NCBI GenBank assembly: GCA_030374765.1
Contig: JARGXX010000071.1
Span: 1,798,001-1,862,000, forward strand
Direction of reading: 5' to 3'
DNA from: Agarophyton chilense
Taxonomy: Eukaryota; Rhodophyta; Florideophyceae; Gracilariales; Gracilariaceae
DNA: 64,000 nucleotides
Shown: piece after piece, positions 1-64,000 of the stretch
Position numbering within the stretch: the stretch's first letter is position 1
How the letters are laid out: every line of letters begins with the position of its first letter
Position numbers and translations under genes: made by a program
Notes under the pieces: model-generated
The model's input: only the letters and a program-made list of their open reading frames with translations
Database searches by the model: none
Told to the model about the DNA's origin: nothing

Positions 1-3000
1 GCCAAGACAAGGTGTTTCTCTTGGAGGCTTGAGTTCCGAAGCCATAAATCTCTCTGGCTCCCGTTTTTGCTTGCAAAGACTAACGGGCGAGGCGATTTGT
101 TCCAGCGCAACCAATCGGGAAGGCTCCGAAACTCGTGTTTTCGGCTGGTTGATTTGTGGGATCTTTAGCATCATTTTGTAGAGGATCTTAGCTTCGTGTC
201 TATTGTTCATCATTTTTCGATGCAACGAGGATTTAACGAATGCTCTCCATTCAGAAAATGCCTTTCGGGAATCGCAGGATTCTGAATGCATTGGTACATA
301 GCCAAAGCTTATTCAGTTGAGGCTCGTGTAGCTCAGAGCCACACACCTCCGGGAGCCTCTGGCGTGTGCGGCTCGGATTCATGTCAATAATCATATTGTG
401 ATGAATAAAGTAGCTTCAAACGACAGTCCCTTCCTCGACAGTCACAGGTTGTGCTGGAGAACGACGTAAGACTTTGACAGAGGAAACCCCCAAAAGGAAT
501 GTTTTAGCGACGCAGGGGATGCAACCAAACCATTTAGGAACTCATCAGGGTCGGAGCAAGGCTCTTTTATAAACATTCTGACAATTGAAGATGGGCGTAG
601 GAAGAACACAGCCAATCTGTCAGTATTCTAATTCAATTGCTATTCCATACGAACAACTACGGAGTAATTGACTTCCATATAATAACTCAGAGAGGATCAC
701 GCGTGATCATCAGAATCATTTTAGTGGCTCGAAGCGGTGACTGAATGTCAGCAATTTCACAAATTTCATTTTGGTTTCATTTGTATACGTTGCCTATGAT
801 ACGGCGCGGGTCATCGTAGATGAACATTACATGACATCTTCTAGAGCAGTGCACGAATAAAGTTGGTTCGGAATTCATTTTCCGCCGTTTAAAGCTGAGT
901 GTGATCAAGAGTCAATCGCCTTCTTTGGCCACACATGTTGGAAGACACAAACCTACTTGAGAGCCGTTGTCGAACTAAACGAATGCATTATGGACCCCTT
1001 CATTTTCAGTTCGTCACCGCCCATTCAAAACAGCATAATTCAATTTCATTTGTGTGAAGCACTGTTCCTTCTCAATTACCTTTTCTTTGGTATAGTAATG
1101 GAGTTGTCGAGTTGCTCTATTCAGGAAGGCCGTAATTTTTTGCGGCCATCATCTGGTCGTTTTCCTCATAATAAAGAATACCGCGATCTGCTTGACGTTA
1201 AGGTTCTTCGCGGCGAGATTAAGTAGGGTCCTCCAACCAAATTGTTCGACGTCTGAAAGATATGAGATTCTTTCCATGATCACCACGAGTGTTGAGAAAT
1301 TCTAGTTCATTGATTTCTTTGATGATACCATTATGATCATGGTGCGAAGGTAGTTTCAACGAAAACAGAACATGGGAATTGGACTTGCATCGATGCGCTC
1401 ATCTTTTTGCTTTATTCCTTTACCTCGATATATGGAAGACTTTCGAGTTATGGAAGATTCGGCAACAACGAAACACATGTCATCTGAAGTTCTTTTCATC
1501 ATCCTTTGATATCGTCTCGGTATATATTGCGTCAATTGTGCGAAATATTGCTCCGAAAATGATTCAAAACTTGTACTGTTTTAAAGCGTTTGATAGATTG
1601 TACTATCTCTCGAAGTACTTTATATTTTTAATTCTGTAAAGCCATTTCAGCTCTTTTTTCGCTTTCTGTTTAACTTGCGTTGAGGCATGACATGGGTGGA
1701 ACTGGGTCTAAAAGGGGTGTTTCAATGTTCTGTTTCGTTCCATGGGTTTCCATGAACTCAGAGTTGGCGCCAAACTCACAAACGAGGTTGCGTTTCTATA
1801 TTTATTTCTGATTCGCTAAGGCGTTTTATCTTGTTAAGAACGCTTACGAGCTTTGTCCTAAATTTCGCATTGTTGATTAGGTTTTTAAAGAGCTCGCTAG
1901 GTATGGTTGTAATTCTTACAAGGGGCCCGGGGTCTTTTATTTCTTGGGGAGAATCGTAGACCTGCGCCCTTCAGAACATAAATCCAACTTTTCTTCTCAA
2001 TTCCTGGTTGAGGTATTCTACGGATAAAAGATTTAAAACTTTTGTCAACAGATCGACTCAAACCAAAAATCAGGAATGAACTCAGGTGAAAAAATCAGCT
2101 GGAGGTTCTATTTAGAATTTAAAGATGGAATCGAATCACTCGGTTGTAAATCAAGTTTATAGCCATTCCCTGGTTCAATCACGGTGCTACTATTTTTATC
2201 GCCTCGCAGTTCATTGTTTCGCATTTTGGCACTGATTTATCTACATGGCTAGAAATCTCTCAGAAACTACTGTGAAACTCCTGAACACCATCCAATGCAT
2301 GATAACCGGTGGAGGCGTAGATTTGAACCAGAGCGTCTGCTTGTCTGGAACGCACCAGACCAAAGGTCATTTGTGAGGCAGTGCACTTCATCTACAACAG
2401 ACGCTATTGGTCGGAAATGTCGTGTCCAGAAGCAGCTCTAAACCCGAGCGAAGCTCAAACTTGGTCGCGATTCGCTTACTGGCGAACCCTTCTTTTTTTT
2501 GGGGGGGGGGAGGGGGGGGGGGTGACTGAGAGCAGAAATAGGAAGTCCAGGAACTATGTTGGTCGTACCTGTATCTGGTATTCGTTGTTTTCTACCCTTT
2601 GTCTTTTGGATTGAATCCGAAAGTGTCGCATATGTTCAAGAACAGCTCTCTCTAGCCAGAGGGCTTGATCTAATAGACTTCTACATGTGACCAGGAACCA
2701 GGTATTCGTTATTTTCCTGTCTCTGGCATCTTCAAAGATCAATGAGCATGAAAAGATAATCATGGACAAGAATGAAATTTTGTCGCCCGATTCTCGGGGC
2801 AATAACCATTTTCTGAAGTTCGGGAGCAGGCCGGGAGTAAATCTTCTCGCTTTCGGTGTAGCAGGTTAAGAGCCTGGAGATCTAGATATGCACGAGAAGT
2901 CGACAAAAACACCTCTATCGTATTTTCGCTGTTTACGTATGGCGATGGCTTACCAAGAGGTCGAATTTTGTGCACGCCTGTGCGTCCAGGACGAACTGTA

Positions 3001-4265
3001 GCTGCTGAGTAGCTGTTGAGGACAATCGTCTAGTGTGCTGATGGTAATAGGCTGTAGTATTCCGATGACCCGGGAGGTCATTGAACTCGTCCAAGCAATC
3101 GGTCAGCTTGCCGGTCGCCCTTGCGGACCTGGGTGGTACGTCATGAAAAGACACCCGTCTAGCTGCTCGAACGCAGTAGGTGACGAACCTGTCGTCGGAA
3201 GAAGATCCAACCGCCGTTACCCCTGAATTTTTCCCTCGAAGGAAAAGCTCCAACGGAGCCTCTGGACAGGGCTGTTTCCAGGGGGTTTCACGGAGGAACT
3301 ACGCTTGTGCCGGATGAAGATGCAGGTTACGCGCCGGTTCTTTTGCCCGACTTTGCCGATTGTATGCGGGTTGGATGGAGGGACGTCGTCAACGGTTTTT
3401 CTGGCGGCAAACGTGGTACATGCGAAGCACCCAGTCGCGGCGTGCCCCTTAGCCGACGATCTCTAGAGGTTGAATGAAGGGATATATGAAAAGCTGAAGG
3501 CCAAAGTTGTCGGTGACGAAACGCTTCTGCGGTTGAGAACAACTCCCGAAACCTAGTGCGTTCTTCAACGTACTTATACAGCAGCCTAGTGAGGGTAACA
3601 CGGCTGTAGGATATATAGTGGGCGACGGTAGCAAGCCCCACACGATACGAATTAACGTACTTGCTCACATAAAGAGAGAGAGTATTCCGATGCGTGGGGA
3701 GAAGGGTGTATGTCAAGGCGCAACCGCGACTTCTATCGTGGCGCATCGACTGCGTAGCTCGGGCTTTGCTACCCACCGCATTCTGTCGGCCGCCATGCCC
3801 TCGTCGAATACGATGGCCGATTCAAGCCGCACTCGCCTTCGCCCCCTCTAGCCCTTGATTTGTTTGCTTTTTTTCCAAAACACTCTTCCAGCATGTGGCT
3901 ACTACGTCTTTCCAGACGCGGGAGCCTTGCCTTACTGCTGTGGGACGTGTTGCATTGGTTTGGCAACGAAGCCTTCGTTGTTGCAGCCGCGCGCTCCATG
4001 TCACGAAGACACATGCTTCATTGTTTCCACATGGGAAAGCAGTTGGCTGGTTCCCTGCCGAAGCCCCAGTGACACCCTTCAGCTCGGTCAAATTCCAACC
4101 GATAAAATTTTGCTCGATGCTGCATATCATTTATGAGTTGTCTCGATCAAAACATTATAAGGGCATCGCTTCGCACACCCTCCGTACTCGCACAGCACTT
4201 GCGGTCAAGTGCTGTCTGCGTGATAGGGAATGTTGTCGCCACAGCGATGAACCCCTTGATTACAA
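1..4265. other. No recognisable gene; mixed-composition region
   Basis: I see no conserved protein or RNA gene here. Roughly 1-2900 is AT-rich with only short open frames. Roughly 2930-3850 is richer in G+C and has overlapping open frames of about 100-150 codons on both strands with no family resemblance. A homopolymer-rich T/G tract lies near 2490-2521. An imperfect hairpin lies near 335-375. The last few hundred bases should hold the Misato promoter and 5' UTR, but no clear TATA element was picked out. Confidence 0.5.
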
Positions 4266-5819
4266 ATGACGAAGGAGATCGTCAGCATCCAGATCGGAAC
4301 TTATGCGAACTATGTTGGGGCTCACTTTTGGAACTTGCAAGATGAATACTTGGCAACCCCGTTGCATCTTCGAGAGCTCTCAACAGGTGCTCTCTTTCGT
4401 GAAATAGGGCCTTCAACGGCATCCTACCGGTCTGGACTTCGATATGCCCCTCGGTTACAGATAATTGACTCCACGGGCGCATTTGGGGCGCTTTCAACGC
4501 ATGCTGGTATTGTTCTTGCCGATGCAATATCAGAAAGCGAAATATCCGCCCCGGCCTGGAGCGGTCAAAGACAAACCTACGTTCGCGAACGCATAAAACC
4601 CAGCGCTTATATTCACCATTTGCTAGAAGAAGAAAAGCAAGGAGAACTTCAACCAGCAGAAGATGATCAGAAACCATTGGAAGAAGACAAGCACAACGAA
4701 ATGCTCTGTAATATCAGGTATTGGTCTGATTTCCTCAAAGTTCGACTACATCCTCGTACTTGCACAAGCCTTACGAATGTTCATCACGGCGTCACGAACT
4801 TTGAGTACTTCGATATTGGGCATCAACTCGCATCCTTTTCCGTTGAAGAGTGGTACGACGAGCTACGGTTTTTTATAGAGGAGTGCGATTCATTCGGTGG
4901 CTTGAGCATTATGTCAAATGCAGACGATTCGTTTGCAGGCATCACATCGGCTTACATAGCGCACGCTGCGGAAGAGCTGGGATCTTCCACTCCACTAATT
5001 ACCTTTGGAATCCACAACTCGATGCGCTTTGCTACCAAAGCGGCTGCAGAGACTCTTAAATGTGCATTTGATTTGCCCGTGGAGCGCTTATGGTCACAGA
5101 ACGAAGCGAGGCTTGTTGCACGTTGCCAAGAGTTTTCTGTTGAGTACGTTCCGTTGTCACCACAGGTCGTACGCAAAATCCCAGCTTTACATGTACAGAA
5201 TAACTTCTTTCATACTTCTGCTGCGTTGGGACTCGCTCTGGATGTTGCGTTAACCCCTCTTCGATTAGCGGACTCACTGAGTGGTATGTTGAGTTTTCTT
5301 CGTCCGACGCCGTATGCTAGTTTTGGTAGCTTGCTTTACAACATCCCGAAACACCCGAAAGATCTGGTCTACGGAAAGAATGCACTTGAAACAGAAGGAA
5401 CTCTCAATTTATCTGATGCTTGGAAACCTTGTTTCAGTAAATCATCATCTCAACTTTTATGCACACAACGAGTCATGGAAACTATGTCCTCCCGTGGGAT
5501 GTCTGGAGAACTTCCGATTCATAACTCGATTAAATTGCCTGTAGTTCTTCCGATTCCGTTTCCAAGTGTATTTCATCGATCTCTTTTGGGTTCTGGTCAA
5601 CAAAGACTTGCAGCAGATTCCACTCAAGGCGTTCAACTGGGAAAAGTTTCCGTAATCGCTGGGATGGCTACAGTGCCTAGAGACGGAACCAGAGCGTTGC
5701 AAGCCTTAGGTGATTCGTTAGAGAAGATAAGTTATGCACAACAAAGGCATAGAGAAACTGATTTTGACGAAATGCGAGAAGCCTTGCAGAGTCGTGCCAA
5801 GGACTATGACAGTTTATGA
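4266..5819 (+). CDS. MSTO1: Misato/DML1-family protein (MSTO1 homolog)
   Basis: This is an intronless ORF of 517 codons starting at an ATG. Residues 1-30 (MTKEIVSIQIGTYANYVGAH, then FWNLQDEYL) match the N-terminal signature of the Misato segment II domain, and the usual family start is here. A second signature, YWSDFLKVRLHPRT at about 152-165 followed by EECDSFGG near 206, matches the tubulin-like region of human MSTO1 and yeast Dml1. The length is close to the family norm (about 500-570 aa). Members are cytosolic or mitochondria-associated proteins needed for mitochondrial distribution, morphology and DNA inheritance; they are tubulin/FtsZ relatives without established GTPase activity. An AATAAA follows at about 6168. 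The next gene downstream is convergent. Family assignment is from remembered motifs and is strong; cellular role is inferred from the family. Confidence 0.88.
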   Translation: MTKEIVSIQIGTYANYVGAHFWNLQDEYLATPLHLRELSTGALFREIGPSTASYRSGLRYAPRLQIIDSTGAFGALSTHAGIVLADAISESEISAPAWSGQRQTYVRERIKPSAYIHHLLEEEKQGELQPAEDDQKPLEEDKHNEMLCNIRYWSDFLKVRLHPRTCTSLTNVHHGVTNFEYFDIGHQLASFSVEEWYDELRFFIEECDSFGGLSIMSNADDSFAGITSAYIAHAAEELGSSTPLITFGIHNSMRFATKAAAETLKCAFDLPVERLWSQNEARLVARCQEFSVEYVPLSPQVVRKIPALHVQNNFFHTSAALGLALDVALTPLRLADSLSGMLSFLRPTPYASFGSLLYNIPKHPKDLVYGKNALETEGTLNLSDAWKPCFSKSSSQLLCTQRVMETMSSRGMSGELPIHNSIKLPVVLPIPFPSVFHRSLLGSGQQRLAADSTQGVQLGKVSVIAGMATVPRDGTRALQALGDSLEKISYAQQRHRETDFDEMREALQSRAKDYDSL

Positions 5820-6237
5820 TGGAGAGAAGCTTGTGAAAATTAGTATTCAAGACTTATCTTCCTCCTGCGTTATGCATCAAAGACTGAATACGGGGGTTTT
5901 GGGTACTATTCTCGGGCTGTCAATACTAAACGCGGAGAGAGTGCTCATGCTGCAGTCCTTCGAAGATAGAAGCCGAAAATCCTAAAGCCACTCGGAATCT
6001 CTGAGCGAGAAGCTGTCGTTGTTTCGAAAATAAACGGCCGGGACCGAACTTAAAGGGGCAGAAGAATATGACATTGTTAGGATATTTGATGTGGTATCCG
6101 TGAGATATCTGAAAGAATAATTCATATCAGAAGTCAAAATGAACTAAGTTTTAGATCACTGCTAAGGAATAAAACACTTCTCTTACCGAATTGCGAAATG
6201 AAGGTCGGCCCCTCTCAAAACAAACGCTTTTCTAACG
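5820..6237. other. Convergent intergenic region
   Basis: This stretch separates the 3' ends of the Misato gene (+) and the membrane-protein gene (-). It holds an AATAAA on the + strand at about 6168-6173, suitable for Misato mRNA processing. No gene is seen. Confidence 0.55.
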
Positions 6238-7015
6238 CTAGACTTCAACAACTGTATGTTCGTGGGCTAGTCTGACCTTCTTTGCGCTTCTTTTCTTCTT
6301 TTTCCTTGAAGTCCTTTCTGCTCTGTCGGGGATCTCTGGTACAATTTCGTGTTTTCTCCCACGCTGAAGCTTTTCCTTTTGTCGTTTCCTTTCACTTCTT
6401 CTGCTAACAATGTCGCCCTCTTTGAGGCGTTTGTAAGATCTACCATCTCTGCGCCTTGGTTTATCCACTCTATCTCGCAGGTGCTTGCTCTTCAACTTTC
6501 GACGCTTTTGACTTTTCGAGATGGTCCACTCTTTCTCATCTTCACCATGATAAAAAGGGTGCGAAAGATCGTTCGTCTCCTCAGCCAAGGAATCCATATC
6601 AATTGAAATTGAGTCCCCAACGTACAATTGACTCCGATGGGGGGCCTCCCGCGTATTTTTTGAACGAGGAGACAACTCTAATACATCTTTGTTGAACTGT
6701 TGTGAACGATGTTCTATTCGAATTGATGTAAGGAGAACATTCATCGAGCAGAGACTGCCTCCGATCACAAGCACTGCCCACATATTTTGTTCATGCATCA
6801 GTTCTCCGACAACCTGCCAACAAAAAAAGATACAGAAAGGTTCGGTTAGCATGTATGAAGATGTCTTTCAGCAGCGACAAAACAAATGGAAAACCTACAA
6901 TTAGTGTGATTGCCAAGAATGCACAGCAATGGGTAAGAATGAGAGAGATGCTCTCAGGTGGCTTTGATTCCTCGGCACTTATCGCGATATTCTTTCCGAC
7001 CTCAATTTTGCCCAT
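6238..7015 (-). CDS. Two-exon membrane protein with long basic C-terminal tail, function unknown
   Basis: I predict a spliced gene with exon 1 at 6899-7015 and exon 2 at 6238-6813, separated by an 85-bp phase-0 intron at 6814-6898. On the coding strand the donor is GTAGGT, a GCTAAC branch-point-like motif lies upstream of a pyrimidine tract, and the acceptor is TTGGCAG. Splicing gives 230 residues starting at ATG 7015. Two hydrophobic stretches follow (about 22-43 and 50-70), split by a short VGELMHEQN loop, so a hairpin membrane anchor is likely. Residues about 130-220 are very rich in Lys and Arg (for example KSQKRRKLKSK and SRKKKKRSAKK) and look nuclear-localising or nucleic-acid-binding. 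I do not recognise the family. The splice prediction is supported because it joins the frames and completes the first membrane segment, but it has no transcript evidence. Confidence 0.6.
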
Positions 7016-7555
7016 AGCTAGTGCTGGAGGAGAGTAGTTAATCCCGCCTCCTTTCGCGTGGGGCCATGGTCCGGCAACAGGGTTGCCAGACTACGCTCTG
7101 AATGTATCGGCGACTCCTGTTAGACTGTGCTCTTGTTATTTTAACAGCAACAACAGGCTGTTGTCTTTGCGCACAGATGGGGTGGTCGTTTCAGGGCAAC
7201 GGAAATGCCGAATGAATAACACGAGCGCTGTGGAGCACACGCCGTGCCTTCTACTAATTAGAAACTGAACGCAAAACATGTGGGTTAGGTCACACGAAGG
7301 AAGGCGGTATTATCGAAAAAGACCTTTGGTGTCTATCTGAGAAATTTAACAGACATTTGATACGGTGAGCTTTCCTCTGAAATTCCTTCTTCCAATTGGG
7401 TTCGAAGCATCACGCAATCTACAAGACGTGCCGTCGTAGCTTTTCGCGGGAACGAGTGACCTTGATTACGTAGTTTACCCTTTGTATAACTGTCTCTTTA
7501 AAAATGGATCCGTTGCGTCCACCTGCGCTATGACTGGCATAATAAGGCATTAGCC
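7016..7555. other. Intergenic region, no gene seen
   Basis: This gap lies between two genes on the minus strand. It should contain the promoter and 5' UTR of the membrane-protein gene and the 3' UTR of the histidine-phosphatase-like gene. I see no further coding or RNA feature. Confidence 0.5.
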
Positions 7556-8488
7556 TTAGGCAACAGGCAAACTATCATCAGGCTTTGAAAGGACCATAGC
7601 CTGTGGTTCACGAACTGGTTTTCCGTAGTCATCCGTCACTAATTCTTCAACTTTCCTCACTTCACCTGGCAAGTACTCCAGCAGATGATGGGTACATAGG
7701 TCCTGTCCCGTCAAAGTAGCTTGAAGAATGCTTAGGGGATCAGAATCCGGTGAAACTATTACAATATTTTCCCCAAAGTACTGAGTCTCCAATTTGTTCA
7801 GTAACTGCGTGACACGAACAAAGACGTCTTGGGTAGAATCATTCGGGGTGCCGTCTTCTCCGGCTTCAGGTCTCCAGCTGGAACTGTTCTTGTCATTTTC
7901 TGCAAGTATGCGACGTACTTGAACTGTTTCCCCACCATCAAGAGCTCCAACTCCTCTTGCATCAAGAAAGCTGAACTCCGGTACGATTTGCTCCCGTCGA
8001 ACTCGAAGTTTGCTTGCTATAATTTCGGCTGTTTGGAATGCACTCATGGTTACACTGGGCCAGATCCAGGCGTCGCTCGACAAGCCTTCCTTCTTCAGCG
8101 CTTCTGATGCTTGAATGGCTTGAGCAATACCTTTGTCCGTGAGAGAATGTTTCTCAATCGAGAGTTTGTAAACCGGGTTTGAATTCACCACTCTGGTTGC
8201 ATCAGAAACAGTCTCACAAGCACGCATTAAGAAATATTCATTCGTCAGTCGTTCTTTCAGCGGAAAGATGTGCAATCCCGATATAGCTTTCGATTCATTT
8301 GGCACCAGAAGCGCCGCAGCAGTGCCAATAGATACAGAGAGGAACTGACGACGCGAAACGGAAGCGACACATATTATGACATTTTCTCCTAAACGCCCCG
8401 CTCCAGGAGGTATCCTGGATGGAAGCGGATTCAGAACAAAAGTTAAGGATGTACCCTTCGTACCTCTGTCCAAAGGCATTAGATGCAT
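7556..8488 (-). CDS. Thylakoid-targeted histidine-phosphatase-fold protein, probable pseudoenzyme
   Basis: This is an intronless ORF of 310 codons from ATG 8488 (a second ATG lies nine bases in). Residues 1-44 are transit-peptide-like, followed by a twin-arginine signal SRRQFLSVSIGTAAALL (45-61) and an ESKA cleavage-like site (65-68), which suggests plastid import followed by Tat transfer into the thylakoid lumen. From NEYFLMRACETVSD (83-96) onward it resembles the plastid 'phosphoglycerate mutase family' proteins of plants, with DxRGVG and EDGTPND motifs and a LETQYFGENIVIVSPD segment. The canonical RHG catalytic motif is replaced by RAC, and the second catalytic His region reads VSPDSD, so both catalytic histidines seem absent. 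The fold is probable; catalysis is unlikely. The plant relatives I recall also have Ala in place of the first His, so the loss looks ancestral. Confidence 0.72.
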   Translation of the reverse strand: MHLMPLDRGTKGTSLTFVLNPLPSRIPPGAGRLGENVIICVASVSRRQFLSVSIGTAAALLVPNESKAISGLHIFPLKERLTNEYFLMRACETVSDATRVVNSNPVYKLSIEKHSLTDKGIAQAIQASEALKKEGLSSDAWIWPSVTMSAFQTAEIIASKLRVRREQIVPEFSFLDARGVGALDGGETVQVRRILAENDKNSSSWRPEAGEDGTPNDSTQDVFVRVTQLLNKLETQYFGENIVIVSPDSDPLSILQATLTGQDLCTHHLLEYLPGEVRKVEELVTDDYGKPVREPQAMVLSKPDDSLPVA

Positions 8489-8917
8489 GAATTAGACAGA
8501 TAACACACGAGAAATGTTTTGACGAGATTGTTCTGAGGTCAGAATAGGAAGCTTAGGCGCAGTGCAATTTCTTAATCCCGCATGAGGGGCCGCTTCTCAC
8601 AGAGAATGATGGACCCTGACTCACTGGCTCGTGAACTAGAGCTTTAATAAAGTCTCTCAACACTCTGAATCGCGATGAGTGGCATCCCACTCGAGACTTC
8701 GAAGTGCGAATTTCATGCAAAAAACTGTGGACAAGCGAATGGAGAGGAAGTCGTTCTACAGGCGGCTGGGGAGTAGGGTTGACTGTTTCGTGGCTGCGGA
8801 TGGACTTACTGGATTCATACTTGCAACATGCAATCTGATTCGCCAGCGCAAGCAACTACTAGATTTTATTAATGTACAGTTGTAAGGCAGTAAGACACTC
8901 CGAGGTGAAGTAAACTA
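8489..8917. other. Upstream region of the plastid-protein gene
   Basis: This contains the presumed promoter and 5' UTR of the minus-strand gene to its left. It ends at the TA target site (8916-8917) of the Tc1/mariner copy. No gene is seen. Confidence 0.45.
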
Positions 8918-9065
8918 CAGTGCGTTTCAAAAACATATCCCTTTACAAAAACTGCGCCAAAAAGGCATTTCACGTACTGTAGAGCACATTTCACAACAAA
9001 TAAAAACCACTAAGTCAATAACACTGTTTCAAAAGTATATCCTTTATACAATCATTCGCTCAATT

Positions 9066-10941
9066 ATGGCTCGTGGCGCACCTCTGACACGCTCTGAACA
9101 GCTGGAAATCATGGAATTAGTAGGTCAGGGTATGATTACAGCAGATATAGCCCGAAAACTCAAGCGCAGCCCAAAAACAATCAGCAACTTCATCAAAAAC
9201 CCCGCTACATACGAAACAAAGCGTTCAACCGGCCGTCCTACGGCACTATCCCCGGCCGATAAGCGTGGAATTAAGCGAAAACTATTCCGCAATACTTCAT
9301 CTTGCGGGAAAATTGTCAAAAATATAAATTTGCCTCTATCAAGATTTACAATATGGCGTGAAGTCAACCGTCAGAATTTGTTCAAGTACACAAAAATGAG
9401 GAAAACTTTTTTTTAAAAGATAATCACAAGAAAAATCGAGTTGAATGGTGTGCTAAAAAGGCTTATTAAAAAACAGAATGGAATAGTGTTATCTTTTCCG
9501 ACGAAAAAAAGTTTAACCTTGATGGTCCAGATTGCTATAAATTTTATTGGCATGATCTACGAAAAGAAAAGAAGGAATTTGTGACTAGGAATTCAGGAGG
9601 CGCATCAGTAATGGTTTGGGCTGGAATCTCCACGAAAGGAGCAACTAATATGGCTTTTGTTGAAACTACAATGAACTCTGAGAAGTATGCTGAGGTTCTA
9701 GAAAACTATCTTTTACTTTTTTTCATACTGTATGCACAGAGAAGAATTCATTTTTCAGCAAGATAATGCACCTGTGCATAAGTCTAATTCTATGAAACAG
9801 TGGTTCAATAGTCTAAATATGTCGGTTATGGAGTGGCCTGCGCGCTCTCCTGACCTCAACCCTATCGAAAACATTTGGGGAATGTTAGCCCGAATGGTTT
9901 ATGGGCAAGGAAGGCAATTTGATACAGTTTTTGATCTGAAAAATTGTATCAAAGATTTCTGGGAAAACATTGACTGTAATGCTATCAATCCTTTTATAGA
10001 ATTGTCGGACAATGCCCCCAAGGGGGAAAACCTACGAAGACGTCCGGATCTTCCTCTCACGAGGTAACCGGCGCGGTAGAGCCCTCCCAGGGATCGGCGC
10101 CCAATGCCGGGTGTAAGCCGGAGGCAAACCGTCGCGACGGGCGCAGGGAGGCTGAAAGAAGCCGAGAATATCCGCCGAAGCGGTGCTTGCGTATCCTCTG
10201 AGGAGGCAAAACCCACGAGAGTGGCGAGCACGACAGGTGTCAGTGCGAGCCGCGAGAGCGGGAATTGCCCAATGAAGGGGAGGAAAAGGGAAGGAAAATG
10301 GGAACGGAGGCAAGAGGGCGAGGTTGACGACGAGTCGCAAGAGGGGACTCGGGAATAGCCGGCACTGCCGGGTGTAACAAACCGTATACACGGGCGGAAC
10401 CACGAAAGTGGGAATAGATACCCAACACACGAAGGCTGCTTGAACGTCCAAGGGGGTTGGGAAGCCGTGCACCACGGGAAATCTCTCCGTAAGGAGTTGT
10501 ATATCCGCGCAGGCGGTTCGACCCTGAGCCAAGATCTGGAAGACTAAGATCACCCTTGTTGGGGAGACTTTATTGGACCGGCGGCCGCGAGGCCGGCGGC
10601 CTAAGTACTGTAGTCACCGTAGAATAGAATAAATAAAGTCTATCCCAAATAGCTAAATGTCCGTCTACAAAGGGGCCAATCTGGCGCCCACGTGTCGCGC
10701 GGGCGCTGCGGCCACGTGTATGGCACCCGGTCCCGCCGGTGCATCACTGGCGTTCCGGCCATCGCCGCGAAAACGGATTACTCCTACTCATAACGAGGTT
10801 GCACGCCGGAGGCTCCGGAAAAAACTTAAGTCCCCAAAAACCTCCCTGGAGGGCGTTGCTCTTCAAGAATCAATGCCAAGGCGTTGTATAAGTGTTATAC
10901 AGGCTAGAGGAGCAAAAAATAAACTACTGAACTCGCGTTAG
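9066..10941 (+). pseudogene. Tc1-like DD34E transposase, broken and interrupted by a solo LTR
   Basis: The gene starts at ATG 9066 with a helix-turn-helix region (LTRSEQLEIMELVGQGM, then IARKLKRSPKTISNFI) and a GRPT hook (GRPTALSPADK), typical of Tc1 transposases. The catalytic triad is visible: FSDEKKF (about 9500), QDNAPVH (about 9765) and NPIENIWG (about 9860), with 34 residues between the second Asp and the Glu, hence DD34E. The reading frame shifts twice (near 9416 and near 9730), there is an in-frame TAA near 9468, and the C-terminal end (PRRCISVIQARGAK, to the stop at 10939-10941) is separated from the rest by the LTR insertion at 10003-10865. It cannot make an active enzyme. Confidence 0.85.
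10003..10865. repeat. Solo LTR (863 bp) inside Tc1/mariner copy 1
   Basis: The insert begins TGTCGGACAATG and ends GTTGCTCTTCA, so it has TG...CA ends. It is flanked by a perfect 5-bp duplication, AGAAT, at 9998-10002 and 10866-10870. The empty site can be read from the decayed sibling copies, which run straight through this point. There is no internal coding sequence, so this is an LTR left after recombination between the two LTRs of a retroelement. Its 3' end resembles that of LTR-A in this window, but overall it looks like a distinct family. Confidence 0.85.
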
Positions 10942-11086
10942 CATAAAAAGGATGCAATAAAGGTTATGATTTTGAAACAGTTTTTTTACTTGAAAATTCT
11001 TTCACACTGATTTTGTTAGTTTTACTGTAGCCAAAACGTCGATTTTTGGAAAATTTGCGCGAGGGATATCATTTTGAAACAGACTT

Positions 11087-11464
11087 TACCACGGACGCAA
11101 CTGGAGTGCAAGACCTGATGTCGCACGCAGCGATACGACATCAGCAGTACAGCAAATGCAATGCTTGGATTCAGCACGCGCGCCACGACTGAAAGAGCAG
11201 AAAGCAACTGCGGTAACAGCTCGATTGAGCGCGTTTTAACTGCAAAGGTCACGAGCATAATGCAACCCAAGCGAGTTCGAAGCGAAGGGACTCGGAGAAG
11301 CATGTATAAGAGGACGGAGCAAACAAGTCCTGAAGCAATAAAGTAATCGCGGGAGGAGACGAACGCACAGGCAACTTGAGTCCTGAACTTGTTTCTTGCC
11401 TCCGTATTCAAACCCTAATTCTCGCCCTGTGTAACCATGAGCAACAGCTTCGTTCGTCTCACAA
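11087..11464. other. Spacer between Tc1/mariner copies
   Basis: Moderate-GC unique sequence between the right end of copy 1 and the left end of copy 2. Short open frames only; nothing recognised. Confidence 0.4.
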
Positions 11465-12608
11465 CAGTGCGTTTCAAAAATATATCCCTTGACAAAAACT
11501 GCGCCCAAAAGGCATGTAATGTACTCTAGAGCACATTTCCCACCAAATAAAAACCACCTAGTCTAAAATAATGTTTCAAAAGTATTTCCTCTATACAACC
11601 AATAGCTCAACTATGGCTCGTAGCCCGCCTCTGTCAAGCTCTAAACAGCTGACAATCATGCAATTAGTAGGTCTAGGTATGATTCCAGCAGATATAGCCC
11701 GAGAACTCAAGCGCAGCCCAACCCTCATGAAAAACTTCATCAAAAATCCAACAAAAAATGAGCAAAAGCGGAAAACTGGGCGCCCTACATCACTATCTTC
11801 AGCATAATAGAGAATAAATAAACAACAACTCTGCCGTGACACTTCATTTTGCAGAAAACTCGTCAAAAAACTAACTTTCTTCTCTCAATATCTACTATAG
11901 GTCTTTAAGTTAATCTCTAAAATTTGTTGAAATATATTTCAATGAGAAAGGTTTTTTCTTAGAAAAAAATCACAAAATGTATGAAATTGTGTGATAAAAA
12001 CGCTTATGAAAACGCTGCATGAAGAAGTGTTATTTTACAATAAAAAAATCAGCTTTAATGGACCAAATTGCTTCATGTTTTATTAAAATGGTTCACGAAA
12101 AGAGAAAAAGCAATGCTGAAAAGGTATTTGAAAAGCGAGTGGGTTATGGGTTTAACTATAATATTTACAAAACTGAAATTAATAGCGCTATTATGAGAAA
12201 AAGTTTGGCGTCTAAGAAACATTGAAACGTTCCGAAAAACTATTTGCTAATGTTTTCATAATGTATCTACGAAGAAAAATTTTCAACATGTATGGTTTTC
12301 CGCCAAAGTCTAATAATGTACAACAGTTTTTTAATGTTAAAAATATTTCGTTTATGGAATAAACTTTGCACTTGTCTTGTCCCAAACCTATCAAAAACAT
12401 TTGGAGAATGTTAGTTTGAATGGGTTATGAGTAACGAAGACAATGAGTTACAGTTTCTGATTTGAAATGTTTTGTCAAAGATTACCTGGCAGAAAGTGAC
12501 AATGATGCTACTAATTCTTCTGAAAAATAAATTCCAAACGCTACTTGAGCTTCATACAGCTTAGAATAGCTAATATAAACTACTGCAATCGCTATAGAGT
12601 CAAAAGAT
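11465..12608 (+). mobile_element. Tc1/mariner copy 2, decayed
   Basis: The left end CAGTGCGTTTCAAAAATATATCC and the following 150 bases are clearly homologous to copy 1, as is the N-terminal transposase coding start near 11613 (SPPLSSSKQLTIMQLVGLGM, split here only for length). Beyond about 11810 the coding sequence is full of stops and AT-rich substitutions but can still be followed past 12360 (an ENIWRML-like remnant) to about 12608. The right terminal repeat is not found. Confidence 0.7.
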
Positions 12609-13656
12609 CTTGTTGGTACTATAGAGCGGATAAATACTTGTTGGAGCTCTTCCGGATCTCCGGGTAAGAAATCTTCAATAAGGAATAAGATAGTTTGTAA
12701 ACTCGTTGTTGTCTCCTTTATTTTAAAGTCGGGGATCTCTTCTGTCCCATCTATGCTGTGCACGGGGGTGAGCACCACACATAATAATACCTAGATATAA
12801 ACTTGGTTATCCAATTAACCCCTCTACAGTACGGGATAAAAAGCCCTAAATGGGTTTCTGTCTACGAAGGGTAGACTTGGTTGTCACGTGGCTATCTAAT
12901 ATATGCGCCGTTGCCAATTCGTTATTTCCCTACAAAAGGTCTAATCGGATACGCCGTGGCAGACTGGGATCTTACGTGTAACATACCACCTCGCTGGCTA
13001 TCTGCGGGATGCTGCTTAATAGATTCATCCCAGCTGTTGCACACACCCATGAGTATCATCGTATTTGGACGAAAAATATTCTATCGGCATTTCCACAGTA
13101 GTAGAGTACTACATGGAGCGTCAATTCTGTACACATATTAATAAACTAAGATATTAGTAAATTTTTTGATATACATATCTGGAGCTGTTTCAAGTTGATT
13201 TGCTCAAAACATCTTATATTTTCCAATCCAATCACATACAAGTAACAAAAGAACGATTAAAACTAAATGATTTAGTGCACCACACACTCGATGGTGGTGT
13301 CTGTTATATAATAGTTCTTGATCACACAAGGGTGACAGCGCAGAACTGGGATCTAAAAAACAGACTTGATGTCGAGAGAAGAGATCTCAATTGGAATTTG
13401 AAAGGAAAAGATCACAATTGCTTTGAAAAAGGACAACGGCACATATAAAATAAACGAATAATTATTTTTCTCTCTGAATTCGTGTTTTTTTATGTATAGG
13501 GCGGTTTTGGATCTCAGTTTGGCTTGATATTGTGTAACGCATTGTTTTAAGCAGTGTTACGTCGAATATAGCTATGAAATGCAAATATCTAAAAACTTGT
13601 TATGCAGCCAATACACCTATCATTATGAGGGCAACAAGGTAAACGAAGACGATGTA
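12609..13656. other. AT-rich spacer, no gene seen
   Basis: This stretch between Tc1/mariner copies 2 and 3 has short open frames (for example 82 codons at 13200-13448) with no family resemblance. I see no RNA gene or terminal repeats. Confidence 0.4.
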
Positions 13657-14892
13657 CAGTGCTTTTTAAAAACATAGTTCTTCTCACAAATGGGCCAAAA
13701 ATGGCGTGTTCTATACTGTAGAGCACAGTTCTCACCAAATAAAACGTTTTCAAGTCAGAAACCTTTTTTTCTTAAGCATATCTTTTATACGATTTAGAGC
13801 TCTACTTTGATTTGTGTACTGCGTTTATCTCGCCAAGACCATATTTAAATTATTAGATTGGGCCCCGAAAGAATGACTCCAACTCAAATCGCGCAAAAAC
13901 TAGTAGAAAGCTCAAACACAAAATAATTATTATAACAGACTCTGTTTTGTATGAATTCAAGCAAGGTTTGAGAAAATATGCATTCTATTCTAACACAAAA
14001 AGGCGTTAAAGTAAGCATTATCTGTGCTGTGATACGTCATCGTTCAAAAATGATTGCAAGAATACTTTATTTGAATGTCAAATGTTTTTGCTTATGAGGC
14101 AAAGTAAAAAATCAACATTCGTTAAACCATACAACTACTTAAAATTTTTCTTTTGAATAATCACCATAAACGCAAAATTTGGTTATGTTCGTCAAAAAGG
14201 CTCATTAAAAAAGAGTATGAAAAAAGATATTTTTGGACGAAAATTTGTGACTGAGACAGACCAGATTTCTATAAATTTTATTAAAACAATAAATGCTAAA
14301 GAACTATAAGTTTTGTAAAATGTATCTTTTGTTTAACACCTGAGATGATTTAAGATGGCATATTCTAAAAAAAACTAAAATTGCGTTACTTAAAGCTTTG
14401 ATGACTTGTTAAAGTCATCATAAAGTATTAGAAAGTTCTGTGCTACTATTGTTCTACTTTATCTATGAAATTGATGATGTTTTTTACACGGATAGTGCGC
14501 TTGTAAGAAATTCATTTGTTTTTAAACGTGACATGTATGCTTAAAATCTGACTGATATGGATCACTCATGACGAATTTTTGATGAATGGTATATTGCAAA
14601 CAGTTGTTGATTCAGAATTTTGTATTTCAAATTTCTGTGATAACTTTTCTCTGAATTCATTCATTTTTTATTTAATGAACGCCAGGAAGCTCTTAAAGTG
14701 TTATTCGGGGTAAAGAAGCGAAAAAAAACTACTGAAAGCGCGCTAAAGAAAATTTGACTAAGGAAGATATATGTTTTTGAGACATTATTCTGGCTTTATA
14801 ATTTTCATGTCTTTTTTTTATTGATTGTACTGTTGTTTTAAATGTAGTTCACGAAATTTTTGTGAAATGGATATGTTTTTGAAACAAGTTTT
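13657..14892 (+). mobile_element. Tc1/mariner copy 3, strongly decayed
   Basis: The left end CAGTGCTTTTTAAAAACATA follows a TA, and the segment with ACTGTAGAGCACA is shared with copy 1. The right end has the conserved pattern GCGAAAAAAAACTACTGAAA, then GTTTTTGAAACAAGTTTTA near 14890. The span (1.24 kb) is about full length. The transposase frame is destroyed and very AT-rich. Confidence 0.65.
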
Positions 14893-15279
14893 ATGTTGTA
14901 ATCTATACATTATCACACATTGCGCTGTTATGAAGTGAAGAGAGCTATCAATCACGATCAAAAATTGTCTGAAAACCAAGGAACTAAAGGTTTGGAGAGT
15001 CTTGAATATTTTAAAGTGCCTTTTGTGATTATATATGTTTGAATTGTGCTAGACATAGTTCATTATGTATGTGGACGTATGCGACTATTTACCATACTTC
15101 TGAAATCAAGATCCCAAATAACTATGTTTAGTCAGAGCATGAAGGTGTTAGATTCGATCATTTCTTGATGAAGTGTATCACTTCCTCGCATTAAAATATA
15201 AAGCCAAATTCAACGCCAAAATTAGATTACATAAACAAAATTGAACATTTTTTGTTTTATAAGTTATTATAAGACAATT
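14893..15279. other. AT-rich spacer or unrecognisable left part of Tc1 copy 4
   Basis: No left terminal repeat for copy 4 could be found here. The sequence is AT-rich and holds no gene I can support. Confidence 0.35.
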
Positions 15280-16063
15280 TTCTGTATAGTTGCGTTTCAA
15301 AGTCTTATTAAAAAAAATTATAGAACGAAATATTTTTTTGACATAAAAAGGTCAAAGGAAACAGAAACAAATTTGCTCGAAATGTTTATTGGCATAATTT
15401 TTGAAAGAAAAAAATGAGTGTTTTCTATCGAGGCGTGATTCCAGGATATATTTGATGCTTTGGGTTTCCATTTGTCAAGAAAAAGCAACTGCAATTTATT
15501 CTATTGAGACCAAAATGGCTTCGAAACCGTATGATAAAGAGTAAGAAAAATTAGTTGTTACGTTTTAAGTACTATATGTATAGAATTCTTTTTTCGAGCA
15601 GGAGAATATGCTTGTATAAAAATGAAATGTTGTAAAACTGTTAAGAAATGTTTTAAATAAGACTGTTATCGATTGACAATCAAGCGTTTTTTTATTTTAA
15701 ACCTTTGGAAAACGTTTAGAGAGTGTTTGATAGAATTAATGGTCATCGCGCAAGTTGCTCAATTCAGTACAGTTTTTGAGTCCAAAAATTATATCACAAA
15801 TTGCAGGGACAAAATTAGGTATTATGCTTTTGTTCTTTTTATTGAATAAATTCCAAGACGCTGTATAAGTGTCATTCAGGCAAAAAGAAGCAAAAATATA
15901 CTACTGAAAGCGGGCTATAGAGAATATGATTGATTAAAAGATATGTTTTTGAAACGGTCTCTTGACTTGAAATTTTTTGTCGTGTTGTTTTTATTTGAAG
16001 TACTGTAGTCGAAAAGGAAATTTATGAAATGTTTGTATATTTTTGAAACTTTATTTGGCAGTA
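15280..16063 (+). mobile_element. Tc1/mariner copy 4, 5'-truncated remnant
   Basis: From about 15290 the sequence aligns by eye to the second half of the copy 1 transposase (a region corresponding to the first catalytic Asp, then TATTGGCATAATTTTTGAAAG) and later to the C-terminal segment with GACGCTGTATAAGTGT near 15852. It ends with GTATATTTTTGAAACTTTA near 16050. It is non-coding. Confidence 0.6.
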
Positions 16064-16412
16064 GATTAGCAATCTACCTCGAAAAGAATATTCGGCCGTG
16101 TTTCATGGTTACCCTTCGTAGATCATAAAATTTGCGAAAAACTGAAAAGTAAAAAGGATTTGATCCAACTAACTGTGCAACCCGAAAGATCCGCATCAGT
16201 TGACCCTCCACAAACCAGCCAAAAAAGCACTGTTCTGTGTTTTGCTTTTCACTTGTAGCTAGCTAGACAAGCACGGTTTGCGCTTCCTTATCCCTTTTGC
16301 CTCTAGACCAGAACATCCCCGAGTAACGACCCCGTCGATCCTTCATTTTGTTCCTCCCTCGACAGTTCGACATTAATTTTCCCGCCGGTAGTACACATAT
16401 CCCGTCCCAAAG
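16064..16412. other. CCT2 upstream region
   Basis: Presumed promoter and 5' UTR of CCT2. It has pyrimidine-rich stretches close to the ATG. No other feature is seen. Confidence 0.45.
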
Positions 16413-18029
16413 ATGATGGCCCCGCAGAACGTGGCGCGCTTCGGCGTCGACCCTAACGTTCTCAAAGAAAACGCATCGGAACAGAAAGGTGAAAATGCTC
16501 GCCTTTCATCCTTCGTTGGCGCATTAGCAATCACAGATCTGGTGAAGACAACCCTTGGACCAAAAGGAATGGATAAAATTCTTCAGTCTGCTGGCGGTGA
16601 CGTCCAGGTTACGAACGATGGGGCCACTATTTTGAAAAGCATCCAGATCGATAACGCTGCCGCCAAAGTTCTCATTGAAATATCAAAAGTTCAGGATGAC
16701 GAAGTTGGTGATGGGACGACTTCAGTTTGCGTTCTTGCCGGGGAGCTCTTGCGAGAAGCCGAAAAACTGCTTGAAGCCAGGATCCACCCGCAGACAGTCA
16801 TAGCTGGCTACCGAATCGCTGCTGATGCAGCTAGGATGGCTCTCGAGAAAGCTGCTGTTGACAACGGATCTGACGCAGAAGCATTCCGGAATGATTTGCT
16901 TAACATTGCAAGAACAACACTTTCGTCTAAAGTACTATCTCAAGCAAGAGATCATTTTGCGAGCATTGCCGTCGACGCTGTTTTGCGTTTGCGTGGCTCA
17001 ACGAATCTTGATCATATTCAGATAATCAAGAAATCTGGAGGAAGTCTTTCAGATTCCTGGCTGGAAGAAGGTTTCATTCTGGAGAAGAAACTCGGCGTCG
17101 GTCAACCTACAAGGGTTGAGAACGCAAAAATCCTTGTGGCCAACACCGCTATGGATACGGATAAGGTCAAGATCTACGGTTCACGGGTACGTGTAGATTC
17201 TCTCAAACGAGTCGCTGAAATTGAGGAAGCAGAGAAGCAAAGGATGTTTGCTAAATGTGATAAGATCTTGGCACATGATTGCAACGTCTTCGTCAATCGA
17301 CAGCTGATTTATAACAGACCTGAACAATATTTCACATCAAAGGGCGTCGTGGCTATCGAACATGCTGACTTTGATGGCATTGAGCGTCTAGCTTTGGTTA
17401 CTGGGGCTGAAATTGTGTCTACTTTTGATGATCCTGGAAGTGTAAAGCTCGGGAGCGCAGATCTAGTGGAACAGGCCATGATTGGAGAGGACACAGTTAT
17501 TCGATTTGTTGGTTGCGCTGCAAATGAAGCCTGTACAATCGTACTGAGAGGCGCAAATAATCAATTGCTCGATGAAGCAGAGCGTAGTTTACATGATGCG
17601 CTCTGCGTGCTGTCGCAGACTGTCGGCGAGACAAGGACTGTGCTTGGTGGAGGTTGCTCGGAGACGTTGATGGCCCACGCAGTTGATGAAGTAGCGAGAA
17701 AGACCTCCGGAAAGAAGGCGATGGCAGTTGAAGCGTTTGCAAGGGCCTTGCGGGCGCTACCCGGTATCATTGCAAGCAACGGTGGATACGATGCAAACGA
17801 ACTGGTGTCTCAACTTCGTGCAGCTCATATGGAAGGAAACCATACAGCCGGTTTGGATATGAACAGAGGGTGTGTGGCGGATGTGCGAGAACTGGGTATA
17901 ACGGAGAGTTTCAAGCTGAAAAGGCAGATGCTTGCATCAGCAGTTGAAGGGGCAGAAATGATCATTCGCGTTGATGATATCCTCAAGGCGGCCCCCAGAG
18001 AGAGAAGCGACCCTCATCCACACATGTAG
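16413..18029 (+). CDS. CCT2: T-complex protein 1 subunit beta (CCT2)
   Basis: This intronless ORF of 538 codons from an ATG (a second ATG follows at once) is the beta subunit of the cytosolic chaperonin CCT/TRiC, which folds actin, tubulin and other proteins using ATP. Group II chaperonin motifs are in order: [15 protein letters not shown] (43-57), VTNDGATIL (66-74), the catalytic [12 protein letters not shown] (94-105) and GGGCSE (about 412). Beta-specific sequence is visible, for example [30 protein letters not shown]-like [17 protein letters not shown] and the C-terminal [13 protein letters not shown]. The length equals that of animal and yeast CCT2 (about 530 aa), so it looks complete. 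AATAAA at 18053 lies 24 bases after the stop. It is tail to tail with PPME1, 35 bases apart, so the two 3' UTRs probably overlap. Confidence 0.97.
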
Positions 18030-18064
18030 CTTTCAAGGTGTGGAACAGGATAATAAAGAACTAT

Positions 18065-19216
18065 CTAACAACATGGCGGTATGGGTCGTCTCTGTTGAAA
18101 TATCGGTGAATCGCAGCCATCTTCTATTCGGTCAAGGAAGAGATTTCTTTGCAAGTAATCGAGTAAAACATGAGCGGTCTCATCCGGTTGATCCTCATGA
18201 ACTGTGTGACCAGCTGCCGGGATGAGGATATTTTGAAACTTTCCTTGCATCTGTGCAATCATGAGATCCTTATCTAATCTGTCGACACTGGCCAGAACCA
18301 ACATTTTGGCTGCTTTGACGGACAGAAATAAAGATGATAGGCCGCGGAACCATCCTTTCCAATAAGTTTCACTGTCTTCTAGTCTGGTTCTCCAGACCCA
18401 CCGCTTTGAATTTTCGTCCATTCGGACTTGAGGAGGAACGGAGAGCCGAGCTGACTGAGGATTCCTGACGTGACCAGCCTGTGTTACGTAGCGCACGGCT
18501 CGAGAGATAGATGGGAAGGACTGGGTGCGACTTTGTAGCCACGAGGACATGAAGGGTAGGGCGGACATGGCGGTTCCTTCCACGACATCGATGACTACAA
18601 GCCCCACTATATTGGGTACCGCTTGTGCGGCTGAGAGACGCACTGCAATGGCACCACCCATTGAGTGACCGCACATGACCAAGCGTGGCGGGGGCATCTG
18701 CCGTTGTTCGAAAATGGCCTCGAGTATGGCTGCAGCGTCAGCTACTTGTGTGTGTGCCGACAAATCACTTTCGTCGTCGGCGTGCGAATGACCATGTGCA
18801 CGCGCATCAAACGCAATGATAGCACAGAATTTGTTCAACGTCTGCGAAACAAGTGCCCAGCTCAACGCGCTATGACCGCCGCCATGCAGGAAAACAATCG
18901 CCAAAGAGGTGTCGCGCTTGAGTGCGGCTGTGTACACACGAAAGGTAGCGCGTCTGGATGGAAGAAAGAGGTCATGCTTCTGATCGAAGCAATCACTCCA
19001 TTCCCTTGGTGAGTAGTCGGGTTCAAGAAGCGGCGGCGATAGTGACGGGTGTACAGCGGCGACGCGGGCGTGTACGAGGCGCTGGGCGCGGGTTGGAGGG
19101 CGCGGCGGTGGTCTGTCGGGCAGTGCGGGCGCGTGGAGGGCGGCGGTCGGCGGACGCGAGACGGACGTTGGACGGGATGATGGCTTGGATGGCGGCTTGG
19201 ATGGAGGGCGCTGCAT
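18065..19216 (-). CDS. PPME1: Protein phosphatase methylesterase 1 (PME-1)
   Basis: This intronless ORF of 383 codons from ATG 19216 encodes an alpha/beta-hydrolase. PME-1 removes the methyl ester from the C-terminal Leu of the PP2A catalytic subunit, in cytosol and nucleus. The oxyanion-hole motif FLHGGGHSALSW is at about 109-120, the nucleophile elbow GHSMGG puts Ser at 185, IDVVEGTAM gives the acid Asp210 (25 residues after Ser, as in human PME-1), and AAGHTVHEDQP gives His337. FRGLSSLFLS and VDRLDKDL and AQMQGKFQ are also PME-1-specific. The acidic loop found in the human protein between the Asp and the His is absent, so the enzyme is shorter there. The first 70 residues are Pro/Arg-rich and low in complexity. 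Identity is confident; PP2A regulation is inferred from the family. Confidence 0.95.
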   Translation of the reverse strand: MQRPPSKPPSKPSSRPTSVSRPPTAALHAPALPDRPPPRPPTRAQRLVHARVAAVHPSLSPPLLEPDYSPREWSDCFDQKHDLFLPSRRATFRVYTAALKRDTSLAIVFLHGGGHSALSWALVSQTLNKFCAIIAFDARAHGHSHADDESDLSAHTQVADAAAILEAIFEQRQMPPPRLVMCGHSMGGAIAVRLSAAQAVPNIVGLVVIDVVEGTAMSALPFMSSWLQSRTQSFPSISRAVRYVTQAGHVRNPQSARLSVPPQVRMDENSKRWVWRTRLEDSETYWKGWFRGLSSLFLSVKAAKMLVLASVDRLDKDLMIAQMQGKFQNILIPAAGHTVHEDQPDETAHVLLDYLQRNLFLDRIEDGCDSPIFQQRRPIPPCC

Positions 19217-20019
19217 GCTTGACGACTGGCGCGGCGGGGCGGGCGTGGTCTGGCGAAGACGTGCTTCCCATTGTGCGCCTGTTGAGCGATGGCGCGTTGC
19301 ATGTGGATGCTACCATTTGCCTTGTGTCACGGCGCGTGACCGCCTGCGACCGCACTGTGCGTGACTTGTGTTTTTTGTTTCCATTCACATCGATACCTGT
19401 CATGATTGTAAAGTGGAGATCTGCCTCCCCCCTCCCTTTTCGGGAGGCACCGCCGCCGTCGCTCGTTTGTTTGTACCCAGAAACGGGTCTCTGTGTCAAC
19501 CCGCCACTGTAAAGTGGCCTGGTGATTGGCACTGATATTTGTACCTAGTGTGCGCGTGTCATATTGCGTCACACCATCCCTCGAAGAGATCGTTGTTGTT
19601 ATCAACTCTCTTCGCATCACCTCCAAGCAAGTACATTGCTTAGTCTAGCTCATCACCTGTGCGCACAGGAATTTCTTTTCAACAACATGAGCATTTTCGA
19701 CACGACAGAGAGCTAATCTCAATAAAAAAAACAGCGGCTTAGAACTAGAGAAGTACAAAGACGTTTGCAACCATTAAAAAACGTCGATAAAAGTTAAAAC
19801 CAGGTAAAACGAATAACTTTGCACAAAAAGATAAACAATCCCGTAAATTACCAAACCATATAAATCTGTAATAAAATAGGATACAACTTAAGAAATCACA
19901 TATCAGAAACAAATACAAAATTAAATCATAATAAGAATAATAATAGCTTCAGGTTTGTGATTAAAACACTACATGAAGATTCCAAACCAAGGAATAAGCT
20001 TTTGTAAGTCTTAATACGA
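19217..20019. other. PPME1 upstream region passing into AT-rich sequence
   Basis: About 19217-19650 is mixed composition and should contain the PPME1 promoter and 5' UTR. About 19690-20019 is AT-rich and may be the 3' end of the Copia fossil to its right; no LTR boundary could be fixed. Confidence 0.4.
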
Positions 20020-20379
20020 AAATGACTTAGTTAAGAGGTCTGCAGGTTACTCAAAATATTCTACTTGAACGCGTTCAACAACTGCAGAATCAACTAAATC
20101 TTTTACATGGTGCAACCAAATATAAATGTGCTTATTCCTATTTGTGAGCTTCTTTTTTTTCATTATTGATCCGGCGGCTGAGCTATTAAAACGCATCTTC
20201 ACCGAATACATTTTTGATTTCAAGTTTAACGTTTCGTTATGAACAAGCTCCCAAAACGCTTTGCGAAGATATAAAACATTTTTTGCACTCTGTGAACGTG
20301 CGATATACTCAGTCTCTCCAAAAGAGAGTGCAAAGATACTTTGTCTTTTTAAACTCCATATAATAGAAAAATTGTTCAC
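20020..20379 (-). pseudogene. Ty1/Copia retrotransposon fossil (RNase H end of pol)
   Basis: On the minus strand a stretch reads like the Copia RNase H terminus: WSLKRQSIFALSFGETEYIA, then AKNVLYLRKAFWEL and KHIYIWLHHVKDLV, followed by a PADLLTKSF-like end. These correspond to the usual Copia motifs around the last RNase H catalytic acids and the 'LADxLTK' tail. The fossil is a broken fragment; the rest of the element is not visible to the left and it is cut short by LTR-D to the right. Confidence 0.7.
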
Positions 20380-20422
20380 CTGTTGCAGATAACCTGTCGT
20401 TTAATTTCGAGTTTTTTTGCAC

Positions 20423-21031
20423 TGTCGTACAATCATCTCTAGGGTATGCTACTGTCTTGTCTCGGGAGCGTGGTGACGCTCAACCTTAGAAGGTAGACGT
20501 AATAAACCTCGATGGTAACAGGGCACCGTGAAAACTCGCAAGGGCAAACGGCGGGGCAACTAGCCTATACCTTGTATGTGAACGATGATAGGCGTCGACG
20601 CGCGGGAAAGCCTGTGTGGTAGTTGAGAAACAGTGAACCAAAAGGTATAGTCGTCACCCAAGTGGTCTCTGTCTTTATCAGAATAGGGTGGAGGAGGTGC
20701 AGTTCGCTATATGCAGTGGACTGCATTCTCCAGATCACCCGAGAGGTGCAAGCAAGGCACGACCTCTGACCTAGTGTCAGAGACCTGGCCAGCACTGGCT
20801 ACAGTGGCAGGTGGCCACTCAACTACTGTACTAAAATAAACATAATTACAATAACAATTACTTACAATTACTCAACCAGAAGGTACATTTCAACACTACA
20901 CGTGGCCGACAACACCTAAATGGTAGCTCGCCCGGAGCTGCATGGCCGATGATCCCTCGCATCCATCACCTACAAGGTCAGTGTAGTATATCGACAACCT
21001 CAAAGGTCAAACCTTCTGCCACTATACGACA
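20423..21031 (-). repeat. LTR-D, left copy (3' LTR of D)
   Basis: On the + strand it starts TGTCGTACAATCATC and ends TATACGACA, giving inverted ends TGTCGTA/TACGACA. The first 250 bases match 41828-42072 closely. The 5 bases before it are TGCAC; the matching duplicate on the other side of D has been lost. Confidence 0.8.
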
Positions 21032-21911
21032 GACCCCCTCCCTACCCGTGAGACACGCCCCGTGTCTCTTTCCATCAAACCATAAAGGTATAGCGAGCGC
21101 CAGCGGCACGGGCATCGGAGTGGTGTCCGCCGGCGATTTCTCACGGTGCGCGACGCGCGATCCCCTGCGATTCAGAACTCGGTGCCAGTATCGGTTGGGG
21201 AGTGCGAGCGACGACGGCGGCGCACGAATTGAGCGACAACCATTCAGGTAAGGACTGTCATGAGGACGATGGAGTGTCAATAGCGCGCTCGCGGACACCT
21301 TTTCGGTAGTGGGCCCCTGCGTGCTTGCGATTCTGCTTCTGCATAGCCCACCGTTTAACCAAGTTGGTATCGCACCTTTATCGGTTGCTTTAACTTCATT
21401 TTCCTTCTAGGTCCCTACGCGCGCCGTCCCGCCTGGTCCCTTCCCGTCCGAGCCGTTACCTCAAGGTCGTGAGTTGCCTACCCCTACGGGTGTGACTCCT
21501 ACTCAACCGAGCTCCTCGCGGGTTTCTGGTCCGGTTCGACCTCTGTTGGCGGGTATTGCTCGTCCTCCGCCTCAACCTATGATGGATTCTCCGGCCGTGG
21601 TCAGTTTGCTGGCTCGAATTCTCCAGGCTTGCGTCACCAACTTTCAGAGGGCTGGGCCTACATCCGTGGTTGCTGCATTGACGCTCCTTGAAGGTTTGCT
21701 GCCGCGCCATGCGCAATACATGAAGGCGCTGAACCAACTTGGTGAGTTCTAGAATCAGTTCCAGTTGGACATGTACCAACTGACCACCCGTCAGGTTGCC
21801 AATCTGGCGACCGTCTCTGCTGCTGCGCCATCTGATCCTTTGACGAATCTCCTTCTAGGTGCTAACTTGAACCGTGCGGTTTTGCAACCCGCTCCGGCGC
21901 TTCCTCCCTGT

Positions 21912-22823
21912 GTGGAGCAAAACCCGGCGACGGGAAGTGCTCTCAAGGTGTTCGAAGCCTTGCTCCCTGGGGGAGGCAGACTCAGAGACAGAGCCCTCCG
22001 TTCCACCCGTAGTGTGGGGTGTAACTCCCACGGGGGATTCCGGCAGTACCGACGGAGGTGAGGGGTAGAAACCATTGGATCGGGAATGGGTATGGGTATC
22101 CCAAAGAATGGGGGAAAATCCGGCGAAGAGGAAAAACGGGGCGAGGGTCGGGCTCTAACAGGCACCGGACCCGAGAACCAGAAAAGGGGCGAAACAACAA
22201 AAGAAACCCAATACAGGGGCGAAAACCTGTCCTCGAAAGGAAACACAAAAAGCACGCAATAAGTAAGCAGAACCCCCACGGGGTATCGTGCACGCAGGTC
22301 GTCTGAGCGCTCCCAAGGGGGTGGTTGCACGAAACCCAAACGTGGGCATTCTCCAAGTGGAGTCGGGTCCCTACGCAGGCGTTGCTAACCAGAGCCCGTT
22401 CCGGGTTGTAAGGCCGAAACGATGGCGACGAAGAACCTCTAACGGTATCGAAGACCAACCTTGGTTGTCCTTTACTCTGAGCTTCGGACTGTCAGATCTC
22501 GTCTCCCTAAGTAGGGCCCACTAACTAAACTCTACTAATTACAGTAGTGCACACCTGCTCAGGGCCATACATGTGGAGATCCCACTGTCAGGGCCCAAAA
22601 GTCCAACGTTCTAACAAATATCCGAAAATCGGTGCCGAAACTAAGCCACGTGTATCACGTGGCCAATCCAACCATGGGCCATCCGAATCTTCCCTTCACT
22701 AACCAGAAAACCGTGCCACCTCAGCACACCCTAGAGGGGATCATAGTCATAACCCTCGGAGGGTTCCACCCTCATTCTATGAGTTGCATCTTCAAGTATC
22801 CCTTAACTGGGCGTTGCTCTACA
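21912..22823 (-). repeat. LTR-A, left copy (3' LTR)
   Basis: 912 bp, almost the same as 32771-33679. Ends are TGTGGAGCAA and TTGCTCTACA. CCCTG precedes it. Confidence 0.92.
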
Positions 22824-22904
22824 TCTCCCCCTCCTTAAGACGAGGAAGAACATTCTGAGCCGCGGGTGTCTCGCTTTCCGGTCACTATATATGCTTCTCT
22901 CCCA

Positions 22905-24761
22905 ATGGGGTCCTTCACCACTTCTGAGGATCGCCACAAAACCGGCACATCGGGACAACTTCCTTCTACTCCTCCGACTTTCGGCGATAAGCAACTTCTC
23001 GCAACAGCAGTCTCAACCAGCCCTCTCAAGGGAATGAACCCATACGTCATCAACCCACTCTCGGGGCCGTCGGCCTCCGCGCCGGCGGACAACGAAACTC
23101 CCCAGCAGGGTGGATATTTCTTCGGTTTTGGTGCGGCTCCGTCAGGTACCGAACCTTCCGCCTCGGCGAGCAACCGACATCCTCAGGAGGATTTGGACAT
23201 TAACGCGGTGGCGTGGAACTCCGCTCATGCGATGCCCTTGGTAGCAAACTCCAGAGGTTGGATCTCAAACGAATCCTTTCGAAGTTGGAGTCCCCTTACC
23301 GATCCGGTGATATATTCCCGCGCTCCGTGGTTCCATCCGACAGCGGTTCGCGACGATGAGCTCATCGACTCCTACGTGAAGGACGGCTTATTGCCGGGTG
23401 GCCTACCTGTCGAGGTTGTACGTTCTCCCGATTGGAGGGCGCGGGTAGCCATAGAGCCTCAGTATCTATACCGCGGTCGCGGGGAGTCCCTGGACAAGGC
23501 GCGCGCAGCGATGGCGGCTCTGGCCTACCAGCGATTGGAGAGGTCACGTTTTGACCATCTGGTTCCCCCGGAGTACGGGTTCGATGTCGCCTATTACCGC
23601 ACGTACGGTGAGGTCTCCTACGGGGATAAGCTGGCAGCCTTTCCCGAAGCCGAGTTCCGCGGACCGGGTTTTCCTCTCCGAGAAGATATGCTCCAATGGA
23701 GTCGTCCCATCCTTCGGGCTGAATTCAGGTACCTTCAACGGCAGTTTACCCAGTATGGGTTCGATCGACGCGTGCGCTTCGAGCGCCGCTCGCGATCCCG
23801 TTTCGGGTTCCTTGTCCCGTATCCTCACGTGGAACTGGAGCGTATCCGTAACACGGCGAAGGTTGGGCGATTCGTGCCCCTTCCAGCTTGGTGGAGTAAG
23901 TTCGAGGTCCCCCGAGGGTGCTTTGCTCAACTGCCCCTGTGCATCTACTATATCGGGTTTCGTTTGATGCACGACCCGAACTCGGGATACTGGGCCCTCG
24001 TTGCAGCCGAGTGGGCAGCCCGCGTAGCGGCGCACCTCCTCTGGGATGCTCATGACCATTTCCGTATCTGGTATATTCCTCCGATGCTACGGACCATCAT
24101 GCGTCAGATCGACCTTGTCCCAGCGTTGGGTTCGGTCAGCAACGTGCAGGACCTGTATCCAATCTTGGACGTGATCGACAACACCCAATGGGATCGAGTT
24201 CCAGTGGAAAATCAGCCCGCAGGGGAAGGATCCGCGCGAGACAAGTCTCCTGGCCGGTACGATCCGGGCTCCGGTAACTGGGTCTATTACAATCCCTTCG
24301 AAGGGGTTCGCATCAGCGCGGCGCAAGCACGGCCGCTGATGGACTCGCCTCGACCGATGCCGGTGGGACACCCGACGGGGTTCATTTATACCGACGATTA
24401 CGAGTAAGAGCCTCCAGTAGACCTGGACGATCCAGCGTTGGATAACGACATGCCAGCTCCTAGTGGAGTACTCCCTGTGGAGCCATCTGCACCCTTCCAA
24501 CCAGTGGGAGCGACCTCAGCTGCGGCGGCGAATGCATCCGGTGGCGGTCCATCTGCTCCCCCCGGGTGGGGTGTGAACACCCTTGCGCAGGCGCCGGGTG
24601 CCACTCCGCAAGCGGATAGTGTGCGACAAGGCCTCGTGAACGCGGGCATTCCGATTCCCCCGGGTATGACGGATGTGAGCCAGATGTTGGCTTTCGCCTC
24701 GGAGTACCATCAGGGTCAGAATCCCAACGGTGGGGCGGGTCCCTCCTCGGGCTTTCTGTAG
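22905..24761 (+). CDS. Accessory ORF of chromovirus A, antisense to gag-pol, function unknown
   Basis: A long open region starts at ATG 22905, only about 80 bases inside the 3' LTR, and runs toward the 3' end of pol on the opposite strand. It encodes roughly 500-600 residues with no family I recognise. It has a Ser/Pro/Gly-rich N-terminus, then a structured core with APWFHPTAVRDDELIDSYV, DPNSGYWALV, WDAHDHFRIWY and YPILDVIDNTQWDRVPVENQ, then a Pro/Gly-rich tail. A homologous ORF in the same place and orientation is found in chromovirus E (50077-51797, minus): shared patterns are APWFxPxAxxDDxLIxxYV, SGYW, LxWDAxDxFRxWY and DVIDxxxWxxVP. Conservation of protein pattern between two diverged elements argues for a selected product. 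Expression from an antisense promoter in the 3' LTR is inference. The reading frame has about one break. Confidence 0.65.
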
Positions 24762-25162
24762 TTCCGCCTTTGGGCAATTGTAGAGTCCGTAGCTTGGCGA
24801 CAATAGTAAACTTCTGATATTTGCATAACTTCTTTTCTTCTTCCTTCCTAGGATCTTAACTTCTACTTCATCTTCTTCATTCCTTCTTAGGATCTTCTTC
24901 ATCTTCGTCTTCCTCTTCTTTCCTTCCTAGGGTCCAATCTTCTTCTTAATCTTCTTCTCCACTTCGTGGGTCTTCTTTTCCTTTTTCATCGTAAACTGTC
25001 CCGATAACCGGTGCTGTGTTCCCCGGTTAACGGCGCTAGGCCGAGAGCCAGTAGACATTCCCTCTCAATACGTGTTCTTCGGGATACTCTCCTCAATTCC
25101 TCTTCAGAGGTCCAACATCTTCCTCACTTCGAGGTCCCATCCACACCAGTTCCCGTGGTGGC
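24762..25162. other. Pyrimidine-rich (+ strand) spacer between convergent ORFs of element A
   Basis: Between the accessory ORF (+) and the chromodomain end of pol (-) lies a CT-rich stretch (about 24830-24990) with repeated TTCCTAGGATCTT-like units; on the sense strand of the element it is GA-rich. Element E has a GA-rich repeat in the equivalent position. Confidence 0.6.
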
Positions 25163-28100
25163 TTACCCGAGTTGGGCACGATCCAGATTTGGAGGCAAGG
25201 TTACCCGAGCGCGTCGGTGATAGGATAAAACCTTAGACCTCGGAAGGTGCTCAATGGGTTCCACTGTATCCTCATCAGGCGAGAATCCGTACCATCGGAC
25301 TTGGTAGCGAACTTCTCCCTCGGGGGTGTAGATGTGAAGCACGATGCGATCGATAACGAATTCCTGCGGGTACACTTTTCCCTGTTCGGGCTTCTCTTCC
25401 ATCTTGGAACGCTCTAGTTCCCTTGAGGGTGTCAACGTAGGGTCTAGACACACCCCGGTGGGTTCTATTCCGTGTTGCGAGCGGGTCTCACCACTTCGTC
25501 CAAACGTCGCCGAGGGGCCTGTGGGCTACGTTGTAACTTCCGTCTACGGAGTCAAAACGGTCCAGCTTTAAGAAGAACTTAAAGCTGAGATCTTCTCGAT
25601 AACAACGGTGTTCTTAGATTCCGTGACGGTTGAGAAACCGCGACGCGGTAGCGTCTCCAATCTCAGGGGGGTAAGACTTCAACGTCAACCCGAGCTACGG
25701 GGACGAAGGTTGCTCCCGTGCAACGCGCCGTGCGACGGAGGCGGTTTGCGCGACGGTTGGTCGTCAGAGCCTTTTGATTGGCTCGGTGCCATTCGACGTG
25801 TGCCACACAAATGCGCGGGCGCCCCGTGTGGGGTGACCGTTCCCTGTGCGGGAATATCTTCATATGCGGATGTGAGGTGGCGCTTTCGACACGCGCTAGC
25901 ACTCTTCTGAGCTGTCCCCGACGGGTCTGACTCATTTCTTTCCCATTCCTGAGGGTTCCAGTGTCTCCATAGGAGTTCTTATTCCCATTCCATAACGGAG
26001 AGCCAAATTTGGTCAACCTCGTCGTCGAGATCTTCCCCGTGCGGGTCCGCTGACACAGCTCGTTTCCGAGAAAGCGGGGTTTGAGTGTGCGACACCTCAG
26101 TGTCTCGTCCGCGGCGGCGGGTGATCGTCGGCTCTGTAGGCGTTCCGGGTGCGGAGTTCTCCACACGACTCTCCCTAGGCGGGTTTTCGTCATCTTTTCT
26201 GACGTCGTGCTCGGCTGGGTCGGCGGTGATGTCGCTACCCATACGCTGGGGTTGTGACTTCTCTGTCGCCGGCTCGGTCGGGCTCGCCGTCTCACTGCGA
26301 GAACTAGATTCCCTGTTAGGGCGACTGGCTGACGCCGAAACATCGTCCTGCGAAGGAACTAAGTCCTCCTCCCCCTCCTTAGGCGGAGAGCTAGGAGGCT
26401 TGATTACCTCCGGTGGGGGAGTAACTCTGTAAGAGTTCGTTGGCTGGGCCTTTGAGGGAGCGGGCCCAGGTTCGGGAGTATCCGAAGTTTCCGGTAGGTC
26501 GGTTAAACCACGTTCCGGGTGCGGAAGTATAACGGGGCGGGTGTTCGAATCTCCGCCTGACGGGTTAACTTCCGTTGAATCATCCCCTGTGGAGGGCGTT
26601 GATGCCGACACCACTTCCACATTTGGGTTGGGCGCTCGTGTGATGCGGTCCCTGGAGATCCGTTCCTGGCGGTTAGCGATATCCAATACCACCGTGTCCA
26701 GGTCTACAGAAACCACACGATAGGGTCCGTCCACAATTGGCGAAAGCTTGTGCCTACGTTCCTTTTCAGGATTGCAGTATTCCTTTCGAAGGAAGACGAA
26801 GTCGTCCGGCTCCACCTGAGGTAGAGGTTTGCGAACCCGATTGTCAAAGTCCTTCTTGTAGGCGCGTTGAGCTTTTTCCATTGCTTTCCGGGCTATCGGC
26901 ACCATCTTCGTAAGCCACTCCTTCCAGGCTTCTCGGTACAATCTCGGTGACGGGTACGTCGACAGCGTCGGTTGAGCCTCGATGGCGACCGGCGGCGGTG
27001 TCCTCGACAGTACCAGTTCGAATGGGGATAACGATGTAACCCGATGTACCTGGGTGTTGTATGCATACGTGATAGCGTCTGTGTACAAGTCCCAATTTTT
27101 GGGGTGATCCGCAACATACGATCTCAAAGCGTTGAGTATCGTGCGGTTAAACCTCTCCACCTGGCCATTCCCCTGAGGGTGATACGTAGTAACAAATAAA
27201 TTCCTTACATCAAGGATTCGACATACATCCTGAAAGAACTTTGATGCGAATTGCCCTCCGTTGTCGGATAACAACTGCACCGGCGGTCCATATACGAACA
27301 CCCAATGGGTCACGAACGCTTGCGCGACGGTAGCGGCGGTGATCCGCTTCAGCGGCACAGATCTCGTTAGCTTAGAGAATCTGTCAGAAATGACAAGCAG
27401 ATACCGATGACCTCGGGGCGTCCTGATAAACTCCCCTAGGATGTCTATGGCCACGAATTCGAGTGGGGCCCGTGCCGGGAACAGCGTCAACTTCTTAGAG
27501 TGCCTCCGAAGTTTGACGTCATTCTTGGCGCAATTGGCGCAGGCCCGTCTGACGGCGTAACAATCGAATGCCATTGCCGGCCAGTAAAAGTCCCTTCTCA
27601 ACGTGAGGTACAGTTTTCTTCCCCCGGGGTGGGCGCCAACCTTCACATAGTGAGTGAGGTGTAATACCCTCTGTTGTAGGGTGTGCGGGACCACTATCCT
27701 CGGGCGAGGTCCAACGGTCCTGATTAGGTAACCCTGATCGTCGTCCTCGAAAGGGAACTGAAATCCTCCGTTGAGGCGAGCCCGAATCCGTGTACGGAAT
27801 GGGTCGAGCTGTTGCTCGCGTATCATCTCCTCTGGGGAGATAGGTATAAAAGAGCCGGTCGGCGAATCCAGACTCTCGTTGACGAGTATATCGTCACAAA
27901 CATCATCCGTCAGCGGTTGAGCTCCTCCCTCGAGGTCCGATACCATAAAACATGGAATGTCATCGTTCTCGTAGGGTTCCGTTTCCGCTGTGGTTCCCAA
28001 GCGGGATAGTGCATCAGCCTGAGTGTTCAGCCTCCCTTTCTTGTACAGGATCTCAAAGTCGAATTCCGACAGTCGGAGACGCCAGCGCATAAGGCGGCCC

Positions 28101-30511
28101 GAGGGTTCGGAGATCTCCAGGAGCCAACGCAAGCATGCGTGGTCCGTATGGACTTTGAAACGAGTACCCATCAGATAAAGGCGAAGTGTAGCTAATGCCC
28201 ACACAACGGCTAAACATTCTTTCTCGGAGACCGAGTAGTTCTTTTCATGGACATTCAGGGAACGTGACCAGTACCCAATAGGGTGACGTTCACCATCCTC
28301 AGAGGATTGGAACAGTGCACACCCTACTTGGTTTGCACTAGCATCGGCGTCCACTTCGTAAGGGAGCTCAGGATTGGGTAGAGCCAAGATTGGCGGTGAT
28401 GTTACGGCATTCACCAGTGCCGTGAAGACAGACGCTTCCGCGTCGCCAAAAGGTTCCAGTTCAACTGGTTGTCCCTTCGTCAGGAGCCTGTCGAGGGGGG
28501 TGGCAATATCCGCAAAGTTCGGGACGAATCGGCGATACACGTTACACAGACCTAAGAAGGATCGCAACTCCGTTTGAGTTTTCGGGTGTTTTGCTTCCTT
28601 CAAGGATTTCACTCGTACTCCATCGATTGAAAGCTGTCCGGGACGGATGATATGACCCAGATACTTAACCGAATCGGTGAAAAACTCGCACTTCTTGAGT
28701 GTCAAGGTGATTCCCGCGTCGCGGAGTATCTTCATTACGTCCCTGACGTGTTCGAGGTGGTCATCCAGGTTGTTGGAGAAGACAATAATTTCGTCTAAAT
28801 ACACTAGACACGTCCTCCACTTGAAGGGAGCCAACAGAATGTCTATCGCCCGTTGAAACGTTGCGGGGGCATTTGTCAACCCAAAAGGCATCCTCCGGAA
28901 TCGGAAAAGTCCTTGATGACACACGAAAGCCGTTTTGTCTCGATCTTCCTCCCTAATAGGGACTTGCCAGTAGCCCGAATTGGCGTCGAGGGTAGAGAAA
29001 ACAGTAGCACTCCCAAGGGAGTCGATGTATTCGTCCATCCGAGGGATCGGGTACACATTCTTAATGGTTACCACGTTCAGGCGTCTGTAATCGATGCAGA
29101 AACGCCACGATCCATCCGGTTTCGGAACTAACACCACTGGTGAGGCCCAAGCGGACTGGGCAGGTTCAATTACGCCCGCTTTAAGCATCTTCTCCACCTG
29201 AGATTTCTCCTCTTCCCGAGCTTTCGGTCCAGCCCTGTAAGGGTGTTGGGCAATAGGCCGAGTGTTCGGTAACAAGTCGATGCGGTGTTCTGTAATCCCA
29301 ATAGTTCCAAGGGAACCATCCCACATGGGGGTAAATTCACGAAGCATGTGCCTCAGCTTCTCCCGATGAGATGCGGGTACATGGTTGAGATCCCATTTCT
29401 CCAATTCCTGAACAGGATCCGTCTGGTCTGCTCCTGTGATAGGGGCCGTAACCTCCTGAGGTTTAAAGTGTTCAGCGTGTGGAGCTACAGTCGTATGCTC
29501 ACCGTCTTCCGCGATTTCGGCAGTGTCCTCTCCCTCCTTAGGGTCCGCCACACCAAGGACCTCTGCGATAGAGATATTTGTAGGTACGACCGCATGCGGG
29601 TGTGGAAGAACAGAACCCAGGATCTAGTGTTTGACCAAATGCTGCGTTGTCTTTCCAAAGTTGGCTACCAAAACCTTGAAAGGTTTATCCGGTTCCACGG
29701 AGACAACCCCATTCGCAAGGGCGAGTTGACGCCGCGTATACAGAGACGGGTTCGGTTGTACCACATGCACACCAATTTGCTTGGTAACAACTGTGACCCA
29801 AACCTGGGTTTCTGGCGGGATAGCCACTGACTTCGCAACCTTTACCCGTGTAGACACCGGGTCCTTCTTCACAGATTCCTGCGCGACAGGGAGGGGAACG
29901 CGTGTTCGCGCTGCTCCCTGTAAGGGTTTACGAACGATTGGGATCGTAGACCCGTCTTCGAGTTCCACAGTTCTATTCCAAGGACGGATGGCTTCCACGA
30001 AGCGGTCGCAAAAGTCACAACCCAGTATGACTGGTGCTGCAAGTGACTTGCATACAATAAACTGCAGTTGAACGAGATAGGAGCCTAACCTCACCATGAA
30101 GGAAATTGTACCCAGTGTCCGTAGCGGGTTGTTGTTCGCATCGGCGATATCCAAACCTGGACCGGTACGAACTTGAACCCGGAGCAGCGGGGGTAACAAT
30201 TCAACATGAATTAAGTTAAAAGCGGCTCCTGTATCCAGGACAGATATTTGACGAACCATAAACTGGTTGGACAGGCCGAAGTCGGCGAATACTTTATAAT
30301 TCCGCTTGGCCATTACCATAACTCGATCCGGAATACGGAGATTACGGGACCGTATCCACGGGGGACGGAGGACACTAAAGTATCCCGAGTTAACGTCGGT
30401 GTCAGCCGTTCTCCTTGAAAGGATAGTCACAGCTGGGGAGCGAAGCTGGAGCGCCTCGGACGTCTTCAGCTTCGGCTTAGAACACGCCCCTCCCGCAGGG
30501 GAGACTCCCAA
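25163..30511 (-). pseudogene. pol region of chromovirus A (protease, RT, RNase H, integrase, chromodomain)
   Basis: From right to left on the minus strand: a retropepsin-like segment (VLDTGAAFN, about 30230), reverse transcriptase (FCIDYRRLNVVTIKNVYPIP, FRRMPFGLTNAPATFQRAID), RNase H (YEVDADASANQVGCALFQ, FKVHTDHACLRWLL), integrase with zinc-binding region and core (FVAIDILGEF, LLSDNGGQFASKFF, THPQGNGQVERFNR-like), and a C-terminal chromodomain (VRYQVRWYGFSPDEDTVEPI) near 25300. The order PR-RT-RH-INT-CHR is that of chromoviruses, whose chromodomain is known to guide integration to modified histones. It is a retroelement fossil, largely open, with few breaks. Confidence 0.88.
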
Positions 30512-30513
30512 GT

Positions 30514-32543
30514 TTAGTTTTTCGAAGTGGACCCCACCGAATTCGGTGCAGCTGCCTCGAAGGGGACCGGTTGTTTCCCGTTCGCGGGTACAAGTTCTGT
30601 ATCCCTGTCAGCAAGGTGAGCTCGGAGTATCCTTTGTTCCTCATAGGACCTACTCGGGACTCGAGCTTTCTCTTCAGGGGTCATAGCCTCGTACTGAGCG
30701 ATAATTCGTGAACCCTTTCGCAGGGGAAATGTGCATTCTGGTGCTTTGTGACCACGGAGGTAACACAAATAGCAAATCAGCTCTGCCGGGTTCAGTTGTG
30801 GACGTGAAGCCACGCGACGTGGTGCTGTATCCCTCCATCCCGGGTGAGAGAACCGAGCAGCGGTATTCGCAAAAGGTAGCGATGCGGCTGGCACCCTCCG
30901 TCCTTGGGTATAGAGCGCAGGGTCTTCATCCGTAGTCAGAGCGGATGTCGACGGCAACTCAGACGTACCCATAGATTCGGGGTTACTTCCCATGAAGTGA
31001 ATGTTATCATTGACACCCACAGGGGCAGGGCCTCCTGCGAGTGACAAAGACGAGTTACCTCCATCGGCGAGGAGTGCAAGTGTCGGCCGACTCTTTCGGT
31101 TCTGCCGGGCACGGAGAGTATCCCCCTCAGACTGGGCGTCCTGAACCAGTTCCAAGTAGGTCAGCTTGCGCTTCTCTTCCCGATGTCGGGAAACCAATGC
31201 CCTTATCGAGGGGTCCAAACCATCCACAAACATGGTCCATCTCTCGTAGGCGGGGAATACATTCTCGCATCGGTGAAACGCTTTATTCAAGCGAGTTGAA
31301 TACACCGTTTCGGTTTCCATCGGCTTCTGCCGCGTATCCCTTAATGCAAGGATTGCTTCCTGAATCGCATTTCCAGTAGCGTATGACCTCAAGAGGTACT
31401 GCACCGCTTCGGACCAGCACGTGACTTCCCCTTCCGAGGCTTGGGATGATCCACGGACGGAGCTGAACTGGTCTTCAGCCATCCCCTTTAAGAAATAGGT
31501 TAATGCAAGATACGCTTGCGCTTCACTCATACCGAGGATGTCAGCCTCCTGGACGAACCTCGCAAAGAAATCGAGCACCAGAATTGGGTCTGTTCCCGTG
31601 AACTCCCTCTTCTGTAGGGTGATGCTCAGCCTTTTGATGTAGTCCTTGACCTTACCCGTTCCGCGGGATGTTCGATCTTTCGAAGGGTTATCCAACCGGT
31701 AATAGAGGCACGATAGCAGCTTCCGATAGAGAGGATTCGTCGGCTTCAGCTCCCTTAATCCAAGGTGTTTCCTACCCTTCTTCAGGGTACGGATTGCCCA
31801 TTGAGAGGTGTAAGTAGCCTTCGACCGAGTCGCCCGGGATGACCGGCGTCCATCTTCACTATCCGAAGATTCGGAGGACGAACTCGATGACGAGCGATTG
31901 GGATCGGAATCCGATAAATCCTCTTGGAGTGAACCCTCTTCTTGGACTTGCGGCGGTCCCGTTTAGCGAAGCGGTGTTCTTCGTCTTCCGAAACGTGGGG
32001 TTTATCCTTCGAGGCTTCTGTGTCTCCGTCCATACGGATAATGGCCTCAAGGGTGTCCAGCCGAGCTCGGAAGCGTTCCGCTTGCACGCGGTGTTTCTCC
32101 ACGAGGCTCCGGTACTCCTGGATAAAGACCCCAGGGGTACCAAAGCTTTCCAAAAGGGAGTTCACATCCCTCCTCAGGGTACGAAGGTCATCGGCGACTC
32201 CCCGCACCTGGACGTCCTCCACCTTGAGGCGGAGGATAGTAACCTCCTGAAGGAGCTCGACGTGAGCCGCGTTGGCGATATCGATTCGAGTCTCCAGGCG
32301 CTGTAATTCAGGGTCGGCCCGACTTCGGGGTGCTGCTGAGGGGGTCTTCACCACTGGAGCTGGGCCCACAGCCACGACCTCTCTAGGACCTGAAACCACT
32401 GAGGGTGCTCTCCGAGTGTCCGGATCGATACCGGAATCGTTCCGGACTTCGGGAATTGAGCTCCTCGACCTAGGCGGGGCCGGGGGCACTGAATACGCTT
32501 GACGGTTCGATCCAGTCCTGGAACCACGGGTAGGCGGCGACAT
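30514..32543 (-). pseudogene. gag region of chromovirus A
   Basis: The minus-strand open region has an N-terminal Pro/Ser/Arg-rich and probably coiled part, a capsid-like middle (LALTYFLKGMAEDQF, EAVQYLLRSYATGNAIQ) and a zinc knuckle of the CCHC type (CYLCYLRGHKAPEC, CX2CX3GHX4C). The capsid-like portion matches the gag of element E (EAVQYLLRSYAPSNAI). It is a fossil with about one break. Confidence 0.82.
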
Positions 32544-32770
32544 GCTGCAGACACGACACCGACGATTCGGGGTAACGATGAAATTCGATCACGAGATTCC
32601 CGGAGAACGGTTGACGTAACACAAAACAAAAATAAAAACCAATTCCACCCTTTCCAAAGGGGACCACTACAACAAATCATCACGACGGTGCTTCCTCTTC
32701 CAAGAGATATTCCAACACGTGGATGACCAACCCAAAAGTCCGAGAACGGATTCTAAGTCGGGAGACCACT

Positions 32771-33679
32771 TGTAGAGCAAAACCCGGCGACGGGAAGTGC
32801 TCTCAAGGTGTTCGAAGCCTTGCTCCCTGGGGGAGGCAGACTCAGAGACAGAGCCCTCCGTTCCACCCGTAGTGTGGGGTGTAACTCCCACGGGGGATTC
32901 CGGCAGTACCGACGGAGGTTAGGGGTAGAAACCGTTGGGTCGGGAATGGTTATGGGTATCCCAAAGAATGGGGGAAAATCCGGCGAAGAGGAAAAACGGG
33001 GCGAGGGTCGGGCACTAACAGGCACCGGACCCGAGAACCAGAAAAGGGGCGAAACAACAAAAGAAACCCAATACAGGGGCGAAAACCTGTCCTCGAAAGG
33101 AAACACAAAAAGCACGCAACAAGTAAGCAGAACCCCCACGGGGTATCGTGCACGCAGGTCGTCTGAGCGGTCCCAAGGGGGTGGTTGCACGAAACCCAAA
33201 CGTGGGCACTCTCCAAGTGGAGTCGTGTCCCTACGCAGGCGTTGCTAACCAGAGCCCGTTCCGGGTTGTAAGGCCGAAACGATGGCGACGAAGAACCTCT
33301 AACGGTATCGAAGACCAACCTTGGTTGTCCTTTACTCTGAGCTTCGGACTGTCAGATCTCGTCTCCCTAAGTAGGGCCCACTAAACTCTACTAATTACGG
33401 TAGTGCACACCTGCTCAGGGCCATACACGTGGAGATCCCATTGTCAGGGCCCAAAAGTCCAACGTTCTAACAAATATCCGAAAATCGGTGCCGAAGTTAA
33501 GCCACGTGTATCACGGGGCCAATCCAACCATGGGCCATCCGAATCTTCCCTTCACTAACCAGAAAACCGTGCCACCTCAGCACACTTTAGAGGGGATCAT
33601 ATTCATAACCCTCGGAGGGTTCAACCCTCATTCTATGAGTTGCATCTTCAAGTATCCCTTAACTGGGCGTTGCTCTACA
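32771..33679 (-). repeat. LTR-A, right copy (5' LTR)
   Basis: 909 bp, starting TGTAGAGCAA and ending TTGCTCTACA on +, followed by the target duplication CCCTG. Confidence 0.92.
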
Positions 33680-33682
33680 CCC

Positions 33683-34476
33683 TGAAGTGCAACCCTCGTG
33701 AGGGCCGTTTTCCAGGACTTGGTTGTATTTCCGCCTCGGGCGATACTTGTGAGATCTATGAGTAATCCCGCTTCTAGCGGGCTGGCGTAGCCAGGTGTAT
33801 ACGCGTTGTACGCGAAGTGCCCCGGCGGCCGTGCGCCGTGGCCCCGATTCGGGTGTGACTTACCCACGTGTACCATGGGTGGCCCAGGACAGGTTGGCAC
33901 AGCATAGCTGGATATTTCTCTATTTATTTAGCTTTATTACACTAGGTTAGGGAGCTCTTTACAGTATTCTACACTATATAGTGCCAGGGCGATCTCGCCC
34001 TAACACTCAGTAAACCTCCCCAACCAGGGTTCTTGGCTCTAAGTCTTTTTCCGCTTTCGCATGTCTTCCACACTCTACGGAGGTGAAGCCGCGTTACTAA
34101 CGGTAGACTTATCCACCCTGCGTCAACAGGAGACTCACCGCTGTTAGCGTTTATATCTTTCATACCCCTGCCGTGTTCTCGCCTCAGTATTGGGTTTGCT
34201 ACATATTTCTTTTGGCTCTCGTGGCCCATGCCCCCGATCGCCCCCACTGGGTGGTCCCCCCTTTATCACTTGCCCAATCCCGTGGAATACAGCTCATACC
34301 TGGTCTGCTCCCTTCTAGCATCCCGCACTCTCCCCGCTTGGCGTGTCGGTAAACCTCGGCCTTACACCCCGACTTAGTCGTGTTCACTCCGGAGAGGCTC
34401 CGTCGCCGTGCTACCCTCCTTGGAGGAAGACTCGGACATCTTCGTGTGTTTCCGCCGCTCTTGGCGTTGCACTACA
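33683..34476. repeat. Solo LTR-F inside element D
   Basis: This 794-bp LTR has ends TGAAGTGCAAC and GTTGCACTACA (inverted with one mismatch) and a 5-bp duplication CTCCC, at 34477-34481 on the right and at 21905-21909 on the left, where element A later landed. Its first two bases are duplicated as part of A's target site. It has the same general layout as LTR-B (TATTTATTTA box followed by an ACTATATAGTG-like motif), so it is a related family. Confidence 0.78.
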
Positions 34477-34847
34477 CTCCCGTTCAACCTATGTTGGTTT
34501 CGACTCCTCTCCTGAGTGGCGGGGCTACCGCTCCTTCGCAACCTCCAATGACGATGGCTCCTAGCATTCCTGCCAGTTTTCCTTCGTGGGTAGTCAATAA
34601 CACGGGTCCTCTCGAGCCCAATGCTCCTCCACCGACAGATCCTTCTACTCCCTGATTCGGGGCTAGATTTTCTGTCGCTTCATCTTTGAGGTTCTTGTGG
34701 CGGCTTCCTTAGTGTCTCCTTCTTCAAGTAGTTGTTCTTTCGTGTCCTACCTTGTAGGTAATCTGACACGAATATGCGTCCATCTTCTGCGGAAAACAAC
34801 GTCTTCTCTCCCCCTTCCTTAGGCCTGAGTACCACGAAGGTCTAAGG

Positions 34848-37800
34848 TTAGCCGTCTGCAGGCATCGGCTCCTCGCGACCGCGCCAATACCTGATACAGA
34901 AGTGTGGGGGTAATGTGGTTGGGGGTTCGAGGGTGTCCCCTTCTGGGCCCCAGCCGTACCACCTAACGGTGTACTTCAGACCATTGTAGGTTCGCGTGTG
35001 GCCCACCAAAAGGTCAACTGGAAATTCCTATGAGGTTTGGTCCTGATCATTCGAAAGAACGCTACCTCGAGGGTTCATATGTTCCGATTTAGGAGCTTCG
35101 TGTGTGGGAGCCCGGTCGGGAGCTCCCGCTGTTACCGTTTGAGGTTCCATTTCCGTCCCTGTTAAAGGGTTGTAATCCGGATCATCCAGTTGAAGTTCAT
35201 CATTCACCTCAATTGGGGAGGGGTCCTCCGAGGGTCGAGTGCGCAGAGCTACCGCTCTGGGCTCTCGGGCTAAGGTACCTGCCTCAATGCGATGTTGAAC
35301 CGTTTCAGGTGCTACCGTAATACGGTCAATTGATATCGTATTCGGTATTCCATCTTGTTCAACCGTAACGGTGTGGCGTGATGCGTTCAATACCTTATAA
35401 GGTCCCACTAATTTGGGTACAAGCTTCGAATTGATATCTCTATCAATAGCTTCATCTTCCGCTTCATCACCCGGTCGTGGTCTTTTATCTGAAGGTGGGT
35501 TGTCTATGTAGACATATTGTCCCGAAGATACAGAAACCTTTTTGGTTACCCTACGGTCGTATTCGGCCTTGTACCACTTCTTGGCTGCAGTGAGGCAGCT
35601 CTCTGCATGTTTGAGAGCCCTTCTCAACCTCACAAGGGTATTTCGCTTGATCTGGGCAGGGGTCAGTGCGCCAGCTGCAGTGCTGGTGGTATGATCTCCC
35701 TGCTCTACAATACCTGTGGGGTGTCGCGAAAGAACCAAATTAAAGGGAGTGGTCTGCGTTGACCGGTGTACCTGAAGGTTATATGAGTAGGTGACCGGTT
35801 GCACTAGCTCATCCCAACCAGTTTGGTGCTCTTCCGTATAGTGTCGTAGCCTTGATAGCAATGTGTGGTTAAAGCGCTCGACCTGTCTGTTTGTCTGCGG
35901 GTGGTAGGCAGTAGTAAAATAGTGCTTGATACCCAAGAGGTTACAGACTGCTTCGGATAACTTCGATGCCAGGTTTGAACCATTATCGGTGAGTAGGTAC
36001 AGGTGTACACCATACGGGTAGACCCAATTGTTGAGGAACGCGATCGCCAGCGTTGTTGACTTCGTATCCTTTAAAGGTATCGCTCTCGTGAGCTTCGAGA
36101 ACCTGTCGGTGATCACTTGAATGTGCCGATACCCATTCTTGGTCTTGTGAAGTGGTACTAGAAGGTCTATCGCAACAAACTCCAGCGGACCCGCTGCTGG
36201 AAACAGCTTGAGGTACTTTCGATGCTTTCGAATACCACCGCGGGTACTAACACAGGATTCGCATTGACCTACAAAGGTATAGACATCATGGGCTACATGA
36301 GGCCAGTAGAACTGTTGCCTCAAGGTGTAATACATCCTGGTGGTACCGGGGTATCCCGATAGTCGCGGGTAGTGCGCGAGATACAAGACTCTCGGGCGAT
36401 ACGCCTTCGGAACCACCTTTTGAAGGCTACCATCCAAGGTTGACCATCTCACGATGTACCCATTGTGGTCCCCATCGAATTGTGATCCTTTGAAACCAAT
36501 TTGGTCAGCCAAAATTCTGCAGTACGCATCCTGGGCCTGTTCTGGCAGAAACTCCTCTCGGGTTACGGGCATGACGTTCGTTTCCTCTAGGGTCAGTATC
36601 TGCGTTGCCATGTCGGTGTTCCGCAAAGCACCTTCTTCAGGCAAGTCCCAACATCCTTCTAGGTGTTCGCCGGTACCATTTTGGTTTTATGACACCAAAA
36701 AGCAAGGGATATCATCGTCCACAGGTTCTGTCTCTAATCCTGAGGTGTTTAAGCGTGACATAGCATCAGCTATGATGTGCTTGATACCTGGACAGTACTG
36801 TACGTCATATTCAAACTCCAACAATCTCAACCTTCAACGGGAAAGTGTACCAGACGCATCTGCGAGTCCGAGGGTCCACCTTAAGGCATCGTGGTCCGTT
36901 CGCAGCGTAAAGCGCTCACCATAAAGGTATGGACGGAGCATCAACATGCTCCACACTACTGCTAGACATTCCTTCTCGGTTACCGTGTAGTTCTGCTCTG
37001 CCTCATTCATAGCGCGGCTTCAGTACCCTATAGTTAATTTGTCTCCGTTGTGCTGCTCCTGCATGAGAAAACAACCAATTTGGGCATGGGATGCATCTGT
37101 ATCCAGCGTATACGGTAGACCTATTTTCGGTGACGCTAAGACTGGCGGCGACAACAGCGCTCGTTTCAATTTCTCAAAGGTATCCATTTCGTTGTTCGAT
37201 AGATTCTCAAACCGTTCAGGTTTACCTTTCTGGAGCTTCTTGTTGAGGGGAGCCGCTATTTTCGCGAATGTCTTCACGAAGCGACGATAGAGGTTGCATA
37301 AACCTATAAAGGATTGTGTAGTATTCTACTATGTCGGGGAATCCGATAGGATGATTTTTCGCGAAGTCGCGGTTGGAACTCACAAGTGAGTGATGTCATC
37401 AAACCTGTGATATGAAACGGCACACCGCGTAGAATGCCAGGAGGCAGGGTACATTAGTGGAACACGTGGCATCACGAGTGGAGTGGCTTGCAACGGCGCA
37501 TGTACTGGCGAACCACGTGACAGGTTTTACTACCCTTTGTAACTAGACGTCCATTAGGCACCATACCCATACTGTGGTTTGGCTAAGTGGCTGACCACTG
37601 GGTATTATTTATATATTTATTAGGGCACTCACCCTGGCACACAGTATATAGTGCACCAGAGGTGAGCGCCGACTCCAAGTAAAGGAGACAACAGGGGCAT
37701 CATGACTATTCTGTTCCTCGCTTAGGATTCCTTAACCGGAGATCCGGACGAGCCGTAATAGATAGTCAGCCCCCAACCACTTCACGAGCCGTCTCGTACC

Positions 37801-39224
37801 TACGTTCCATCAACGTTTCACAGTTGCACTGTTCACCCTCGCTAGCGAGTAGTGGCCTTACACCCCACTTCCAGCTCGCTGGTGTTGTAGCTCTACCACC
37901 CCTTTTACTTCGCCGCAAGCGACCCATCGGCAGTCCGAACGCTGTCGCAGGTGTCTGCTCTCTCCGTTAGAGCGGATACCACAGATTGTACGTCTGTCTG
38001 GGATCGTGGCACCTTGACTTCCTATACGGCTCTAATCTTGCTCAGCGCAACCTTTAGGGTACCAGGTCCTACGATGGGGCCCAGGTATTCAACCGTTATG
38101 GTAAAGAAGACGCATTTGCGTAGCTTCAGCGTCACCCCCGCCTCAGCTAGGAGGGTTAGTACGGTGCGCACGTGAGCAAAATGCTCTTCTACCGATCTGG
38201 AGTATATGATTACATCATCGATGTATACCAAGGAGGTTGTCCATTTAACCTTCGAAAGGATGATGTCCAGCGCCCTTTGAAAGGTGGCTGGAGCATTGCG
38301 CAACCCGAATGGCATCCGCGTGAAGCGAAACAAATCTGCATGGCACGTGAAGGTCGTTTTGTGTCGATCTTTCTCACCTACAGGTACCTGCCAATAACGA
38401 TAATTGGCATCCAACGTTGTAAATATCCGCGCATCTCCCAAGAATTCGATGCACTCATCCATTCTAGGTATCGGTTACGAGTCCCTGACGGTCACGCTAT
38501 TGAGTCTCCTGTAGTCCACACAGAACCTCATACGGTTATCCCCTTTCTTCTGAACCAGAACCACGGAACTAGCCCAAGCTGAGTTGGCTGGTTCAATTAC
38601 ACCTTCTTGGAGCATTCGCTACACTTCTTTGAGTTCTACTTCTCTCGCCTTCGGACCTGCACGGTATGGTTGCTGATAAATCGGCTTTGACTCAAGGAGG
38701 AGCTCGATGCGATGCTGTGTGGCCTTAATTTGGCCCAGATGGCCTGACCACACTGTTTCGAACTCCTCCAGAAGGTCGAGAATATGGCCCCGCAGTCCGC
38801 CTTTATCTTCACCGATCTGGACTGCATCTTTCCATTGCCTCTCAGGCTCAGGTTCCTCTTCTTTGTCTACCGATGCCTTATCGGTTAGCTTTGATTCCAA
38901 GTTGGTGTTTATCGATACCTTTGTGGTTGTGGACGCATTTGTGCACCCTCCTTCCTTATCGAAGGCGACCTCGCCAAGATCAGTTTGAGCTACGGTGAAG
39001 ACCCCTTGTGTTGCCTGTTGCTTGATGCCAACATTGGTATTTTTCGGCAACTTCACGTCGTGACTGCTGAAGTTGCTGAGACACACCTTAAAGGGTTGAT
39101 TTGGGATTTTGTCGAAAAACCCGTTGGCCATCAAGGTGAGTTGTCGATGTGCTAACCTCGGATGGTTTTGTAGTATTACCAGCCCGGGGGTCGCACACGA
39201 CACCGGTACCAATATTTGGTGCAT
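34848..39224 (-). pseudogene. pol region of chromovirus D, with decayed chromodomain
   Basis: Reading on the minus strand from 39224: protease/RT junction, RT (FRFTRMPFGLRNAPATFQRA), RNase H remnants (YTLDTDASHAQIGCFLMQ), integrase (FVAIDLLVPL, LLTDNGSNLASKL, YHPQTNRQVERFNH) and a weak chromodomain (LKYTVRWYGWGPEGDTLEPP) near 34900-35000. LTR-B is inserted inside. The region is broken in several places. Confidence 0.8.
37317..37983 (+). repeat. Solo LTR-B (667 bp) inserted in pol of D
   Basis: Starts TGTAGTATTCTACTATG and ends GCGGATACCACA; the flanking 5-bp duplication GATTG (37312-37316 and 37984-37988) is perfect. It belongs to the same family as the LTRs of element E (51822-52486) and matches them closely. 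Confidence 0.9.
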
Positions 39225-39570
39225 TGGCGGGTTAGTTTGAGGTTTCCGAGCTACACAACAGTGGTGAGCATAACTCGAAGGTTTAATGGGCGCTCATTGG
39301 CATCCACCGGCGGGTTGTTGTCGGGAGGTCGGCCCAAGTTCCGAACTACCGCCTCAAGTATGACGCGAGAGTTCAGGATGTTTGGGCCGTCCCCCGTATC
39401 CTACACGCAGGTGACTGGAACGGCAAGGCGATCAGAGAAACACATTGAAGCACGTACTTTATAGTTGTTGTACTTCATATGACAAACCGGAACTGGTTGT
39501 GACGTGTTCTCTTCCACCTTCAAGGTTCTGGGTATCTATTGGCCTTCCCATTGCAGGTTGGGTTCAGCCA

Positions 39571-41382
39571 TTACGCCAAGCATTCGGTGTTTTCCTCCTG
39601 TACGGGAGGGGTTGAGTCCAAGTTTGGTGTTTCCTGGATGGTATTGACCTGTACCGGTGTACGGGGTTGGAACCTATTTGGTGCTTGCGTTGAAGACTTA
39701 TAGAGGCGTTGGTGATTCTGCATGCGAGCCTGAATCAACTGATCTCTCATCCCTGGAGGTAAGTTAGCGCAATTGTTTGCCAAATGGTCTGTTGCGAGAC
39801 AGAACCAGCAAACGAGGCCTCCAGTTTGGGGGTCTCGCGTTACCATTGAGGGGGGCTTCGAAACGTGGTTGGTAGGAGCAGTGGCGTAGGATGTGAGTGG
39901 CGAGTTATGGGAGCTCGCTTCCGGCATCCTTTGCGAGCTCACTGCACTTGGCGGCGATGGTACTGAGTTTGGTGTACGCGTTGACGACCTATTTCCTACC
40001 GTCGAAGGTTTCGAGAACCGCCCCTGGGTCGCTACAAAGTGAGTAGATAGTGGTCCCTGTAGGTACTCCGAGGTGTTATCTTCAATTTCCAAGACCGACC
40101 TTTTCGGTTTATCCTTCGAGGTTGGAGACACGGCTGGTCTCTTTCCAAACCGAAGGGTATCTCCAAGGCCCTGGGAGTATCGAGCCAGCTCATGGTAGTG
40201 TACCCTTCGGTTATTGGCCAGGTAGATGCGTACCTGGGAACGGATCGCTTTGTCGACATTGTCGGAAAATAGCGACTTTAACCGAGAGGTAGTGAACACA
40301 TTACCACAGTGGGTTGCCTGATTCCACAGCGCGAGCGAAACCCCCGATTTGGTTTGCCCAGACCTTTGATGGTAGGCGAGGACTTACGAATAAGCCTATT
40401 GGATACCCTCATCGGTGGCGTATGTTTCCAAAAGGAAATTGACCACTTCTGGATCCTTTCAGGTAAAACTGAAATAACAACATAGCAGCGTCCTCGGAAA
40501 AACTATTTTGGTCACATGCAAGCTTGAACTTCTGTAGAAACTCAATCACCGCAATAGGATTCGTACCTGTGAAGGTTGTGTCACCCATTTGGAAGCTGAG
40601 CTTCTTGTGGTGCTTAGTAATCTTCTGTGCAACCTCTTGGGTGTATTCAGAAGACTTGTTGATCAACCGATAAGTCCTGTAATCAACCGCTTTGGTGAAC
40701 ATATCGTTCAACGGTTGGTGCACCTCCAGGTCAATTCCGGTGTCCGACTCAGAGTCGGGCGACTCATTGTATCGCTTCTTACCCTTTCGGTTCTTTTTCG
40801 ACGACTCTTTCGTCGACCTGTTCGGTTTCTTCTTGTCTTCACCATTACGGTCATCATCCAACGATGATTTCGTATCGGAACTGGAGTCTGACGAGTCGGG
40901 GTCTGTATCATCCTCTCGATTCTTTCCCCTCTTCGTCCTCCGCTTCTTCCCATTTCGGTTTCTTCGTCGCTCATCCAGCGAGTCAGACGAATCGTCCTTG
41001 GGACCACCTCCATGGGTATCTTTTTGAACGAAACCAGTAATTGGTGGCAGATAAATTTCTTGAGGATCTACCTTCCCCGGGACCTCTTAACTCTGCCTTG
41101 GACCTTTTAGGTACTCACTATTAGTAGGTAAGTGTTTGGAATGGGTGGAATGATCCATTTGGAACCCTTGTGGTATGCGCTTGCGATGTTCACCTGTGTA
41201 GGTCGGGATTCTGCGAATCCCTCGGGAACCCAAAGGTCCTGCACAGCGCGGTAAACATGCTCCCTAGCATCTGTAAAGAGATACTGTTTCACCATTCCAG
41301 GTATCCTGTCCGATAGCGCTTGAGCTGCTCGGTCAATCACAACACGGGTAAATGCATCGACGTCCATTGAGGGAGGAACCAT
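39571..41382 (-). pseudogene. gag region of chromovirus D
   Basis: Minus-strand gag remnant. Its N-terminal part is very rich in Lys, Arg and acidic residues; a capsid-like segment (FTGTNPIAVIEFLQKFKLAC, LLFQFYLKGS) matches the gag of fossil G in the same window, and a zinc-knuckle-like motif (CWFCLATDHLANNC) is near 39800. Several breaks. Confidence 0.7.
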
Positions 41383-41827
41383 CCGGGTATCCGACTTCTC
41401 CTTTAAGGTTAATGCATCCTCGACCGCGAGGGTGACGAGCGATTTCGCTCGCTATTCGAGCTGAGGCCATAGCTCTTCCGCTGCAACCTCAATTGGTAAT
41501 TCCCTTTGAGGTTCCGTTGCCGTAGGCGGCGGACCATGTACCTTTACGGTTTTGTCCCGAGGGTGCCGGAGCAGCTCCTAGGGGTTTTCCAGAATCGGTG
41601 GAGCCGATGAGGCTCCTTTAAGACCTTTATGGCTTGGCGGGGCGCTCGCACCACGCGTATTCCTTTTAGGTCATTCCATTTGTGACCAATAGTGGTACCC
41701 TATATTGCTTTGCGGGGATTTCCTGAAACCAAGTAGGTGTACGAGCGTCCACTCCTTCTCGGAATCTCGTGTAAACTGTGACGGTACGACGAAACCCAAA
41801 AATACTTTCTAAGGCGGGAGACCAAAA

Positions 41828-42072
41828 TGTCGTACAATCACCTCTGGGGTATGCTACTGTCTTGTCTCGGGAGCGTGGTGACGCTCAACCTTAGAAGGTA
41901 GACGTAGTAAACTTCGATGGTAACAGGGCACCGTGAAAACCCGCAGGGGCAAACGGCGGGGCAACTAGCCTATACCGTGTAGGTGAACGATGGTAGGCGT
42001 CGACGCGCGGGAAAGCCTGTGTGGTAGTTGAGAAACAGTGAATCAAAAGGTATAGTTGTCACCCAAGTGGTC
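41828..42072 (-). repeat. Truncated LTR-D (5' LTR of D), fused to LTR-B
   Basis: It starts TGTCGTACAATCACC and matches 20423-20667 almost base for base until AGTGGTC, where the sequence changes abruptly to LTR-B. About 360 bp of the LTR are missing. Confidence 0.85.
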
Positions 42073-42423
42073 CCTGGCACACAGTATATAGTGTACCAGA
42101 GGTGAGCGCCGACTCAAAGTAAAGGAGACAACATGGGCATCATGACTATTCTGTTCCTCGCTTAGGATTCCTTAACCGGAGATCCGGACGATCTATAATA
42201 GATAATCAGCCCCCAACCAATTCAAGAGCCGTCTCGTACCTACGTTCCATCAACGTTTTGCAGTTGCACTGTTCACCCTCGCTGGCGAGTAGTGGCCTCA
42301 CACCCCACTTCCAGCTCGCTGGTGTTGTAGCTCTACCACCCTTTTTACTTCGCCACAAGCGACCCATCGGTAGTCCGAACGCTGTCGCAGGTTTCTGCTC
42401 TCTCCGTTAGAGCGGATACTACA
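42072..42423 (+). repeat. Truncated LTR-B (5' LTR of E)
   Basis: Matches the last 350 bases of LTR-B from GGCACACAGTATATAGTG to GCGGATACTACA. The first 315 or so bases are missing at the junction with LTR-D. Confidence 0.85.
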
Positions 42424-42637
42424 AGTGGTCTCCCGACTTAGAACCACTGTGGTCAGCTACACTGAACAATTCGTTCCTGGAACGTGGAATCGATATCGAT
42501 ACTTGGAAGAAGTGGAATCAATACAGTTATTGTTTATCGAACCACCTCTGGCAATTGCGGAATTCATCCTGGTTGAACACGTGGTCGAGAAGTCGAAGAC
42601 ACCATTTGTTTTGCACCTGGACTCAGGTTTGGTCTAG

Positions 42638-44792
42638 GATGCCGAAGACCCGAAGCCAGTCCAGTACTGGTCGCCCCGGTCCTGCGAGACCACCCCCGAA
42701 ACCGAGGCTCGCCTCATCTGTTGAAGCCGGAGAGCGGCTGTATCGTCAAGCGATGTGGCGCTCACGCTCGGTGAATGATGACCGAGATCTCTCGGATGTA
42801 CCGGCCCCTGTGGCAGCGGCAGTCACACCCACCACAGAAGCCGTAGTTGAGCCTGAGGTCGTCGGACCTCAAGAAGAGGATGATTTGCGCAGGGAAGTGC
42901 GTCGTCTCAAGTCTGAGTCAAGCGCTTTGCGTGTGCGCATGGTTGCGTTGGAATCGCAGATCGCTGCTCTTATGGCTGATGTCGAACAATTATGCAATGC
43001 GCATCAAGCACTCGTTCGTCAAGACGATGGGAAGCAGGTCTCTGCACCAGTGAAAACACTACGTGAGGATTTGAACCATCTACTGGAGAGGTACGGGAAT
43101 ACGCCCGATGCGCTACCCGGCTTAACCGTGGATGTAGAGGAAGTCCTCACTCGAGTTAACCCTCGTTTAGAACGCCTGGAGGCGGCAATTCATGCGCAGA
43201 CTGCTGATAAACCAGTCGTGCTGGAAGAGGAAGGAGCTCCTTCGAAGGAAGCTCGTTCGAAGAAGTCGAAGTCACGACGTAAGAAGCGGAAGTCCGCACG
43301 TGATTCGAGTGATGATTCGTCAAGTACGGAGGGTTTCAGTTCCGGTACTGATGATTCTGATGATTCAGATACGTCAGATGACAACGACAGTGATGATGGT
43401 CATCTAAGGCCCCGATCTCGGAAGAAGAACACGTCTTCGTGGTTAATGAGAAAAAAAGGCTCACCTTACAGAGGATTGAAGGTGCTCCCGTGCACTAATC
43501 CACTTTACCGGAAGGTTCTGATATAGAAATACTACCGTCTGAAGGTGAAGAGCAAGAAGCACTCAGGACGCGAAACCGCGAAGGTGAAGGATCACATCAA
43601 ACGATTGAAGATCGGCTTTAATGATTTAACATTTGATGGGAAAACCCCCATTCTCGTTATCGAGTTTCTCACTCGATTCGTTGCCGAAGCAGACACTCTA
43701 GAGATGTGTGAACCACAGGCATTTGTTTCTTTACCACACTTCCTGAAGGGTTTTGCTTTAGAGCAATATCATTCCGTATTCGGATCATTGACAGCCGATG
43801 AAGGCGGCACTACCTCATGGCCAGAGGCGGTGCAGTATTTGCTGCGCAGTTACGCGCCATCAAACGCGATACGTCAGGCGATGCTGGACCTAAGGGATGT
43901 GACCCAAAAGCCTGAGGAGGGCGAAGCTGAGTACAGCTCAATGCTTAACAAAGCTTCAGTCCGCTGTGGAAACGTCCACTCGACGGAGGACAAGATTACC
44001 TTGTACATCGACGGGCTGGACCCGAGCATCAAGTCGTTGGTAGCTCGATATCGAGAGAAGCATGGAAGAGTCTCCTTTTTGGAGTTAGTTCAGTTTGCGA
44101 AAGCTGAAGGAGACGCGGCCAGAGCGCGTGGTAGCCCCCGTTGTTCAGTGGCTTTTGGAACCTCAATGGGTAAGGAGAAGATCTCCGCCAAAGTTAATCA
44201 GCGCAGCAAACTGCTACATCTGGAATCTCCAGTGCACTCACGAGATTCGTCCTTGGCACCCAAAGGGAATGACTCGCATCAGGAGGCGGTCCATTTAATG
44301 GAATATACGGACTCTTCCGTACCTACAGTGGATCTCCCACACTCGGAGTCTCAGGACGAGGAAGCCCTAATGGCTATGGAGGGCCGTCGCCCTATGTACC
44401 GTCCCTACACGGTGCCTCCACAAAAAGCTTTTAAGAACCGGAAACCCGGATGGGTGGATACCCGCACGGCATACCGTTCACAACCTATGTTGACCAACCG
44501 TCGTGACGGTTTGATATGTTATTCATGTTATGGAAAACACCATTTGAGTACAGAATTCACGCTTCCTGCAAAGGATCTGAGTCGTATCATGACGAATTAT
44601 GAAGCACTCTCAGAAGAGGAAAGGAGCCGCGTACCGGTGGGCATGTATTGGAAAGCCAAAAGTTGGTTTTCTCAGACACCAATGCGCCGGACGGACAAGC
44701 CGGTTGCTCAGAATGCTGAAGTGATACAACCTGGAACTCCGGTAGGAAGAGGCACCTTTGAGGCGAATAAGCCGGGGCAACCGGAAAACTAA
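42638..44792 (+). pseudogene. gag region of chromovirus E
   Basis: The first ATG-bounded open stretch (from 42638) has a coiled-coil-like middle (EEDDLRREVRRLKSESSALR) and a Ser/Asp-rich, Lys/Arg-rich end. The second part is the capsid-like domain (EAVQYLLRSYAPSNAIRQAM) with a decayed zinc knuckle near 44520. It matches gag of element A in arrangement and sequence. Fossil, about one or two breaks. Confidence 0.78.
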
Positions 44793-45014
44793 GTGAGGGA
44801 GCCCTTAGGGGGTCGGCACTAGTCGATCCAGTAGTGCTGACCAGGGAGAGCTCGCCTCTCTGCTCCCGCGCTTTGGGCCCAAGATGCTCTTGAGACCTCC
44901 CAAATTTCCGCCGTACGGAATCAATCCGCCGGACGGAAAGCGAGTACAGTTTGACTGTGAGTACATCGTCCTTGGAGACGTTATACTTGTCCCTCAAAAC
45001 GGGAAAGCTACCTC

Positions 45015-48000
45015 ATGGTAATGTCAAAAATAAACTATAAGGTCTATGCCGACATCGGCTCTGACAGGAATCTGTTATCTCGTCGATTGACTATCCTGGA
45101 CACAGGTGCTGGTCCGAACTTTATATGGGAATCGGAGCTCGCTCCTGCTGACTTAGAAAGTATTCGATACGGTGCTCTCCCGGACATCCGGGATGCCAAC
45201 AAAAATGCTGTGAAGACACTGGGAAGAGTTCCCCCCGTGGTGCGTTTGGGACACTTTGTAGTCCTAGTCGATTTCATCGTCTGTAAGACGTTAGCTGCAC
45301 CAGTAGTACTGCGATGTGATTATTGCGACAAGTTATTTGAAGCCATTCGCCCGCGAAGAAAACTAGTGGAAATAGATGATGGATCAATGGTACCAATTGT
45401 TCGCAAGCCAATGCGTCGTGGCCCCGAAGCACCTCCACTTCCACCATCTATGGAATACGGGAAATCCCGAGGACGTGTCTCGCCGAGGATTTGAGTAGCG
45501 AAGAGTGCCATGCTGAAGGTGCAAACCCAAACTTGGGTTCAAGTAACAACAGAAAGACACGGACTCGTGGTAATTCAACCGAATAATCGGATGTACGAAT
45601 CCCTTTGATTGCGAGTCGCTAACGGCATTGCTCAGGTTGATCCTGGTAACCCCTTTTGGATACTAGTGAGTAACTTAACCGATAACGATTATCAGATACT
45701 GAAGAATCAGGTTGTTGGAACAGCTTTGCCTCATCCCACAGTGGTGGTCCCTACTCATATATCTACTGCAGAAGTATTGGAATTAACCCATGTCGGTGAC
45801 ACAGACGAAGAACTGCAAACTCCGTCAGGAGATCAGTTGCAAACGGCAAAGGATCCAGAGAGCCTGGTCGATGAGCTAGACAAAGCACATGTGTCGGAAC
45901 ACTACAGAACGAAGATCAGGTCTATGCTGAAGAATTACACATCCATGTGGAGTGGAAAACTAGGAGAGATCTCCGCTACGGAACACCACATTTATTTGGT
46001 CCCAGGGTCACGACCCATTTCCCAACCACCCTACAGAGCGGGACCGCGAACTCGCCAAATCGAGGAGGAAAATGTCAGCAAAATGCTGGAAGAAGGAGTA
46101 ATCGAAGCAGCTCAATCTGCTTGGGCCTCACAAGTGGTGCTGGTTCCAAAACCTGATGGTTCTTTACGACTCTGTATCGATTATCGAAAACTAAACGCAG
46201 TTGCAGTTCGGGATACATACCCGTTTCCTCGAATGGACGAATGTATTGACAGCTCAGGAGAAGCGAACGTGTTCACCACGTTGGACGCCAACTCTGGCTA
46301 TCGGCAGGTGCCTGTAGCGGAAGAAGACCAAGATAAAACCGCATTTGCGTAACACGCCGGTCTCTACCGTTTCAAAAGGATGCCCTTTGGCTTAACGATT
46401 GCACCGGCTACGTTCCAGCGTACTCTGGACATTTTGCTCTCAAAATGCAAGTGGAAGACTTGTTTAGTCTATTTGGACGATGTGATCATCTTTTCCCAGG
46501 ATGTGGAAAGCCATTTACGTCATATCGAGGAGATCCTCGAAGCACTACAGAGCGCAGGTATCACCTTGAAGTTCAAAAAATGCGAATGGTTTGCTGGCAC
46601 CGTCCGGTACTTAGGACATGTGATCCAGCCGGGACAGCTTTCCATTCAAGAAGCACAAACAGCGGCTCTCCGCGAAGTACAACCTCCGTCGACACAGAAG
46701 CAATTGCGTTCTTTCCTCGGCTTGTGCAACGTCTACCGACGATTCGTGCCGCGATACTCGCATATAGCGGCACAGATCAACGCAAAGCTGCGTAAAGGAC
46801 AACCAGTACAGCTGAAACAATTCAGACAAGCTAAAGTGAAAGCGTTCGACACGCTGAAGACAAAGATTATTACAGCCCCAGTCCTGGCGCTGCCCATCCC
46901 CAACCTGCCATACTCAGTGGATACCGACTCTAACGAGTACCAAGTAGGGTGTGCCCTTTTTCAAACACACCCTGATGGTGAGCGGAAACCCATTGGTTAC
47001 TGGTCAAGATCGCTGACCGCAGCTGAGAAGAAGTAATCAGTTTCAGAAAAGGAATGCCTTGCAGTCGTTTGGGCTCTAACCACATTGCGACCGTATCTCC
47101 AAGGAGAAGGTTTTACCGTCAACACGGATCATTCGTCTCTACGATGGTTACTGTCCATTACAGACCCATCTGGTAGTCTCACACGATGGCGCTTACGCCT
47201 TTCTGAATTCGATTTCGAAGTGAAGTATAAGAAGGGAATGGCCAATGTCCAAGCTGACGCGCTATCGCGACTCAAAACACTGGGCGAAACCCAAGGCGAA
47301 ATCGATGAGGAGATACCCTGCTTCTACATGGAGACCCATTCACCATCTTTTGCAGAAGAGGAAAAAGAGACCCTTGATGATTATTCGGATGCCGACCCGT
47401 TCCTTGCATTAGCAGACACTGAACCTTCAGTTAAACTCGAGCAAATCTCGTGCACTGAGCTCCTCAATGAGCAAAACGCCGATACGTTTTGTGCGTCGAT
47501 ACGCTCTCGCCTTAACGGGGGGGAGAAGCTCCTCTTTTCACTTGATTCACGAGGAATACTGTTAAGACATGTCGAAAAGCATGATCAAATCGTGATTCTA
47601 CACGTCTTGAAGAGTCGAGTACTCCATCTGGCACACTACAGCAGGCTGTCTGGTCATCCAGGAGGAAAGAATTTGTTCATGACTCTAAGAAGAGATTTTG
47701 AATGGCCTACTTTGGCAATGGACTGCCATGCTACAGTGAGGTTGTGTACAACATGTGCGAAAAATCGCGTGAAGCTTTACAGGAAGCGGAAACCGATGAC
47801 GTTATTCCAGGCGAAAGCGCCTTTACAATACGTCAGTATCGACATATTAGGGGAATTGATTCGCTCAAGGCGTGGTTATCGCTACCTTTTGGTAATCACC
47901 GACCGCTTCTCGAAGCTAGTGCGGACTGTGCCGCTGAAGCGGATAACCGCAACCATAATCGCACAGGCGTTTATCAAACACTGGGTATTTATATACGGAC

Positions 48001-49610
48001 CACCAGAAGTTCTGGTATCAGATAATGGGAAGCAATTCGTTGCGAAGTTCTCTTAGAATGTTTGCCGCATTATGGGCATTCGAAACGTGTTTACCACGAC
48101 CTATCATCCGCAATGCAACGATCAGGTGGAGCGTTTCAACCGCATGCTGATAGCAGCATCACGACACTACATCGCGGACCACCAGAAAGAATGGGACATG
48201 TTTACAGATACTCTGTGCTACGCTTACGATACGCAAGTGCATACCTCTACAAAGACGGCACCGTTCGACCTCGTGCTTTCACGTAACCCTCCGGCTTTAC
48301 CGGTTGCGCTCGACAACGAGACAAAATTGGACGCACCGACCCCGGCTGAGTACCATCTTAAATGGAGGAATGACCTGAAGGCCAGAGCGGAAGAAGCCGC
48401 TAAAGAGTTATCAAAGACGCAAGCTCGCTATAAGCGAAACTATGACGCCAGAAGGCGAAGAGGAAGTCCAGCAATCCGAGTAGGAAGTCAGGTCTTCGTG
48501 CGAGTTGAAAGACCGAACAAACAGGAAGAATCTCGTCATAAATTGTTGCCGATAGAGGCTGGGCCCTTCAAAGTGGTGGACCTTGATGAAGACACAGTGG
48601 TCATCAAGACAGGTAAGGACGTTGAACGTGTATCGTGCGATTGCGTTGAAGTCGCGCCTGACCTGCAAGTGGAAGTCCAGGTATCTGGTAGAACTAAGGA
48701 GGCAAGTGCGACGGAACGTCAACGCAAAAGCCCAAATGACTCTGGGGAGAGTGAACCGCCACCAATGGCTCGAGCGGAGGAGAAAGCTCCTGATCTCTCA
48801 CCGCCGGCGGTTGCATACGCCAATCACGGAGAGCTTCCGAAATATCGGGATATGCCCCGTGGCACGCACACACCCCTAAGTACAGAAATGAAACCTGAAA
48901 GCAGGAAAGATGTTTTGGAATTTGGCCCCAAGGACTTGGAAACGAGTGCGCGCGATCACGCGCCGTTGCCGCTTCAGGCTGAACAGTCAGGTGAAGCGCC
49001 ACTCGCTGTTCCGCCGATATCGGCTCCCATCCCTCGTGGGCAGGAAGAAGAAGAGGTATCGCCTCCTGTCGTGGTACAAGCACCAGAATCCACCCAACAG
49101 CGGTCAGAATCGGATAAACCGAGGAAAGTTCATCCACGAATGGAATTGAGAAGTAGCAAGAAGTACGCCTCTATGGAACCTGGAAAACAGGATAGCTCTT
49201 TATCTGAGAAAGGTTCTCAAGGAATGAGTACACTGCCCCTGCGGGCAGAACGACAGTTATTCGACGAGCGAACGCTTAGCGACGCGGAGACTGCTAATAC
49301 AGAGACGCTTGGGTCAGCCCAAATGCATTTCAAACCTGTTGACAGGAGTCTCGCGCCAACAGCAAAAGCATTGGGAAACGCCCAGGAATATGTTATGGAT
49401 GGCATATGTGAACATGGCGAGCATGAAGATACAAAAGAATTACGGTATCGAGTCCGTTGGTACGGTGTTCCTCTGGAAGCGGATACGTGGGAACCTATAG
49501 CTCATATCCCCCGTTCGCAACTCGTGCGATATCATCGACGCATGCGATTACCACTCCCCAGGGAGATCGCCTCCTCGATAGTCGGGCTCATGGGCACATC
49601 CCATTTCTAA
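45015..49610 (+). pseudogene. pol region of chromovirus E (protease to chromodomain)
   Basis: Protease-like LDTGAGPNF near 45100, RT (RLCIDYRKLNAVAVRDTYPF, KRMPFGLTIAPATFQR, CLVYLDDVIIFSQDV), RNase H (YSVDTDSNEYQVGCALFQ), integrase (YVSIDILGELI, EVLVSDNGKQFVAKF, TYHPQCNDQVERFNR) and a C-terminal chromodomain (LRYRVRWYGVPLEADTWEPI) near 49440. Broken in several places; the order is that of chromoviruses. Confidence 0.85.
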
Positions 49611-50076
49611 GTATCGGCTACAAAGGTAGTAAAAACTCGAAAAGCGAGAAGAATACAAGAAGTCATGTGGAAGAAAAGTGAAAACACGCAAGCACAGGAC
49701 ATTTACTGATTATCACCTAGGAAGAACTCGAGAAGCGAGAGAAGAAAAATTGAAGAACTCGAGAAGCGAGAAGAGATGATTGAAGAACTCGACAAGCGAG
49801 AAAAGAAGTATGAAACTCGAGAAGCAAGAAGAAGAAGTTAAGAACTCGAGAAGAGAGAAGAGATGAAGACTAGAAGATAAGAAGGGAACGTGAAGACACG
49901 AAGTCACCGGAGTTTTATTGGTATCAAGATACCACCGCAAGGGTGTTGACTAGGAGTCTTTTCTGCGATCATCAAAGAGACGTGCGATCACGCAGGTTCG
50001 CAAGAAGCTGTGCGCGATCACCCTCAACTTGGTCCACGGGAAAGTCCGCATCTAAGAGAAACTGCCTCAGCGGATC
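49611..50076. repeat. GA-rich degenerate tandem repeat between convergent ORFs of E
   Basis: About 49630-49870 holds six or so spaced copies of a GAACTCGAGAAGCGAGAAGA-like unit. It lies between the end of pol (+) and the end of the accessory ORF (-). Element A has a GA-rich tract (on its sense strand) in the same place. Confidence 0.75.
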
Positions 50077-51797
50077 TTAGCCTGGATCTTCGACCGGCAC
50101 TGCACTCGGTTGATGGGTAAACCAATAAAAGTACTCTTGAGCAGCTCCCGCCGCTGCGGATTTATCGACGGAAGTCGATACGCCTGCCAGCTCTGGCTCG
50201 TCCTCGTAACCGAGTTCAGCCTCAGCTCCCGGCGCTTCCTCATACGGTTCCTCTTCGTTCTCGGATGGAGTAGCATCGTACACGTATCTAGTAAGCTGGT
50301 TCGGTGGCATGTCACGCGGGTTCTCCCGAAGAAAGCGAGCCTCCTCGGAGGTGATCAACTGGCGCGTCCAGGGGTCGTACCAAACGAAATCTCCAGCACT
50401 TGCTGTTCATCCAGGAGAATGGTCGAAGTGTCTTGCACGGGTTCCGCGAGCTGATTGATCAGCTGGCACTCCAGACCAGTCGACACCGTCGATTACATCC
50501 ACAAGATGGAGGAAGTCGGCATGGTTCGCACGGGATCCCAGCACAAGGGAAAGATCGAGTTCCCTCGCATACTTTCGCGCTGTGAGCGACATGTACCAAA
50601 CTCTAAAGGTATCATAAGCATCCCACGGGAGGAAGACGGCCATCTTGGCGATAAAATCGGTATAAACCACCGTCCAATATCCCGAGAACGGGTCGTTAAC
50701 CAACGCCGACCCGATGTAGGAGATCGTCGGTGAAAGCTCCACAGGGCAACCACGAAGACTCTCGATCGCCGCCCAATGCTCCGGAATACCGATGTAGCGC
50801 CCGGAGCGCGCGTTCCGCCGGATGCAGTCAATCTCGATCATTTGATACGGCACCAAATAGCCCAAACGTGATCGAGTACGACGTTCCCAACAGAGATAAT
50901 CCTAATAGGGAATATCATGCTTTCGAAGGAAGCGGAACTCCGCACGGAGAAGAGGTTGCTGAAAGCAGAGAGCTGTATCACGCCACCGCGCACACAGCGC
51001 CAACCGCTAACATCGACTTCAACGAGTGTCTCGATATACGAGTAACTTTCACCGTCGGTACGGAATTTCCAGGTATCTAGTTCCCAGTCCTGCGGGGGGA
51101 GAACCGTACTGATGAATCGGTGAAGACGCTGGTAAATCAGCTTGGTGAACCACGTAGGGGCTTGGGACAAGGTTTCCGTTGAATATCGCGCAATCGCGTT
51201 GTCTGGCAAAGCAATATGGCTCGCCCAGTCGTCGCTATAAATCGCGTGCTCCGAAATGGCGTCGGGGAAGTACCCACCGTGTACATACTTTTGTATCAAT
51301 GCGTCATCGCAAATAGCAACTGGACCAAACCAGGGCGCTTGCGCGAAAAGTTCAACGTTGTCGAGAGGATCTCGTCCATCGAAATCCGCAGCGTGCGGGT
51401 AGCTCCGCTGAGCACGACGAGAAGGAGCTCGAATCACACCGGCAGAGGCGGCGTAAGCCGCGTTCGGCATCGGAGCCACGGTTGGCTGAGGTAACGGTAC
51501 CGACCGGAATCCGGTGTGTGGTGTGGGGAACGAACGGTATGGACCGAGTTGAGCCGTAGGCTACGACGCATAACCAGCAGTGTTAGACGGAGCCCCAGAC
51601 GGCACATCCTCAGAGGAGGGCTGAAACGGGTTGAACCCGGCGTTCGGATCCATCGCGAGAGATCGAGCTGAAGAGCGGTGAGGAACAGAATGCTGTTGAG
51701 AACTGTAAGAGTTGGTCGGGCGGCGAGGAATTCGTGTTGACGCTGAGTACCCGGAACACCGGTCCGAATGCATAAAAACGCTTCTTGCGTCCCCCAT
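50077..51797 (-). pseudogene. Accessory ORF region of chromovirus E, antisense to gag-pol
   Basis: The minus-strand open region begins at an ATG at 51797, 25 bases inside the 3' LTR, and reads toward pol. Its core is homologous to the accessory ORF of element A: APWFGPVAICDDALIQKYV, DPFSGYWTVVYTDF, WDAYDTFRVWY and DVIDGVDWSGVPADQ. The N-terminal part is Ser/Pro-rich and the C-terminal part is acidic (NEEEPYEEAPGAE). I do not recognise any known family. Broken, with a few breaks. Confidence 0.68.
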
Positions 51798-51821
51798 GGT
51801 TCGTGCTTAACGAGGGGGGTA

Positions 51822-52486
51822 TGTAGTATTCTACTATGTCGGGGAATCCGATAGGATGATTCTTCGCGAAGTCGGGGTTGGAACTCATAAGTGAGTGATG
51901 TCATCAAACTTGTGATATGAAACGGCACACCGCGTAGATGCCTAGACGCAGAATGTCTTAGTGGGACACGTAGTATAACGAGTGGAGTGGCTTGCAACGG
52001 CGCATGTAGTAGCGATCCACGTGGCTGGGTTTACTACTCTTTGTAGCTAGACGTCCATTAGGCACCATACCCATACAGTGGTCTGGCTAAGTGGCTGACC
52101 ACTGGGTCTTATTTACGTATTATTTGGGCGCTCACCCTGACACACAGTATATAGTGTACCAGAGGTGAGCGCCGACTCCAAGTAAAGGAGACAACAGGGG
52201 CATCATGACTATTCTGTTCATCGCTTAGGATTCCTTAAACGGAGATCCGGATGAGTCATAATAGATAGTCAGCCCCCAACCACTTCACGAGCCGTCTCGT
52301 ACCTACGTTCCATCAACGTTTTACAGTTGCACTGTTCACCCTCGCTGGCGAGTAGTGGCCTTACACCCCGCTTCCAGCTCGCTGGTATTGGAGCTCTACC
52401 ACCCCTTTTACTTCGCCGCAAGCGACCCATCGGCAGTCCGAACGCTGTCACAGGTGTCTGCTCTCTCCGTTAGAGCGGATACTACA
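51822..52486 (+). repeat. LTR-B, 3' LTR of E
   Basis: 665 bp, starting TGTAGTATTCTACTATG and ending GCGGATACTACA, nearly the same as solo LTR-B at 37317-37983. Confidence 0.9.
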
Positions 52487-52654
52487 AACAACATGGGGGT
52501 ATGACCTGAGGAGCTCACGGTCTTCAGCATTCGAGAGGTCAGTTGTGCCAGATATCTTCGAAACCACTTGGTCACGCGCCTGTCCTGCAAGGAAGAATTG
52601 GAAAAGGTGCAGAGCAGCGCCCTCGTGGACACCGTTTTGATCGCAGGCCGTACG
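52487..52654 (-). pseudogene. gag fragment of Gypsy fossil G, left of transposon T
   Basis: The minus strand reads a gag capsid-like stretch (GVHEGAALHLFQFFLAGQAR) similar to the gag of element D. The first part of the same gag lies at 63406-63900, on the other side of T. Old fossil. Confidence 0.75.
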
Positions 52655-52675
52655 TCAGTGTTCTCGGAATGCTAG
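52655..52675 (+). repeat. Left terminal inverted repeat of T
   Basis: TCAGTGTTCTCGGAATGCTAG; 20 of 21 bases pair with the right end (63385-63405). CGTACG precedes it. Confidence 0.9.
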
Positions 52676-52962
52676 TTCAGTGGTCAAAAAAGGACGAATT
52701 GAAATGACCGAAAAACCCGTGAATTTATCCAAATTTGGAGGTGTTAATTTCCGAAAATATTTTCTTTCGTTCATTAGTGCTAGTTTGTATGGGAAGGAAA
52801 ACTAGCACATATCTGCAGTTTTTCTAGTTTTGATGGAGGTAAAACTAGCGTGAATCTTTCTGTCGCCGCAGTTTAAAGGTAAAAGTAGAGAAGTGGTGCA
52901 AGAGCAGATTCAATCTTTGTGCGCTCTAGATTGACAGATTAGTACAAACAACCGGTCCCAAA
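52676..52962. promoter_or_regulatory. Left subterminal region of T
   Basis: Non-coding, AT-rich, with repeated motifs: AGTGGTCAAAA at 52679, GCTAGT at 52779, ACTAGC at 52801 and 52844, and TCTAGT near 52823. Subterminal repeats of this kind bind transposase in the CACTA group. The transposase promoter must lie here too. Confidence 0.55.
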
Positions 52963-53017
52963 ATGAACCTCAAAATAGAAATTGAACATTTAGTACCATC
53001 CATATCAATCGCAATAA

Positions 53018-56000
53018 AATCGCAGCCCGACCTGGCAGACCTCACGTGCCTTGCATTCTATATTATTCTCCACCGCCCTCCCCTGTCACGTGCCCTGTGT
53101 GCGCCATACTCTCTCTCCGTCTACGCCCCCTACCAACTTCTTTCCCACCACCTCTCCTCCACCCACCGTGCCTTCCTGCTGCTTCAACGGTTGCTCCTTC
53201 TTCGCCCGAGAAATCCCCGCCCTCCAGGGGCACCAGAGAAGGTGCCCTCATCGCCTCTCCGCCAACAAGCGCTTCCTCTCCCCTGGCAGAAATGAACCCA
53301 ACTTCCCCCCCCGCACAAAACGCCACAAGTCCACCTCACAACTCCCCCCTCATCCTTCTCCCTCACATCGCCCTTCCGACAACGTCCCTCTCGCACACCA
53401 TGACTCCTACCTTCAAGACCAGCTCTCTCTCTCCCTCCACACCCAGGACGCCATCCACGTCGCCACTGCCCCTCTCGGTTCCCCCTCCTCTTTCGCTCTC
53501 TCCCCCCTCCCTCCTTCCACTCCCCCCCTCGACAACCCCCACCTGGAGAAAATGGTCCTCTACATCTCCTCCATCGCCTCCAAGCTTGGACAACGAAAGG
53601 CTGACGAACTCATCACTCTCCTTAATGATCCCCACTTCTCCGAATCAACATTCCAGAACTCAGTCTCCTCCGCAAAGCAATGCCTCGAGCTCCAGGCAGA
53701 CCTCTTCCACCAGAGAATCAGGTCCATTGGTTTCGCCCCCTCCACCATCTTCGATCCCCACAAACGCTTCTTCGCAACCCTCTTCCAGAAAGACGCAATC
53801 CATGTCCTCAAACAACAGCTCGCCCTCGCACACTTCAAGAACACCTTTTTCCACCCCATCTCCCAAACATCCGCCTCCGGCTCCCCCTCCTTCGCACACC
53901 CCATGGCAGCCACCCTCGGCTCAAAAGTCGTCCCCACACTCAAGACCGCCATCATGCAGTCCACAAAAGACAACATCGTCTGGCATCTCCCTCACTCCAC
54001 CGGTATCGACTCCTTCATCGGCCTCGTCCAAATCTACTCCGACAAGTCCTCTACCTCTCTCAAATCTTCTTCCATCACCTCCTACCCCCTCCACATCACC
54101 CTTCTGAACTTCTCCGACTCCTTTCGCCGCAAATGCATCTCCGACAATCTCACACTCCTCGGCTATCTTCCCACCTCCTTCACCCCGATCATTCCTTCTC
54201 CAGATGCAGATATCATCACTCATTCCTCCTCCATCCCCCGCCAAACAAAAATGGAACTCATACAGCAGACCATCTCCTCCCTCCTTCAACCTCTCTTCTC
54301 TTCCGCCCTCCCCGGTTTCCCCTTCCGCGACGCAGACGGCGTTCTTCGTCAATGCCACCCCATCATCGCCAGCTACTGCGCAGACATTCCCGAGTCAAAG
54401 GATATTCTCGCCATATCCCACGGCACCCGCCCCCAGCACCCCTGCCACAGATGCTCTGTCCCTCGCTCACAACTCCACCAACACTCTCACGCCCATCCCC
54501 CTCGATCTCTTCCCCTCACCCTTGCAGCCCGCAACAAACATTTCTCCCTCCTCAAGGACTCCGAAGCAGCTCTCCTCGCCCGCAAGCCAAGAGTCTCGCC
54601 CAACTTCAAGGAACAAGCTCTCCAAGCACTCCACTCCCTCTCCCTCGCAAAATACCCCTCCCTCTTCGAGTCTTACCCCCTTTTCAACATCACCCCCCTC
54701 CTCACCCCATACAACATCACCCCCCTCCTCACCCCATACAACATCTTCCCCTTCGAACCCCTCCACAACTTCCACCTCGGCGTTTCCAAACTCATCAAGC
54801 TCGCCGCCATCGAACGTCTCAGATCAGAACACCTCTTCACCACCATCAGCTCCACAAACTCCCGCCGTTCCTTCCACTCCGTCCGCACATCCATCCTCAA
54901 GCACTCCAACTTCATCCTCACCGCCATCGAAAATCATTCCCCAGCTACCGGCCTCCACATCGACTTCTCTACTTCCGAAAGCGGGCAGTCCCTCAACGAC
55001 TTCTTCACAACTGACGCCGTCCGCGGCATGCTAGAAGCAAAAGACTACCGCGCCCTCGACATGGTCTTCCCCTTCATCGGCGCCTTTTTCGACCGCTGCT
55101 GTGACGAAGCCAATTCCGCTCCCATCACAACTGTCTTCTCCAAGTACACAGACCTCCTCCTCACCTCCATGTGCTACAACTCCGTCCCCGAATGGACCAC
55201 TTCTCGTCTTGCCAAACTCGCCTCCCAAATCCATTCCTTCAAGCACAGAGCTGTCGATGTTCTCGGTCCATACCATACCTCCAACCTTGGCACCCTCTAA
55301 TTCCACCTCCTCGATCACATCGTAGACGACATTCGACGCTTTGGGGGTCTCCACTTCAACGATGCAGGCATCTTCGAACAAGCCCATACCCTCTTCAAAG
55401 CACATTACTCCCGAACCTCCAAGCGCAGACCCACCGCGCACAACGAAACCATCCGTGCCATCGAACGCTCCGATGCCGTCAACAATTGGATTTCTCTCTC
55501 CGCTGATCCTTCCGTCACCTCATCCTCCCATGCCCCTCCTCCTCCCTTCCAAGCCCGCAAACCAGGTTTCGTCGGTGATGGCAAGCACACCTCCTTTTCC
55601 GATCTCATCACCGCTCACAAATTCCTTCCAGCAAACCCCCACTCAACAATCTCTTCCCTTCAGGACCTCTTCTCCCCAGACACTATTGCCATCATCTCAC
55701 AGATTGGGACCCTCGCACTCCCCTCCTTCGTCACACTCACACTCGAAACACTAGCTCTCAACCAGGACTCTCCCACTCTCCGCCAAACCCGTCTCACATT
55801 CGTCAATTCCGCATACGTCGTCGGCGGCTTCACCCCAACCTTAGACGACTACATCACCGATCGAAACGAGCTCGCCGTCAAAGTTCCCCCTCTCCCACTC
55901 ATTCAACGTATCTTCGCTGCTCCCTCCTTCGGTCCCTCTAAAACCCCAAAGTTCTCCCACATCCTCGTTGCCGATTCCAGCTTCTCCAACCCCACTCCCA

Positions 56001-56458
56001 CCCCCTGGGTCTGCAAGCTCAACTCTCTTCTTCGCTTCACCACCCCTTCTTCCCCTTCCACTCATAACGATTTCGCCTTCGTTCAGTTCCTCGAACTCGT
56101 TCCACCCCAGGATCAAGTCGATGTCTCTCTCAATTGCATCTGCCTCCGATGGGCAACAGATGACGAACAAAACCACACCGCCCACCCCCTTCCTATCTCA
56201 AACACTTCCAACTCCGACAACGACTCCCCCTGGTCCGGCCTCGTACCATCCTCTTCCATTCTCGGCCCCGTTCATGTACTTCGCCAAAACTACCCCGCAC
56301 CCCCTTTCACCCCTCGATTGCACTGGCGCTTCCATCGATTCTACCTCAACAGATTCTACCGAGACCTAACTGCCAAGCCCTACTTCTCCAACACCACCAC
56401 TGGTGGCACAACACCACCACTGGGTGGCACCCTTAATAATACCTCCCAAGGCACATGA
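53018..56458 (+). CDS. Plavaka-type (CACTA-related) transposase of T, with one in-frame stop
   Basis: One frame is open from 53018 to TGA 56456-56458 (about 1146 codons), apart from a single TAA at 55298-55300; sequence similarity continues past that stop. Counting from the codon at 53051, a C2H2/C2HC-like finger (CCFNGCSFFAREIPALQGHQ, 43-62) opens the protein. The RNase H-fold core has IYSDKSSTSLKSSSITSYPL (328-347; first catalytic Asp about 331), GYLP, a HPCHRC knuckle (464-469) and FEPLHNFHLGVSK (568-580). After the stop, FHLLDHIVDDIRRFGG and a C-terminal RLHWRFHRFYLNRFYRDL are also family-like. The first in-frame ATG is far downstream of the finger, so the true start probably lies on an upstream exon (ATG 52963 is in another frame). 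AATAAA is at 56462. A 27-bp tandem duplication sits at 54685-54738. Confidence 0.78.
54685..54738 (+). repeat. 27-bp in-frame tandem duplication in the transposase
   Basis: Two perfect adjacent 27-bp copies encode NITPLLTPY twice, just before the EPLHNFHLG motif. Identity of the copies suggests a recent event that may impair the enzyme. Confidence 0.9.
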
Positions 56459-56545
56459 TCCAATAAAATAGTCACCGCTGCTTTTCTTCCATAGCCGACC
56501 CCCATCTTGCTCCACCACCTTTCCCCCTTATCCCCCCGTACCTTA

Positions 56546-59240
56546 TCACTCTCCCACTCCTTGCCTACTCCCCAACGCTAAGCACTTGAACCGTGGTTCT
56601 TCTGGTCCACATGACGCTATACAGCAATCTAACACCGCTCCATGTCTTCTCGTGAGATTCTCCATGAAAAACTCCTCCCTTATCGCCAGATAGATTTTCT
56701 CTCTCGACGGTATCCATAGCCCAACCGTCGCGATTCTCTCCTTATTCCCACTCACATCTCTACGATTCCCTCCACAGAATCCATCATTCTCAAACTCCTC
56801 AGCATACTCATCCTTCATCATGTTCCAGGCAACCCTCAATATGTCCTCAACAGCCAGTGGCAGAAACCTCCCAAACAGCGTCGAGAACAAAAGTTGCCTT
56901 TGGCCTCCCCGCCCAACGTCTCTATCCATCGTGGTCACCACACATCCAATCCATGCATCAAGTCGCGCAAGATGCATCACCGTCCCATCCACATACTGCC
57001 TTTCTCCATTTCTGTGACTCTCTACCGCGTAGCCCATAAACTCCTCCAACACTTTCAACGACACCTGATTTCGAAAATACATATCTGCCTCACCAAAGTC
57101 CTCCAAGTTCTCAGACACCTTCGATCCAGAATAAGTAATATCTTCAATGGCACTCGTTCTCCACGCACACAGCTTACCTCTCCCATCCTCCCCCGACCCC
57201 ATCAACTTCTCCTGCGCCTCCTCAATCTGCTTCTTCAACTCCGCCCAAAGCTCCGTCCCTTCAGTCACCTTAGCTCGTTTCGCGATCAAATCATATCCAA
57301 GCATGGAAAACAGCTTATCACGCGCTGCTCGCTTCCGCACCCCAACCACATCGCTCAATGTCTGCTTCATCCTCTGTCTCAAGCACCTATCCGCACTTAC
57401 ATTTTCCATGCACTCCTCTCTCCTCCCCGCTTCCCTTATCGACTCCCATTTCTCTCCCATTAACTCAGTCTCTACCACGTGCTTCAACAATAAATGGCTC
57501 CCGCCCTCTGTCGACGGCGTATACGGTCTCATTTCATATGCAACCTCAATTGGACATCTCGGAACCATTTCCTTCTCTCCCACCACAAACCTACTTTCCT
57601 CCCTACTCTCCCCAACCGCCTCACTTCTATTCTTCCAGCTTCGACCCACATTCTCGGTGTTGAAGCAAAGTTCCGATGCCTCCAGTTTTGCATAATGAAG
57701 AATCCTATCATACACACGACGTGCAAATCCATAAAAGCATTCCTGCACTCCAATGTCATACTTTCGTCGCCGCGTCACGCCTCCCTCCCCCTCCCTTCCC
57801 CAGCGATTCTACCTTTCAACGCCTCCCTCAAACTCTCAATCAGCACATTCTGCTGCTTCATTTCCTCCCTCGCCCGATCCAGCTCCGTTTGGGTCATTTT
57901 CAAACTCACCATCACACTGTAGCTGTCTTCCTTCATACGTCCCATTTGTCCCTTCAACACATTCATCTTCTCAATTAGCATCGACCGCGGCAAGAAACCT
58001 ATGTCAGCATCATTTGCTTCATCTTCCACTATACGGACGGCGTTCTCCACGACATTTAAATTCTCATTCTCCCCGTTATCATTATTCCTTGTGAATACAA
58101 TGTTTCTCCTTACTCGCATACCTTCCGGCGTCCTTCGCCTTGCGTTCAGCTCAAACCCTTCAACTCCCAAACCCACCGCTCTCCTCGGTGGCAAACGCTC
58201 GACATCTTCTCCCTGATGAGAAAGAACTGCTGCTCTTCCATCGCCTTCCTCCCCTGAACCACGTTTTCTCCCTCCAGCAAACCCCCTTCTCCCCCCCTCA
58301 CTCACATGCACTTCTCTGCTTTCCCTTTCGTCTATCGCTCTTCTTCCTGCAACTCGAACACTCTCCACTCTTTCCCTTGCACGCTCTCTCCTTTCTTCCA
58401 CGTAATCCAAGTTCGCCCCCTCCCATCTTTCCGCCTGTTCCCCCGCGGTAACTCCAACACTCTCTCCTTCTGTTCTCTCTCGAACGACTCTTGCGCCCGC
58501 GATTAGACCACTACTGGGTCCACCTATTCTACCCTCCCCACCACGGCTCCTCTCTATTCTCCCTTTCTGTATCTCATCATCACCGTCCTCTTCCCTCATA
58601 CCCGTAAACGATGCCCCTGCTTCTTCAACGCCTCTGCAGCAGGATCCACGTTCTCCGATCATTCTCTCTCCCTCCTTACGCCCCTTCGTCCTCTCATTCG
58701 GAATCTTTTCACCTCCTTCAGGTGCAGAGCATGGATTTAACGGCTCCACATCAGCTGAAGACGTGAGTACAGCACTTAGAGTCCGCTCGAATGCATCCCC
58801 TCTCCTTGTCCTCCCTGGAGCTCTGCTCGCCCTCCCCCGCAATCCACTTCTAGGTACACGCGTGCGGTTGCTTCGCACGCCATCCCGTTTTCCATCGCCG
58901 CTCCCCACCATCTCTCCCGTAAGCGACGTGATTTGCTCCATACGCGACGTGATTTGCTCCGTACGCGACGTGATTTGCTCCGTACGCGACGTGATTTGCT
59001 CCGCACTCTCCTCCGTCACCGTCTCCTTTGCGCGAACAGCCTTTCCTTTGCCCCACTCGCCTCTCCTTCCCCACCATCTTGCCTTGATCTACCTCTCAGG
59101 CGCACGCCTCCCTTCTCTCCACTCGCGCCCTGGAGCCTACGCCCCTTGTCCCTTCCGCCCTCTGCATCCCCTCCATGCGGCCGTGATTTTGTACCGCGCC
59201 CACTAGTGTTCTCGCTTCTCGATTTGCGGTTCGGAGCCAT
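56546..59240 (-). CDS. Long basic/coiled-coil gene of T spread over three frames, function unknown
   Basis: Three overlapping open stretches follow one another on the minus strand: 59240-59016 (starts at ATG 59240, MAPNRKSRSENTSGRG), 59019-57775 (414 codons) and 57778-56546 (410 codons). The latter two have no ATG near their beginnings, and each lies one base back (-1) from its predecessor, so they are probably parts of one gene joined by splicing or frameshift. The first parts are Arg/Gly/Glu-rich and basic; the middle part opens with four TEQITSR-like repeats and ends in a coiled coil (MLIEKMNVLKGQMGRMKE, TELDRAREEMKQQNVLIESL). The third part is globular (YDIGVQECFYGFARRVYDRI; VVTTMDRDVGRGGQRQLLFS). 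I recognise no family. The gene is convergent with the transposase (88 bases apart) and divergent from the dioxygenase. DNA binding or partnering the transposase, as TNPA does in CACTA elements, is a guess. Confidence 0.5.
58923..59006 (-). repeat. 21-bp tandem repeat, four copies
   Basis: Four 21-bp units (GCGACGTGATTTGCTCCGTA plus one base on +) differ at only a few positions. On the minus strand they encode TEQITSR in the used frame, and stay open in the other two frames (ANHVAYG and RSKSRRV). Confidence 0.9.
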
Positions 59241-59460
59241 GGTTGAAGAGAGAGAGAGCGATCGTGGTATGGTCTTCCACGCGTTGCAATGCGATGGATG
59301 GGAGAGAAGCTTCGAAACATTCTGCTTCCAAAAATATACCTCCACCCTTTTCGTGTTCTCAGAAAACCCCCAAACTTTTCAGATATTTTAAATATGCGCT
59401 CGAACGCACCAGATATTGGAAAAGTATTCTCCTTCGGTGTACATGACTTTCCTTTAGCAT
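59241..59460. promoter_or_regulatory. Divergent promoter region inside T
   Basis: The 220 bases between ATG 59240 (-) and ATG 59461 (+) must serve both genes. AT-rich toward the right. No specific motif was identified. Confidence 0.5.
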
Positions 59461-61821
59461 ATGTACGTCAGGAGCGAAGGTCTCCTGGAGTTCTTTGAGA
59501 ACGTATGCAAGGAGGGTCCAGTGCTAACGCTTGCGCATATGTCGAGTGACTTGTTGTTAGGACTCGAAGACGAAATATTCCATTTCGCAATCCGTTGTTT
59601 GCAGCTACATGTGAGGGTGAGGATGGGTTCTACGGGGAATATGGGACGTTTCCAGGAGACGCGAAAGCAGTTCTTCCAATGCGCCATAGGAATGTTCCAA
59701 CTATGCGAAAGGGCGGGAAAGGAGAACGGTCTGACGGCGGGGAAGGTTCTAGACAGCACAACTGTGATGGGAAAGAACGAGGTGTCTTTAAGGGAGTATC
59801 TTTGCATGCAAACGGCGAAGATGGAGCTCAGTGGTCCGAAGCGGTTGTGGCCGGGGTTGGTGTCGAAGAGGATGAAAACCCCACAAAGGCGGATTGAAGG
59901 CGGTCTGAAAGTGAGTCTGGCGTCCCCAAGTGCGGAGAAGGATGTGGTGGAGGTGCCACCTTCTGTGAATGTTCCTTCGTCTAGTGCTGGGGAGTCTGTA
60001 CCCCACCAGGAAACCGTGGTTCCCAGACGCATCACACGAACTAGAAAAGGTACTGAGCGCGGGCTGGATGCTGCGGGTGAGAGGGTGATGGAACCTAGAC
60101 AGAGAAAGGGGAAGAGAAAGGCTGTGGTCATTAGTGATGATGAACGCGAGTATGAACAGCCTTTAAAGCGGAAGAGGAAGAGGAGAAAGACGGTGGGCAC
60201 ATCTGCGGCTCAAATACCGGCTGACGAGGTGGATGTGTTCAAGAAGATGAGCAGGAAAAAGCTGAAGCGCTTCTTGAAGGAACATGTACTCAATGTTTTC
60301 TCATCGAGTGAGGATGAACTGGATGATGACGGGGGGCAGGGTGCATTTGTAGGGGACAAAGAGAAGGAAGGTGTGCAAATGCGTGGCTCCGAAGACAATA
60401 ATCCGGAGGGTGTTCCGAAGGGGCTGAAGAGGGCGGGACCGTATGCGGGGGGGTCGGGTATGTCGTGGGTGTACTTGGTGAATGCACTTCCGAGCGAGTG
60501 GCCGGCGGGTGAAAATGGAGTGAAGCATCAGCACCTCTGGATGCAGATGATTTACCTACGGAACAAGCACAGGGCGGAGTGCTTGAGGGTAGAAGACTTG
60601 AAAAGTGTGCACCATGCGGTTTATTGGCGTGCTGCTCATAACAGGCACAAGCAACTGGGTTCCACGAAAGAACCGGTTCTTGGGGTGATTCTACCGACGA
60701 AGGACCACCCTGTGAATGAAGAGCAGGCGATATGGATGGCAGCAATGGAGAGGGATGACTTGGCCCGCGAGTACTTCGCGACTAAGAGAAGTGAGCTGAT
60801 GGAGAAAGGATTTTGTGTGCTGGAAGAGTTTGCCACGGACGAGGGGATGGCGGATGAGGCGAAGAAGAGTGGGGTAAACTTCGATGGGGATGTGAGTGGG
60901 ACTTTGCTAGAGTTCTTCCAGACGGATTTCTTGAACCAGCCGGACTTGACGATTGAAGGGAATAGAAAGAAATGGGACCCTATAATCAACGCTGGTGAGG
61001 AGAGAGACGCTGGAGATAGAATGAAGGGAGTTGGGCGGTACATTACGACGAAGGTGGGGATTGTGGATTCTGTGGAGGGGGACGAGAACAACGTTTTAAT
61101 GCTGAGGAAAAGGGCATTGTTGGATGCGAGGTTTGGACAGATTGCGGCCGGTCTTCGGTTGTGCAACAACCGGTCGGGGAAGAAGAGGATGTATGCCCCT
61201 AAAACAGGGGGGCGAGTGCTGTGTACGGCGGAGGGCTGTCCAAGGCAGGTGTTACATACGGACTTTCGAGGACTGACCGATGCCGAGAAGAACGTCGGAG
61301 AGGTTCCAGGGTTCTTCATGATGGCGTCGGGAGCGAGTTCGTTTATGCTTTGGATTTGTGAGAGGTCACATAACATGTACGTGGCCGACGACAGGAGCTT
61401 GAAGCGGCTGTCTCGGACGATGGTAGTGAGGAAGTTCAGGATTGCGCCGTACTCTATTTTTATTGGAAGAGGAGATGTGTTTCATGCTGGAGCTGGATAC
61501 GAGAATGCATTGGTTAAGGAAGTTTGCATGAGGTATCACATGTACTTGGTACTGGATGGGTACAAGCTACCGGACGCAGTGCATAGGCAACCAGCATTTC
61601 GGCCTAAGTTCGAAGAGGATGATTCCAACAAGGGTGATGATGAACACGTTCAGGTAGATGAGGATGAGCAGTTGGATGAAGATTATAAAATGGAAGTTGT
61701 TGAAAGTGGGAAAGAGGAGTATGAAGAAGAGGATGATGAACCTGGGATAGATCTCAACTCGGCTAATACAGATGGAGACTATGAAGACGGCGGTATGATA
61801 ATGGATGACGACGACGACTAG
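59461..61821 (+). CDS. Probable 2-oxoglutarate/Fe(II)-dependent dioxygenase encoded by T
   Basis: This uninterrupted ORF of 786 codons starts at an ATG. The C-terminal half carries the double-stranded beta-helix dioxygenase signature: QVLHTDFRGL gives H599 and D601 (HxD), RGDVFHAGAGYEN gives the distal H675, and MRYHMYLVL supplies R691, spaced as expected for binding 2-oxoglutarate. Hydrophobic strands (PGFFMMASGASSFMLWI, FRIAPYSIFIG) lie between. The N-terminal 150 residues form an unknown domain; about 186-245 is Lys/Arg-rich with likely nuclear localisation signals (KRKRKRRK); the last 70 residues are acidic. Enzymes of this fold that act on nucleic acids include TET/JBP and AlkB; I cannot place this one in either. 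Fungal TET/JBP genes are known to travel with KDZ transposons. A role in oxidising modified bases or chromatin proteins is inference. AATAAA is at 61845. The frame is intact, which suggests recent selection. Confidence 0.65.
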   Translation: MYVRSEGLLEFFENVCKEGPVLTLAHMSSDLLLGLEDEIFHFAIRCLQLHVRVRMGSTGNMGRFQETRKQFFQCAIGMFQLCERAGKENGLTAGKVLDSTTVMGKNEVSLREYLCMQTAKMELSGPKRLWPGLVSKRMKTPQRRIEGGLKVSLASPSAEKDVVEVPPSVNVPSSSAGESVPHQETVVPRRITRTRKGTERGLDAAGERVMEPRQRKGKRKAVVISDDEREYEQPLKRKRKRRKTVGTSAAQIPADEVDVFKKMSRKKLKRFLKEHVLNVFSSSEDELDDDGGQGAFVGDKEKEGVQMRGSEDNNPEGVPKGLKRAGPYAGGSGMSWVYLVNALPSEWPAGENGVKHQHLWMQMIYLRNKHRAECLRVEDLKSVHHAVYWRAAHNRHKQLGSTKEPVLGVILPTKDHPVNEEQAIWMAAMERDDLAREYFATKRSELMEKGFCVLEEFATDEGMADEAKKSGVNFDGDVSGTLLEFFQTDFLNQPDLTIEGNRKKWDPIINAGEERDAGDRMKGVGRYITTKVGIVDSVEGDENNVLMLRKRALLDARFGQIAAGLRLCNNRSGKKRMYAPKTGGRVLCTAEGCPRQVLHTDFRGLTDAEKNVGEVPGFFMMASGASSFMLWICERSHNMYVADDRSLKRLSRTMVVRKFRIAPYSIFIGRGDVFHAGAGYENALVKEVCMRYHMYLVLDGYKLPDAVHRQPAFRPKFEEDDSNKGDDEHVQVDEDEQLDEDYKMEVVESGKEEYEEEDDEPGIDLNSANTDGDYEDGGMIMDDDDD

Positions 61822-61902
61822 ATAGTATCTGTTACCTATTGAACAATAAAGAGTACAATTTGAGGTAATATGTGGAGTAGTCCCTTTTTCTTGTAATAGT
61901 GA

Positions 61903-62732
61903 TCAGTCGTCTTTCAGTAGAAACTCCTGAACAACTGGATTGAAACGCGTGAAAGCAGCACTTGCTTTCACTTTCTCATAGTGAATGACAACTGTCGAAG
62001 ATATCAAGATTACGACATCCACTGTGTTACCAAGCAGTATAGGAACACCAGGGCTCTCAATGCGAGAGGTGGAGAAGGCGGTTGAAGAGAGTGCAGCGAA
62101 AGTGCACGCCGACAGCCTCATACAGAGTAGTCGGAAGGTTACAGCCGGACTGGATATGAATAAAGCCTGTTGAAAAGAGTGGGAGAGGGCGCCAAGCATG
62201 AGGTTCATAAAAGAGGTTCTCCGTGGTTCCGGGGTCATTGTGAACTTTGTGTTAAGATAGGACTCTCGAAAGAAGGATATAGAAACAAGCTGGAGAAGAT
62301 ATGCCAAAGCGCCAACTGCGGCCCCTCCTGTGGAGAAGGCGATACAATTTGTCTTCACGTCTGGTGAAAGAGTACCGCTGACTGGAATGAAGCGGTGAAC
62401 GAAGAAAAGTATGGCGTTGAGGGGGATGAGTAGAGTAAGGAGTAGAGCCCCGAATTCCAGAAAGGCTTGTTTCTTCCAGGTATATCGCTGGTTTGGATTG
62501 AACGGCGTAGTTTGTAGAGACCCGTATAACGCGTTTATACATTGTACGCCTCCTTCGATTATGAGAATGTGTAGCAGGCTTTGGATAGGACACTTCAATA
62601 GCGTTATGAGAATGAACCGAAGGAGAGAGTTGAATCTGAATGGAAGCGTATATTGCAGAGCTGGGTCTATAACTCCGAAGAGTGTAGTTAGTGTGATTGT
62701 GAACGTTAAGGTCGATGTGAAGAGTGTTTGCT
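61903..62732 (-). CDS. Multipass membrane protein encoded by T, N-terminus unresolved
   Basis: The frame is open from just below a TAG at 62731-62733 down to the stop at 61903. There is no ATG in its first 30 or so codons, and TTCAGTTAG directly before 62730 on the coding strand looks like a 3' splice site preceded by a CTAAG motif, so an upstream exon is likely. Four or five hydrophobic segments can be seen, for example LLRFILITLLKCPIQSLLHI, FGALLLTLLIPLNAILFFV, AAVGALAYLLQLVSI and VDVVILISSTVVIHY. I recognise no family. It is convergent with the dioxygenase gene (81 bases). A membrane protein as transposon cargo is unusual; it could be a captured host gene. Confidence 0.5.
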
Positions 62733-62829
62733 AACTGAACATCTTAGTAAAGGCGTTCCGGTTTGCTAGTCTTCCTTGTACGCTGCACATAGGTAACGAT
62801 ATGATACCACTCTTTGAACAGTTGTTTCA

Positions 62830-63153
62830 GAGTATCTGAAGGAGGTGGGAGAGGAGAGGGGGAGAGCGAAAGGGTCGCCGGTGACGCCAGGGAGACGCGG
62901 GGAGCCGGCTGGGATGAAGAAGGGGAGAGAGTAATGGAAAGGGGGAGGAGTTGGAGAGAGTCGGCTGAAGAAGAGGAGGGTTGGTAAGGATGTGGAGAAG
63001 AAGGGTGGGAATGTGTGTGTGGTGGGGCAGCCGGGTGTGAGGAACTTGAGCAGTGGGGAGGTGGACGAGGTTGAGAATGCGGTGGTGGACTTCTTCAACC
63101 TCAAATACCCTCCCGGTGGAACGCTGGAGCCTAGTAAGCAAAAGGGTCAGTAA
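62830..63153 (+). pseudogene. Short coding-like stretch on + strand of T, unassigned
   Basis: One frame ends at TAA 63151-63153 and has strong G-ending codon use like that of the dioxygenase gene (KKGGNVCVVGQPGVRNLSSG; VENAVVDFFNLKYPPGG). It carries one in-frame TAA at 62932-62934 and no clear start. It may be a last exon or a gene remnant. The opposite strand is also open but looks less protein-like. Confidence 0.3.
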
Positions 63154-63384
63154 GGAGGTAGAAGGTACTGACGACTGCCTTGGTATGGATCTCCACCTAG
63201 AGCGGTCAAAAGTGACCAGTAAACTGCAAATGCAGAATAAACTGCATTAAGTGGTCAAAACACTAAGATGCATGGAGTTATTATTTCCAAAAATTTTTTT
63301 TTCAGGTACCGAACTAGCGCAATCTGCAAAATTCTTAGATTTTTTGGCTTTTTATTTACAAAACTAGCTATCTAGCACACTTAT
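63154..63384. promoter_or_regulatory. Right subterminal region of T
   Basis: Non-coding. Contains AGTGGTCAAAA at 63250 (same orientation as at 52679), an inverted AAAAGTGACCA nearby, ACTAGC at 63313 and 63363, and TCTAGC near 63371 and 63384. Likely transposase-binding repeats. Confidence 0.55.
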
Positions 63385-63405
63385 CTAGCATTCCGAGAAC
63401 ACAGA
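63385..63405 (-). repeat. Right terminal inverted repeat of T
   Basis: CTAGCATTCCGAGAACACAGA on +, the complement of the left end with one mismatch; followed by CGTACG. Confidence 0.9.
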
Positions 63406-64000
63406 CGTACGGAACAAACTGAGAAACCTAAGGACAGCAATGGGATCGGAACCCGAGAAGTTGTCCGTAATGGTTAGTTGCATTCGTTTGGCCCATTTTG
63501 CGACCCTGCAAGCCACCGAACCAGTATATTTTGGAGACCTGTCGGCCAGACGAAAATTCCGGTTGTCTCGAACTTTAAGGAAAAGTTCGTTTGTGGGTGT
63601 CAGTGGTCTGAGGCCTCGAACGGCAGCCTCATCCACTTCCGAGTCGGTCGTTTCGGTCGAGGCTGATTCGGAATCACTCGTGTCCAAATGGTTACTTCTT
63701 TTGCTACCACTGTTCTTGTTTCTCCTGTGGTTTCTTCTTTTCTTTCCAGCGGAATAGGGACCTAAAGGATCGATCTCTCTATCAGATCTGATGGAGCCCT
63801 GAGGTCAGTGTATCTCATATAATCCGTCCGGTGGGGCAAACGGTCTCTCTTCTAGACGCGGAGCTTCTTTTCTGCTCTTGGCTTGTTCCACCCTTGGATT
63901 TTCCTCATGGGCAATCTGTCTCTCATCTAGACGCGAAGCTTCTCTTCTGCTTTTAGATTGTCCCACCATGGGGTTTTCTTGATGGTATTCTCAGCGAGGG
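63406..64000 (-). pseudogene. gag fragment of Gypsy fossil G, right of transposon T
   Basis: The minus strand reads a gag N-terminal region: a low-complexity part, a Ser/Glu/Asp-rich part (MDTSDSESASTETTDSEVDE), then FRLADRSPKYTGSVACRVAK and FSGSDPIAVLRFLSLF, similar to the gag of element D (GTNPIAVIEFLQKF). It continues on the other side of T. The fossil runs off the window end. Confidence 0.75.
63834..63983 (-). repeat. 75-bp direct tandem repeat, two copies, in gag of fossil G
   Basis: Two diverged 75-bp units share TCTAGACGCG(G/A)AGCTTCT and AATC/AACGGTCTCTC-like blocks. On the minus strand each would encode 25 residues of charged repeat (pattern KSRxEAxRLxER). Confidence 0.75.

Follow-up and report, generated by a model that had tools for sequence, protein, structure and literature searches.

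We describe here a DNA transposon of giant size with several genes, which belongs to the Plavaka/CACTA-related group and resides in a red alga, Agarophyton chilense. In its complete form it is about 18.7 kb long, and the copy in the window (the whole stretch of 64,000 nucleotides that was analysed) is a decayed, internally deleted derivative of it. The full element encodes a transposase, a fusion of a DNA methylase with a SET domain (methylase-SET), a DGxHR-dioxygenase fusion, a ketopantoate-reductase-like protein, a membrane-protein-like ORF and a protein of about 930 residues. On balance, we think it probable that the transposon carries its own chromatin-modification kit, through which it would control the marking of its own state. 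The features of the window copy are as follows:

52651..52652, no strand: left copy of the target-site duplication (TSD), TA, from the sequence letters and the paired-end test
52653..52675, forward strand: left terminal inverted repeat (TIR), CGTCAGTGTTCTCGGAATGCTAG, from genome matches against a control
52653..52952, no strand: left subterminal region with AACTAGC/GCTAGTT (CTAG) motif repeats, from CTAG counts in copy C117
53051..56458, forward strand: Plavaka-type transposase gene (PF18759), with an in-frame stop at 55298-55300
56546..59241, reverse strand: gene with a putative coiled-coil-like part, split into several frames; upper edge by comparison
59466, no strand: deletion junction 1, 5.87 kb missing relative to C117 (C117 7043 to 12914)
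59466..61821, forward strand: 3′ part of the DGxHR-dioxygenase gene, with the HxD...H...R part kept and the DGxHR part lost
61903..62598, reverse strand: membrane-protein-like ORF of 231 residues, from the sequence of the ORF
62837, no strand: deletion junction 2, where 2.2 kb of C117 sequence is absent, the ketopantoate-reductase-like gene included
63385..63407, reverse strand: right TIR, from comparison of the ends and genome TIR matches
63408..63409, no strand: right copy of the TSD, TA, from the sequence letters and the paired-end test

The first-pass annotation had described a mobile unit in a probable red alga, with inverted ends at 52655 and 63405 that differ by 1 mismatch over 21 bp. 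We find the same ends in the window copy, and the host assignment agrees with 13 matches to phycobilisome linkers. The phycocyanin beta of the host, which is nearest to 2bv8 of Gracilaria chilensis and differs from it at 11 of 162 residues by a count made by eye, likewise indicates a red alga. The TIR, however, is longer than 21 bp. CG lies directly outside both of these ends in 11 of the 12 copies compared (11 fetched copies and the window copy), the left end of copy C1 being the sole exception, and the TIR is thus 23 bp, CGTCWGTGTTCTCGGAATGCTAG. When up to 2 mismatches were allowed, the TIR was found 402 times in the host genome and a reversed control pattern 0 times. The first 100 listed of these 402 matches were all perfect, with ends reading 5′-CGTCWGTG, and 30 TIR pairs were drawn from them. 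The bases flanking the paired ends were identical over 2 bp in 26 of the 30 pairs (shuffled mean 4.3, maximum 11 in 2,000); identity over 3 bp was seen in 1 pair and over 4 bp or more in none. Hence, the TSD is 2 bp, and the CGTACG previously read as a 6-bp duplication consists of TA plus the terminal CG, which together read as a palindrome.

The flanks, when joined, correspond to a repeated host sequence that the insertion interrupts, as had been suggested. The junction was uninterrupted in all 40 matching places scored, of 1,273 candidates, and the length of these empty sites differed from that of the joined flanks by 0 bases in 36 cases, by 1 base in 3 and by 2 bases in 1. The TSDs and the empty sites show that the unit is mobile. 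Provided that most of the 402 TIRs pair, the family has roughly 200 copies in the 80-Mb genome; with clear ends, empty sites and a copy number of this order, it is usable as a study system. In copy C117, the outermost 300 bp contain 6 CTAG motifs on the left and 4 on the right, compared with 0.25 per 300 bp internally, and the CTAG-rich left subterminal region is probably where the transposase binds.

The assignment of the transposase to the Plavaka type was borne out by a match to PF18759, with E = 1.7e-22 for the window copy and 5.7e-20 for copy C86, above the cut-off of 26.3 bits. The frame is open over 1,137-1,148 codons in three of the four 18.7-kb copies, and of the C(2)C and H(3-4)H motifs that accompany the catalytic triad in Plavaka, a CxxC (PCHRC) can be seen in the translation from C86. 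The 2-bp TSD fits the length published for Plavaka, which passages of a study of fungal elements give as 2 bp, with 3 bp for PlavakaB (PMC12730594). The ends of the fungal elements are given there as 5′-TGT..ACA for lineage A and 5′-CATCA..TGATG for lineage B. Because the 5′-CGTC ends differ from both, we place the element in Plavaka by its transposase alone and in neither lineage A nor lineage B. A KDZ element finds no support, PF18759 being the only transposase family found.

The distance between the ends in the window, 10.75 kb, had been taken for the full length of the element. Four of the 11 fetched copies, at four loci and co-linear with one another, measure 18.70-18.81 kb, and the spacing of the TIRs is 18.0-18.9 kb in 9 of the 30 pairs; the 18.7-kb copies are thus a minority. 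At the 59466 junction the whole methylase-SET gene is gone, as are the ~443 codons with which the DGxHR-dioxygenase gene begins, and it is because of this deletion that the methylase-SET gene escaped the first-pass annotation. Across the position of the junction at 62837, copies C88 and C100 align uninterrupted. The annotation had also placed further genes between the ends, and the cargo does recur between the same ends: of the 12 copies, eight retain some two thirds or more of the methylase-SET gene together with most of the dioxygenase-fusion gene. Both genes are single open frames only in C117, C10b and C86, and most cargo copies have stops or frameshifts. Copies without cargo, which were expected to signal a chance assembly, do exist; many copies are far shorter than 18.7 kb and yet have perfect TIRs and 2-bp TSDs. 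Those that were aligned, however, are co-linear with the 18.7-kb form and derive from it by deletion, and the assembly of the cargo is therefore not a matter of chance.

The methylase-SET fusion, a protein of 1,043 residues, is the most striking cargo. It matches PF01555 with E = 2.7e-18 and SET with E = 6.9e-5, both above cut-off; the SET match (PF00856) scores 23.7 bits against a cut-off of 22.4 bits. Compared with solved structures, the methylase part matched the adenine-specific DpnA (6.8e-18) and CcrM (6.4e-9), and the SET part, more weakly, KMT2C (3e-5) and SETD8/KMT5A (0.0024). The DPPY motif is invariant in all 11 aligned methylase sequences (an alignment that excludes relatives P0009 and P0011) and, together with the PF01555 match and a SAM-binding motif, identifies an amino-methylating DNA methylase of the N6A/N4C kind. 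In relative P0001, identity is 49% across 99% of the query. Both domains are above cut-off in P0002 and P0004 (SET at 30.5 and 30.1 bits), whereas SET falls below it in P0001 (20.5 bits), P0008 (19.0 bits) and P0010 (15.6 bits), and none was detected in P0009 in the profile scan; the precomputed Pfam lists include SET for only 2 of 11 methylase relatives. In P0008, a DGTHR-containing N-terminus, the methylase and SET are joined in a single protein, which links the two cargo modules, DGxHR and methylase-SET. The methylase-SET family is also found on a second kind of repeated element, located at contig ends and probably subtelomeric, in one copy of which (L045) the SET match reaches 26.1 bits.

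The ORF at 59461-61821, which had been annotated as a dioxygenase, keeps the HxD...H...R motif of such an enzyme but represents only the 3′ portion of a longer gene, of 1,228 codons in C117 and uninterrupted also in C10b and C86. With 38 of 338 candidates scored, the fusion spans all 1,228 residues in 30 of the 39 host matches listed, eight of these 30 having no internal stop; the 39 are all 94-100% identical, with no diverged copy among them. All 9 aligned sequences share the H and D of the HxD motif; the distal H and R are likewise invariant in all 8 that reach that far, and the D, G, H and R of DGxHR in 7 of 7. Judged by these motifs, the DGxHR part appears ParB/DndB-like and the other part 2OG-Fe(II)-dioxygenase-like. 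Matches to DndB in two members (E = 0.083 and 0.17) were not significant, and neither part, nor the N-terminus of P0008, gave a significant Pfam, NCBIfam or PDB sequence match. The parallel to TET/JBP enzymes drawn in the first-pass annotation finds no support, since 0 of 9 family members match the TET/JBP Pfam model at E up to 5. A query with the whole fusion returned no homologues, probably because acidic low-complexity words flooded the search; restricted to residues 830-1160, it found 8 proteins, among them P0012, with 54% identity in the dioxygenase region and 39% when the whole alignment is counted. For prokaryotic relatives, 27 pattern matches were obtained and 0 confirmed.

As for the remaining genes, the one at 56546..59241 is a single frame of 930 codons in C100 and of 960 codons in C135, and had no Pfam family above cut-off in the pieces scanned. 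The membrane-protein-like ORF could be assigned to no family; its C117 counterpart showed a weak, partial match of MFS type (E = 0.0027), far below cut-off.

We suggest that the transposase binds the CTAG-rich ends and mobilises the entire unit, while the methylase-SET protein would put a base mark, 6mA being likelier than 4mC, and a lysine mark on the chromatin of the element. The DGxHR-dioxygenase may act on or alongside the mark of the methylase-SET protein, and the two enzymes together could set the state of expression or transposition of the element, or protect it against silencing by the host. A fusion of a bacterial-type DNA methylase to SET would tie DNA marking to histone marking in a single step, and here transposons carry it. 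It is also conceivable, although we put this forward only tentatively, that amino-methylation (6mA or 4mC) and histone lysine methylation in this alga are supplied by mobile elements and not by the host, the Plavaka transposon and the contig-end element each contributing a single protein that writes both marks, and the DGxHR-dioxygenase serving as a reader or eraser. If so, an epigenetic system owned by elements would exist in a lineage in which no C5 methylase was detected. The methylase-SET protein, if active, would moreover be a concrete candidate source for the DNA marks reported in red seaweeds.

It is possible, but rather doubtful, that the cargo consists of host or bacterial genes that were captured by chance and hitch-hike unused. 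Amino-acid-changing differences relative to C117 are no rarer than in a composition-matched null (ratio 0.85 to 1.24 in eight segments, including the transposase), and thus there is no sign of recent within-genome purifying selection on cargo or transposase; the many short copies with intact ends also agree with passengers. The transposase and the cargo decay alike, however, and the lack of selection is thus not peculiar to the cargo. Long frames are kept in relatives elsewhere, near full length in P0001 and also in P0012, and a second kind of element took up the same methylase-SET family. Finally, among those assigned of the 116 matches to PF01555 in the host, no clear single-copy host methylase was seen.

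We regard as unlikely a TET-like counter-defence, in which the dioxygenase strips a silencing base mark. That role has been proposed, in passages of PMC12730594, for fungal Plavaka elements with TET/JBP dioxygenases; the HxD...H...R motif is present here, and a review passage gives about 8% methylation, mostly non-CG, for Gracilariopsis chorda (PMC8566409). Against it stands the failure of all nine family members to match TET/JBP. In addition, a search for a C5-cytosine methylase (PF00145) found no match in the host and found one in 10 of 14 control genomes, although an intron-split gene could escape it. CpG decay is weak, with C-to-T change at 0.097 for CG and 0.070 for CHH sites. As no C5 methylase was detected, escape from 5mC silencing seems less likely than element-controlled marking, which we continue to favour.

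That a small, window-like Plavaka was ancestral and the 18.7-kb form arose by recent insertions of other elements is very improbable. The window copy is indeed shorter by two clean blocks, but the first junction splits the middle of the 1,228-codon frame, which is intact in three copies and full length in most of the host matches listed, and the first missing block varies from 4.1 to 5.9 kb among copies, as deletions would give. Least probable of all is an endogenised virus or Polinton-like element, which would account for a size of 15-20 kb, several genes and TIRs; neither a polymerase nor a capsid family of Pfam was found among the element proteins scanned, the TSD is 2 bp and not the 6 bp of Polintons, and in IMG/VR the 17 pattern matches to the dioxygenase fusion gave 0 confirmed, while none of the methylase matches listed (at least 51 loci) extends to the SET part.

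Several known systems resemble this one in part. Fungal Starships use a tyrosine recombinase, whereas the enzyme here is a Plavaka transposase. Like the Starships (PMC12289983), the element is a giant unit with cargo. Plavaka elements with TET/JBP genes and giant Plavaka repeats are already in print, and the linkage of a Plavaka transposase to a dioxygenase, which had been thought new, is not; cargo of the methylase-SET and DGxHR-dioxygenase kind on Plavaka was not found in the literature searched. The fungal families carrying TET/JBP dioxygenases, as presented in passages of PMC12730594, share with the element a Plavaka-type transposase, a 2-bp TSD and a dioxygenase gene. The present element differs from them in its red-algal host, its 5′-CGTC ends in place of TGT or CATCA, its 18.7-kb length, the lack of a TET/JBP match and the additional methylase-SET, reductase-like and other genes. 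In Amoebidium, intron-poor gene clusters adjoin a Plavaka transposase in giant repeats, with matches in dinoflagellates or red algae; many of their genes are tyrosine recombinases, and the passages concerned mention no TIR, TSD or methylase-SET (PMC11244446), whereas the algal unit has defined boundaries and co-linear copies. Retrotransposons of Symbiodinium and charophytes are also mobile elements with a DNA methyltransferase (PMC5890265), but theirs is a cytosine-C5 enzyme, in contrast to the PF01555 amino-methylase-SET on a DNA transposon. The bdelloid rotifer 4mC methylase is, as here, a bacterial-type amino-methylase in a eukaryote; a eukaryotic 4mC mark is reported for it (PMC8885841), whereas the algal gene is fused to SET and carried by mobile elements. 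If the system is active, the eukaryotic elements with epigenetic enzymes of their own, so far retrotransposon C5 methylases and transposon TET, would extend to amino-methylation and histone marking.

The element at 52653..63407 in the window is a broken, shortened member of a giant Plavaka-related transposon family. The first-pass annotation had described a mobile unit with a Plavaka transposase, 21-bp inverted ends (TIRs) with one mismatch, and a 6-bp target duplication. The inverted ends are present in the window, but their edges had been drawn too far in: of the 12 copies compared (the window and 11 fetched ones), 11 have CG directly outside both ends, and in these same 11 the next two bases outward are identical on the left and right. 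The exception, copy C1, has an altered left end. A genome search with the TIR query CGTCWGTGTTCTCGGAATGCTAG, allowing up to 2 mismatches, gave 205 forward and 197 reverse matches, and the reversed control pattern gave none. From 100 listed matches, every one perfect, 30 oppositely oriented pairs were formed, and flanks were retrieved for all 30. The 2 bp before the element were the same as the 2 bp after it in 26/30 pairs (mean of 4.3 and maximum of 11 in 2,000 shuffles), and four pairs lacked matching 2-bp flanks. Identity over 3 bp was found in 1/30 pairs and over 4 bp or more in 0/30. Because agreement at 2 bp is so far above the shuffles, we conclude that the target duplication is 2 bp (TA in the window) and not 6 bp.

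Empty sites, proposed earlier as a check, were found. When the window flanks were joined (200 + 200 bases), the genome ran through the junction in all 40 places scored (the best 40 of 1,273 candidates; 89-90% identity, length difference 0 to 2 bases). Since the flanks so joined recur in the genome as continuous sequence, the element sits in one copy of an abundant repeat, seen in the window at 52453-52652 and 63410-63609. Two tandem 75-bp units (81% matches) lie just beyond the element, at 63834-63985. With 402 TIR matches, 2-bp duplications and through-running sites, the mobile unit is genuine and its family abundant; the duplications and empty sites strongly support movement by the predicted Plavaka transposase. 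The two terminal 300-bp stretches hold 6 and 4 CTAG sites, as against 0.25 per 300 bp inside, which suggests putative subterminal transposase-binding repeats. Such repeats are common in CACTA-type elements.

The size first given, 10.75 kb, holds for a shortened copy only. Aligned with the 11 copies, the window lacks two blocks that the reference copy C117 contains, one of 5.87 kb (at 59466) and one of 2.2 kb (at 62837). Measured by the ends as first drawn, four copies are of 18,770 bp (C117), 18,806 bp (C10b), 18,722 bp (C86) and 18,702 bp (C79). Spans of the 30 TIR pairs ranged from 3.0 to 39.7 kb, nine of them at 18.0-18.9 kb. Forty matches each were scored for the left end (the best 40 of 136 candidates), the right end (of 125) and the dioxygenase region (of 67). 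The family thus has full-length copies of about 18.7 kb alongside many shorter derivatives, to which the window copy belongs. The longest TIR pair (39.7 kb, C12:334864-374563) has differing 2-bp flanks and is perhaps a nested or double element. The gene content of the full form, by reference to C117, is as follows.

Plus strand: transposase, Plavaka profile 1.7e-22 (window copy) and 5.7e-20 (copy C86)
Minus strand: gene without assigned family, a single frame of 930 codons in copy C100 and 960 in copy C135, split in C117 and the window
Minus strand: methylase-SET gene, 1,043 codons, N6_N4_Mtase 2.7e-18 and SET 6.9e-5, each above its Pfam cut-off
Plus strand: DGxHR-dioxygenase gene, 1,228 codons, extending in the upstream direction the dioxygenase frame first annotated
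Membrane-protein-like open reading frame
Ketopantoate-reductase-like open reading frame, 274 aa, weak similarity (ApbA_C 0.038; PRK06249 7e-4, far under its cut-off) and no PDB match
Right end: smaller open reading frames without family assignment

The window transposase carries an in-frame stop. The dioxygenase cargo frame in the window is the downstream part of the 1,228-codon gene. In 8/12 copies (C117, C10b, C86, C79, C25, C88, C100 and C135) the methylase-SET gene survives to at least about two thirds of its length, together with most of the dioxygenase fusion, the open part of the fusion beginning at residue 206 in C88 and 265 in C79; only in C117, C10b and C86 is each of the two large genes in one open frame. 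With 38 of 338 host candidates scored, at least 39 matches to the fusion were listed, each at 94-100% identity; 30 span residues 1-1228, 8 of them without an internal stop. That the full form arose by nested insertion is unlikely, because one junction cuts into the 1,228-codon frame, which is open in three copies and of full length in those 30 matches.

A search of 5.8 billion proteins, narrowed to the 8,000 candidates with the most words in common, found 11 relatives of the methylase-SET protein. One of them, P0001, shares 49% identity with the query along 99% of the query's length. Pfam recognized both domains in P0002 and P0004; the SET match was under the cut-off in P0001, P0008 and P0010, and the scan gave none in P0009. 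Against the PDB, the 11-sequence profile matched the adenine-specific methylases DpnA (6.8e-18) and CcrM (6.4e-9), and its SET part KMT2C (3e-5) and SETD8/KMT5A (0.0024). The letters of the DPPY motif and its position ahead of the SAM motif point, by analogy with known classes, to 6mA more than 4mC as the probable product.

For the DGxHR-dioxygenase protein, a first homologue search gave no relatives. A search limited to residues 830-1160 gave eight, the best 54% identical over that region and one a Gracilaria domingensis protein annotated as hypothetical (35%). All nine aligned sequences share the H and D of the HTDF motif, and the alignment, read by eye, shows a distal H (GRGDVFHAG) and a distal R (RYHMY) in each of the eight sequences that extend so far. 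DndB came up twice on the DGxHR motif, both times short of significance (E 0.083 and 0.17). As Pfam and PDB sequence-profile searches supported no named family, we call the protein dioxygenase-like and ParB/DndB-like by motif only. Among the methylase-SET relatives, P0008 (1,142 aa) joins a DGTHR-containing N-terminus to a DNA methylase and then a weak SET match; with a DGxHR part in the second large gene of the element, this hints that the two large genes may act together; a ParB-type fold for its DGTHR stretch found no support in profile or PDB searches. Possibly, the methylase-SET protein marks DNA and histones, as its domains suggest, with the DGxHR-dioxygenase as a partner, as gene linkage and the P0008 fusion suggest. 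Such marking could serve to control or shield the element.

Over shared parts, copies are 97.7-99.7% identical to C117. Under a null preserving mutation type and CpG context, amino-acid-changing differences were as common as expected (ratios 0.85-1.24, eight segments). Such ratios agree with neutral decay of the copies once inserted, and argue neither for nor against cargo function. Transitions per site at CG (0.097) only slightly exceeded those at CHH (0.070) and CHG (0.057); thus no strong CpG methylation damage was seen in transition rates among the copies.

Matches to phycobilisome linkers (13, seven on contig C39) and the phycobiliprotein family (15, 14 on C39, which looks like the plastid) identify the host as a red alga. 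A six-frame search, which an intron-split gene could escape, found no C5-cytosine methylase (PF00145) in the host; 10 of 14 control genomes were positive. PF01555 gave 116 matches. By profile span, 31 belong to a second type: 26 cover 1-216, four 148-216 and one 163-216, not counting the two weak matches C10:616239 and C99:885794, which also stop at 216. In one copy, the second-type gene was read and codes for a further methylase-SET fusion:

Host contig C103:8500-15500 (locus L045), 261-3599 and 4485-7001, both plus strand: methylase-SET fusion beside an OrsD-domain open reading frame

For 24 of the 25 second-type copies that allowed a decision, a contig end is no more than 25 kb away, although several such contigs may simply be short; this second element may be subtelomeric. 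The host holds at least 123 Plavaka matches (235 candidates). Some repeat a different profile coverage, 109-306 (e.g., C70:53409, C69:33747 and C60:6417), suggesting further Plavaka families.

Our literature searches, judged by their listings and covering few subscription papers, turned up no transposon described as carrying a methylase-SET fusion. In the red alga Gracilariopsis chorda, about 8% methylation with a non-CG bias is reported (PMC8566409), and a study whose panel had 3 Rhodophyta detected no zf-4CXXC_R1 (CDCA7-type) proteins in red algae (PMC10538959). Elsewhere, C5 methylases are carried by retrotransposons (De Mendoza, 2018; PMC5890265), and 4mC is reported in bdelloid rotifers (PMC8885841). 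Plavaka giant repeats of up to 50 kb are described in Amoebidium (Sarre, 2024; PMC11244446), and TET/JBP-carrying Plavaka families in two species of Agaricales, in an account that gives Plavaka target duplications of 2 or 3 bp and ends TGT..ACA or CATCA..TGATG (Kojima, 2025; PMC12730594). Against these systems, the present family is new in its ends, its host and, above all, its cargo.
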